The notes beneath the pieces were generated by a model that worked only from the letters and a program-made list of their open reading frames with translations, was not told the DNA's origin and made no database searches. DNA of 64,000 bases from the NCBI RefSeq assembly GCF_004027225.2, contig NC_044284.2, positions 39,232,420-39,296,419 on the forward strand, written 5' to 3'. The position numbers and the translations under genes are program-made. Source of the stretch: Strigops habroptila. Its lineage: Eukaryota; Chordata; Aves; Psittaciformes; Psittacidae. Positions 1 through 64,000 of the stretch are shown here, in pieces. The stretch's first letter is position 1. Each line of letters begins with the position of its first letter.

Positions 1-112
1 TAAGAGAAGAGCTACTGATGTCATATCTGGATTTCTGCAAGGCCTTTGACATGGCCCCCCACATGTATCTGACGTATCTCCCACCGCATCTGATTTCAGC
101 CCCCGTGGTGTT
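1..112 (+). mobile_element. CR1 LINE reverse-transcriptase fragment (left copy)
   Basis: The same element as at 50004-50115, cut by the window edge. TGGATTTCTGCAAGGCCTTT encodes the DFCKAF motif. Confidence 0.78.
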
Positions 113-677
113 CACAGACGCAGGAGAGGGAGCATGATGCTCATTGACCGACTATGAATGGCCAGAGGCAGGTAAGCACAAAGCTTATTCTGACTCTGGT
201 CACTCCCTGCACCACTGCCAGTCCTACTCCATTCTTGTTAAACTTTCTTCTGAAAGCAAGTCTAACCTTTGGATGGTATCAACCATCCCTTAATTTCTTT
301 CACTGATAGGAGCAGTATTTTCTTCCTAGGGAAGTGAACTGGTTGAATTTATATTTATCTTACCATAAATGTTAAAATATCAAGTATATGGCACTCCCCA
401 TCTGCAAGACACAGTATCTGGCACCCCTCAAGTAGCACTCCCAACCCTGTCAAGATACAAGCAACAACCCTGTTCCCAGGATGGGGAAGGAACTAAGGAG
501 AGAAGGGCAATACCTCATCTGCTATTACAAAGGAAGTCAGTCAAAACCAGAAAGAATTAGAGCTAAGATGTTCATTGGCCTGGGGCCAATGCATACAACC
601 CCTTTCTCCCCTTCTAACTGCCTCAGTCAAGGCACCTAGCACAAGAAACATTAAACACTCTAGAACAAATGCTTTAC

Positions 678-893
678 ATGTGCAATACGAATCCACTTCT
701 CCATGATCTTGGCTCTTTGCTGTGTTTTCAGTTCCTTGCTATTCAGGATAGTGCTGACAACACATTTGGTAACTGCATTGAACTGAGAGATGGTGGCTCT
801 GATGGTAGGTGCCACGTGCTTGTTTTCTTCCTTATGCCTTTGAGACCAGATGCATCCCAAGCAGTGGTGGGGCACAACTTTCTTGAAGAGTTC
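678..893 (-). CDS. RGL1: RGL1-like exon: RasGEF core, left copy
   Basis: A 72-codon, phase 0-0 exon matching 50678-50893 with three base changes. It encodes [16 protein letters not shown], then QRHKEENKH where the right copy has QRDKEENKH. The acceptor cactctag and donor GTAAAG are both intact. It is the most 3' exon of this copy inside the window. Confidence 0.93.
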
Positions 894-3800
894 CTAGAGT
901 GAAACAGAGGTGCCTAAGCCAGCAGGATTCTCAAAGATCTCTACTGTCCACAAGAAGAAATGCGTGTTTACAGTACAAATTGGATCTAAATCTAAGATGG
1001 TATTAAAGGGTAAATATTTGTTTTCACTCAGTTTAAAATACACCCTTTGGCATACTCTTTGTAGGCTTGAAGCCCTAACTGTCAGCTAAATAGTCCTGGC
1101 AAAATAAGAGACACCTTTCTATCAGTTGCATAACCAAGGGGAAAATTTTTCATAGGATGATAATTTGAAGGAGTTTGATACAGACAAACCAAATCAGAGC
1201 ACTACAGTGAAGATTACCTATACATCTTTAGGCCAGGCAGCAATATAGTCAAAATGTGCTATTTCTCAGGTGTCAAATATTAAACTTTGCAAAAAAGGCT
1301 ATACAGTGTAATTTCACACTTAAAAAAACACCAAAACACCAAACCAACCAACCACAAAAAAAAAAAAAACCACTCCACAACAACAAAACTAAACAAAACA
1401 ACAACAACAAAAAACCAAAGGACTAAAGGAAAGAGCCCAGTGAAGAAAGCAACTTTGGATAACCAAGCAGAGCTGTGTTCTGTGTCCCAACAACAGACCT
1501 GTTCTGGAACACTATTCTTACATTGATGCAAAACTGAAAATTAAAGAAATAAATAAACAAAATTTAGAAACCCAGCACTATTTCCGCTAGCACTTCAAGT
1601 AGTGCATATGCTCTACATACTGCATCCATGTATGTCAACTGTTCTGCCACAAGGTGTTCTTGGAAAGAAGAGAATTCTTCTGGACTGCTGATCTCCGGTT
1701 CCTCTTCATCACATTGGTTACTGGGGGAAGTGTTATGGAACTCATCTGTCCAGGATGGAAAACACCACTTAGTAAATTTATACAGCAAACAGTGAATCAA
1801 AGCAGATGTTTGTTTAAAACATCACTGTATATATTATAGCAGAACAGCCAAGGGGTCCAGCCTGATACAATGGCCCCACTGTGCTGCATATTTTAGTGAA
1901 AAAGATGATGACCAGAAGATTGAACTGGCAAAGAAAAGCTGGAAGATAAAGAAATAGAGTTAGACAGAATTGAGGTGTTTAGATTCGCTTAGCAGAGAAG
2001 CCCATTTGTTAAACATTCTTCTGAAAGAAAAAACATCTCAACTCAGGATGAGAACAAAGCTATACTAAACACAAAGAAATGTGCCCTTGTTTCCTGTGGT
2101 AGGGGAGCAAGGCAAACAGAAAATCCCTAAACACAAATCCTCTTCCTCATCCCTTTTACTGTAAGGTGACAGTAACTCCAGAAGAAGGGGGGGAAAAAAA
2201 TGGATTTGTTGAAGACTAACAACAAAGGTACCGAGTTTGCTACCAGTGAGATTTCATTAAATAAAACCAGCAGTGCATTTCAGAGTAGGTTATGCAATAC
2301 TTTATACCCAGTTTAAGCAGAACAGACATTAAAGCAGCAAAAGCAGATAAAGGGATATTTCATCACTGTTATTCGAAATACTTTGCTTTTCCTCTCTTCA
2401 TTAGGTAACAAAACCTTATCGTGAGGTAAAATTACATCGTTTTGTAAATTGCTATGGTTTTGATGTAACACCTAATAACTACAGGCTGTATCCAGATTTC
2501 CATCTGCACATTCTAATTGCACAATTTATTGACAGAGCTAAATGCGATAAATGGAGACCTCTGTTCCAGCATTATTTTTCTGTGGCTGTTTTGTAACATT
2601 CTGCATAATTAAATGGACTTCTACTGAACCGTTACAAGAGTCACACTTTTTTCTCTCTCTTTTTTGCTATGTGACTCCTCATTTTCCTTTCAGCGCTTGA
2701 AATTCAACTGCAAATCTGCATCACTGAGTTGCGACCCTATTCAAAACCTCACAGCGCCCTTAAAACCAGGTCCTGGAGTGCAGTGCAAGACTTTCCTTTT
2801 CTTTTTTCATGCCTTTCTCTTTTCTCTCTCACCTTCATGAATGTGTAACCAGTCTTTTCCCTACTCTCCCAGAAGCTGGAATCCTCTTGTACTCAAGTAT
2901 CTCACCGTCTTCAAATAGCTCTGATCCATTTAGCCCTCTCAAAGCCCAGTCGCCCTCTTGACTTCACTGAGAGCAACCACGCACCCTTTCTGAATTTGCA
3001 GTCTCTGTATTTTGTCACAGCTCTGTATTTGCTTTTTGTTGGTTTGGGCTTTTCTTGGGGGATGCTGGGGAGTGGTGTGTTGAAATGAGAAGACCAGCTA
3101 AAGAGCAGCTGTGTCTTTTACCTCAATGACATGGGAAGTGCACTGACAATTAACCACTTAGCTGCTGCAGCAATCTCAAATCTCTGGCTAAATATTAGAG
3201 AAGTGCTGGATTTCCCAACACACCCCGGAATAAACAGGCACAGGCACCTACACGATACAAGTCTTTCATCCTGCACAGAACCTGCAGCCTCATACAGAGA
3301 TATTTTTTTTATTTTTTTTTTATTTTTTTTTTTAAGAAAAAAGTCCCTGGTGAGCCTCACACCATTGTCAATTAGCATGAGAGCTGATGACATGTACCCC
3401 ACATAAACCCCTGTGATACCTTACAGTCTGAGAGAAGAGAAAGGTAACTTACCGTCATTTTCCACTTCTTGGTTCTGGAACTGCTCCAAGAGGTTCTGCG
3501 CCCTTCTCTCTGGGTCAGAGCCAGATATATTCTTCTTCAGGTAATCCAACATCTTCAGCAGACACGGGTAGTTGGGCGGCTCTCTGAAATCTTCAGAGCA
3601 CTGATCGAGCCAGGCTCGTAAGATTGATGCTGTTGCACTAAGAGCAAATACACGGAGAACTGGTTGTATACAGCACGTATTGATGCAATCATATGTATCT
3701 GTATTTAGTATAACAATAAGAACTCTAAGACTTTCATACCCTACATGAAGGCAGTATGAAGACCTTCCAAGCACTGAATAGAATCTGTTCTTTTTATGCA

Positions 3801-6800
3801 TGGAATCTTAGTAAGGTATCACCCATATTTTCCCAGGGACTTCAGGGAAGTTGCTCCTGATTTGCACTCATACAAGTGGATCCAGTTACAGCTCCAAATG
3901 AATGCAGAATCAAATACACTTAAGCTATATTGAGACCCTTCAATTAAATTCAGGATATCAAATAATGGTAGATAAAGCAATTGAAAGAAGGGAAGGGAAA
4001 AAGGGAAGGGAAAAGGGGAAGTGAAAGGAAGGGATAGGAAGGGAAAAAGAAGGGAAAAAGGGAAAGGAAGGGAAGGGAAAAAGGGAAGGGAAGGGAAAAA
4101 CAGAAAGGAAGAGAAGGGAAAAAGGGAAGGGAAGGAAAAAACAGAAAGGAAGGGAAGGGAAAAAGGGAAGGGAAGGGAAAAACAGAAAGGAAGGGAAGGG
4201 AAAAACAGAAAGGAAGGGAAGGGAAGGGAAAGGAAGGGAAGGAAAAAAGGGAAGAGAAGGGAAAGGGAAGGGAAGGGAAAGGGAAGGAAAGGGAAAGGGA
4301 AGGAAAGGGAAAGGGAAGGGAAGGGAAAGGGAAGGAAAGGGAAAGGGAAGGGAAGGGAAGGGAAAGGGAAGGAAAGGGAAAGGGAAGGGAAGGAAGGAAA
4401 GGAAGGAAGGGAAGGGAAGGGAAGGGAAGGGAAGGGAAGGGAAGGGAAGGGAAGGGAAGGGAAGGGAAGGGAAGGGGAAGGGAAAGGAAGGGAAAAAGGG
4501 AAGGGAAGGGTCGACAAAACTGTTTGAGTTGGAAGGGATCTACAACAATAATCTAGTCCAACTTCCTGACCAATTTAGGGCTGACCAAGTCAAAGCATGT
4601 TATTAAGGGCACTGTCCACTCACAGGCTTGGGGCTAAATCAAACACTTCCTTTGGTGCTCTTCCTCTCATCAATCACTGCTGCCGAGTCTAGCGACCAAA
4701 CTGAAGCTGTGTATTCCTCCACACTGTATTACACATTATCTGCTGCCTTAGTAGAAAGACTGCCCATTCATGGAAGCTTGGGGTCTGGGAAGAAGCAGTC
4801 TAAGCTTGAACCTAACTCTCGTGAGCACACGCTCTGAGACTGCCTCATCTGTGAAGATAAAACCCTAATCCTGACACGGGCAGCACGGGCAGCACTGTGC
4901 TGCCAGTACCCAATATCAAGCTTGAAGCACCAAGATCGCTGAACCCAGAAGACAGGTTGGTCTTGCTGACCTTAGGGTGAAATGCATAACAGAAATACAG
5001 CAGGAGAATCTTGATTTTACCCTTAGCCCGAAGACAAAGAGGGGCTGTCAGATTATACCATGCAAAAAGCTATCTTGGTCATGCTGACAGTGCAGGAAAA
5101 AGATGCTTAAGGAGTTACAGGAATGTTGGATTCCATTCAGGAAAGTTATCCCAGACCTTCTTAGACACAGGCAGCTAAGAAGTCACCAACTGCAGAGAAA
5201 TGCCCATGGACATTCTACAGACTAAGAGGAATGAGGGGAAACCAGAGCTGGTGAATCAACGTGCTCTTCACCCTGCCTGAAACAGAGGGAAGTGATCTGT
5301 TTATCTGCTTTTCCTAGTTTATGTAGGTTTTAATCCACACCCACCCGTTAGATTGGTTCTCAGATACTGCACAGATGTATGCTGATGGGAATTTCTTTAA
5401 AACCTGTTTTTTCAGGGATTTTTCATCCTTTTAACTTGATTTTGTAGGAAAAAAAGACTTACAATTTATGCTATGGTTTTCCAGAAATAACTTGAAGTTT
5501 TGTTGACGAATTTCAACTAAGTGTGGAAAAACTGAAAGAAGTCTGGAAAAATAACCTGATTTCTTCAAGTTTTAAGAAAACTCAAGCCTGGCTAAAAAAT
5601 AATGAGCAATTTAATTTTTCTGCTGCAGGAAAGACTGCGAGATCTTTGGTTCTTCATAGCAACATGCCGGTGACTCAGCGTGTGTATTTTTTGTGCCCCC
5701 ATTAGCACTGGCCGCAGCACAATTAGAAGTGAGGAAGACACAGACAAACTCTTTAAAGAGGATTTTGTTTACCTGAGCTGACAAAGAGATGAGGGAAAAG
5801 GACTTTTTTGTGCAGTCACATAACATGACACACTGGCCACGGCCACGGTTTCATGCTATCCTACTGTGGTGTTCAGAGTAGGACACAATGTGAGAGGCAA
5901 AAAGCCACTTGTTCCACAATAAAAGGCACAATTAGCATCTAAACTCCACGAGAAAAGGAAGTCCTGAAGATTTCCTCTGTGACACTGAAACCATCCCTGG
6001 ATTTCAAATCTCTTCCAGCAGTCATAAATGCTGTGGCGGGCACAAGAGGTAAGTTAGAGGTATTGCTACGAAACACAGTTTTCCTTCTGTAAGGAAGCAG
6101 ATCCCATGAGCTCCACTGCCATCAGAAAAACAGCCGAGATGACCAAGTGACAACAGCCCTGGTTTGCAGCAGGCTCTGTTTCTGCAAATGCTTTCTGCTC
6201 TGCTGTGTAGCTAGCTGGGAGAGCTCAGCCCTCCAATGAACCTATTTTTCACATCTACATAAACCTTCGCTGATACCTATTCCAATAACCACGTTTCCAA
6301 GACCCTCATGCAATAACAGTATTCCATAAACCCAACGATATTCCATGAAGAGGAAATGGCCTATGCTCTCAGTAAAAACCTCTAAACACACGTATCCAGT
6401 CTTCAGTCATGCCACATTCCGAGTTTTAGTAACAAACAAATTCCACATTTTGATAATAAAGCAGATGCAACCAGGAGCTGACATTCAAGGCAACAAAAAA
6501 ACCTCCAAGTATTTTGATTCATTTCTGTGGCCTGTCATTCATCTGGGGGAAAGCACCACCAATCTACTCCAAATCAGCAAACCAAAGCCAGTAGCAGAAG
6601 GAAATCACAACCTTATGCTCCTAGAGGAGGCTTGAAAGGACTTATACTGTTGCTCAAGCTCATCTAGGATTCAAAAGTCTCCAGAGTCAGCCATGGCAGT
6701 GCTTGGGACTGCAGAAGAGGAGGGTTTGAGGCCTTAAAGCTCTTTCACTTTTTGTACTAAGCAAGCTGGTTTTTCTTTTCATTCAGCTGGTCTGACTCCA

Positions 6801-9800
6801 GCAAGAATCTTCCCTTTTACAGCACTGGGGATGCAAGTATGAAATAAAGACAGGGGAAAAAAAAGTCATGTGTACTATCGTATGGACCTCTCTAATTCTT
6901 AATGCTACTCATCATGCTGATAATTTTTGTGTTTAATGTATGTATGGGTTTATTCTGAATTGTCACGTCTTGCTGTGTTCCATCAACTCTTTTTTTTGAA
7001 AGTCAACAGAAACCTGAGCTAAAAAAGCATGTAGTAGACACAGAGAACTTTGAAGGCAACGATGACCTAAGATGAAGAGGCAGCTCTGGCACACCTCGAC
7101 ACAAAAACATGCAGAACTGAGAAACAGCACCAGGCAATCTTGTTTATACAATGGAAGGAAGAGCAAAAGTAATTGCTTATAGGAGGAGATAGAGGGTAAG
7201 GTTACTCACTCCTTACTACTCTCTTATCAGACAACTAAGGGAGGCAAGGCATCATATTTCTGGAAACACAGACTTTTGACTGGAATTCCACCTTTTCTGG
7301 ACTTTATTCTTCTGTTACTTACAACCACAAACTTTCTGCCTGACTGACAGTAGTAAGAACTGTGGAAAGCAAGCTACTGACCATGAAAAGCTAAGGTGGG
7401 TCCTGATAACTAAGGAAAAAAAAAAAGGCAAAGCAGAGTCATGCATGGCAGGTTTTTTTAAGCTCACAAAACTTTTGGAGGTGTTCAGAGCCTCCTCATA
7501 ACTCTCAGGTCCAAACTGTGTGTATTTGTAAAGTTACAAAATTACCGTTCCTTTGTTCAAGCTGTCTATTACTGAATGCAGTTTTAAAGAAAAGGGCAAT
7601 AATAATAAAAAGCCCAAAAGACATTTTAGATTATATGTAATTAAATCAGACCCCTGGTGAAAAATATCAGGTTTTTTGACCACTCCAGAGGCCCAAAAAT
7701 GACAGGAATGATGCATAAGTGAACAGAAGAAAATCCCCTTGGCAGAACGGATCCTTAGAAGGCATGATTCCAAACACAGCTGAAATGATCTTGGGTCAGT
7801 AACAACTATATGTCACTGCAAAAAGTGGGAGAAGCAACTGCTGGCTTGGACCCAGAATTTAGAAACATCAGGATAGGTTTATAGCTCCCACAAGTCTCTC
7901 AAATGAGGCTGTGCCATGAGTGTCCTCAAGCCCTAGGGTAGGACTTGCGGGTACTGAGCTACATGAGGCACGAGATGGAACACTAATGAACGAAAAAAAC
8001 CAAACCAAACCAAACCTTACATCACGCATTTTCCTTTTCAAAATAGTAACAATCTTAGAAAAATAAGCAGCTGTGCTGACTGTATTAATGAAAATTACGT
8101 CAGATAAACTCATCGGACATTGTGCTACGGCCGGGATAAGACCACATCCTCCTCTAATATCAAATCCTGACTAGAGCTCGCTGTACAGGGCAAAACTACA
8201 CATACGTGTGGACAACTGCTTCCCTTTCGCAGGAACTCCCGTTGTCAAGTTGTTCACGGGTTTGAACATCCAGGCATCCATCTCTGAAAAACCAGACAGT
8301 AGAGGGGCTTCAGGGTGGGGTCTGTTGCAAACAATTCTAGGCATGTTTGCACAGTGATTTTTAAAACAAAGCCACAGTCTCAGGTGGGACATTTGTTTGC
8401 ATTACTGAGGTACCTTAGTAAGAGAGAAATAAGCATGGAAACTTCTGAAAATCAGAACTATGTTGACCATGTTGGGGAATGCGCATAAATATGCTTTCTG
8501 GGAATCTAAAGTGGATATATGAATGTACTTTAAGACAAAATTAGTTGTCTTAAGACTAGTTAAGTGCCTTTAATTGAAAAGCTTGTTGTGTACCATCCTG
8601 TTTAGAGCCACCTTTGACTGACTGATTCACATTATTTGAGCTCTTCGCAAGGCTTTGGGGGGGGAGGGACACACGATATTAATTGTCTTGTGTGGGTCCC
8701 AGTTTGGTTTCTGAGCAATCAGACACAGCACACTTTCTCTACCTGGTGACTATGCTTTAATGAGACTTGGGATGTGGGCAGCATGCCTTTACACATTCCA
8801 TGTTTATGCGGAAATTGTGGATTTTGCAGCATTCTTGGCATCTGTTTGTCAGGTTATTAAGTTCATGTCCACTAAAATTAATGGAAGGAATTCCTGACAA
8901 CATCCCCCTATCATGTAAAAAATGGCCTAGTTTCCATTATTACTGGCTCTCACCTGTCAAGGAGAAGCTCTAGTACTTCCTTAGCGGAAGTGAAAGCCCT
9001 GTATGTTGATAGAAAAGTATTCACATAAGTAAAATCATTATCCTCAAAAGATGTTATAAGGTTTTCTACAAGCTTCTCCAGGGTTCCAGTTGTTATTTTC
9101 CTGGTCTTGCTGACAGTATGTTCTTTTATCTGGTCTTCCTCAACCTACAAAGTTGAAAAAAAAACAAAGCACAACAATCAGACAGAAGTCAGATCCCTGA
9201 CAAGGCTTTCACAATGAAACACAGATTAAATTTCATCTTTTCACAGGAATAGTACATCTTTAATTATTAACTTATTTTGGCTCTCTAAACACCAAATCCT
9301 CTATGAAATAACGGAGGCTTTTAGTAAGTTTATCTTTAAGATACTTCTCTGACATGCTCCACATAAGATTTTACAGCCTGTCTGCTATCAAGTTATCTTA
9401 CGATCCCTGCGTATATTAGTATCTAAAAGCATATCCATTATCCCACAAAGAATAATACTACTGGAGGGAACAACAGTGGTAAGCCGGTGTCTCACTTAAC
9501 TTCTGAATAAACATGAAAACTGATCACAACTTTAGCATTGGCACTTGTGATTCCCTTGCTGAAAATACCAACTTTGGCTTGCCACACAGAATGTAAGGTC
9601 ATGAACACATCTGGATGTGAAACATTTCATGATACTTTTGCAAGGACGGTGTCAAAGTCATCTTGCAAAGTGCTGTCATAACATTTCAATTTTCTCTTAC
9701 AGTTTCCAGTAGGTACAATATTTGTCAACAAATCTAGGCTTTGGTGTTGGGGGTGTGTGTGTTTTTTAAACAGCACTTGGGTTTAATGCTTACAGCCTGC

Positions 9801-12800
9801 TTTACGTCTGAACTAACTAGAAACATTCCCTTAAATTCTACCATGATTTAGAGGACAGCTCAGGAAATGATTTTTGTGAGTAGTTTAAATACTTATTTGT
9901 TAAGTAGGTGTGATAGAGAAGCTTTAAAAATGGGATTATAAATGAAAACATCAACAAGAGCAACCTAACAGAAAATTCCTCTCTACCTTTTGAGTTGGCT
10001 ATCTCTGGGAAGGAACTTTAAGACCACTAGTGTGGGAAAGGCTTAACTCTACAGAGGCAGCATGGGGAAGGCATGCAGTTCCCCTCCCATTGTTGCTGTT
10101 TAATGACCGATGTACTACATCCTCAGCTTGAGGTAAATGTGCTGTGATGCATCCTTTCTTTTGCCTTGATACAAATACATGGCATGAATAATCACTATTT
10201 AATCACTATAGTTGCACATCACCAGTACCAATGAAACTCCAGTAACAAAAAGGTCATTTTCCTTCAGAGAAAGAAATGGCTTGAGCCTGTTTGAGTGTCT
10301 GCAACCATGAGAGAAAAGAAAAACCCTGTCAAAAATCCCCAGACATCACCATGATTTATGTAAATAAACTACTGAAAGGTCACCTGAAAGAATTAAATAC
10401 ATTTTTGAAGTGTTCACATTTACTGAGTTTAGAAGATATTTTAAGGCAAGCCTTGTACCTAGCTAGGATTAATGGCATTATGCAAAGGAAAAATCAGGCC
10501 ATCGTGGAAGTATTTCAAGACTGTGGAAAAAAACCCCAGCTTAAATCTTTTTTAGGTTAGATTAAATATATCAGTAGAAAAATACTACAGGAAAGAAACT
10601 TGCATTGGGTATGAACACACAGCAGTCTATCTCATCAGCAATTCTGCACTCTCAGAATAAAAACTAAGGAGTTCAACCCATTTTCATTGCAGCATTATTC
10701 TGCTGGAGAGCTCCTCCTTACATATGCACCCACAGCAAGCTTTCAACTGGGACTGCTGTGATAGTTCTCTTTCAAACCACAACCTTCGCCTCCTAGGTAA
10801 CAGCTGCTGCTGTATCACGATACATTATTGTGGTATAAGCTCTTTGCAAATTTTGACAGTGGCACACAGTGATCACCGTTACATGGTACCAATTAAAGCC
10901 ACCCGAAGTTTTGCACCATTTTGTGCATCAGAACAACAGAAAAGGCTCTCCACTGCCTTCTGTTCCTCTCCTTCAACAACATGTCCAGAACTCTAACAAA
11001 GATGCTAGACCGCAACATCTCAGGGCTTCAGTAAGATTTTCTTGGTCCTCCACAAGGCTGACCATAAACAAACAGAAATGGCATTTTACAGCCCGAGTTT
11101 TTCATATTTTTAAACAGTCTTCTTTGGATTTTTCAGGCCACGGAGCATAGCTTTGATAATCTGCAAGCGTAATGAGCAAACAGTTTCCAACCAGATAGAC
11201 AGCATCTTTCAAAAGCAAGCGTAGAAAGATTGAACTGAGGTCTAATCTTGCAAGTCCTTGGTTTTTTGAGGTTGTGCAGGTACTGATGATCTAGTGTAAT
11301 TCTAATATCTTTACTAATCCTCTGCAATGCTGGACCTTCAGAGGGGCACACTCTCTTTTAAGGCGATCATTTTGCAGCTACGCAGCACAAAACATTACCC
11401 ATGTACACAGCTCTTGCTGAAACACGAGAGCTCCATGCAGACTAAAACACATTCAGGATGAAAAGTTCCTTCAAGCACAAACTGACTCCAACACCAGCTG
11501 CAGATGCTCTGTACTGAAGGAGCTATAATTTGGTTCCAAGCTGGTTCTAATCAAGGGCCTGACCTTGTCCCATACAGGCTGCCTCCTGAACCCACACTCA
11601 GTCTCACTGGCTCACCAAGGCATTGTGAAAGTGCAAGATAGCCACACACACAATTGCAGGATGAGGAAAAGATATGAGTATCAGCATAATATCCAACAGA
11701 TGTCTTCTCTCTGCAATGGCCACCAACACAGGGCTTGAGGAAGCAGGCCCTAAATTACAAGCAGCTCGTTACCAACATAGCTGGCTACTAGGTGTGTAAA
11801 AGCAAGACTCCTTTGCGAATCCGGTGCGACACCGCGTGCAACCTCCGATACCGCAATCTCCATTTCCCATCAGTTCTTCTCTGCAAAAACTGGCCGAGAG
11901 ACGCTGATCTCTGGCCATTTTGTCTACCAATGACAGGAAAATAAAGCAAAAACCTCCATATGCCCCAAAGTTGCCAAGTATTTCACTCTGTTTGAAAGCT
12001 AAAATACAGATCTGTATTCCACAGCCTCGTGGGCCATAGGTACAAATGCTACCTGTTGACATTCAATGGGATTCTAAATTAAAAACTCCACCATCTCCTA
12101 AATTAACAATACAGCCCAGCAAGAGGGAGGAGAGACTCAAGATTAAAACAAAATAGTTCAAATTCCAAATGGTACAAAAGTAGGCTGCTACCCAAATAAA
12201 AACACAGAATTGTAGCCACTATTTCATCAATATCACTGGAAGCAATTGCTTTTCCCAAAAACCCCCACTGGTTTGCAGGTTTTTTCCAATGCAAATATTA
12301 TCTGTTGAGATTCTGAAAGCAAGAATTGTGGAACGAAACCAATGGAATAGTTTTTCATTAGGCAGACTGGAAAAAAGTACTGAAAGAAAACAATTAGGAT
12401 GAAGAAATAAATGAGATATCAAATATTCTTCAGCCTTAGTCATTTAAAACATTACCACTTTGCTAAAGACTTGTTTTATTTAGAAATTCTGCACAATTAT
12501 TTTCAAGATAGTGAACCTAGTGTCTCTGCAACACAATTTCTACTGATTTTGACAGATTTTCAAATGCTTTTGCCTTGCCTTGAAACTTACAGCTTTTCCA
12601 GATGGGGAGTTTTCCACTCTAGCTATTTTTATTAACTTCATGGACAGACACCCTGTGCTGGAATAAAACTGCCTAAAGTGCAGTAACTTATAATTTATCT
12701 AAAAATAAGGCACTCTAATCAAGAATGACTGTTTCATTTCACTGTTTGCCTAACTGTGAAAATGGAATCACCTTTAACCTTCGGAAAGTGGGAATAAGAT

Positions 12801-15800
12801 TTTTTTGTCATTTTGCCCTTATGTTTTGGATATTGCTTCCTTACACACACAGGCTCTCTAGCATAAGCCTTCACATTTCCTCATTTTGGATGCTGCTGAA
12901 AAATCAGAATTCTGCATGTTGACTGCACCCATCTCAGAAGCCAGAACGACTTTATGACTTTTCCTATGATCTGACAGCTACGGGTATTCCTGGATTTCCA
13001 AACCTCCACCTTTTTCCTTTCTTTTCTTACCACATAAATAACCTTTCTTGGCAGCAACCCTGAGCTTCCAGGACCAACTGTGACACCCAAAGGAAACAGA
13101 TTTCACTTCTACTCTGTTCTAATTACAACTCTATGTACTTCTAAAAACACATAAAGGAGAGATTCTAAGCAATATCTGTATACAGAGAGACTCTGCTTAC
13201 TTTTCTTGACTTTGGTTTCACCGCTGTTGTACTGCTCAATGTCATGGAACTTCACAAGAAACGGATATAATAAAAATCTCAGGGCAGTTAAATAATAGTT
13301 TGAAATACCAACCTGGATACTACATCAAACCAAATTCTTGTATTCCTGTCTTCGATCCTAAAGCAATTACACAAACATAACAAAAAAGATAGATAGATAG
13401 ACAGATAGATAGATAGCGAGAGAAGTCAGTGCTAAAAGTTCATTTCCTAACAATGCACATGGAATTCAGCTCCCTGGAGCAGGCTCCAAAGTCCAGGAGT
13501 AGCCTTCGAAAACACCACTGTGCCACCTTTACCTACCCCTAGCCGTGGTTTTTCTTCCTCAGCAGCCTTCTCAACCTGGGCTCTTTCCAGGGTGTAATCA
13601 GAAAGAGCGCCCTCTTCATCCTCCTCTTGAACAGTGCTCTGCCAGGAAAAGGGCAAAGAAAGAAAAGTAAGAGAAAGGGACGTTTCCCCTCTTCTGCTAA
13701 CAACAGTCCATCCCAAAGAAATTATACAAAGGTAGCAAAGTAATAACGAAAGTTGCAGCCACCTCGCGTAGGTTTGGCTCAAACTGCCACAGCGGCACCG
13801 ATTGTAGGAACCTGAGGACATCTTATATCAGCTGGGGACTTGCCCTGACATGGTGAAGGCGCTCAGCAGCTCGCCACATTCAGTGCGTGTGTGTTTAAGC
13901 TCATTTTGCTTACTGCTGAAGCCTTTTGTGTGTGCTTTAAAATGCACCTTGGACAAACAGTACAGAGCTGTAATCTCTGCAGAAATGCAGACACTTAATT
14001 TCTCATCCGGCTCAGAAAGCAACACAAACCTAAAATACCCAAACCTGTATTCATTCAAGTTTTGAGGAACACTTTTCTGCTAACTTTTGAGATCCCTTCA
14101 CTAGTCAAAATACCATGACTATTTCTTTGGGAGGCCTGAGACAGGTTCCCAACAGCAGGAAAAATGCCATAGCACAGCCTGAAATAAACACTCAGCTTCT
14201 CAGGCCGTAAGCTAAGATCCTCACTTTTGGACTAGGGACCATCTCATCCATGGCCACAACTGGTCAAATCTTTTTCAACCTTCAAGAAAAGAAGAGGAGT
14301 CAACACAAGGAGAGAGTTGTTTCAGATGATCCAGGCAGACAACTCCAGTGTTTTGGTGGGGTTTTAGGGTCAGTGCTAAAAGTTACTATCCTAACAATGC
14401 ACGTGGAATTCAGCTCCCTGGAGCAGGCTCCGAAGTCCAGGAGCAGACTTCGAAAACGCCACTGTGCCACCTTTACTTACCCCTAGCCGTGGTTTTTCTT
14501 CCTCAGCAGCCTTCTCAACCTGGGCTCCTTCCAGGGTGTTATCGGAAAGAGCGTACTCTTCATCCTCCTCCTGAACAGTGCTCTGCCAGGAAAAGGGGAA
14601 AGAAAGAAAAGTAAGAGAAAGGAACGTTTCCCCTCTTCTGCTAACCACAGTCCATCCCAAAGAAATTATACAAAGGTAGCAAAGTAATAACGAAAGTTGC
14701 AGCCACCTCGCGTAGGTTTGGCTCAAACTGCCACAGCGGCACCGGTTGTAGGAACCTGAGGACATTTTATATCAGCTGGGGACTTGGCCTGACATGGTGA
14801 AGGCGCTCAGCAGCACGCCACGTTCAGTGCGTGTGTGTTTAAACTCATTTTGCTTACTGCTGAAGCCTTTTGTGTGTGCTTTAAAATGCACCTTGGACAA
14901 ACAGTACAGAGCTGTAATCTCCACAGAAATGCAGACCCTTAATTTCTCATCCGGCTCAGAAAGCAACACAAACCTAAAATACCCAAACCTGTATTCATTC
15001 AAGTTTTGAGGAACACTGTTCTGCTAACTTTTGAGATCCCTTCACTAGTCAATATACCATGACTATTTCTTTGGGAGGCCTGAGACAGGTTCCCAACAGC
15101 AGGAAAAATGCCATAGCACAGCCTGAAATAAACGCTCAGCTTCTCAGGCCGTAAGCTAAGATCCTCACTTTTGGACTAGGGACCATCTCATCCATGGCCA
15201 CAACTGGTCAAATCTTTTTTAACCTTCAAGAAAAGAAGAGGAGTCAACACAAGGAGAGAGTTGTTTCAGATGATCCAGGCAGACAACTCCAGTGTTTTGG
15301 TGGGGTTTTAGGGTCAGTGCTAAAAGTTACTATCCTAACAATGCACGTGGAATTCAGCTCCCTGGAGCAGGCTCCAAAGTCCAGGAGTAGCCTCCGAAAA
15401 CACCAGTGTGCCACCTTTACCTACCCGTAGCCATGGTTTTTCTTCCTCATCAGTCTTCTCAACCTGGGCTCTTTCCAGGGTGTCATCGGAAAGAGCGTAC
15501 TCTTCGTCCTCCTCCCGAACAGTGCTCTGCCAGGAAAAGGGGAAAGAAAGAAAAGTAAGAGAAAGGAACGTTTCCCCTCTTCTGCTAACCACAGTCCATC
15601 CCAAAGAAATTATACAAAGCTAGCAAAGTAATAACAAAAGTTACAGCCACCTCCCGTAGATTTGGCTCAAACTGCCACAGCGGCACCGATTGTAGGGATG
15701 TGAGGACAGAATCACAGAATCACAGAATGATCAGAGTTGAAAAGGACCTTAAGATCAACTAGTTCCAACCCCCTCGCCATGGGCAGGGACGTCTCACACT

Positions 15801-18800
15801 AGACCATGTCACCCAAGGCTCTGTCCAACCTGTCCTTGAACCCTGTCAGGAATGCAGTATTTACCGCTTCTTTGGGCAACCTGTTCCACTGCCTCACCAC
15901 CCTCACAGTAAAGAGCTTCTTCCTTATACTTAACCTGAACTTCCACTGTTCAAGTTTAAACCCATTGCCCCTTGTCCTATCGCTACAGTCCCTGCTGAAA
16001 TGAGTGGGTTTGTATGCAACAACACTTACCTAAGAACGTTTCTAAAATTTATTCTGCAGTTGTTATTTTTCTCTAGGATAAAATTTAAAAACAAAATGTT
16101 TGCAAGGACTTGCTTTGACTTTCAAGGGAATAAAAGTATAAAATTCAACTCCCCAAATGCTCCTAGTCTCCATACACACACATATCTATGTTGATTTAAC
16201 TACCTGCACTGTCAAAAACTTCATACCCTCACTTGAACAGATGATCTTAAGCTCCTTTCCAACCCTAACTATTCTATGATTCTATTAAGGATGCTGGGGA
16301 GGGACTCTTCCTTAGGGACTGTAGTGGTAGGACAAGGGGTAACAAGTTCAAACTTAAACAGGGGAAGTTTAGGTTAGATATAAGGAAGAAGTTCTTTACA
16401 GTGAGGGTGGTGAGGCACTGGAATGGGTTGCCCAAGGAGGTTGTGAATGCCCCATCCCTGGCGGTGTTCAAGGCCAGGCTGGACAGAGCCTTGGGCAACA
16501 TGGTTTAGTGCGAGGTGTCCCTGCCCATGGCAGGGGGTTGGAACTAGATGATCTTAAGGTCCTTTCCAACCCTAACTATTCTGTGATTCTATGATTCTAC
16601 GATTATTACCTAGCCAGGCAATGAATCAGCATACCGGGACACGTAACATTGGGTGGGACAACCAAAAACCAGTATCCTTCTCCAACATGAGGTTTCCCTG
16701 CATGTTTTCATGACTTGTATCAATGATACACAATGCAGCACTTCCCTCCTTCCCTGCTCCAAAACGTAGAAGAGTTCCAACAACTCAGTTGAATTACCAA
16801 ACACAAAAATTACTCAGCTTTTATAAATATATGAAGTATCATCACAGTATTAGGAAAAGTCTTTTCTCTTCAAATTCTTAGGATGAAAAAATAAAATAAT
16901 AAAGAGGGGGGGGAAGCGCTGGAATGATGTTCTATTCCTGTTTCTGTAGAAATGTTCTCTGCCACCCAGGAGTGAGTATCTACATTCAAGCAAGTAATGC
17001 GATGCACATAAAAAAAGAACCGTATGTGGAAAAAGGTAAGCAGTTCATCTCTGCTTTTAAGATGTATCAGAGGAAGCATACCTGTGTACGCTATGGTAAA
17101 GAGAGGCCTGAACCTGCAGGGACAGTCTGTATTCATTGTGCTGTCCCATCCGTTAGTGTTTGTGTAACAGCTCCCTGGGAATGGGCCATCTCTCCCATCT
17201 GCTGTTCAGTAATTTGATGGGCCAGTTCCTCTACGGTTGCCATGATCTTTAATCACCAGGATTTCCGTGCAAACGCTGCTGCTGCACCAGTGATGGAGAG
17301 GAGCTGTAGATCACGCCTTTCCACAGCAGCAGCAATTTACATCGTCTTAAGCCAGATGAAGTTTCCCACACTTTCCCACAGCTCTGTAAATTGTTGTGAC
17401 ATGAGCCTTGGAGCTCAGACACACTTATTTTTGGATCTTACAGATGAACCTCAGGTATCCATGTTTGCCTTCACATCAGGTATGCTTAGTTACTCTTGAG
17501 AGCTCCCTTCACCCGAATAAACCCAGACAGGCGCCAGCGGTATCTGAGAGGAGCGAACTGCCTCTGTGCTGGAGATGGCAGGCACAAAGCGGCTGGGGGT
17601 CGGGAGCACAGCAACTGGTCTAACCTTTTTTATGCATCAAGAAAAGAGGAGGAGTCAACACAAGGAGAGAGTTATTTCAGATGATCCTGGCAGACAACTC
17701 CAGTGTTTCGGCGGGTTTTTAAATAGTGAGAGTAGTCAGCGCTACAAGTTACTATCCTAACAATGCACGTGGAATTCAGCTCCCTGGAGCAGGCTCCGAA
17801 GTCCAGGAGCAGCCTTCCAAAATGCCACCGAGCCACCTTTACTTACCCCTAGGGATGGTGTTTCTCTGTTCGGAGGCTCATGAATCAGCGCTCTCTCCAC
17901 GATGACATGAGAAAGAGCGCCCTCTTCATCCTCCTCCTGAACAGTGCTCTGCCAGGAGAAGGGGAAAGACAGGAAAACAAGAGAAACGAACGTTTTCCTC
18001 TTCTGCTAACCACCCTCTATACCCGGTGCTCTACTGCTTTGTGCAGAGCTGAGGGCAGAAAACGGGCTGCACAAAGTAAATAGAGTTGCCTATGAGCTGC
18101 ATGAGTTTACTAGTCTTTCATGATAATTCAAACATATCTCCAAAAAAAAATCTCACAAGGTAATGTTATTCAGTAATTTGTTTGTATGTACATAGAAAGA
18201 AGACAGGGAGATGGAGCTTACTGATTTCTTCAGTACAAGGACTGATTTTCCCTTCTTTTACACACACGTACACACACACTTCCATTTAGTATCATCACTA
18301 TTGTAACCACCAAGTTTTCTACCACAGCTTCTAGACAGCATCAGAAATCAGGTCCAAGAGACATGAGAAAAAAAATAATCTTATGGACATTGTGATAGAA
18401 ATGGGTCATTTTGTTTGCACCAGCTGAATTAAGGAAAAGAAACCCCCCTTCCTGATTTGTGAATCAAGTGGCTGTCATGTACAAGTGCCACTCAAAAGAT
18501 TGCCTTCTCTGAGTTGCAGATCTTTTTATTTTTTGCACCTAAGGAAGGTGTAATAATTAGATTGTTCGTGGCACAAACACGTATTGGGCTGATTTAGCAA
18601 AATTCTCTTTTTCCTCGATTGCTCTCTCTTTCCCATAAACAGGCTGATTCTCCATAAGATGTTTTTCATTTTCAATACGTTTACAAGTTTGTTATTTTTG
18701 TTTTGGCTAGTTGCTACTCAATCCTTCTCCTCGTTCCAAAATTCCTTGCCATAGTTCATGTTCTTTTCTAGCAAGCTTCAGTTTCCGTAACAAGACATTT

Positions 18801-20329
18801 AACTATTGGATTAAATAGTTCTCAGAACTTCCCATTGACAAACGTAACTTTCGTTTTCCCTTCTGCTCTGTTTCGTTTTGCTTTGGTTACAGATATATTG
18901 CACGTATGCCTTTTATGGCCCTGCTACAGTATGCTTAAACAGTATAAATCTCTGTTGACTATGAGGATTTTAATCTCTTTAGTTTTGATTCTAGGCTCTT
19001 TTTCAATATTCCTCTTGAAAAAGAAATATTTTTATTTCCTCCCCTAGAAGTCTGTACCACTCTGGTGTCCTTTAATCCAAGCACTCCCCAGAGGACTCTG
19101 GGCTTAATAATTATGTCGCCCTGTCTGTTAGGGTACTGGGAGTACTTCCCACTCTACCTGGGGCCTCCCATTCCTCTGAGCAGACTTTTGCCAGCTAGCT
19201 CTGTATTTGTATTTAACTAGTTCAAAGCCCAAGGACTGTGTCCCTCCCACCCATTGAGTTATAATCAGATGGCAAGTCTTAAGTTTGACTCATTCACTTC
19301 ACGCATACGTAGTTTCCAGGTAGAGTAAATGAACTTTCAATGTAGATGCTGTTCCTACAACAAATCCTAGGCATCCCATGTTTTCAGTAGCATTATATAT
19401 GTTAGAGATCAGAATGAAAATATCCAAAACTAACTCCACCGCTTAGATTTAAAGCATGAGGAAAATCTGCATAAAGCAATCTTGTGAAGTGAGAAGCCCA
19501 AAACAAAGTTTGGCATTTCTGAACATCGTGCATAAACACAACACTCTTAACCTCCAAGAGCTCCTTAAAATGACAGGGATAAATTAATTATAAATTCTTG
19601 TATTACTATCATAGTTCATCTTATTTGTTGTTTGCTTTTTCGGGTTTTGCTTTTTATTCTAAATGACCCATATTGAATCTACAAACTATGTCCCCCTTTA
19701 TTGTGGGACACACTTCAAAGGACTCAGAAGTTCCTAGACCTCATGTTGAGAAGCCTGATGAGTGCCAGTCACATAGGAGAGGTCTTCTGGATGCTGAAGA
19801 CTGTTTAGCACCATGGGCAGATTTCTCAGCCAGATCTAAAACAGATTCTTGAACGCTGGGATGGGCAGATGGGCACTCTGTGAGATTCTCTGGTCCCAGA
19901 TCACAACGTTGTTAAGCCCAGCGAAAAAAGGCTTCCCACTAGTGTAACACAACATAGGTTTCATTTCAGCTCAGAGCGAAGACATGAAAAACAATCTCAT
20001 TTTCCAGTTGCCTTGGGCTACTGACTTTGGTTTCAGCACTACTGTATTGCTCAATGTCACAAGAAACAGATATGATAAAAATCTCAGGGCAGTTAAAGAA
20101 CAGTTTAAAATACCAACATGGATACGACATCAAAACAAGTTCTTCTATTCTTGCCTTTGATCCCAAAGAAATTATAGAAACATAACAAAACAATAACGAC
20201 AGTTACAGCCACCTCCCGTAGGTTTGGCTCAAACTGCCACAGCGGCACCCATTGTAGGAACCTGAGGACATTTTCTATCAGTTGGGGACTTGGCCTGACA
20301 TGGTGAAGGCGCTCGGCAGCACGCCACAT
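678..20329 (-). CDS. RGL1: Second RGL1-type gene, 5' part only (gene-level entry)
   Basis: A second minus-strand RGL1 copy whose 3' half would lie left of base 1. Recognisable exons in transcription order: first-exon candidate 20213-20329 (ATG, 39 codons, phase 0 out), a 102-base phase 0-0 exon such as 17847-17948 (or copies at 15425, 14481 or 13537), REM exon 8954-9144, REM exon 3453-3637, and RasGEF exons 1621-1745 and 678-893. All junctions listed are phase-compatible. A short linker exon present in RGL1 between the two REM exons was not found. The 1-8045 section is nearly identical to 50004-63302. Whether this gene is expressed, an assembly duplicate or a decaying copy cannot be told here. 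Confidence 0.75.
1320..1425. repeat. A/C-rich low-complexity tract, left copy
   Basis: Runs of A with CCAAACCAACC and AACAACAAC; the same tract occurs at 51320-51420. Open frames through it on both strands are composition artefacts. Confidence 0.85.
1621..1745 (-). CDS. RGL1: RGL1-like exon: linker into the RasGEF domain, left copy
   Basis: A 125-base exon identical to 51617-51741, with splice sites preserved. It encodes the acidic linker and [13 protein letters not shown] at the start of the RasGEF domain. Confidence 0.93.
3453..3637 (-). CDS. RGL1: RGL1-like exon: C-terminal half of the REM domain, left copy
   Basis: A 185-base exon matching 54990-55174 with a single change (NYPC here, NYSC there). 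The ctcttag acceptor and GTAAGT donor are kept. Its first base T completes a codon: after the AG that ends exon 8954-9144 it would give Ser, so the two REM exons can be joined directly in frame. Confidence 0.93.
3983..4510 (+). repeat. Purine (GGGAA/GGAAA)n repeat, left copy only
   Basis: More than 500 bases almost entirely of G and A with a few interspersed C or T. The right copy has only a short GGAAAGGGAAAGGAGAGGG stretch at 55526-55575. Long open frames here on both strands are repeat artefacts. Confidence 0.95.
4528..4635 (-). mobile_element. Old CR1-like 3' fragment
   Basis: GAGTTGGAAGGGATCTACAA and AATCTAGTCCAACTTCCTGA resemble the CR1 3' end on the minus strand, more diverged than the other copies. 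Present only in the left duplication copy. Bases 4636-4820 that follow are also left-only and unrecognised. Confidence 0.6.
8954..9144 (-). CDS. RGL1: RGL1-like exon: N-terminal half of the REM domain, diverged
   Basis: A 191-base exon, acceptor tttgtag, donor GTGAGA, phase 0 in and phase 2 out. It encodes [17 protein letters not shown], then [20 protein letters not shown] and [20 protein letters not shown]. This aligns with the recalled RGL1 segment beginning VEGDQLPPGHTVS and running through [21 protein letters not shown]. It is shortened by a few residues around the ETCKIR motif ([10 protein letters not shown] here). It was not in the long-ORF set and was found by reading the minus strand. 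The equivalent exon of the right copy is not in the window. Confidence 0.88.
9145..13200 (-). other. Intron or spacer between REM exon and array
   Basis: AT-leaning sequence with no recognised gene or transposon. Short open frames such as 10291-10560 have no recognisable motif. Confidence 0.5.
13388..13418 (+). repeat. (GATA)n microsatellite at the array edge
   Basis: GATA units with one GACA variant, directly before array unit 1 and directly after the duplicated flank shared with 20.0 kb. Confidence 0.9.
13537..13638 (-). CDS. Module B exon copy 1 of the 944-base array
   Basis: A 34-codon, phase 0-0 exon: [20 protein letters not shown] then [14 protein letters not shown], with donor GTAGGT. 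The EEGA, TLERAQ, AA and RLG spacing matches the N-terminal exon of RGL1 that precedes VEGDQ. It is the copy nearest to the REM exon at 8954-9144. Confidence 0.58.
13763..13879 (-). pseudogene. Broken first-exon module A, unit 1
   Basis: Homologous to 20213-20329. ATG at 13879 is kept, but after 18 codons the frame meets TAA at 13823-13825, where the 20.3-kb copy has GAA. The downstream [12 protein letters not shown] coding and the GT donor remain. Use from an internal acceptor (cctcag at 13812-13817) cannot be excluded. Confidence 0.5.
14481..14582 (-). CDS. Module B exon copy 2 of the 944-base array
   Basis: A 34-codon, phase 0-0 exon: [20 protein letters not shown] then [14 protein letters not shown]. 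The acceptor is cctggcag and the donor GTAAGT. The reading frame and splice sites are preserved as in the neighbouring copies. A longer open frame running through it (14391-14765) is unspliced read-through, not a separate gene. Confidence 0.55.
14707..14823 (-). pseudogene. Broken first-exon module A, unit 2
   Basis: Same module one 944-base period later. The ATG position reads ACG and the same in-frame TAA is present at 14767-14769. The donor is intact. Confidence 0.5.
15425..15526 (-). CDS. Module B exon copy 3 of the 944-base array
   Basis: A 34-codon, phase 0-0 exon: [20 protein letters not shown] then [14 protein letters not shown]. The acceptor is intact and the donor is GTAGGT. It differs from copies 1 and 2 at several codons yet stays open. 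Its own first-exon module at about 15651-15708 is cut by a CR1 insertion. Confidence 0.55.
15651..15708 (-). pseudogene. Truncated first-exon module A, unit 3
   Basis: The donor side of module A is present up to the TGAGGACA motif. A minus-strand CR1 element then begins and the rest of the unit is missing. Confidence 0.5.
15709..16003 (-). mobile_element. CR1 LINE 3' fragment interrupting array unit 3
   Basis: Starts with the repeated octamer ACAGAATC on the plus strand, then AGTTCCAACCCCCTCGCC. It joins directly to the module A sequence, so the array existed before this junction formed. Confidence 0.9.
16222..16604 (+). mobile_element. CR1 LINE 3' fragments, plus strand
   Basis: Two adjoining CR1 tails. 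The first ends with TTCTATGATTCTATTAAGG near 16290. The second runs from 16291 through GTTGGAACTAGATGATCTTA and ends in a tandem CTATGATT-type tail at about 16604. It lies opposite in orientation to 15709-16003. Confidence 0.88.
16605..17634. other. Unrecognised spacer within the array region
   Basis: No module copy, transposon or conserved coding frame was recognised. Confidence 0.4.
17635..18010 (-). repeat. Detached partial copy of the array unit
   Basis: Matches the unit from GAGGAGTCAACACAAGGAG through the GTCAGCGCTACAAGTT start motif and module B to shortly beyond the exon. It lacks the module A side. It is more diverged than units 1-3. Confidence 0.75.
17847..17948 (-). CDS. Module B exon copy, nearest downstream of the open first exon
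   Basis: A 34-codon, phase 0-0 exon: [20 protein letters not shown] then [14 protein letters not shown]. Splice sites are cctggcag and GTAAGT. Being the first copy downstream of 20213-20329, it is the natural partner of that exon. Joined to 8954-9144 it would give PSLG then VEEDQ, the same junction position as RGL1 (WLG then VEGDQ). Confidence 0.6.
18011..20024. other. Unrecognised spacer, AT-rich
   Basis: No module copy, exon or transposon recognised. It would be the intron between the open first exon and module B at 17847. Confidence 0.4.
20213..20329 (-). CDS. Candidate first coding exon of the RGL1-like gene (module A, open copy)
   Basis: ATG at 20329 opens a 39-codon frame beginning [15 protein letters not shown] and ending [12 protein letters not shown] at a GTGGCT donor in phase 0. 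This fits the phase-0 acceptors of the 102-base exons to the left. Other copies of the same module (near 13.8, 14.7 and 15.65 kb) lack an open frame or are truncated, so this is the only copy able to start the protein. The start choice rests on frame and phase only; no transcript evidence is available. Confidence 0.55.
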
Positions 20330-20382
20330 TCAGTGTGTCTGTGTTTAAGCTCATCTTAGTTTCCTGTGCCGCCTTTACTTAC

Positions 20383-20484
20383 CCCTAGGGGTGGTGTTTC
20401 TTCGGCAGGAGCGCCGTGAATCTGCGCGCTTTCCAAGGTGTCATAGGAAAGAGCGCCCTCTTCCTCCTCGTCCTCACGTGAGCG
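20383..20484 (-). CDS. Module B exon copy, most upstream, diverged
   Basis: A 34-codon, phase 0-0 exon encoding RSREDEEEEGALSYDTLES then AQIHGAPAEETPPLG. The acceptor is cctggcag and the donor GTAAGT. It lies upstream of the open first-exon copy at 20213-20329, so it would need another first exon further right, which was not found. It is related to RGL1 exon 2 (recalled as EEVEEGAVYHVTLKRVQ) by EEGA, TL, Q and the terminal LG before the splice. Confidence 0.55.
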
Positions 20485-20575
20485 CTGCCAGGAAAAGCGG
20501 AAAGAAAGCAAAGTAAGAGAAAGCAACGTTTTCCCTCTTCTGCTAACCACACTCTATCCCAGGTGCTCTACTGCT

Positions 20576-21746
20576 TGTAGATTTGTCTTTTTTTTTTTTT
20601 TTCTTTTGCGTTAGATTTAAAGGGAAATCACCGAAGTGAAGCAGGAATTCAGCTTATCTATGGGTCTCTCATTTTCTTGAATGCTACGTTCATTCTATCT
20701 GATTTCACAAAATGCAGCAAAGGTTTTATTACCCTCTTCTCGCTCTGCTACAGTGGTAGGCACCATTAAATCAGACACCTTCTTCACAGCTTTCTTTTGA
20801 GCACTCTTCAGATTTACAAGAATTGTAAACAAATATCCCTCTGCAAACACGTGATGTTTTTTCATCATACATACTGCTCAAACAATTAAAATTTTGGGGT
20901 TTTACTAGTACCACAGCCTTGAACACAGAAATCTCTAATTTAGAAAGGGTATCTTTCAAGTGCAGTGCCACAAAATCCAGGCTTGGGGAGGCTGGGACTT
21001 GGCTTTTTGAATTGCTTTTCTGTTTGCTTTTACCTCCTCCATCTCTAAAATACCCCATAGTCAAACACAACAGTCTGTACACCAGTGACTTGCCTTCTGC
21101 CAGTGTCTCTCGGGTGAGACCCTCCTCTCTCTCCCACAACATCCTTGAAAACAGATGCATTTCAAGGAGAAATTGAGAAGCTGTTTGAAGAAAGCAGAAA
21201 GGCAGTTTTGAAATGTGGCTGGCAATACACTTGTTTTCAATGTCCACTATGTTTCTCTCCCTTTAGTGAAACACAACAATTGGATACGATCATTACATAG
21301 ATAAGGAAGATGCTCAGTGATGTTCATTGGATGCAGTACCAACCACTCACAACCAGTGGCGTGGTTACATACACCCAAGCTCTCTTCCTAGCTCCCTTAA
21401 ATTTCTGCCTTCTCTGACATTAGAGGAAGTATTGCTATTGCAGTGGCCTAAACCAGTAAGCTAGAAAGCGTATCAACTTCTCCCTCCTGACTGCGCTGCA
21501 TATGTAAGTGCAGTGCTAAGACTTCCTCAATCGGGACAGCTCTACATTAAGAAAATGGGTGTTAAACATGTTTCTGGAAGTAACCTGTTCTGTTAGGGGA
21601 GCCAAAAATGCTTTTACCAGCCTAAGTCGTCTCCAGTCTTTTCCTCTTTATGTTGTTATAACTCTTGTCTTCCACCTGTTGCAAAATCCGAGCTTTCCAA
21701 AGCCCATATTCCTACCCTCCAGAGCAGTCAAAATGCAGCATTTTGA

Positions 21747-21810
<64 letters not shown>

Positions 21811-22527
21811 CAGACTTTCTTCCTCATTCAGTTATTTAATATTCACTTTTCAGATCCCTCAGAACTTGCTCTCCCACCACCTGTTTCCTTTATAACAGGA
21901 GGAGTTGTGCACACATAGAGCCGTGTGCGTGTGTGTGTACTTTTTCCCTAGGGCTGCTGCCCTAGAGCAACCTCACAAAGCTGTGTAAGTTTCTAGTAGT
22001 AAGAAATATCTAATAGGATAATGTAGATAGCACAGGTCTACACAGCCCGAGTGTAACTTGAAATGGCAAAAAACGTTCCTATCATTTCGAGTGGCGTTTT
22101 CACTTTGTGATTCAATGTATTTGTTATTATGCTAAAGCTCGTAAAGAATGGGGCAACTGAAGTCAAGAACATGTCGTTCGCCACAGGAAAAAGGGGTTCC
22201 TTCCCAGGTAGCATCAACCACGAATAAGCACAATGGTTAATTTTGTAGAAGCCAGTGCTTCTGCTCCTTTTTCACTCTTTTTGTGGTCACAGCTATTATG
22301 CATCTGAGTGAAAAAAAGGGGCTGCTTCTCAGTGTGGCTTTAAACACCCTTCACTTCAGCAGAGGTGATCCCACTTGGAAACTGAGAATCTCACAGTGTA
22401 AGAGGCAGAACTGTTCTAGAATGCGCAGTTCTACAACCTAGAATCCACCTAGGTGAACAACACATACAGTGCTCTTTTAGAAAATACGTCTTAAATGAGA
22501 CCTTACTCATTCTGCCCTTTCTGATAA
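20576..22527. other. Spacer upstream of the left RGL1-like gene
   Basis: Begins with a T-rich run, contains the GAAA microsatellite and an unrecognised 158-codon minus-strand frame (20771-21247) with no family motif. Possible promoter region for the 20.3-kb start, but no clear core promoter was seen. Confidence 0.35.
21745..21810 (+). repeat. (GAAA)n microsatellite
   Basis: About sixteen uninterrupted GAAA units. Confidence 0.95.
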
Positions 22528-23330
22528 ATCCTAGAATCCCAGAATGGTTTGGGTTGGAAGGGACCTTAAATCCCATCCAGTTGCAACCCCCCTGCCACGG
22601 GCAGAGACACCTTCCGCTAGAGCAGGTTGCTCCAAGCCCCTGTGTCCAACCTGGCGGTGAACACTGCCAGGGATGGGGCAGCCACAGCTTCCCTGGGCAA
22701 CCTGTGCCAGCGCCTCACCACCCTCACATTAAAGAGTTTCTTTGTAATATTTCATCAAAGTCTGCCCTCTTGCAGTTTAAAGCCACTCCCCTTTGTCCTA
22801 TCAGCCCTTGGCAAAAGCCCCTCTCCAGTTTTCTTGTAGGTCTCCTTAGGCACTGGCAGCTGCTATAAGGTCTCCCCTGAGCCTTGTGTTCTCGAGGCTG
22901 AACAACCCCAACTCTCTAAGCCTGTCTCCTTAGAAGAGTTGCTCCAGCATCATCTTTGTGGCCTCCTATGGACTTGCTCGAGCAGGGCTGGGGGCCCCAG
23001 AGCTGAATGCAGCACTGCAGGTGGGGTCTCATGAGAGCAGAGCAGAGGAGGAGGATGGCCTCCCCCGACCTGCTGGTCACACTCCTTCTGATGCAGCCCA
23101 GCACACGGCTGGCTTTCTGGCTGCAGGCTGCAAGCGCACACTGAAGCCGGCTCGTGTGGAGCTTCTCAGCAATCAACACCCCCAAGTCCTGCTCCTCAGA
23201 GCTGCTCTCAATCCAGCCTCTGCCCAGCCTGTAGTCGTGCTTGGGAGCCTGTATCTGTTCTTGGGATGGATGGTAGATGTCAACTAACACCATCACAAGA
23301 AGCCACCTGTGCTGCAGTAGTGGGGTGATT
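22528..23330 (-). mobile_element. CR1 LINE fragment, 3' end with reverse-transcriptase C-terminus
   Basis: Minus-strand CR1. The 3' end near 22528 reads CCATTCTGGGATTCTAGGAT on the minus strand. Further in, a decayed open frame (22916-23296) shows SSSEEQDLGVLIAEKL and SALMRPHLQCCIQLWGPQ, typical of the CR1 polymerase C-terminus. The 5' end is truncated and borders the CpG island. Confidence 0.9.
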
Positions 23331-23389
23331 ACTTTCTTCTGCTCAGAAACATCAAGCCAACGCTATTTTTGTTTTACATCTCATAGCAA

Positions 23390-24085
23390 CCCATCGGCCG
23401 TGCGGCACACGTTCTGTTGGCCCTGCGTTGTGCGACCCCCGCTTCGCGCCCCGCGCCGGGGCTGTGCGAGGGTGTCAGGGTCCTGCCTGGCTCGTACCCG
23501 CCTGAAAGCACGACGGCACTTGGGGAACTTGCTCCTCCATGACATGTTCCGCCGCCAGGCGCGCAGGGACCGCAGCGACCTCGACCGCGTCGAGGGCGGA
23601 CTGAGCTTGTTGACAGCCGCGGCGGTGACACCCGCGTCCGTCACCGCGGCAACAGAACGCGCCCTCGGGGAATTCGCGGCGGGCGGCCGACCAATGGCAG
23701 CTCGCCTCGCGCGCCGCCCCGCCCACCGCTTGGCGCGTGGCCTCGCGCCGCGGGCGGGAAGCCTCCCCGCCAGCGCAGCCGCGCGGGGCGCGCGTCCCCG
23801 GCTCGCGCGTTGGCCGCGGCGAAGCAGCAGGTGTCGTCGGCGCGGTCCCGCCGGGTGGAAGCGCGCGGGCCCGGGCCCGGGCCCGAGCACGAGCACGAGC
23901 ACAAGCACGAGCACGAGCACGAGCGTTTCGTGGGTGAGGAGGAGGGGACGGGCACGCGGCGCCCGAGGAGCGCGGGGGGACCTCGTGCTGCGGCCATTTC
24001 CTTCCGCCGCCGGCAGGAGCGGGCGCGGCGCCGGGAGCGGGGAGCGAGGCCCCGGGGTCCGGGGGAAGGCCAGAAGGCCAGAGAG
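23390..24085. promoter_or_regulatory. CpG island, probable promoter
   Basis: A sharply bounded, very GC- and CpG-rich block in an otherwise AT-leaning window. Long open frames occur on both strands because stop codons are rare in such sequence, and none matches a known protein. It could drive COLGALT2-side transcription to the right, the RGL1-like gene to the left, or be the orphaned promoter of a lost gene. A small ATG-bearing candidate exon with donor GTAGGT lies at about 24141-24186 on the plus strand but is not recognised. Confidence 0.75.
23885..23925 (+). repeat. GAGCAC minisatellite in the CpG island
   Basis: About seven copies of a GAGCAC hexamer with one AAGCAC variant. Read as protein it gives the Ser-Thr or Val-Leu repeats seen in the frame translations, which are not evidence of a gene. 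Confidence 0.85.
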
Positions 24086-27000
24086 TCCTTAACTGTAGCA
24101 GCCCTTGTGGAAAACAAAACCCAGGCTGATCCTCCGCAGTGTTGATGAGGCTTTGCTTGATGGCAGCTCAGCAGGAATTGTCTGAGGTAGGTGGGTTTTG
24201 TTTTGGGCTTTTGTGGGGGTTTTTGTTTGCTTGGTTGGGTTTTCTGGAGAGCAGCGTCAGTGCAACTTTCAGGGGAATGATGTGGAGTCTGTGGGCTGTG
24301 CTGAGAGGAAATCTCTTGCAGGCAAGAGTGGGTCAGAGCTGGTGTGTGAGCAGTAAAATCGGTGCATGCTTGCCATTGTGTTCTTGGTGCTTTGGGAGAG
24401 CCGGGTGAGCCCTTTGCTGCCTTGAGACCCTTGGGGCATGGCAGAGAGACAATGGGCACCGCTTTGGCTGATCCCGGGGTTGGTTTCTGCGTGCCCATGG
24501 GAGGATTTCAGTTAGACCTGAAATCCAGGGGTCCCTTCAGGCCAGGTCACACCCTCAGGGTCGTCTTTCCTTGTCTGGAATGGCTGTTGGTGTGTGCCGA
24601 GAGCTCCAGTTGTCTCTGAGAAGTCACTGTCAAAATTTTAAGGGCGGCTGCTGCTGCTGCTGTGCTTCTGGTGAAGATGTTTAGTCCCGTTTGTTTTTGC
24701 AGAGCGGATCTGGTGGGTGTTGTGTCTCCAGCGAAGTCCTGGCCGGCAGACCTGCATATAGCGGTGTCAGAGCTCAGAGGAGCTCCTGGGAAGGGCATGG
24801 TCATAATGGCCATCGATATTGTTCTTTGTCCCGCTGTGTTGAAAAGGGGAAAGTTTGGGGCCTTATAAGGCAAAAGGGACCAGTGAAAGCTCAGCAGCAC
24901 CAATGAAATGCACTTCTGTTTAGAGCTCCATGGCTGGTTTTCTGGCTTCCTGAAGTGAAGTAGCAGAGAAAAATGGCTTGTGGGTCCTCTGAGTGATGTG
25001 CATTTGGTGTTATGTGTCCTCTGTTTGTAAAGGAGGCAAAGTTAAGGTGAGCAAGAAGGGCTGCCCTTCAGTCAAACAGAGAGAAAGTGAAGCAGTATAG
25101 CTTGTTGGTTTTGGCAGTTTTGGCTTCTGCAGAAGAGATGGGCTGAGAAAACTGCCTTTCCCACCATTTCGAGACCAGCACAGCAGCCACCAGCTGTCTG
25201 TAGCTTTCCTTTTAGTGATGTTTCTGGTTGGAAGTTCTTGACAGCACTGGAAAAGATGGCATTGTCTTGGCAGACTAAGCAGGGTATTTTAAAACTCAGC
25301 TATGAGAGAATGAGGGGCATCAGATGAGAAAGACGAATGGTAGAGGCAGCAAGAGCTGAAACTAGAGCCTTGGGAGGCAGAGGCGAGATGGGGTCCTGAC
25401 TTTTGTGCTCAGGACATGGGAATATTGGCCCCAGAGGAGAACTGAAGTGTAAGTCTGGCTGGCAAAGCAAGCTCCCTCCAATCTACTTGCCCCACTTGTT
25501 CCCTCTGACAGCTCTCCCAGAAGGGCAGCACCCAGTGTGTGTGGTAACTGCATTGCATTAGCTCCATCTGTGTAAGAAATAGTTCAGGGATTGAAATCCC
25601 TCATTTTTCCCTGCCATCCTAGAACACTTTAGCTTTTTCCAGGAGTGGCCCATGACATCAAAGGCTTTGCTTCAACACCCTGGCCCATTGATCTGCTCAG
25701 ACTGTTGGCTTGTGTCGTGGGCTGAGTTTTGTCACCCAGGATAAAAGGATGACATCCAAGTTCAGAAATGTGAAAACGCCTCAGGTCAAACCATCGATTT
25801 TGCACAGTGGATCTACTGCTCAAAGCAACTGTTTTGTGACGCTCCAAAGAGACCATCCCACCTCTGCTGGGAGGATGTGGCCCGTGGTGGGAGCACTGGC
25901 TCAGACCAAAATGTCAGTGTGGGAGGACTCCGTAGGGCCCCTTGCACTCCTGTGCAAGATAGCATTTAGCCAGCCAGATCTCCTGAGCTTCCTTTCAGCC
26001 TGAGGCTCTGAGGAACTAGAGGCAGCCAGCAGGAAGGTCTGCTCACAGGGACCTGGGGGAAATAGAAGTTGCCTGAATATGGCTGTGGGTTTAGGGCATA
26101 GCTGTGAGTGCTGGTCACTGCCTGACAAAGGCTGATCGTTATACAAGTATCTGCACCTTTTCTGTCCCTGGTGCCAATCGTTTACTTGATTACAAAAACA
26201 GAGCTGGAGAGCAAGTCTGCCTCCCCGTTGTAAGGTAGTTTTACCATTCTAAAGCAGCTTTTATCCCCGAAGGAACAGAAATACTGGTGTGAATCTATAC
26301 AGATCAACTGTATTTAAGGCAGCAGAAGGTAAGAACAGAGCTCAGTGAGCCAGATAAGATTAGTTGATTAGATCAGTGCCAAATCCATGAATGTCAGCAG
26401 GTAGTATTTTTTTATTATGCCATCTACCTAACTTGCAGCTGACAGCTGAATGTGTCTTGGCAAGTAGTGTAGCCAGCAATTTACTGCAGAACTTAAAGTG
26501 GTAGAAACACTGGGGTCATTATGCAGACAATTCTGCTCTGCTAAAAATACCAAGGATTAGGGGGACTAATACCTGGTGTGTTGATGCATTCAGGTAGTGT
26601 CTGCTTTTCATTTATTTCCTAGAGGGAGGGGGGTGGTTGTGCTTGTTTCGTTCAAATAAAAAAAAAAGAAAATGAAGGGCTTTGAAAAAAAGAAAGTGTC
26701 TTTCAGATTGTGGTTAATTCATAAAAGATGTTATCAGAGCTCAAGGAAAAACAATGAAATGCTTTCCCTTGACTTCTCTGGATGTAGGTTTTGAGTGTGT
26801 TGCCTCATGTGACATCAGGCCCAGTGCTGCTGCAGTTGTAGCTGACAGTGAGCAAACCCTCTGTCAGTGCAGAGGGAACAGCGTTTTGCTGATCGCAGGT
26901 TGCTGGGACGTTGCCAGTGAAGAAGCTCAGCAGCTGGGGGGGTCTCTCTCTTGCAAAGGCGTCTGCTCCGAGGAGAGGCTTTGCATCTTCTCTCTGTTTT

Positions 27001-27818
27001 CACACCTTCAGATTCAGCTCCTCGAACAAGCAGCTGCAAAAGCTTTGGAGTGGAAGGATGTTATATTATGACCTCTTTTGGAAAGTATCTTTTCTCCTTG
27101 CTGGTGTCTCTCTCTAGGATTTTCCTGTAATGTTCAGGGCACAGTACAAACTAGTCCTGGAAAGGAAAGGACCATGTTTGGTGGCAGCTTGTCGCTTCCA
27201 AGATGGTCATCATATATATTCCTCAAAGTCTTTTGCCAGCACAGGTGAAAACATATTGTCTTATTTTGTAGCCAAAGCAAACAGAAGCAGGAAGATGCTT
27301 GACTGCAAAACTCAGCCCGAATCCCTTGCTAGGCTGGTAACAGAGCCTGCAGCTACCCTGATGCCTTGGGCCTTGCAACTCCATCCCGTGTGGTCCCAGG
27401 GGAGCTGAACTGCCTGTGCCTGCATTTGACCCAGCGTGTGCTGTTGAAGCTGGGGATCAGACTTGGCTCCTCCACCCTGGAGGAGTCGTTCCGTACTTAC
27501 TGCGATCTGACAGAGACTCCTTGCAAAGCGCAGACCAAAGCTTCCATTGCCCCTCGCCACGCTGGGTTTGTTTGAGCTGTTCCCTCTCTAAGGCTGCCTG
27601 CTCTGCTAGACCTGCACCCGTCTTTGCCCATGTGCAGGGCAGGGCCTCCTCTCCCACACCAGGACTGCTTCCTGTTCGTGTGAACCACTTCACCCCTCGC
27701 AGGTGTGTAACAAATGCAGCCTTCCTTTGCTGCAGGGGGGGTCCTGCCTGCCCACTCATGAGTAAAAATGCCTCTACCCTTCACCCTGCACTTTGAAACC
27801 TGCGTGTTTCCCCATTTG
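24086..27818. other. Region between CpG island and COLGALT2 fragment
   Basis: Moderate GC, many short open frames on both strands, none recognised. Specifically checked for upstream COLGALT2 exons without success. Confidence 0.45.
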
Positions 27819-28090
27819 TAGAATCATAGACTGGATTGTGTTGTAAGGGACCTTAAAGATCATCTAGTTCCAACCCCCTTGCCACGGACAGGGACACCTT
27901 CCGCTACATCAGGTTGCTCAAAGCCCCGTCCAACCTGGCCTTAAGCACTTCCAGGGATGGGGCAGCCACAGCTTCTCTGGGCAACCTGTGCCAGTGTCTC
28001 ACCACCCTCATAATGAAGAACTTCTTCCTAATGTCTAAATCTCCCTTCGTTCATCTTGACACTCTTCCCCATTGTCCTGGCACATTCTGC
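27819..28090 (-). mobile_element. CR1 LINE 3' fragment
   Basis: Begins TAGAATCATAGACTGG and continues with GTTCCAACCCCCTTGCC, the reverse complement of a CR1 3' end. It is truncated to under 300 bases and lies upstream of the COLGALT2 exons. Confidence 0.88.
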
Positions 28091-28766
28091 CCCTCATCCC
28101 CGGTTTGGAGGCCGTTGCTGAGCCCTGGCTCTGTGCAGGGAGAGAGGCCCCATGTCCCAGGGTTGCTGCTGCATCTCCTTCATCACAGCTGCAGGTGGAA
28201 GCCCATTGCATCACTTGAGGCTGGCTTACTCAGAGGCTGAAAACCTGTTCCTGCTTTTGGCTCTGGGTTTGTGAAGGGATTGTCAGGTGAGGTGCCAGGT
28301 CTGAGCAGTGCAGGGGGGGATTTGGGGATGGGGGTTCCTGTGATACTCCCCAGGTACCAGCGGGAGTCCTGCTGTATGTGTACGCGTATCAGACACTGCT
28401 TTTGCTAAAGGCCAGTTCTGCCTCTGCCGTATGATTGTTTTTGTAGCGTGAAGGCAAAGGCTGGAACAGACCCTTTATCTGTTCTAAGAGGAGGCTTTCC
28501 AGTCTGTTTAGAGGAAAACTGATTGCAGGGTAAAAATAGCTGCTGTTAGGGAGCAAGTGGAAATTGATTTCATAGGAGAGGTCACTTGCTGCTGGCTGAA
28601 TAAAACAGAAGATGGCACTGTGGTGCTTTTTGATTGATTGCTTATGAAGCAGACTTTCTTGGGACTGAGGTCCTGGCATAAGCTGGATTGTGGCGACATA
28701 GCAACAAAGCAGTGAAATCCGCTGGTAAAGGTCTGACTCTAATTTCTGGTTTTGTGTGATCCCCAG

Positions 28767-28886
28767 GAATCCAGATGTTCATCTGCAACCGTGAACACTA
28801 CGGTTTCCTTCCCATGCCCCTGAAATCGCAGCAGACACTGCAAGAAGAAACTGAGAACTTTGTGCACACGCTAATCGAAGCTATGA
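28767..28886 (+). CDS. COLGALT2: COLGALT2 exon (isolated), GIQM...NREHYGF segment
   Basis: Procollagen galactosyltransferase 2 adds galactose to hydroxylysine of collagen in the endoplasmic reticulum. This 120-base exon has acceptor tccccag and donor GTAAGT, phase 1 in and phase 1 out. It encodes GIQMFICNREHYGFLPMPLK then SQQTLQEETENFVHTLIEAM. The NREHYG motif and the following IDRPP fit COLGALT2 better than COLGALT1 as I recall them. The exon is intact. No upstream COLGALT2 exon was found in 24.1-28.7 kb. Confidence 0.85.
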
Positions 28887-29380
28887 GTAAGTTGCTGTGC
28901 CCTGCCATGATGGACACCCCACACGCCAGCCCTCACTCCCAGTACCCCGCAGTTAATGTTTGTGGAGCTCTCTTGCCAGCAGCCCAGCTTTCTTCCCCTT
29001 GGGATTCTGCATCCTGATCTGACTGTTCTCGTGCAGTTTTGATATGCAGTTTTCCATCTTCTACCCAGGGATGTAATCACTTCACAGTCAGGTCAACCCC
29101 ATTCACAAAATCCCTCAGCTTCCCCAGATCAAAAGCAAAGATGCATCTTTAATGTGGAGCGGGTGCTGCAGAACCCTGTGTTTTGTCATGATGCCTGTCT
29201 GGCACACGGCTGCTGGCTTCTGCTTTGCAACGTGGACGCTTTCTGCTATACCCGCTCCTGGCCTGACTTCACATCCCAGCTCCTTGGGGCTTTCGGCCCA
29301 GTGATGAAAACACATGGCAACGCATTATATTGATGCAACATGTACGTGAAGGTGATGCTTGGATCTCTCCTCTCTTTCAG

Positions 29381-29457
29381 TCGATCGTCCTCCCATTGAA
29401 CCCTCTCAGTATGTCTCTGTTCCTCCAAAGCACCCTGACAAGATGGGATTTGACGAA
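29381..29457 (+). CDS. COLGALT2: COLGALT2 exon (isolated), IDRPPIEPSQYVSV segment
   Basis: A 77-base exon with acceptor tctctttcag and donor GTAAGG, in phase with 28767-28886. It encodes the rest of IDRPPIEPSQYVSVPPKHPD then KMGFDE. In the family the next exon should begin IFMINLKRR, the start of the second glycosyltransferase domain. No such exon was seen before the RGL1 3' region, so the gene is truncated here. Confidence 0.85.
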
Positions 29458-30111
29458 GTAAGGAACTTACTTTTCTGTTACCGTCTTCCCACTCATCACC
29501 TGGAGGACCTGGGTTCTCCCTGCTGCTGAGCTTCTAGCCATTTCCCTCAGTGTACCCTGACGTTTACCTTTAGCTCTCAACAAGCTCATTGCACTCTTGC
29601 AGCGTGCAACTGGACTACACAGAGCTCATGATAAGCTGCTGTGACTCGATGGGTAACAGAGGTGAGACTGGTTTACTTGGACAACCCTTGCTAGCCCCTC
29701 TGTTGTTGAAACACAGAAGCCATCCTCACAAAAAACTGTAGACATTTAAACAAGATGCACGCCAGGAATGCTGGCGCTGTTACAACCAGTCCATAACTTG
29801 TTACTGGATGTGATGTTGAAAATGAAAACAATGCAGAAGGCAGGTTGTAGCTGAAGGGTTACACCTACAGGGATACAGCTGAAATGTGGTGTTTCAAGTT
29901 CTCAAGGGGGCAGGGAAGATGAGTTGCAGGAGCTGGAAGAAGTTCCAACAGTAAAAGCGATGAAGTTGATGAGAGCGATGGAGGTGGTGTGAGGTGTTAA
30001 ACAAAACCCAAACCCAACACCAAACAAACAAAAACCCCCAACCTGACATGCAGCAAGAAAGTCTAAGCTAAGAACATAGACTCACCCGAGGCAAATACTA
30101 GTGGAAAAACG
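29458..30111. other. Spacer between the COLGALT2 fragment and the RGL1 3' end
   Basis: No COLGALT2 exon follows. It includes a CA/AAACCC-rich low-complexity stretch at about 30000-30045. A breakpoint between unrelated segments could lie here. Confidence 0.4.
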
Positions 30112-30117
30112 TTTAAT
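30112..30117 (-). promoter_or_regulatory. Candidate polyadenylation signal of the right RGL1 copy
   Basis: ATTAAA on the minus strand, about 1.8 kb downstream of the stop codon. No AATAAA was seen on this strand between here and the stop. A second ATTAAA lies at 30857-30862. The assignment is inference from motif only. Confidence 0.35.
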
Positions 30118-31931
30118 ACTTATTGTATAAAGATCACAGGATAGCAATTAAAAACATCTTTTTCATACGTAACGCAATGGAAAGTGTAATTTTAAAATCA
30201 AGAACATTCAGCTTTCACCTTAACACAGACATACACCTTTGAGTGAGCAATACTATACTTCAGAAATGATACCGTACAGACATCAATGATGCTTACACTG
30301 AAATGCAGAGAAAACTGAACTTCTGTTGTAATCTTGCCCTAACTCTGGGCAGAGGTTAAGGCTCAGTTACAAACTCACTACCTTCACCGTCTCAATAAAA
30401 ACTAAATTGGAATTCTTAAAAGTATTCAGACTAGGACCTACATGGTGCTACTTGTAAACAGAAATGATAAACCTTACAGGAGTGTAAAACATTAACGATC
30501 ATGCATGATCGTGATGTTTGCATCACTGACCATGACGCAAAGCATGTAACCTGAGCCCAGTTTTGGAAATTAGTGCTACGGAACTGGAAGGAAACAAGGC
30601 CCAGGCATGGATAAAATGCAGTATTTGAGTCTGGTTTAACTAATACTAATGTATCTCAAAGACAGCCTTTTCCATAAGGGCTGCTTACAATCCAATGTCT
30701 TATTTTTGGCTTTTAAAAGTAAAATCTCTTAACTATCACTTCAAGGAAGCCAGTGTTCTGGGGAAAGCCTCAAAAATTGTTACTTAAAGTTTCACACAGA
30801 ACAGATGATTAAATTCTCTATTCCAGCTGAAAGGATGTACTATGTCTGGAAATTCATTTAATAGACGTATATAAAGAGCAAGGGAGGTGCCTGTAGATTA
30901 TGCATAATAATGTTAGAAGTATATGAAATCACTGGTTGGGGTAATGCTTAAAATCTGGCTATCTCAATACTCACTTTTAAAATAAAAGATCATGTAGTGT
31001 CCCCTCATGAATGAAAATGTGAGTTAAAAGTTTTGCTCTTGAAGAGTGATTGCACATTAAAAAAGAGGTACATCAGTCATTTCAGAGTACATGCAAAAGG
31101 CATTGATTTCTGTTCAATGGGTTAGCAGTGTAAAAGGAGAACCACCCTGTGGTGGCATTAAGACAAGACCTAAATCCCGACAAATAGCATTTGTTTGCCT
31201 TGTTCATGAACAAACTAGGACATTCATCCAAAAGCAAGTGCAGTCTGTTCTATTAAAGTTCTTTGGGGAAAAAGATATATCCAAAATAGGCAATTTTCTG
31301 GTGCAGAACAAGTGCAAAAAGAAGTTTGCCAGCTGCGTGAGAGAGCAATACACATGCTTGCAGTTTCTGCTGTCCCCAGTGGTGAGTACCCACCCTGATT
31401 TTTCGTAAATCAAATGCCTCCTGGAGGCAGCAACTGCTACTGGCACTCAGCTCACCCACACCTTCTGCAAACCAGTGCTCCCATCAGTCAGCTGGAGGCT
31501 GGCTGGGACCTCCTCCTTAGTTCCGGTGCAACTGTACTGAGACTTTTCTTCTCCAGTTTTATAAAAATAAGTTTAGACCACCTTCTGTGTAATACTGGCA
31601 CAAAGTAAAATGTTTTCTCACAAAAAGAGTTGGCTTGTGTCATGTTCCTAAGACAAACGTTGCAGTCCTGTTTTCCCCTTTAACTGGGGCTCTCACCTTC
31701 CTAGGCTAATGTGCAAAACAAAACAACAACAAAAAATTCTAGTCCCTACGGTCCTGTAAATCCACGTCTGTCTGTCCGTATAAGGCTGCGAGGGAGACAA
31801 GACACCTCGCTGGCTGTAGGTCTTCTGTTTTCAAAGTTGAATACTGACAAATTCATTTGCTGTTTTTCTGTAATACTGGATGGTAGCAAAGGGAAAAGCT
31901 TCAGCCGGTTCTCCCTGTGGCCTTGCCTCCC
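30118..31931 (-). other. RGL1: Probable 3' untranslated region of the right RGL1 copy
   Basis: AT-rich sequence downstream of the stop codon with no conserved coding frame on either strand and no recognised repeat. The extent depends on which ATTAAA signal is used. Confidence 0.4.
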
Positions 31932-32119
31932 TCACAGCGTAATTTTGCTGAGCCTATTGCTCCAACACCCCCGTCTGGCAGTTCTTGGGAGTGTTAGATT
32001 GCAATGGCTCCTCATTTTCAAATCCATGTTGACCGAAGCTTTTTTCCGCAGGATGAAATCAAAGTTCACATGGCTGTTCATGGCGTAAAACACATTGGCA
32101 TTGTCTGGGATCACCAGCT
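31932..32119 (-). CDS. RGL1: RGL1 terminal exon: end of the RA domain and C-terminus
   Basis: The last coding exon has acceptor ttttgcag and stop TGA at 31932-31934. It encodes [20 protein letters not shown] then DFILRKK, completing the RA domain, and a tail containing [19 protein letters not shown] that is characteristic of RGL1. An open frame continues upstream of the acceptor by chance (to about 32570), but the splice site and homology fix the exon start. Confidence 0.95.
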
Positions 32120-35100
32120 CTGCAAAAGAGGAACCAGAGCAAGTGTTGATTTGTAGTATTGCCCATAGAAGGAAAGCTGCAAGAGAACAGGGACTGGGTG
32201 AAAAGATTGAGTGTACACAGCCAGGTAGTACTTGGGCCCCTTTTCTTGTTCTGCTGTGCCTCTTCAGCCAAAGCTGCATCAGGTGGCAGCCACAGCAGCT
32301 GCCCCACAAAGAAGGGGAGCAGGGTTGCAGAGGACAGGAGATGGAGGCCAAATCCAGGCCATGGCCAGCCTGGCAGCGGCCCTGGCAGCCACTCCAAGAG
32401 GACACTGTGCTTGGAGCTCTGTTTGCATGACCTGATAAAAGCGGTAGGATCTGGGTCTGCCCTGATCCCTGGGGAGTTTGTACCCTGCCACCCGACCCCG
32501 GTGGCTGGCTGTGCTCAGGGACAGAGAGCAGCTGCCATTCAGTCAAGAGCTCTACAGTCACAGTGCACATACATACAAATGTCTACCTGGCAACCCACAA
32601 GCAAGCCCTGCCTGTATAAAGCAATGTGCTGGCAGTCATGATAAATCATCCCTGCGCACCCCTGGCAGTTATTCTCACTGCCAGCTGTGACAACATGTGC
32701 ATGGCATTTCTAACATTGCTTCACATTTTACTCTTTGCTTCAAAATCCAGGAGAACCTTTCAAGCAATAGCAGAGTTCCGATTCCCTACCTTTATCCTCA
32801 GAGATGACCTGTACAAGCTCATAGTCCTCAGCTGCATCAGATTCCAGGTTATGCTTTAACAGAGCTCTCTGGAGAACAGCAGGAGTTTTGTCTTGGTTAG
32901 TTAGCTGAAAAGACAGAGTTGCAATGAGAACTTTTGCTTGTTCATGCTATATAATGATTTAGTAATTAGCAAAGGCCTGCCTTTCTGCAAACTGCTTGGT
33001 CTTAGGAAACATTTCAGAGAACTGAAAAAATGACGGGTCAGTAACAAAGTACTAGGTACTGACATTTGGTGGTGGTAGGTTTTTAGTTCAAGATGACAGA
33101 TATTCTATTAGAAGAAGCAGTAGTAAATCACAGAGCAAACACTTTGAGAGATGAGATGCTGCTCTCACCTAACCATAAAAAGTCCACTTAAATAGCTGCG
33201 CCAACTGTTGTTTGCAGACATCAATTAATCTGCAGTCTCCTGTCCTAAATACTTTCTTTGACATCCTGCAAAGGTTTTTGGCCTTGTAACTGGGTTTACT
33301 GTCTGCTGTGGAAGCGCTGTGCATCCGGAGCACACACTGGGCTCCCTCCAGAGCCTTATGCAGTCAGAAGGAAGACTGCTCTTGCCAATAACCAAATTTG
33401 TTAGGTCCTTGGGGACCATCTCTGCAATGTGGGGACATCAGACCATTAAAATCATAAGGTAGCTGAAAGAGCTAAGAACAACCCCTCTGTGTTGGTTACA
33501 TCCCTCCCACAGTCCCTGAGTGACCAAAAGCATATTTCGAATTGTAATGTTTGTCATTTTCTCTTGCAAGGCAGGTTTGATTAGTCAGCTCAGTGAATAG
33601 GTGCTTTAAAAACTAAAAGCACCATTTGTTTAAGCCCTAGGTAAAGACATCATCTACACTAACACCATTTGCTGTTCCACATCACTCACCAGGATACTCT
33701 TGTACATATTGCCATTGTTGTCTTCTGTGCTGATTCGGATGATGCACGTATCTTTGTTCTGCTGGTTGTAAACAGGAGACAGTTCTTTTGAGGTAATGGG
33801 TGTCACGGAGTTAGAGCACTTGTCACTGGAGAACAGCACGGCAGGAGCTGAGATTACAGATGCCACCCCCAAGGGAGATGCATCCATAGAACAGCTGATG
33901 GAACTGGAGGTGGAGGATTCGGAGAGCTACACAACAGAAAGAAAGAAAAACACTGTCACAAGCTGGACATCTTTTCTGTCTGCATGAGTCATTCTGGAGG
34001 AAGAACTTGGGAAAGCAGAAGGCATATAGAAAACCTCAGCCATCTGCACTCTGCCCAGCAGACTGGCAGTGGTATTCCTTGCCTCCAGAAAAAGTGAACT
34101 TCATTGGATTCTTTTCACCATTTTAATGAAAATTGATTTCCAATTTGGTGTGCTGGACACTGTGCACTGCTTCCTCTTGCCTCTCAGTAAGAGCAGGCCA
34201 GGAGGTGGCAGCAGATAAAACGAACAGAATCAGGTTATAGGCAACCCCGGCTGGGAAAGAAGATGGAGTCATGGGCATCACTGCTCCTGCTCCAGGTTGG
34301 AGCCTTTACAGGAGTGAAGATACACACACACCTCCCTGTCTGCCACCTCTCCTTGAATATTCTTTCCTTAGTGAAATTTGCCCCCTTCCTTTCTTCATTC
34401 CTTCCTTCCTTCCTTCCTTCTCCTGCTGCTCAGGGCTTGGCCATTCTCTTTGTTGGCCTTGTTCAAGAACTGCTGAGAGGATCTTCCCTCTCCCAACTTG
34501 CTTATCAAAACCACCATTAACAACTGCTCCAGCTAAACAGTTTAAACAATTTATGGATGCCAGTGTCTGGGATTTTTGCTTAATTTGATTCAGGAACATT
34601 TAGTACAATGTAATTTAAAATATCAATCAGCTAAACCCCAAAATGACACTCTTCAAAAAAACATCCCTGAAAAGGGCTTCAACAATACAGTTAACAGAAT
34701 TTAGTTCAAAAGGCAGAGTGTGTAGGAAAGATGTCTCTGTGGCTCCCCTTACCAGATCCCTTCTGCTGTTTTCCTGCCTGTATAGTTTGTCTCTCTGGAT
34801 GGTCGCAGCGCACACCCGGCCTATCTACTCTCAGCACAAACACTCACAGCTTCAGCCTTACGCTCATTTTGCCATGGCGTGTCCCAGCTGCCAGGGTGCA
34901 CGGCTTTGCCTTCTCTGCAAAACAGGATGGATTCCAGGTGCTCTGGTTCAGTGCCTTTGTGTAAGACACTGGCTGCATGTGCTAAGAGTGAGCTGGTGTG
35001 CAGGAGGAGGTGCAGCAGCTCCGCACTGCACACTGACTTTTCAAGTGAAACTAACCTGAGTCAAGGCAAGGTGTTCATGTTGGCAGGAGCAGCTCGCAGG

Positions 35101-38100
35101 AGGTCAAACCCACAGGGTTAGTCAACCCTGACCTTACCTGCCTGTCACTTGGGCAACTGCAGCTGCTCTGTCTTCCCCAGGATTAGGCTGTTACTAATGC
35201 ACACATGCTTCCACACCTAGAAGACACCTTTCCCAGAGTGGAGGCACAGTCTTAGTGCAGCTGGGCTTTGTGAGCACAAAGCTGGTTGAGGATGGACACA
35301 AAAGCGGGCTGCTGACAGCAGAATAACTCATCAAACCTGGGATATTCAAAGAGGAAATGACTGGCTGCTGATCTTACTACTCTTCAGCTGATCCCATCTC
35401 CTGTTTCATTTGGTTTTGTTTGTTGGGACTTATAAATCCTCTTGTCCATTTTACCGCTAATGTGCCATGAGCGAGTGTGATGCTCAGGCTCCTCACACCA
35501 GGCTCGAAGGTAGAAATGTCACTAACCTGCCCCATCCCTCTCAAAAAGGAGAGTTAGAGACTGAAAGAAAAATTCATCTAGCGCTTCTCTAGGGTCTCAC
35601 CTAAGATAAGAACACTGCCAAGCACAAGAACATCAGGTTTCAGGGAAGGAGAACTTCAGTCTGCCTTGTATCTCAGCAACATAGAAAGGATTGTGCAAAA
35701 ATCCTGACTTGCATTGCTTCAATTTTTACACATCTATTTCTATAGCCTCTCCATTCTACTAAAAGCAATGCTCTAGTCAAGACCAACAGGCTTGGGAAAG
35801 CGTCTAGGGCCTGGCTGTGTGTCAACAGTCTCTTACAGTCTATTTATGCTGGCAACAAGGCCCAGATTGTACCTTTTTCTGAGACTCATCAGGAGCGTCA
35901 AGAGTGTCAGGAGTGTCTACGGGACCGATGCAGACGTCTTCAGCTTCAGAGTGGTTAAACTCACATGATGAAACACTGGCCGAGTCTGTGCTTTCACCAG
36001 AGCTCCCACCTGGGGTAGATTTGGGTTGCTCTTTGACGGGTGTGCTATGGGCAATCATCTCAGAGCCTAGAAACAGTCTAGTTTAGAAAAGCAAGCATAA
36101 AAGCCAGTAAGTGAAAGCAGGACAGAGCTGGGCTAAGCAAAGCTGTCACTTGGTTCAAAAGTCCTATGTATTGTTTTGTCTTCCTATCTTGAGTGGTCCG
36201 TTGTTTTCATTTCCTCTATGCTGTTTAGACAGTTTGTCAAGAGAGCTTGTTATACACTAACACAATGCCTTCTTGACCTAGCGTACCCACCAGCTGCAAG
36301 GCCAAAATCAGAGCTAATGTCCCGGTGTCACAAACAAGGCTCCTCTTCAGACTGTTAGATTTTCAGACTCACTTGCTAGGAAATGATTGATGGTAAATCT
36401 GATGTGCTCACAAAACACAGGAGGAGGGGCAAGTTCAAGGCATGGCAGCTGGCTCCACCTTATGCAGTCCTGCACTGCTGTCGTACCCTGACAGCAGGGC
36501 AGGACTGCGTACACAAGGCAGCAGTGCAGGACTGCGTATACAAGGCAGCTCAAGACCTACTCAGTCACCATGAGTGAAACAGTGCATGAAAGGTAGCGCA
36601 TGGCCATACACCAGGCAAAGGTTTCAAAAGGCAAATTCATCCCTGCTGCAAATTTTTCACTCAATAAAGGAGCCACAGCTACCAGTTTCTCTCTAAGAGT
36701 CTGAATGGAGATGTAGACAAGGAGATCGCAAGAAAGTGTAAATTACAGGCTCGCTCGCTCTGAGACTCATTTCTAAATGCGGCTCACATAAATTTAAAGG
36801 AGTGTCGAAGGAAACAAACTTGTATAATATCTTAAGTACAGAAGCAAGGTGAATTAGATGTTAGCCAGCATGCAGTTAATGGTTTAAGACAATTTAGAGA
36901 GGTGTCACTCACTGCTGCTGGGATGAATTATGCCAGCCTTTTCTACAGTATTAATTTGCATTAAAATACATTCAGAGTGCAGATGAAACAGTTCTTTTGA
37001 CAAAGACTGCACAGTGCAAACAAACTCAGTATGGTAAATTACAACACCGCACTGAAACACAATCAGAAACGAAAGAATAAAGCCTGTGCTCCGCATCAAC
37101 ACTTCCTGCGCACAGCTTAGGCACAGGCCAAGGGAGACGCAAACGAGAGGTCACTGAGAGTTCAGGCACTGTCATCTTCAAAGGTCACATTGTCCTATCA
37201 CCACCAACTCAGACTGATTCATTGAAACACTTTCTGAACAGCTTCCTGGACTTTTTTTTTTGTGTGTATCAGAACTCAAAACTCTAGATTGGAAACATCT
37301 ATTCCTCTTTCAGACCCTAACGTGCAGTAGCACTGACATGAAGCGAATAGCAACTGGCTGTTCTGAGGAAACTATGTACAAGAACTGAGCAGGAAAGGAC
37401 AGTTAAGAGATGCTAGTGCTATCAAATTCATCGTTTTCCCCCTCATCTTGATTATGCCACTGGTATGTGGGAGTTCCTTCATATGTCCTCTCGCATCAGG
37501 TTCACATTTCTCACCTTGAAGATATTCTTACATCAGTCCTTGATCTCTGCTTTCATTCCCTGCAGCTTTCCCTGAATTCCTGCTAGTCTAGTGTTTCCTG
37601 TGTCTGTTTAGCTGTATGCCCCTGTTCTCCACCCATCTCCTGTTTGAATCTCTGTGGTATTAGACTAAATTGGACCACATCCCCATGATTCTTTTTCCTT
37701 CTTTAATTTAAAGGTAGTTAGGCAGATTGTTTCCATTATCAAATGCCTTTTTGATAACCTTAATTTTCATATTAAAACCCTGCAAGGAATTTTTTGCATG
37801 TGTATAGCAAACCAGACTAATAATAGGCCAGACTTTATTCTCGTTTACTTTGTTTTGCTACTGCATTCAGGGAAGTTATTACACAATAGATAGATACTGA
37901 ATTTATAAACTAGCACTAAAATTGTTCCTTTTTCTGACACCTCAGAAAGGCTTGCTTGTGTCTAATCTCTTTCATCATTAATAATCCTCATGACTACTTC
38001 TAACAATAGACAGGGACAGCTTCAGACAGAAGGATGCATTTCTAGCTGACAGGGTCTTCTTGAAGCAATTCAGTGGTCTGGATCCCCAGCCAGGTTTTTC

Positions 38101-41100
38101 AGCTGGTGAGATGAGTACTACTCGTGTTGACATGAGCCCGAACAAATCAAACACCAAATGCCCTTTGCCCCATTGTACTCACAGGCTGAACCTCTTCACC
38201 ATGCTTTTCCGAGATTTTGGTGATGTGGTGCTGGTGTCAGCAGCTGCTTCAATCTCACGTGAAAGGTTGTAACTGCAGAACAGAAGCCACTGGATTAATT
38301 TGTACAGGCAAGACTATTAGTTAGAGATCTCAAAGAGCAATATTCAAGACATTTGAGAAACCCTCAGGTATTCCTACTGCACAGGCTGCAATTCCACAAA
38401 GAGGAACATAGCTGTGTGTGCATTTTACCACGGTGAAGGGGATATTTCACTTCTTTAGAATAGTTTTAAAAACTAATGCTTCTTTTGGATTATGTTCATC
38501 ATGGATAAGCTGACATAGTTTTTTACTATGATTCAGTACAATGCAGTATGTGTCTGTGCTTACACTCTTAGTGCAGCAGAGGGGTATTCACCTACCTAGT
38601 GGAGATATTAAAATGCCATAAATCAATTGTCTCGGGTTGGCCTGGCAGCACGTGCAGGAGCACAGAACTCAGCAGGGCTGCAAAACCCACCCCAAACGCC
38701 TGGGGAGACATTTACCTGGCGAGCATTCGGTGAGCTCTGCGTTGCTGGGGCTGCCTGCTGCCTGCATCCACCAGCTGAACGCTCAGTGGCTGCATCTTGA
38801 CATCCCCCAGGATCAACTCCTGAGCATGTGTCTAGGCACAGAGACAGCCCAGACCCAACAGACTATCATGTGTCAAAGTCGGAAGTCTGATTTCAATCTC
38901 AAAACTAAACCCTGCTACGTGTTCATCAGGTTTTCTACAGCTGCTTAGCAGAAGGCAGACGTATTTCCACTCTTCCGGAGCAGCAGTAGATACATGTTCC
39001 TGTAGGAGGATAACTAAAGGCTGACATAACCTATGTGCAGGTGCGTGTGGGGTAAGAAAAGCTTGCTTCGCCAGCTGGACTTAACCTACCTCTCTTTGTC
39101 CGTTAAATGCTGCTGTCTTCTGAACCACTGGATGAATTTTTGGTCTGGTGCCATGCAATAGCTGTTACATGCAGATTGTAGGAGCTTAATTTCAGCAATT
39201 ACTTCAAATTCCTACATAAATACATAATTAAATAGGAATTCTAATTAGAAAACAAGATACAGCCAAATTCATTCATATAATAAACACTCAGAGCAACAGA
39301 GCCAGGACAAATTTAGTTTGACCTCAAGTTCAGTTTCAGTTGAGTGACAGTTTCAAGAACCAGTTTTTCAAACAGTGAAGTCCTTTCCCAAGTACCAACT
39401 GAAGTGTAATGCTGGTGTAAACACACCAAACAGCAGCACTGCTGGTTGTTCCTCTAGGAACAAGGGTAGCGAAGGTCATAAATCCTTCAGACTAACCTAC
39501 CCACTCACTCCTGTGCTAGCCAGAGCAGTTCAGAGAGAATAATCATGCTCTGAACTTAAGTGGCTCTCGGGCAGCAAGCAAGGGTAATAATTAGGGGTGC
39601 CTGTGATGAAAGCAGAGTCTGATCCTCCTCAGCTTTGCATGTTGTGCACTCACACTTGCACCAGAGGAGCGTAAAATGCTACCCTTTATATGGGTGGCTA
39701 GAATGCGCATACACACTTTGCCAGAATAATCCTTAAAACTCCCTTGTGTTAGAGGAGGTTATAGAATCAGGATGTAGGTATGGAGCTGAGTGCTCTGCCT
39801 GGTTCAGAGGGCAGCTTTGCCACTGGTTTGTATGAAGCTGGACTGATGGCCATGGAGAAGCTCGGGCATTGCATTATTAGCATCCTGAGCTGTTTAGCTA
39901 TACATACAAGGCAAGTCCAAGAAGTGGACTGGAAGCAGTTAAGGGAAGGAAATGGCTCCATCACAGCCAAATCAAAGCCTCCTTTCAGACCACAGAAGGG
40001 AGATTTGGCATGACTTAATTCAGACAAATGCAACATTAGTACCTTTACTCCTACATAGCATTATCTATCTGACCAACAAGGATCAGGCTGAAATGAGACA
40101 GTGTTTATTTCTCAGTCCTGTGTACCTAGTTCACTCTCTGCAGCCTTTTACCTACAAATAGTTTACTGCAGCAGAAGGAAAATATTTACAAACTGTATCT
40201 TCTGGAATGCAAAGGTCTCATGTCACCAGGCCTTATTCAACACATAGGACATATATATGTAATGTATTCCCATGAACACCAAATGGAGGGAATGTGCATG
40301 CCACAGATGTAAATCCCATGGAATTAAGTGGCCTGAGCTCCTTTTCCCCTGTTGCTCACATCTATAAAGGTAGGTTTTCTTCCTGTACCACCCCCTGCAC
40401 CACACACACGGTTTGGCAGAAGCTCACAGCATTTCAGGGATCTCTTCTTTCCTCATGAACTTGAATTAAAATTAACAGCTGTTGTATATGCCTGAGCAAA
40501 GACAAATGGCCTCCCTCTCAAAGAGGGCATCACTAAACTAAAACTCACAGAACAATCAGCTTACCCTTTGCCTCTTCCCAAAATTTATCAGGCCACCCTG
40601 TTGGAAGGAAAGAGAAGGGATCAGAGTAGAAGAGCACATGCTCAGTTGAATTTAATCACAAACAGGAAGAAGTAGCAAAGCTAACGTAAAGCACACAGAC
40701 CTGCCCTGAGTAAGTACCTTCTAAAAATACCTGTTTTCAGAGCTGGTATAAAATACAGCACTCATCTCTGAGTCTCCAAAGGATACCTGTCCTCATGGCC
40801 TAAATGGCAGTCTGCCCAAGAAGAAAAGCCCAATACAAGAGTGCTCACAAAAGCTATGTTGAGATCAGGTCTGAAGAACACTAGCAGGATTTTGCATGCA
40901 AGAAACAAACTTGGCTTTTGCCTGGGCTGTGAGTTTAACAGTGTTTCTCAGTGAGTTCACCAACTGAACACGAAGTGTGGACAGAAAGGAAACTGCCAAG
41001 TTGACAAGTCTGAGTCAATACTGAAAACACTTCACTGATTAGTCTGAAGAGCTGAATTTGTGATTCTGTGTATTTTACCAGTTATTCACAGAAATCGTCA

Positions 41101-44100
41101 TACCTAAAATGTTTTCAGAAAATAAAACAGAATAATGGAAAAACTACTGCCTCACGTTTTCTGACCTAAGGAAACAAGACAAAATACAATGTTAAGCTTT
41201 TCCGTTGAGGTAACTGCACTCAAAATTCTTGTTGCTAATAAAACTGCATATTCCTTCCCGGTAGAAGATATGGGAACAGACGCGCACAGTGGTGGGAAGG
41301 CAGGGAGGATTCAAAGAATTACCCCGAATTACCTCAACATAGTCCGGAAGGGCTGCGTCAAGCATGATGAGATCAGTAAGGAAGGTACCAAGGTAAGGAA
41401 CTGTGCCTTGCATTACTCCCTGCAAATGATCAGAGCAATGTTGGATTGACTGACAAATCGTAATAATTAGAATGCTAGAATGCTCCTGTATAAGAAAATG
41501 AAGTAATCTGCTTAACCAAACAGTGGTCTTACAAATTATGCTTTCTTTCATTACATGTATTCCTCAGCATCTAATCCAGGATTTAAGTCAAATCCTACGG
41601 AGCGCAGGATGCTCTTATAGATATTGGCATGTGGTTTTATATTACAACATTGCCACCATACACTGATTTCTAACAGTGGGTCACCAGGAAACTCTGCCTG
41701 TGGAAGAAGCGTAGAGCACCAGGGACAGGATCTCTTGGTTACCTACTACAAGAGAAAGAGCTGAGGAATGGTCCTAGCTAACTTGTGTAAGCAGTTTCTC
41801 TGCTTCATTCCAGTGGATTTTTACTTAATGATGTTATACCATTTGACAGTCAAGTCAAATCAAGTCACCTTTTTTTTTCCTCCAAGAAATGACCGTCTTC
41901 CTCAGCCACTCGCTGCATTTTAATTACGCAAATTTTAAACTTTCGGGGCTGCTGGCAGTTGTGCAGTTCAGGCTGTTTCTACACTTGTGAACGAAATGCT
42001 TGTTTCTACCATCCAACCAGATCCATATTTTTTTCCAAACAAATAGACAGAAAATCATATTCAGCACTTTTGCCTCCAGAAGCATCCCAGATTTCTCTCC
42101 CCCTGTCCTTTTAAATCTTTGCCAAGTTCGAGACAAAGCCATTTTCACCAGCAGAGTGGAAACCAGATACGTTTTACAAAGCAATCTCTGTAAAAGTCTG
42201 TGCAATTTTCAAGCTGGTATGGCAGAAGATTCTTGAGCTTGTTTAAAAGTAAATAAGATTTCTGTTCTGGCCACAGCCAATTTTCTTTATCACAAGAATT
42301 CCAGTATTTACATTATGTATTTTACTACATGGCTTTCCTTGTGTTTCTCTCTAAGGCTTAACAAGAATAGTTAATGGAATTCTTTCTTGTAGGATAGAAA
42401 CAAGACAGTTGAAACCCAGGAACTCATGTTTATATTCAATAAATAATCATTTATTACTTTTTTATATGACAGGTTTAGTAAATCTTCTGAAAACTTGAAA
42501 CTAAGGCCAAACTCTTGGCTCAATGTCCATCCCAAAGAGCAGGTTGGGATGTGAAGCATTTGCAAGTAGGAACGGGAAAAGCAAGTCCATATACCCAGTT
42601 ACCTCTTGCAGGGGAAGACTGGCACGAGGGAACATAAAGTCGCCTCTGCGTACGTCCACCAAATCCTGCAATCTTTGAGCATTCCCAGCATCAGATCACT
42701 GAACACATTGGCAATGCTGATGCTTTGCATATCCATTTCCTCCAGCATTTCAGTACACAGGTGGGTGGTGCTGGAGTAAAAGGACAGCTGGGTTGCACTG
42801 AAAGCCATAGCTGTCACAGCTTGGCAGGTCAGCATAGGCCACACAGCTTGAGCTGGGTGCAGCACGAATCCCACTTTGTAATTGTATACACAGAAGAATG
42901 GATGCATGTGTCGGATCATCTCTCTCTCTCTCTGCACATTATACGTAGACACACACGTAGTATAACCTGCTTACTACGATCCACAGCATGAGGGAAATAC
43001 AGCTTTGGGCATATATCTACAGGGACAAACACATTGACTGCATAGTCAGTCTAAATCTTTTGGTTCACTTGCTTTGTATCAGTTTATCAATAGCATTGAT
43101 ATGATTGTTTTTCTTGACAGAGCGTACATTCATGAGCATTACCTACTGCACATTCACTTTGTTAAATACTTTCTAGATTTCGCTTCTTCTATAATTCACC
43201 AATTAGGGTTAATCATGTTACCATTTCAAAAAGGGGAGGAAAAGCACCCCAAACACACCATCTCTTTTTGAAGTTGCAGTCGCCTCTGTGTCCCTTCCTG
43301 ATTTTCTTTCACACTGCTGTCCAGATTCACAAATTTGGATGTTCCTTCCTGTGAGTTAAAAGGGAATTAAAGGCAATTACTGGAGGAGCTAAGCGGTAAG
43401 CTGGCAACTATGTCTGTGTAAAACAATTGCAAATACGTTTAACCAGGCAAGCCAGGCCAGCAAAAACATTTGCTGTGCAGCTACATGTGTGTACTCATGT
43501 GCTGATTTTCTGGGGCTCATACACTGATTGGGAATTTTGGACAAAATCCCACAAGGTGACTGTAAGGGAATTTTCTTGCAAAATGGCTCTACTCAGGCTA
43601 AAGCTAAGTGCTGTTGAAAATCTCCCAAGAGTTCAAATCAGAGCAGCTTACATATACTTCAAGTGTCCATACGCTTCTCTGAACTCCATCCTGAAACTCC
43701 TGACTTCAGGACTTTGGTTTAATTTCCTAATCAGGAGTGCTACAAGTAAACATCTCTATCGTATGTAATGCTTTGTTGTTTTTCTTATGCCGCAACATGG
43801 AGATACGGCAACTCCCCCGTGTGGCTTATTGACTAATCCAGAAACACACAGGAAATGAAAGTAATAGGTTTTTAGCTCTGCAATTTAAGCTTTCCTATGA
43901 ATGAATGAGGTATTTCACAATAGATCTGTAACCTTTATTTCCCTGGATCCATACGGGATGCTGGGAGTTACTGTTATTTTTTTCCAGTGGTCAGGTAGAT
44001 AGGGCATGAATCATTAGCTGTCTTTTTAAGAGGCGCAAAACAACAGTCTGCACTTGTAAAGAGTTTCTCATTACGATGCTTACTCCTCTCAGCCCCAGTT

Positions 44101-47100
44101 AATGAACTGATCACTCAAACTGTATTTCTTTCCTCGGCTGAAAAACAGGAGCAAGTGACCAAGAAGTGTTGTCTCAATGTCTTCAGGATACTTGAAAGGT
44201 AAACTCAAGATTCTCTGGCAGCAGCTGGCAGGCAGGCAGGCACAGAAACTAAAACTGCAGCTTGCAGCAGAGCTGTTGTTTGGGGAGGAGAGAACACAGT
44301 GCTCCCTCTCTGTGCCGGCCAACCTGTCTCATATGGCATTTTGTCTACTCTGCACTTAAATTTGGAGGATGGATAGGCAATGTCAAACACAGCTTCCCTA
44401 GAGAGGCTATTTATAGTGAAAAGAAACAAAGACTTTAAGGATTCAGTGGACATGAATCCTCCAATCATTACAAAGTGGTCCAAGACAAGACGTAGGAGAG
44501 AGGTTCTGGCTCTTCTGTGGAATTCTTCTCCTCTCGCTGCTTTCAAAATATCTCACCTGCTTTAAAATTTAGCGACAGAGGGGGGTAAATGCCTGATAAA
44601 CAAAGCAGACTGACAGGTTTGAATGTGTTCACGCATCGTTCCTGAGCAAAACACAGTGTCTCAGATACCAAGGCAAGGGGGTAAGGTACAAATGCCAGCT
44701 TGACTGGATACAACTGCCAAAAAGTAAACTGAGTAGCCAGGTTCTGGAAACTTTTTGATGCAAACAGAAAATACTGCTGCAAGCATTCCTTAGTTTCCAC
44801 AGAATATAACCTTTCCCTGCTGTTCTTCCTCACTCCTTTCAAGCTCCTGAACTTGGGGTTCACCTGGGAGAGCATGCAAGTCAAACTTGCAGACAGAGCC
44901 TGCTTTGTTGTCCATCTGGCCACACACAGAGCAGGAAGCCCGTCCTTTCGAAATTCCCAGTCCTGTTTTCTAGGCCCGAGAAAGGTACGGAATAGTTGGA
45001 TAAACATCTTGCTTTCATTCCTCAGCTGAAGCTGAGTGGCATTGTTCCAGTGAAGTCGAAAGCACCACAGTGGTGCAGCCCAGTTGAGGATCTCATCTGG
45101 AGCTGCTCTGCACTCACCAGTGCAAACCATTAGCCTTTCCAGGTCTCCTCAGAGGTACACAAGCGAGCGGCTCGTCTCTCCATACAGAGCAGTACAAAGC
45201 CAAAGTGCTGACTTGTAACTTGTTGCAGCAAAACTACACAGTGCAGCACCTCTTCACTCTGGTTGTGGCTCCAGCGCTATTGCAGGTGCAGTACGGCTAT
45301 TCTGGAGCCCAAAGGAGCCTTACCAAATTACAGCAATGTGACATTCAAGTTGAGGGGCTCCAAGGGGTCCTGACCTGCCATCTTGTGAACAAGTCCACAC
45401 CGAATCTGTGCTGCTGCAGCCTGCTGCTTGTGGGCATCCAAGCTCAACAGGCTAATGCTAGTGCAGGTTTTTTCAGGAACAATGAAATCACCTCTGAGCC
45501 CAAGAGAAAAGCACAGGTTTCACGGACCTGTCTTCCCTGAAGCACCACATACAGTAGTTCAGGGAGAGATGAGCTTTGGCAGCTGGTTAGAAAAAACATT
45601 AACCTCAGCTTTAACTGATATCACAAGCCTTGCAGCTCGGCTCATTCTCACCTTCATTAGTAGTTCCCTGCTTGTCAGATAATTGTCATGGTCTGAGAAG
45701 ATATCACCCAGCTCTTCAAACATCAGCATTATGTCCCTGTACAGGAAAAAAGTAAATAGTTTGAGTCATTAGTAAGCACTCTAAACAGATCAGATCACTG
45801 TTTTTTCTCATGAGTCGTTTACAGTTGGGCAGATAAGAAGATTAACACAACCAAAATGCATCCAATGAGATGCTGCACATCTACTGGGAACCTTCCTGGG
45901 ATGTTCTGGTGCTCCCAGTAAAGTCAGGCCTTATTTGACAGCATCGCTTAGAAATACCATAGGTACGCATACCCTGAGCAGGGTTTTCAATTACACTGCA
46001 GGCTGTGAGGTTGTTGTAAGGAAGCAGGTAAATGGATACAGAGGAACAGAAAAACAGCTGTGAAAGTTATCCTACGTACTTCAGTTTTGCCCTGTTCTGT
46101 GCGCTCTATAAAGCTGGAAACATTTAAGTGAACAAGTCCCTTTCTATTGTCCAACACTATGTTTACAAGATGGCGATATTTTGACCAGGAACAGGAACAC
46201 AGGGCAGTGGAAGGAAAGACCCACCTCTCTAGGAGAAATCCAGAACTCTGCTGCCTGGCAGTGACAATTTCCTTTGTTTATCAAAGGCAAAGGAATGAAG
46301 TCTATTCTTCCCAAACTGAATGAGCAGAATGCCATCTTTCCTACACAGAGATTTCTGGTGTCTGTTTGGCACACAGTAAATATGCCAGGTATTCCCCTGT
46401 ACGAAGTATTGTCTTCAATACAGGTTTGGATTTTGTTGTTTGGGGATATATTTAAGGACATGTCAGGACCAGGAGAGGATTAGTGAGGGTTTTAGCAACC
46501 TGGACCTCCTCCAACTTCACGGGAGAGAAGACAATAGGCAAGTATCATGGGGCTGTTTTGCTGACCACCTGAGAGCAGTGTGCATGATCTGGGCAAGTAG
46601 CTAGTCCCACAGGTTTTTAGAAGAGGTTGTGGAAGACCCAATAAGCTACAAAGGACAGAAGAGACCCAGTATCCCCGAGGGCAAGTTGTCCCCTCGATAC
46701 GTAAGAGGAGCTCACAGCAGTCAGACCCAAAAAAGGGGTCTGAGCCCCACAGGAATGAGAAGTTTTTCTAACAGAACAGATGTCCACGAAGGAGCAGAAC
46801 AGGAAGACTGAGAAGAACAAGATGAAAAGAAAGAACAGTGAGCTTTTTGCTTTTGTTTGGGACTAGCCATAGGAGCAGGGCGGGAGGCTTACTTTGGAAC
46901 GCATGCCCAGGTCTTCTTCAGCCGATAGATGGAGCTGGACTGCAGCGCTGAAATGATGGCCCTTAAGGAGGAAAAATTCTTCAGGATCCAACATTCCTGT
47001 GAAAGAAGCGGTTAGAAATATGATTAGAACCGCTTCTAGTGGTTAGAAGCATTAAATGTCAGCATTACAAATACATTTATGCTTTTCTGTTTGACTGGTG

Positions 47101-50100
47101 TCATGCTTGCTACACATTCTCACATCTAAGCAGGCAGCTGTACCAACATCGAGCACCAGAAATACCACTCCCTCCTCCAGCCACAAAATACTTCTGGGCT
47201 TTGGTACTTATATCTTGTTTTCCTCACTTTCATGTACTTGTGGTGACATTTTAGTGCTACAGCTTCCAGTTCTCCTAGTAACAATAGAAGTGGAACCCCG
47301 TCCATGAAGCCGAGCTAAAAAGCACAAATGTTACACCTCTTAAAAAGCTCTTTATAGTTACCAATTCCTTTTACCCTTTAAGGGAAGAAGCAGGCTTTGC
47401 CTCTTCAGATGTGGTATTTAGAATGTTACCCTCAGTCACCCACCTGTCAATTAAAATGAAAGACATGCACAGGAATAACCTGTTACTCAAGTATGTACAC
47501 AGGTAAAGAGAAAAACTTTCCCAGCCTCTCCAGAGTTGGGATCAAATGCTAGCTGAGAGGCTGGTTAACTGACATCTCTTATGCAGCTTCTCTGTGGCAA
47601 AAGCTTTGATGGAAAAGGATGCCGAGAAACTTAATTCTCAAAACCCCAGCAGATTCCTAGTGAAGCAGATGGAAGCAAGGAGGAGGGGGAAAGTCGGGCC
47701 TGTGACGTTTCAAGGCAATCTATTGGCGCCTTCCTGGCAATCTGTTGGTGACTCATGAACTAGAGCACGGGCACCAATGACTTAAGGAACTCTTGCAAAT
47801 ACAAGCTCTCACAAACAATGTACATGCACATTAAGCAGACAAAACACCTGCCGATTTGACTGTTGCATATAGATGAGAATGTATTCAAACTACAATTCTG
47901 CTTCTGCAAATTTTTGTCGGGCTGATTATAACACTGATAATGCTGATTATGTAAAGGATCCTTACAGTGAAAATTGACATGATTTGTTTCCTTCATAGGA
48001 TTGAACAAAGGTAAAGCAACCTTAGCATAAACAAAAGTCAAATCTTACTATTTCAGCAACTCTGTTCATGAGCCGCATTAAAACTGATTGAACAATTAAG
48101 ACAAGTACATTTACTCTCATTTATTTACCTAAGAGGAAAAAAAAGTATTTCTGCAACTTAGAAGGCTACATTTATGGTGTGGCTTAAGAAGACTGACTGG
48201 GCAGACAGCACTTGAGGTAGGTAGGCAATTCAGCTAGATAAAGGCCAAGTTCAAGATCATGGTGTAGGACACACAAGACCTGAAAGCTGTTCTTGCATGG
48301 ACTCGTGCCAAAGAAGCCACATAACGGCTCTTCCTCAGAGATTGACACTTTTAAGAACAAGCTCCTTTTTTTATGTTCAACTTGAAATTGAAGCTGGAAA
48401 GAACATGGATTTAGAGGCACAAATTCTCAGCATTTCTTTTATTCCAAATACAACAGGAGTATGTACTGGAAGATCCAATTTGGAACCATCTTGATTTAAT
48501 TGCCTATTGCATAATTTAAAACACATTAGGAATTCAATATTGGATTTTGTGTTCTCAATAGTTTAACTGATTGCAGACTGAACTTCAGCAAGCTTTCATC
48601 TGTATAGAAGAAGTATTTTTAAGACTGGTTTGAATAACTGTTTCATGCTGTGTCCTTCACAAGGGAAATACCAGAAAGAGTTCTGTGCAGAAGCAACTTT
48701 GATTTTAAAAATTAAGCATAACAGGATGTGAATTATTTCACTTTTACTTTTTATTTTTAAAGAAAATATTGTGTGAGTGAGATTGTCTGCTTCTGCTCAG
48801 GAACCTTAGATCTGGGTAGACTGGAGAGGCCTGGAGGGATGGCAGTTAGAAAAATTACTCAGTTTATCTTGTAAACCAAGAAACTGGATCCAAAAGTCAC
48901 TAACAGTAACAAATATGGAACTCCATGCTGCTAAGTTACAGAGTTAGTTGTCAGTGAGTAACTGCACACTAATGAGTGGATTATTTTCTAATTCAGGCAT
49001 CTAACTATTCAAAACACTCATCTGCATGCAAAAAGTAGGCAACTTTCTTCAGAAGCGGGCAGCTAAGTATATATGCAACCAGCTGTTCTACATACGCAAT
49101 TATTTTGTAGAGCATGCATATGCATTTTTATGTGCTTAGCTAAGACTGGAGTATTTCATTACGTGTATGAATTAAGTAAAGGGAGAAGTACTGAAACAGC
49201 AGAGGTGGAGAACAAAGTTTGGCATCCATAGAACATGTATGATGAGAGTGGTGCCTGTCCTGGCTTACCCGGGTGTCCCTGCTACCCTGCGATGATCAGA
49301 AGGCTGCTTTCTACTCACCTGCCCAGGCTGTGGCCCAGGCTGCCCATAAAGGCTGCTTTAGCTATTATCATCTGCAATTTAAAGATCTGCACACAGAAAG
49401 CTAGAATCAAACTTCCTAACCCATTCACATGGGTTATAAAGCAGCCATCAGATGATAACACAAGTAGGTGTAAGTGCCAAAAGAGAGGTGAAAGACTACT
49501 TCCCCATACCAGTTTCCTGAACCATGCAGTTGCCAGAGCTTAGGTGCCAGAACTAACAATACTGCCCTCTGGAAGCATAGAAGTGCATTGTCAAGGTTGG
49601 AAAGCCTCTGTTTGGCTTAAGCTTTTTATGACTGCTTATTTTGCATAGCTCAGAAAGCATCCATGTGATTCTTAAAACAAAAGTCAATACGTATCCATAT
49701 GAAAGTGCTTTAAATGTTCTCTTCAAAAAGAGAGATCGAGTTTACTGCCAGCTTCCCAGTGCTCTGAGGGGAGTTAAAAAGGTTACAGTAAGATATTAAA
49801 GATAAAATCTAAGCAAACTAGAGTTATGTAAAAAAACGCACGCAAAACCCCTTCACACAAAGATTAACAAACACACAATCTGCTACAAGATCCTCCTAGA
49901 TACTGTGTTATGGCACAGAGAGGACAGGGAAGTGATTCGAGACAGCCAGAATGGCTTCACCAAGTGCAAGCCCTGCCTGAACAACCCAGTGGCCTTCAGT
50001 GGGCAAGAGAAGAGCTACTGATGTCATATCTGGATTTCTGCAAGGCCTTTGACATGGCCCCCCACATGTATCTGACGTATCTCCCACCGCATCTGATTTC

Positions 50101-53100
50101 AGCCCCCGTGGTGTTCACAGACGCAGGAGAGGGAGCATGATGCTCATTGACCGACTATGAATGGCCAGAGGCAGGTAAGCACAAAGCTTATTCTGACTCT
50201 GGTCACTCCCTGCACCACTGCCAGTCCTATTCCATTTTAAACTTTCTTCTGAAAGCAAGTCTAACCTTTGGATGGTATCAACCATCCCTTAATTTCTTTC
50301 ACTGGTAGGAGCAGTATTTTCTTCCTAGGGAAGTGAACTGGTTGAATTTATACTTATCTTACCATAAATGTTAAAATATCAAGTATATGGCACTCCCCAT
50401 CTGCAAGACACAGTATCTGGCACCCCTCAAGTAGCACTCCCAACCCTGTCAAGATACAAGCAACAACCCTGTTCCCAGGATGGGGAAGGAACTAAGGAGA
50501 GAAGGGCAATACCTCATCTGCTATTACAAAGGAAGTCAGTCAAAACCAGAAAGAATTAGAGCTAAGATGTTCATTGGCCTGGGGCCAATGCATACAACCC
50601 CTTTCTCCCCTTCCAACTGCCTCAATCCAAGGCACCCAGCACAAGAAATATTAAACACTCTAGAACAAATGCTTTACATGTGCAATACGAATCCACTTCT
50701 CCATGATCTTGGCTCTTTGCTGTGTTTTCAGTTCCTTGCTATTCAGGATAGTGCTGACAACACATTTGGTAACTGCATTGAACTGAGAGATGGTGGCTCT
50801 GATGGTAGGTGCCACATGCTTGTTTTCCTCCTTATCCCTTTGAGACCAGATGCATCCCAAGCAGTGGTGGGGCACAACTTTCTTGAAGAGTTCCTAGAGT
50901 GAAACAGAGGTGCCTAAGTCAGCAGGATTCTCAAAGATCTCCACTGTCCACAAGAAGAAATGCGTGTTTACAGTACAAATTGGGTCTAAATCTAAGATGG
51001 TATTAAAGGGTAAATATTTCTTTTCACTTAGTTTAAAATACACCCTTTGGCATACTCTTTATAGGCTTGAAGCCCTAACTGTCAGCTAAATAGTCCTGGC
51101 AAAATAAGAGACACCTTTCTATCGGTTGAATAACCAAGGGGAAAATTTTTCATAGGATGATAATTTGAAGGAGTTTGATACAGACAAACCAAATCAGAGC
51201 ACTACAGTGAAGATTACCTATACATCTTTAGGCCAGGCAGCAATATAGTCAAAATGTGCTATTTCTCAGGTGTCAAATATTAAACTTTGCAAAAAAGGCT
51301 ATACAGTGTAATTTCACACTTAAAAAAACACCAAAACACCAAACCAACCAACCACAAAAAAAAAAAAAACCACTCCACAACAACAAAACTAAACAAAACA
51401 ACAACAACAAAAAACCAAAGGACTAAAGGAAAGAGCCCAGTGAAGAAAGCAACTTTGGATAACCAAGCAGAGCTGTGTTCTGTGTCCCAACAACAGACCT
51501 GTTCTGGAACACTATTCTTACATTGATGCAAAACTGAAAATTAAAGAAATAAACAAAATTTAGAAACCCAGCACTATTTCCCCTAGCACTTCAAGTACTG
51601 CCTGTGCTCTACATACTGCATCCATGTATGTCAACTGTTCTGCCACAAGGTGTTCTTGGAAAGAAGAGAATTCTTCTGGACTGCTGATCTCCGGTTCCTC
51701 TTCATCACATTGGTTACTGGGGGAAGTGTTATGGAACTCATCTGTCCAGGATGGAAAACACCACTTAGTAAATTTATACAGCAAACAGTGAATCAAAGCA
51801 GATGTTTGTTTAAAACATCACTGTATATTTTACAGCAGAACACCCAAGGGGTCCAGCCTGATGCAATAGCCCCACTGTGCTGCATATTTTAGTGAGAAAG
51901 ATGATGACCAGAAGATTGAACTTGGCAAAGAAAAGCTGGAAGATAAAGAAATAGACAGAATTGAGGTGTTTAGAGTCTCTTAGCAGAGAAGTGGCTTAGC
52001 CCATTTGTTAAACATTCTTCTGAAAGAAGAAACATCACCACCACCCCAATTCCTTATTAACATTGCAGAATTTTGTTAATCTACTTTTCAATATTTATAT
52101 GTTTTATAATCTGAAAAAAAAAATGAAATCAAACTGTAAATGGATGAGAATGCAGTTATATCCCAAAAATATTGCACTAGGAATGCTTTTATATCCAGAT
52201 TTCATCTCCCATGTGTGGAAATAAAAGGAGATACCAGATTTCTTAGCACCAGATTTCTTAGCACCATTTGTGGCTACATGGACTATATTGAAGAGAGTTC
52301 ATTCCAGCATCCCTCACCTTCCCTCTCTGGGAATTTTCCCCAGAAAAAGGGAGCACAGTGAGCACCTACAAGCATTCTGCTGAATGCTGCTTCTAAATTT
52401 GCACTGGGCAGCAGTGAAGAAGTAGGTGAGGAGGGCCGTCCTCACTGAGGGACTTGATCCAGTGCAGAAGGAAAGCGATTTCACAGATTTTTCCCATGCC
52501 ACTTTTTGGCTCCCACAGGTTGAGAACAAAGCTACATTAAACACAAAGAAATGTGCCCTTGTTTCCTGTGGTAGGGGAGGAAGTCAAACAGAAAATCCCT
52601 GAAAATAAATTCTCTTCCTAATCCCTTTTACCGTAAGGTGACAGTAACTCCGTAAGAAGGGAGTGGAAAAAAAATGGACTTGTTGAAGACTAACAACAAA
52701 AGTACCAAGTTTACTACCAGTGAGATTTCATTAAATAAAACCAGCAGTGCATTTCAGAGTAGGTTATGCAATACTTTATACCCAGTTTAAGCAGAACAGA
52801 CATTAAAGCAGCAAAAGCAGATAAAGGGATATTTCATCATTGTTTTTCGAAATACTTTGCTTTTCCTCTCTTCATTAGGTAACAAAACCTTATCGTGAAT
52901 GTAAATTGCTACGGTTTTGATGTAACAACTAATAACTACAGGCTGTATCCAGATTTCCATCTGCACATTCTAATTGCACAATTTATTGGCAGAGCTAAAT
53001 GCGATAAATGGAGACCTCTGTTCCAGCATTATTTTTCTGTGGCTGTTTTGTAACATTCTGCATAATTAAATGGACTTCTACTGAACCGTTACAAGAGTCA

Positions 53101-55174
53101 CACTTTTTTCTCTCTCTTTTTTGCTATGTGACTCCTCATTTTCCTTTCAGCGCTTGAAATTCAACTGCAAATCTGCATCACTGAGTTGCGACCCTATTCA
53201 AAACCTCACAGCGCCCTTAAAACCAGGTCCTGGAGTGCAGTGCAAGACTTTCCTTTTCTTTTTTCATGCCTTTCTCTTTTCTCTCTCACCTTCATGAATG
53301 TGTAACCAGTCTTTTCCCTACTCTCCCAGAAGCTGGAATCCTCTTGTACTCAAGTATCTCACCATCTTCAAATAGCTCTGATCCATTTAGCCCTCTCAAA
53401 GCCCAGTTGCCCTCTTGACTTCACTGAGAGCAACCACGCACCCTTTCTGAATTTGCAGTCTCTGACTCACCTGGCTTCGTATTGCCCAAGCTGCAAGAAT
53501 TGATGGCAGCACTGAATGGAGGTCTGATGGCAGAAATCAAACTGTAGGGTCAGGACCCAAATTGGTAAATTCATAGCATAATTTGAACGCTTTAGAACAG
53601 TAATTATCAGCAAGCCTTGTTTGCAGACAGCACATGAGGAATTTTGAAAGAAATCTCTGAAATTAACAAAGATGGAGCTCAGATAAATCGACACTGATAA
53701 AGTGACAATTCTAAAACTCTTTTCTGCAGACCCCACAGGTTAATTTCGTTCTCCTCCTCTTATTTTATTTTAATTAATAGCCTCTATTCTGCCACAATTT
53801 GGAAAGTGTTATCATTCAAGTTGACCCAGAACTCAGAAAATAACCTTTTCAACTATTACTTGAGGAAACAAATGCAGAAGCAGGGCTGCTGGGAACTTCT
53901 GTTCACTTGGAACAACAGATGAACCCAAATATAGCTCTTGCAAGCTTTCTTTGACCTGGGGGAACCAAACCCAGGGAAGGACATCAATAGGCACACATTA
54001 TCAATCCTGTTCACCTACATGCTTTCAATAAGGAAAAAGCCTGGGCTCTGTGTAGTACTCTTTTTTATGTACGTTTTAATGACTGAGTTACTTTGGCATT
54101 TCACAGTAGTATGCATTGGCATGGTATTTCTGGAACATCCGGCAGACATGGTTTTTATGGGATGAAATGGGTTTTTTCCTGTTATTTCCTTTATGCTTTA
54201 TGACATTAATTATTCCCTCACCCCTCTACCAAAGCTGGAAGTTGATTCTAGTTCTCATTCACACATTACGTGAGCTCCTATGACTTCTCTGCTTATGTCA
54301 CAGGAAGCTTTCTGACCAGAATAAGGGTATGTGTCAGGCTTGTTGCTGCACACAGCATATGTGTCTTACTACAGTTCACTCTTCTTTCAGTAGATTGTGA
54401 CCCCTAATAACATAAGGTTTTCCTCTGTCCTTGGATACCAGCAGCCAGCCACTCAAATAGGAAAAAACAGCCACAGACACTTCCTTTGACATGACGGTAA
54501 CTAGGAGGAAAAGCTTCATGACAACAAGGCTTGTGACTCAAGCTGTATTTTGTCACAGCTCTGTATTTGCTTTTTGTTGGTTTGGGCTTTTCTTGGGGGA
54601 TGCTGGGGGGTGGTGTGTTGAAATGAGAAGACCAGCTAAAGAGCAGCTGTGTCTTTTACCTCAATGACATGGCAAGTGCACTGACAATTAACCACTTAGC
54701 TGCTGCAGCAATCTCAAATCTCTGGCTAAATATTAGAGAAGTGCTGGATTTCCCAACACACCCCGGAATAAACAGGCACAGGCACCTACACGATACAAGT
54801 CTTTCATCCTGCACAGAACCTGCAGCCTCATACAGAGATATTTTTTTTATTTTTTTTTATTTTTTTTTTTAAGAAGAAAGTCCCTGGTGAGCCTCACACC
54901 ATTGTCAATTAGCATGAGAGCTGATGACATGTACCCCACATAAACCCCTGTGATACCTTACAGTCTGAGAGAAGAGAAAGGTAACTTACCGTCATTTTCC
55001 ACTTCTTGGTTCTGGAACTGCTCCAAGAGGTTCTGCGCCCTTCTCTCTGGGTCAGAGCCAGATATATTCTTCTTCAGGTAATCCAACATCTTCAGCAGAC
55101 ACGAGTAGTTGGGCGGCTCTCTGAAATCTTCAGAGCACTGATCGAGCCAGGCTCGTAAGATTGATGCTGTTGCA
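31932..55174 (-). CDS. RGL1: RGL1-type Ral guanine-nucleotide exchange factor, 3' fourteen coding exons (gene-level entry)
   Basis: Ral guanine nucleotide dissociation stimulator-like 1 catalyses GDP release from Ral GTPases and is recruited by active Ras through its C-terminal RA domain. Fourteen exons with GT-AG borders and matching phases join into one open frame of 626 codons plus stop: 54990-55174, 51617-51741, 50678-50893, 46893-46996, 45652-45736, 43259-43348, 41333-41419, 40565-40597, 39090-39211, 38183-38272, 35873-36077, 33690-33926, 32790-32904 and 31932-32119. In order they encode the end of the REM domain, the RasGEF/CDC25 domain (from about the second to the tenth exon), a Ser-rich linker and the RA domain. 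The start codon and first exons lie beyond 64000. Many residues differ from mammalian RGL1 as I recall it, so this could be a paralog rather than the ortholog. Family assignment is very sure; orthology is not. Confidence 0.93.
32790..32904 (-). CDS. RGL1: RGL1 exon: RA domain, middle
   Basis: A 115-base exon with acceptor cttttcag and donor GTAGGG, phase 0 in and phase 1 out. It encodes [20 protein letters not shown] followed by [18 protein letters not shown], the helix and third strand of the RA ubiquitin-like fold. Confidence 0.94.
33690..33926 (-). CDS. RGL1: RGL1 exon: linker and first half of the RA domain
   Basis: A 237-base, 79-codon, phase 0-0 exon with acceptor gttgtgtag and donor GTGAGT. 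The first half is Ser-rich and poorly conserved ([18 protein letters not shown]). The second half begins the Ras-association domain: [20 protein letters not shown] then [10 protein letters not shown], with the beta-hairpin motif CIIRIS.EDNNGN that contacts active Ras in the family. Confidence 0.94.
34396..34420 (+). repeat. (CTTC)n microsatellite
   Basis: About five CTTC/CCTT units in an intron of the right RGL1 copy. Confidence 0.85.
35873..36077 (-). CDS. RGL1: RGL1 exon: serine-rich acidic linker
   Basis: A 205-base exon with acceptor aaactag and donor GTACAA. It encodes [20 protein letters not shown] followed by [19 protein letters not shown] and an acidic tail with [15 protein letters not shown]. 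The [11 protein letters not shown] stretch looks like a small expansion relative to the single DTPDE I recall. The donor is weaker than its neighbours (GTACAA). Confidence 0.92.
36464..36550. repeat. Inverted and direct repeat in an RGL1 intron
   Basis: GCAGTCCTGCACTGCTG at 36464-36480 has a perfect 17-base inverse at 36519-36535. A direct repeat of CAGGACTGCGTA.ACAAGGCAGC also occurs twice within the segment. Confidence 0.85.
38183..38272 (-). CDS. RGL1: RGL1 exon: end of the RasGEF domain and start of the linker
   Basis: A 90-base exon with acceptor ctgcag and donor GTGAGT. It encodes [20 protein letters not shown] and then [11 protein letters not shown], the junction from the catalytic domain into the Ser/Pro-rich linker. 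Its last two bases (CT) join the A of the next exon. Confidence 0.93.
39090..39211 (-). CDS. RGL1: RGL1 exon: [18 protein letters not shown] segment
   Basis: A 122-base exon with acceptor tttatgtag and donor GTAGGT. It encodes [20 protein letters not shown] followed by [20 protein letters not shown], the C-terminal part of the RasGEF domain. It ends in phase 2 (AG) and the next exon supplies the T of a serine codon. Confidence 0.95.
40565..40597 (-). CDS. RGL1: RGL1 micro-exon: [11 protein letters not shown]
   Basis: A 33-base, 11-codon micro-exon with acceptor ccaacag and donor GTAAGC, phase 0-0. It encodes [11 protein letters not shown], equivalent to GGLINFEKRRR in recalled RGL1. The LINF.KR motif is a conserved element of the RasGEF fold; Glu to Gly and Arg to Gln are unusual changes here. 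It is too short to appear as an open reading frame and was placed by splice signals and homology. Confidence 0.9.
41333..41419 (-). CDS. RGL1: RGL1 exon: RasGEF domain, [11 protein letters not shown] block
   Basis: An 87-base, phase 0-0 exon with acceptor tttgcag and donor GTAATT. It encodes [20 protein letters not shown] then DAALPDYVE. The VPYLG.FLTDL motif is one of the most conserved elements of CDC25-type exchange factors and contributes to the GTPase-binding surface. Confidence 0.95.
43259..43348 (-). CDS. RGL1: RGL1 exon: EGTSKF...[10 protein letters not shown] segment
   Basis: A 90-base, phase 0-0 exon with acceptor cctcacag and donor GTGTGT. It encodes 30 residues starting [17 protein letters not shown] and ending [10 protein letters not shown]. 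The Glu-Gly pair after KENQ replaces a basic Lys-Arg pair that I recall in other RGL1 proteins. The segment sits between conserved blocks of the RasGEF domain. Confidence 0.94.
45652..45736 (-). CDS. RGL1: RGL1 exon: RasGEF domain, [12 protein letters not shown] segment
   Basis: An 85-base exon with acceptor cctgtacag and donor GTGAGA. It encodes [20 protein letters not shown] then TSRELLMK. Recalled RGL1 reads SDIFSDHNNHL here, so this protein carries conservative substitutions. The frame links cleanly to both neighbours. Confidence 0.94.
46893..46996 (-). CDS. RGL1: RGL1 exon: RasGEF domain, NFSSLRAI block
   Basis: A 104-base exon with acceptor tttcacag and donor GTAAGC. It encodes [20 protein letters not shown] followed by [14 protein letters not shown], the conserved block after the KWI.IAH segment in Ras-family GEFs. 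It ends in phase 2, and the following exon supplies the last base of a lysine codon. Confidence 0.95.
46997..50677 (-). other. Intron of the right RGL1 copy across the duplication edge
   Basis: AT-rich intron of about 3.7 kb. The CR1 fragment and the point where similarity to base 1 starts lie at its upstream end. Confidence 0.55.
49905..50115 (+). mobile_element. CR1 LINE reverse-transcriptase fragment (right copy)
   Basis: A plus-strand frame contains [14 protein letters not shown], the YLDFSKAFD.VPH-type reverse-transcriptase motif of CR1. It is frameshifted and truncated. The match to the left copy begins inside it at 50004. Confidence 0.8.
50678..50893 (-). CDS. RGL1: RGL1 exon: RasGEF domain, PHHCLGCIW and ATISQFN block, right copy
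   Basis: A 216-base, 72-codon, phase 0-0 exon. It begins [16 protein letters not shown] and contains [19 protein letters not shown] and [15 protein letters not shown], the conserved CDC25 core of Ral GEFs. The acceptor is cactctag and the donor GTAAAG. It carries QRDKEENKH, which matches RGL1 as I remember it, whereas the left copy has His in place of Asp. Three bases differ between the two copies, two of them silent. Confidence 0.95.
51617..51741 (-). CDS. RGL1: RGL1 exon: linker into the RasGEF domain, right copy
   Basis: This 125-base exon has acceptor ctggacag and donor GTATGT. It encodes an acidic linker ([13 protein letters not shown]) and the opening of the RasGEF domain, [13 protein letters not shown], which corresponds to structurally conserved region 1. 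It is identical to the left copy at 1621-1745. Confidence 0.94.
53465..54545. other. Segment present only in the right copy (1,081 bases)
   Basis: Inside the intron between the REM exon and the RasGEF linker exon. Both borders end in CTG and the left copy keeps one CTG, as expected for a microhomology-joined deletion on the left. No repeat family or coding exon was recognised in it. Confidence 0.7.
54990..55174 (-). CDS. RGL1: RGL1 exon: C-terminal half of the REM (RasGEF N) domain, right copy
   Basis: The exon reads [20 protein letters not shown], then a [16 protein letters not shown] stretch typical of the RalGDS/RGL1 REM domain. The acceptor is ctcttag and the donor GTAAGT. The first base completes a codon from the previous exon and the last base opens a new codon (phase 1). 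The REM domain stabilises the catalytic CDC25 domain. Compared with the left copy (3453-3637) there is one base change, giving NYSC here and NYPC there; Pro is the residue I recall in other RGL1 proteins. Confidence 0.95.
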
Positions 55175-57166
55175 CTAAGAGCAAATACACGGAGAACTGG
55201 TTGTATACAGCACGTATTGATGCAATCATATGTATCTGTATTTAGTATAACAATAAGAACTCTTAAGACTTTCATACCCTACGTGAAGGCAGTATGAAGA
55301 CCTTCCGAGCACCGAATTGAATCTGTTCCTTTTACGTATGGAATCTTAGTAGGATACGACCCATATTTTCCCAGGGACTTCAGGGAAGTTGCTCCTGATT
55401 TGCACTCATACAAGTGGATCCAGTTACAGCCCCAAATGAACACAGAATCAAATACACTTAAGCTATATTGAGACCCTTCAATTAAATTCAGGATATCAAA
55501 TAATGATAGATAAAGCAATTGAAAGAAGAGGAAAGGGAAAGGAGAGGGAGAAGAGAGAGAGAAGAGAGGGAGAAGAGCACACACTCTGAGACTGCCTCAT
55601 CTGTGAAGATAAAACCCTAATCCTGACACGGGCAGCACGGGCAGCACTGTGCTGCCAGTACCCAATATCAAGCTTGAAGCACCAAGATAGCTGAACCCAG
55701 AAGACAGGTTGGTCTTGCTGACCTTAGGGTGAAATGCATAACAGAAATACAGCAGGAGAATCTTGATTTTACCCTTAGCCCGAAGACAAAGAGGGGCTGT
55801 CAGATTATACCATGCAAAAAGCTATCTTGGTCACGCTGACAGTGCAGAAAAAGGATGCTTAAGGAGTTACAGGAATGTTGGATTCCATTCAGGAAAGTTA
55901 TCCCAGACCTTCTTAGACACAGGCAGCTAAGAAGTCACCAACTGCAGAGAACTTCCCATGGACATTCTACAGACTAAGGGGAATGAGGGGAAACCAGAGC
56001 TGGTGAATCAATGTGTTCTTTCTCCACCCTGCCTGAAACAGAGGGAAGTGATCTGTTTATCTGCTTTTCCTGGTTTATGTAGGTTTTAATCCACACCCAC
56101 CTATTAGATTGATTCTTAGATACTGCACAGATGTATGCTGATGGGAATTTCTTTAAAAATCTGTTTTTTCAGGGATTTTTCATCCTTTTAACTTGATTTT
56201 GTAGGAAAAAAAGACTTACAATTTATGCTATGGTTTTCCAGAAATAACTTGAAGTTTTGTTGACGAATTTCAACTAAGTGTGGAAAAACTGAAAGAAGTC
56301 TGGAAAAATAACCTGATTTCTTCAAGTTTTAAGAAAATTCAAGCCTGGCTAAAAAATAATGAGCAATTTACTTTTTCTGCTGCAGGAAAGACTGCGAGAT
56401 CTTTGGTTCTTCATAGCAATGTGCCGGTGACTCAGTGTATGTATTTTTTGTGCACCCATTAGCACTGGCCACAGCACAATTAAAGGCGAGGAAGACACAG
56501 ATGGCACATCAACAAACTCTTTAAAGAGGATTTTGTTTACCTGAGCTGACAAAGAGATGAGGGAAAAGGACTTTTTTGTGCAGTCACATAACATGACACA
56601 CTGGCCACGGCCACGGTTTCATGCTATCCTACTGTGGTGTTCAGAGTAGGACACAATGTAGAGGCAAAAAGCCACTTGTTCCACAATAAAAGGCACAATT
56701 AGCATCTAAACTCCACGAGAAAAGGAAGTCCTGAAGATTTCCTCTGTGACACTGAAACCATCCCTGGATTTCAAATCTCTTCCAGCAGTCATAAATGCTG
56801 TGGCGGGCACAAGAGGTAAGTTAGAGGTATTGCTACAAAACACAGTTTTCCTTCTGTAAGGAAGCAGATCCCATGAGCTCCACTGCCATCAGAAAAACAG
56901 CCGAGATGACCAAGTGACAACAGCCCTAGTTTGCAGCAGGCTCTGTTTCTGCAAATGCTTTCTGCTCTGCTGTGTAGCTAGCTGGGAGAGCTCAGCCCTC
57001 CAATGAACCTATTTTTTACATCTACAGAAACTTTCCCTGATACCTATTCCAATAACCACATTTGCAAGACCCTCATGCAATAACAGTATTCCATAAACCC
57101 AACGATATTCCATGAAGAGGAAATGGGCTATGCTCTCAGTAAAATCTCTAAACATGAGTGCCCAGT

Positions 57167-60134
57167 TAGAGACACCAATGTGTCAGCTCAAAGAGCACCT
57201 GTGCTCATGAGAATCAGGCACTTGGCTTTTAAAGTTCAAATCCTAAAAAATACAGATGTAGTGGCTCTTGGTCTGTTGTGTTAATAGCTGCAAAATGGAA
57301 AGGGACAAGCAGGACAGGAGGACTTCTCTTTCCTTAATTTATGAGATCATGAAGGGAGTTCAAATATGAACATAGATTTCACATGTAAAGAATGAGGAAC
57401 CCAAAAGCCAACCCAGAAAGCTCTTGTATCAGAGATGCATAACTAATACCGGCACGTTCGTACTGCAAGTAGGGAAACCACAGCAATATCTGGTTAACTC
57501 AGCTGCTCAATGGCATTCAAAATAAACTAATAGCTAAGAAAGAGTAAAAATAAGTTTCTCCCACTCTCCTTGTCTCATCTTAAAACCGTATTGGGTTTTT
57601 CCTCAAAACTCAATTAACTTTTAATCCCATACAGATATCATTTTACAAGTCCTATCCATTTTAGTCTGTTGTTTTGTCTGTTTCTTTCTCTAATATTGTA
57701 GCAACTTTGAATTTCTAATTAGACTATTTGGAAATCTGTCAGTAATAGAGTTTGGTTAGGCTTGCTGACAGGAAAAACTCTGAAATTATAGTTTCAGAGC
57801 TACAAAAAGTATTTACAACCAAAAAGTAACATGGAAATATGTTTCAGATTTCAGGTTTCATTGTAAACATGAAACAGATTGTGCAAGTTGTAAGACTCTC
57901 TCCACATTTGAAAATCATTTCGGACTGAATTTTCACAACTCTGCTCAGACAAGCTTCTACCATAAATGCAACAAGTATGTCTTCCACAGTTTAAGCCAAT
58001 GGTGGCCAAACTTTTTATCAGGAGCTTCAGGACCATTTTTCTCAGTCACGACAGGTGTCAGACAACAGCCAGTGCTCCACATCCCAAAGTTCAAGAAAGG
58101 CCACAACAGACATGCTCACAGCAATGCTCCCAAGCTCTTGCTCCACCCTCCTCTAACATTTTTAATCCACTCTAGTCCCACACATACCCTGAATGCTGTG
58201 TTACAGCAATACTTATACAAACACCACTGTCCTATGTCCACAGTATTTTCATTTCTCTTTCACCACTGGCAGGAGAACACTGTGCCTTGCTGCATGACCT
58301 AATTGCGTTTTTCCTCCTGCTCTTATACCTTTTCCCCACCCATATCATGAGCTCACCATCATCCCTATTGGCTCCACCACCAAAAATTAGGCTCTGTATT
58401 CTTTTCTTAGGAGCACTTACCAGTTCAGCAATGATTTGGAAGGAGCCTCTCCCCAGGATAAGTTCTTGTACTAATATTGTTCACATGCTTTTTATACTAA
58501 GCTCAGTTTCCACAGGCTTGGTTGATGGCCACTTTCTTAAGTTGAAGAATAAACAGAGTTTAAGACAGACCGAGTTTCCCAGAGCAGGGTGAACAGTTCA
58601 CAGCTGTTACAGACACTGATTTTTGCCAGCAAAATCATTTCAGTCAACAGAGGAAATAGGAAAGAGAAAAAAGGTACACTGTGCCCTACTGAACTCCTAT
58701 CGCCTGACTGTTTAATTGGTGTGTCAAGGGAGGCAAGATTTCTGAAAACAGGCTGCAGAATTGCTCATATCTTGCAGTAGCTTTACATTTGCTGCCCTTG
58801 AGAGGAAACTCCCTGTACTTGATAGACCCAGAGACAGATAGGAACGGGAGCCTTCCAAGATCTCAGACAAGAAAGAAACATCACAGACTACATTTTTCAT
58901 GGGTTGATTATGAGCTATAAAGTTTTCCTTTCCTTCAGAAGAAGAATGAATAGAAGGGAAACTTGACAATTAAGGAGGATAAGGAGAACCTCAGTTGCAA
59001 AGAGAGATTAAATGACAGGTTTCTTATTAAATTAGACAGGCACATGCACAAAACTATCTGTAATTTGCCAAAATGCATACTTAAGACCATCAATGGAATA
59101 ATATTTAGAGGGGGCTCTTCCTGCTCCTCCACTGCCCATGCAATAGTTTTCAGGCTAGCTCACACAGACTAAATTAAGCTGGCTGTATTTTCTCAGTTTT
59201 GCTTGTTAAACAACAACATGGGCAGTTAAACCTCAGCTTTGAATCAGGGGTAAAATGTATGTAAACTGCAAGCAACAGTTGTTGTAAGGGTAGCTTCTCA
59301 CACCCAGTCCATTTATAAATAACATGCTGATGACTTCCAGCAAATGATCTGCTCTTCTCTTGATTTGGGAAGAACTGGTTGAATAGTATATGGGGGGGCG
59401 TTTGCTGGGACACATGTGAAGTCACTAAGGGAATAGCTCTGTTAGTTGTCCTGTGTTTTGAGATGCCAATCATTATTTTTCTTTGCTCTTCTAATTATTC
59501 TTTTTTTGCTTAGTTCTGGTTGTTTTCATAACTCTCCCACTCTTCCATTGCTTATACTGCCCTGTGTTTGACTCCGCTTCTCATGTAACCACATTGGTTT
59601 CTGCTGTTGTTTTAGCTTAATTGGCTTTACTGGAATTAATGCTGATTGTTGCTCTCCCAAATGCATCTTAACTGCTTCCCACTATGGATTTCCCAGGCAT
59701 CAGAAACTTCCAGCCAATTTTCTTCCATTTGTCTCACATTCCTTTGGTGTCTGTTCTCCTGGAGTACAATGCTTCAGGACCAGTTTTATTTCTGCAGTAC
59801 TGTAACTGTTTTCCAGTCCTGTTTTCCAGCAAGACTGTTAACGTCAGTAGGAAACAAAAGGTAAGTTCTCTTTTGGGAAGATCAAAAATGCTCAAAAAAC
59901 CATGGGACAATGTTTTTTTATCACTACAAGAAACTCCAAATGCTGCAGCATTACGTTGAAGGTTTAGGTATTTGCTGGTTTAATGCAGAAGAGGAGGGGT
60001 AAACATGCAAGACCTGCCATGTGGTAACTGAAGAGTTTCTTAATTTTATTTGAACTGTTTTACCCAATTGCTGTGGAATGAAACAAGGAGATTTCAGTTC
60101 AGCTTCAAGTTACTTTGTCTGCAGTTTTCAATTG
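57167..60134. other. Segment present only in the right copy (about 2.97 kb)
   Basis: Intronic, AT-rich, with no recognised exon, transposon end or tandem repeat. The left copy has about ten unrelated bases at the junction (6401-6409). It is either ancestral intron lost on the left or an insertion on the right. Confidence 0.6.
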
Positions 60135-60591
60135 TGCCACATTCCAAGTTTTAGTAACAAATAAATTCCACATTTTGATAATAAAGCAGATGCAACCAGG
60201 AGCTGACATTCAAGGCAACAAAAAAACCTCCAAGTATTTTGATTCATTTCTGTGGCCTGTCATTCATATGGGGGAAAGCACCACCAATCTACTCCAAATC
60301 CACAAATCAAAGCCAGTAGCAGAAGGAAATCACAACCTTATGCTCCTAGAGGAGGCTTGAAAGGACTTATACTGTTGCTCAAGCTCATTTAGGATTTAAA
60401 AGTCTCCGGACTCAGCCATGGCAGTGCTTGGGACTGCAGAAGAGGAGGGTTTGAGGCCTTAAAGCTCTTTCACTTTTTGTACTAAGCAAGCTGGTTTTTC
60501 TTCTCATTCAGCTGGTCCAACTCCAGCAAGAATCCTCCCTTTTACAGCACTGGGGATGCAAGTATAAAACATAGGGGTAAAAAAAAAAAAA

Positions 60592-62117
60592 TTAAAATCC
60601 CCATTTGAAACTTCATACTGCAACCAGGAGACCAGTTTTCCAGTTCTACCATTTTCTCTTTAGCGCCCTTGAGAAATATAACCTAAACTAGGATTTATCT
60701 TTCTTTGGCTTCATCAGAAGGAGAGATGTAAATGAACAGATCAGAACACGTCTCACTGTTTATAGCACAGCATTTCCTTTTCATTGCCTTTGCCCTGGCT
60801 GTGGAGTCTCTTACTATCTACAAACACAAGAGTTGTTTCTGTGTACAGGGGGAGATGGCACACTTTTTCCACTCCCCATTATATTTACCAACATGCCTAA
60901 AGAGTATTTTTAAAGAAAACATACCAATGTTAGACCTCTAGAAAGCAAGCAAACAAACAAAAAATCATGGTCCAAGTCCACAGACCAATATGGCAACACT
61001 GTCTGCTTCTGGAAAAACCTCTCCCACAGATAATCTCAGGTTCATGCTATTATGTTTTTGAGCGAGGCCTCCAAGTAACTAGTTTCAGTCAACATTAAAC
61101 TAGTCTTCCCTGAATGCAAACATTGCAGGCAAGCCTGGTCTGCCAGGCTGAACATTCTTCTGTGTACACTGAACAGGAATGAATCACTTCTGGGAACTTC
61201 ACTTACAGAAATCTTTAAAACTCTTGGCAATAAGCTTAGCACCTTTTATCCATGAAGTGTGATGTGCTGCATCAGCTCTACAGGTCTTGCAAGCCTAGCA
61301 AGTCATCTCAGTGACATGGCCTCAGCAAGCACTGTTTCAGACCCTCACATTACCCAGAGGCATCTCGGTATTCAGTGAAGCTACTGACTTCCAAAAGGTA
61401 CAAGCAGCTACAATATTTTGTACTTTGAAGGCTTTATGGTTCTTTCTCTGCCCTCAACCACCTGCAGCCACGTCTTTAATGCCTACCTTCTGGGAAACAA
61501 GTGTTCTGTTCCTTTAATACATCACCTCTCTACATTCATGGAGTCTGTGCTTTGGGTACAGTTGTCTGCCAGCAGTGGATTGCCCAGAGATCAAAATTAA
61601 CAACATCTTTCAGTGGGGGGGGAGGGGGTGGAAATAGAGCACAAGATATTCCACACATCATTCTGCATAGACAGCTCAACCTTTAAACAGTGAGTTAAAA
61701 GTTAACTGATGAACTCTCCTGCTCTGAATAGAGATCACAGTGATCAGGTCATATCACCTAAAGCATTGTTTCTTACCATCTTGTAGGCAATACACACAAC
61801 CATTTCAGGAGGACTGAAGTCCCCAGACAGCACTAGTTGCCTGCCTTGCTGATGGCCTTCCCAGAACATGTAAAGGTGCTTGAGATCTCTTGGACGTGAC
61901 TACCTCATTTAAGTTTCCCATACCTCCTAGCTGGTAAGGTGTGTAGAGTCTTCACATCAAACACAAGCAAGAGAAAGTACTTCTTTTTGCTCTAACTTCC
62001 TTCCTTATTTGCTTTTTGTCAGGTGACATCTACCAAACCACACATTTGAACTATACAACTTCACTTAAAAACAAAACCATAATTGAATCATAGTACAAAT
62101 TCTTTACAGTTCATGTA
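60592..62117. other. Segment present only in the right copy (about 1.53 kb)
   Basis: Starts inside an A-run that is shorter in the left copy. It contains a run of G near 61613-61630 and no recognised exon. It could be lost or gained at the A-run. Confidence 0.55.
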
Positions 62118-64000
62118 ATGTGTACTATCGTATGGACCTCTCTAATTCTTAATGCTACTCATCATGCTGATAATTTTTGTGTTTAATGTATGTATGGGTT
62201 TATTCTGAATTGTCACGTCTTGCTGTGTTCCATCAACTCTTTTTTTTGAAAGTTAACAGAAGCCTAAGCTAAAAAAGCATGTAGTAAACACAGAGAACTT
62301 TGAAGGCAATGATGACCTAAGATGAAGAGGCAGCTCTGGCACACCTCGACACAAAAACATGCAGAACTGAGAAACAGCACCAGGCAATCTTGTTTATACA
62401 ATGGAAGGAGGAGCAAAAGTAATTGCTTATAGGAGGAGATAGAGGGTCAGGTTACTCACTCCTTACTACTCTCTTATCAGACAACTAAGGGAGGCAAGGC
62501 ATCATATTTCTGGAAACACAGACTTTTGACTGGAATTCCACCTTTTCTGGACTTTATTCTTCTGTTACTTACAACCACAAACTTTCTGCCTGACTGACAG
62601 TAGTAAGAACTGTGGAAAGCAAGCTACTGACCATGAAAAGCTAAGGTGGGTCCTGATAACTAAGGAAAAAAAAAAAGGCAAAGCAGAGTCATGCATGGCA
62701 GGTTTTTTTAAGCTCACAAAACTTTTGGAGGTGTTCAGAGCCTCCTCATAACTCTCAGGTCCAAACTGTGTGTATTTGTAAAGTTACAAAATTACCGTTC
62801 CTTTGTTCAAGCTGTCTATTACTGAATGCAGTTTTAGAGAAAAGGGCAATAATAATAAAAAGCCCAAAAGACATTTTAGGTTATATGTAATTAAATCTGA
62901 TCCCTGTTGAAAAATATCAGGTTTTTGACCACCCCAGAGGCCCAAAAATGACAGGAATGATGCATAAGTGAACAGAAGAAAATCCCCTTGGCAGAACGGA
63001 TCCTTAGAAGGCATGATTCCAAACACAGCTGAAATGATCTTGGGTCAGTAACAACTATATGCCACTGCAACAAGTGGGAGAAGTAACTGCTGGCTTGGAC
63101 CCAGAATTTAGAAACATCAGGATAGGTTTATAGCTCCCACAAATCTCTCAAATGAGGCTGTGCCATGAGTGTCCTCAAGCCCTAGGGTAGGACTTGCGGG
63201 TTCTGAGCTACATGAGCACGAGGTGGAACACTAATGAACGAAAAAAGGGGAAAAAAAAAAAAAAACCCAAAACCTTATATCAGGCATTTTCCTTTTCAAA
63301 ATATATCACAACTCTATATTACAAGTACAGAAAGCACAGAGAATTTCAATACAGAAAGTAGTAATCTGTGGGCTTACAGTATACCACATACAACATAATA
63401 TTCCTCCTATATGTACCCTAAGATTTTGTAAAAACCCATCTCTTCTTTAAAAAGGATATTTAAAGAGCCATAAATCCTCCTCCTGCAGTTGTTTTTAACT
63501 TCTACAGCAGTTTTCTTTCTTGTGTCAAACCAGTGGAAATGTTTAAATTGCATCCCTATTTCTAATGCTCAAAATGGATTTTTAAAGCATCTGAACAGTC
63601 ACAACAGGAGTCTGACAAATGCAGATCTCTAGCCACAGACCACGGGCTTCCCCACGAGATATTTTCCTCTGAGGAATACAGAGTTAATGGCAAGAAATAA
63701 CATAGCTTTAGTGCTTTTTCCTCTTACTTCTCCAAGTCATATAAAACTGAGAGCAAAATTATATCATGTTTATATTCTATGAGAAAAGATGGTAAACACA
63801 ATTATATTGGAATTATCCTAGACAAGACAAAACATGAACTACTTGAACTACATGTTCACAACAGGACTACAAAGCCAACCTCTTTTCCAGATACCATTAA
63901 TAATGTGTAAGACAGAAGTAGCCAGAGCAACTGAGAGCAATGGAAATTTTTAAGGCAGGAAAGAGAATTCACATTTATACAGGATCTGTTAAAATACATA

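Follow-up and report, generated by a model that had tools for sequence, protein, structure and literature searches.

A stretch of 64,000 nucleotides from Strigops habroptila (NC_044284.2, positions 39,232,420-39,296,419 of the forward strand), here called the window and used for all positions below except those prefixed C8, carries five diverged copies of a single exon of RGL1, a Ral GEF of the RalGDS family. We put the chance at somewhat above even (about 0.55) that the copies form a bank of N-terminal exons belonging to an older second RGL1 gene, arranged tail-to-head with an intact RGL1 in a COLGALT2-bearing tandem segmental duplication, that gene conversion homogenises both genes but selection spares exons 2 and 3, and that exon 2 has been multiplied by unequal crossing-over. 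Exon numbers are our own and follow a gene model with 18 coding exons, and all p values quoted are single-test values, uncorrected for multiple tests.

The preliminary description reported five 102-base exons, and each was confirmed on the minus strand at the position listed in Table 1, with AG before it and GT after it, phase 0 at both ends, an open frame 0 and a phase-0 join to exon 3 at 8954-9144. The donor sites read GTAAGT in three copies and GTAGGT in two. Frame 1 is almost open too (copy 3 is free of stops, copies 1, 2 and 5 have one only in the final codon, and copy 4 has an internal one), and frame 2 contains stops in all five. Within the tandem units that hold copies 1-3, positions 13425-14764 and 14369-15708 are 95.9% identical, and over the exon only, copies 4 and 5 share 70-77% identity with copies 1-3; judged from the DNA matches, chance resemblance among the copies can be taken as excluded. 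That they are multiplied RGL1 exon 2 with a diverged peptide is borne out by homology to the exon 2 of the intact, or parental, gene in this genome, to which copies 1, 2 and 4 align at 72-75%, and the conserved KG.RWLG end of that exon is altered in the copies. The insert that holds copy 5 (19617-21003) is missing at the parental locus, where its two flanking blocks adjoin. Because 102 is divisible by three, joint inclusion of copies would keep the frame, and the earlier suggestion that they could be used singly or jointly fits their lengths and phases. A 27-base match at 19736-19762, which has a twin in the sister array described below, was considered as a sixth exon-2 remnant and judged to be noise.

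Table 1. Features of the RGL1 duplication within the window (positions from its first nucleotide).
Feature	Position	Strand	Remarks
Paralogue exon 7 (first part of RasGEF domain)	678..893	-	last exon before the N run
Paralogue exon 6	1621..1745	-	by homology to modelled parental exon
Paralogue exon 5	3453..3637	-	by homology to modelled parental exon
Paralogue exon 3 (start of RasGEF_N/REM region)	8954..9144	-	lacks 3 and 15 bases of the parental exon, both in frame
Blocks colinear with parental locus	2..13078	.	92.5-98.6% identical, with deletions
944-base tandem units with copies 1-3	13425..15708	.	95.9% identical (13425-14764 and 14369-15708)
Exon-2 copy 1	13537..13638	-	counterpart in sister array identical
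Exon-2 copy 2	14481..14582	-	unit surplus relative to sister array
Exon-2 copy 3	15425..15526	-	C-terminal WLR instead of LG; sister copy differs at 3/102 bases
Exon-2 copy 4	17847..17948	-	longest match to parental exon-2 region among copies (397 columns, 82.1%)
Two blocks, 18187-19616 (94.1%) and 21004-21742 (95.5%)	18187..21742	.	colinear with ~9-12 kb upstream of parental exon 2
Exon-2 copy 5	20383..20484	-	inside insert
Candidate first coding exon MSWRSKFPKCRRAFRR, then GTACGA	23498..23545	-	phase 0; a guess only
CpG island upstream of array	23501..24000	.	GC 0.76, CpG o/e 1.2; possible promoter
COLGALT2 fragment, two exons	28766..29460	+	part of the same segmental duplication
Parental RGL1, 14 coding exons (18 down to 5)	31932..55174	-	exons 4, 3, 2, 1 past right edge

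The preliminary description was thus right to see RGL1 exons in the copies, but they belong to a partial second gene, and the main RGL1 has a single exon 2 (C8:39329916-39330026, outside the window). This parental gene is intact, with 14 of its 18 modelled coding exons within the window and with the RasGEF_N, RasGEF and RA domains all full or nearly so by Pfam. Its exon 1, MKLLWKAKM, also lies outside the window and agrees with the human exon at eight of nine residues; against the human RGL1 sequence, exons 2-3 are ~94% identical and exons 5-18 are 42-86% identical. The paralogue, as assembled, consists of the five exon-2 copies and exons 3, 5, 6 and 7 (678-20484), a gene assignment that follows from homology exon by exon with the introns included, the bounds of exons 5, 6 and 7 being drawn by homology to the modelled parental exons. 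Exons 3, 5, 6 and 7 are free of stops and have canonical borders, and exon order, phases and the starts of RasGEF_N and RasGEF are those of RGL1. It differs in its five exon-2 copies, in the lack of exon 4 (taken out by one deletion that leaves the frame unshifted) and of the parental exon 1, and in that exons 8-18 are unassembled: among 36 genome matches to RGL1, one C8 set covers them, and those of the paralogue may have been lost or may lie inside a run of 99 N (C8:39232321-39232419) that borders the window on its left and may be an assembly gap or a withheld stretch. The Pfam matches of the joined paralogue exons as assembled (RasGEF_N positions 2-48 of 106, RasGEF 2-78 of 181) are partial, and the remainder would lie beyond this run. 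The N run sits at the 3' side of the paralogue, so its description as a truncated gene was withdrawn; a processed pseudogene was rejected, since introns are kept at 92-98% identity. The COLGALT2 fragment was assigned by comparison with a yardstick protein.

It had also been proposed that a module of promoter, first exon and second exon was multiplied. This was rejected, for the units hold exon 2, but neither an exon 1 nor a CpG island can be recognised in them: BLAST gave no match among the copies to the parental exon 1 or to its island (threshold E 1e-4), and a peptide search of 250 kb with exon 1 recovered the parental one only, the sole other match being 5/9 with a stop. Just one strong CpG island lies near the array, at ~23.5-24.0 kb, and among 40 scored candidates only its counterpart beside the sister array matches it over the full length. 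When the two islands were compared under relaxed settings, short GC-rich stretches aligned, and the two strongest of these alignments (65.5% over 145, E 9e-7; 63.6% over 110, E 1e-4) are opposite in orientation; we read them as composition rather than homology.

Several features bear on whether the paralogue has been under constraint. Exon 3 differs from its parental counterpart at 31 of 190 bases (16%), with dS 0.51 (0.27-0.93), dN 0.11 and dN/dS 0.22 (0.08-0.51), a ratio below the ~0.5 or more expected of a copy lineage unconstrained throughout. All three exon indels (9, 3 and 15 bases) are multiples of three, as compared with 5/38 in introns (p 0.005). The openness of the exon-2 copies is in itself evidence of moderate weight: in neutral simulations along the copy tree (20,000 runs, branch lengths set by hand), with the rate set to that of the exon itself, all five stayed open in 5.0% of runs and stayed open with AG/GT retained in 0.26%; halving the rate raised these figures to 16.6% and 3.6%, respectively. 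For exon 2 itself, dN exceeds dS in four of five comparisons with the parental exon (dS 0.21-0.35), and dN/dS is ~1-2 with wide intervals that include 1; among the copies themselves it is 1.2-1.5, again with intervals that include 1. The sequence as a whole suggests that the second RGL1 copy coded for protein over a long time.

It is possible, if somewhat doubtful in our judgement, that what survives is a dead or dying fragment, i.e., a once-coding RGL1 copy from which deletions severed the promoter and the 3' half and whose exon-2 units are now passenger DNA, amplified through unequal crossing-over. The unmatched parental exon 1 and island, the deleted exon 4, the failure to find exons 8-18 in the assembly and an exon-2 dN/dS of ~1 are all in keeping with such a fate, as is a search of the 59 kb left of the sister array (to 39150001) in which RGL1 exons 3-18 were not found. 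Against it stand the exon 3 ratio, the in-frame state of every exon indel and the absence of stops from exons 3, 5, 6 and 7 and from 9/9 exon-2 copies across both arrays (about five independent sequences, since copies of the two arrays are mostly near-identical pairs), although a recent death would still be compatible with open frames and constraint.

The sister array (array A), with four exon-2 copies, lies at C8:39209645-39215648, 36-37 kb from the array in the window, and the two are 99.7% identical over 15.2 kb; their copy numbers, four and five, fit unequal exchange. That the N run separates these two nearly identical arrays could mean that they are two haplotypes or a mis-joined contig and that the second RGL1 or the copy count is wrong, which we regard as very unlikely: the N-free window holds paralogue exons 3-7 and parental exons in one piece, these are 92-98% alike and hence too different for haplotypes, a 13-kb block is already present twice left of the N run, and such an artefact could erase array A but would leave the window's own five copies standing.

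Divergence between the two genes is distributed unevenly. Their introns differ by 3.3% over the BLAST-alignable blocks, to which this figure is restricted. At exon 3, synonymous divergence (16/43 sites) far exceeds that of the adjoining introns (28/291 downstream, or 9.6%, and 72/1668 upstream; p 5e-11 against the upstream introns). The exon-2 copies are 25-32% different from the parental exon and their flanks 10-16%; for copy 4, the values are 26/102 in the exon and 34/284 in the flanks (p 0.002). Exons 5-7 differ at only 4/532 bases (0.8%) as compared with 87/3461 in local introns (p 0.007), for which constraint on the parental gene alone could suffice (p 0.20). Replacement of exons 2 and 3 through cDNA was considered because the two are neighbours in the mRNA, and was rejected because divergence reaches the introns (9.6% on one side of exon 3, 12% around exon 2). 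Least probable, in our estimation, is a young duplicate whose exons 2 and 3 changed fast recently by positive selection without gene conversion, since the intron divergence of just 3.3% and the excess of dN over dS at exon 2 would agree with it, but protein-level selection would not yield the many silent changes of exon 3, where dN is low, or an exon-2 dS so far above 3.3%.

Exons 2 and 3 look instead like a divergence peak that selection shields from gene conversion, for which opsin genes offer a parallel. On the reading that we favour, an exon bank in an older paralogue, interlocus gene conversion (or young re-duplication) would continually homogenise the two RGL1 genes, and selection would remove converted exons 2 and 3 because the N-terminus of the paralogue has a different role, leaving behind the peaks at these exons; exon 2 would subsequently have been multiplied via unequal crossing-over. 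Divergence peaks between gene-converted paralogues are described for exon 5 of the red/green opsins (PMC3924837) and for copepod GOT1 (PMC3728101), where, as at RGL1 in this genome, divergence is high in certain exons and low in the introns around them. Among the literature matches listed, nothing relevant to this duplicated RGL1 or its repeated exon 2 was found.

The likeliest use of the array would be the splicing of any copy to exon 3, producing a Ral GEF with alternative 34-residue acidic N-terminal segments, or with several of these in series. Exons that arose by tandem duplication and are spliced in a mutually exclusive way (reviewed in PMC9741552) are likewise adjacent, homologous, equal in length and phase, and open, and at the level of sequence all five exon-2 copies are adjacent homologous exons with AG/GT borders and phase 0. 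According to that review, key residues are retained and substitutions are conservative in most such cases; the RGL1 copies, by contrast, change freely. A bolder and, we think, improbable extension holds that the locus is a generator of N-terminal diversity, in which an old RGL1 paralogue is sustained by gene conversion from its neighbour and bears a growing bank of diversifying acidic exons; conversion would run both ways, so that the only full-length RGL1 would be a chimera of conserved exons 2-3 and exons 5-18 of a fast-evolving type.

Expression of the paralogue would make it a Ral activator whose alternative N-termini form an expandable set. It would also provide a vertebrate example of selection, gene conversion and exon multiplication working on adjacent exons within a single gene. 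If it is not expressed, the locus would be the record of a long-coding gene later broken by duplication.

The array that the preliminary description had taken for an amplified N-terminal exon cassette of RGL1 is present as reported, all five copies of the 102-base exon 2 being open in frame 0 on the minus strand with AG and GT borders, and it forms part of a second, partial copy of RGL1. Copies 1-3 are held in 944-base tandem units; copies 4 and 5 are older relatives, matching them at 70-77% within the exon. Blocks of the second copy, 92.5-98.6% identical to the parental locus, follow the parental order, with deletions; its exon 2 region matches at 78-82%. Exon 4 has been deleted from it and, since that exon is 78 bases long, exon 3 joined to exon 5 stays in frame. 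Exon 1 and the CpG island of the parental gene, which lie between exon 2 and the sequence matched by the two upstream blocks listed in the table, have no match in the second copy. No exons 8-18 of the second copy appeared elsewhere among 36 genome matches to human RGL1, and these may be hidden in a run of 99 Ns that ends at the window's first base and lies between two near-identical arrays.

Those matches came from a search of the whole genome (1.15 Gb), in which all 40 of 40 candidates were scored, and their best set gives the parental gene on contig NC_044284.2 (C8 in the table), with 18 coding exons and an open frame of 768 residues. Its borders are canonical by construction, because the exon-border program demanded AG/GT and an open frame, and the model is to be read as the existence of a full solution. 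The gene encodes RasGEF_N, RasGEF and RA domains, the last identical to that of RGL1 in PDB 7scw at 80 of 92 residues, and its exon 2 (peptide STIQDEGEEVEEGAVYHVTLKRVQIQQAANKGARWLG) occurs once. Parental exons 2-3 are ~94% identical to human RGL1 and exons 5-18 only 42-86%, perhaps through conversion from the paralogue, perhaps as an ordinary matter. A weaker and compact second set of matches (46-70%), near the start of another contig, is probably another RalGDS-family member, not RGL1.

Features of the locus (window positions unless marked C8 or C16; the window is C8:39232420-39296419)
Feature	Coordinates	Remarks
Second RGL1 copy	678-20484	exon order 7, 6, 5, 3, then five exon-2 copies
Exon-2 copies 1, 2, 3	13537-13638, 14481-14582, 15425-15526	
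Exon-2 copy 4	17847-17948	
Exon-2 copy 5	20383-20484	inside insert separating the next two blocks
Blocks	18187-19616, 21004-21742	match sequence 9-12 kb above parental exon 2
Candidate first exon	23545-23498	MSWRSKFPKCRRAFRR
CpG island	~23.5-24.0 kb	
Dispersed repeat	15708-16598, 22527-22802, 27819-28038	CR1-like, which points to a bird
Widely matched sequence	part of 22850-23246	8,343 candidates in genome, 40 scored
Parental RGL1	C8:39331056 down to 39264351	
Parental exons 5-18	31932-55174	14 of 18 modelled exons; exons 4 to 1 right of window
Parental exons 2-3	C8:39309297-39330026	
Parental exon 4, tandem duplicate	C8:39296531-39296995, 39298835-39299297	right of window; 96.8% over 465 columns; both open, last codon shown differs (VVQ/VVR)
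Second array	C8:39209645-39215648	four exon-2 copies
COLGALT2	C8:39182745-39200370	
COLGALT2, partial copy	C8:39223931-39229431	
COLGALT2, fragment	28766-29460	
Run of 99 Ns	C8:39232321-39232419	directly left of window
RalGDS-family match	C16:34063-40759	

The locus lies within a tandem segmental duplication, in which a 13-kb block carrying the 3' exons of the neighbouring COLGALT2 is present twice, plus a partial third, at 99.7-99.8% identity. Some COLGALT2 exons, located with the COLGALT2 protein as yardstick, flank the exon-2 array to its left as well as to its right. The second array is 99.7% identical to that of the window across 15.2 kb (38 mismatches); three of its exon-2 copies are identical to copies 1, 4 and 5, and the fourth comes closest to copy 3, from which it differs at 3 positions. 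Stops are absent from all nine of the exon-2 copies recovered by protein search.

Within the aligned blocks, the second copy differs from the parental gene at 449 of 13,528 intron bases (3.3%), at 4/532 bases in exons 5-7, at 31/190 in exon 3 and at 26/102 in exon 2 (copy 4). Exon 3 has a dS of 0.51 and a dN of 0.11 (ratio 0.22, bootstrap interval 0.08-0.51), and a ratio this low says that, during most of the time of divergence, exon 3 encoded protein in the two copies alike. Exons 5-7 have diverged less than their own introns (p 0.007), for which constraint on the parental gene alone may suffice (p 0.20). Indels of 9, 3 and 15 bases in exons are all multiples of three, as against 5 of 38 in introns (p 0.005). 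Measured against parental exon 2, the five copies have a dS of 0.21-0.35 and a dN of 0.31-0.46. Their flanks differ by 10-16%, leaving aside the 3' side of copy 5, which is not homologous. Comparisons between copies 2, 4 and 5 give dN/dS of 1.2-1.5, with intervals from 0.43 to 6.9. Unlike exon 3, exon 2 has changed its protein freely and yet stayed open with borders intact, an outcome reached by the exon-2 copies in 0.26-3.6% of runs of a neutral simulation.

A single duplication can hardly account for exon 3 diverging by 0.5 at silent sites beside introns at 4-10%. Such a peak would be expected if two genes of old standing were exchanging sequence through gene conversion and selection held particular exons distinct. 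Exon 5 of the opsins (PMC3924837) and GOT1 in a copepod (PMC3728101) are published cases of this pattern, and the second RGL1 copy resembles both in its exon peak amid less diverged introns.

The CpG island could be a promoter of the second copy. The candidate first exon is a lead only, because short open stretches before GT are common in such sequence. The interpretation in the preliminary description thus stands in part: diversification of the N-terminus is possible, given exon 2 copies that remain open and bordered despite free change in their protein, but it concerns a second gene whose first exon is only a candidate. That second copy is likely to be an old RGL1 paralogue, once or still working, with a multiplied N-terminal exon.
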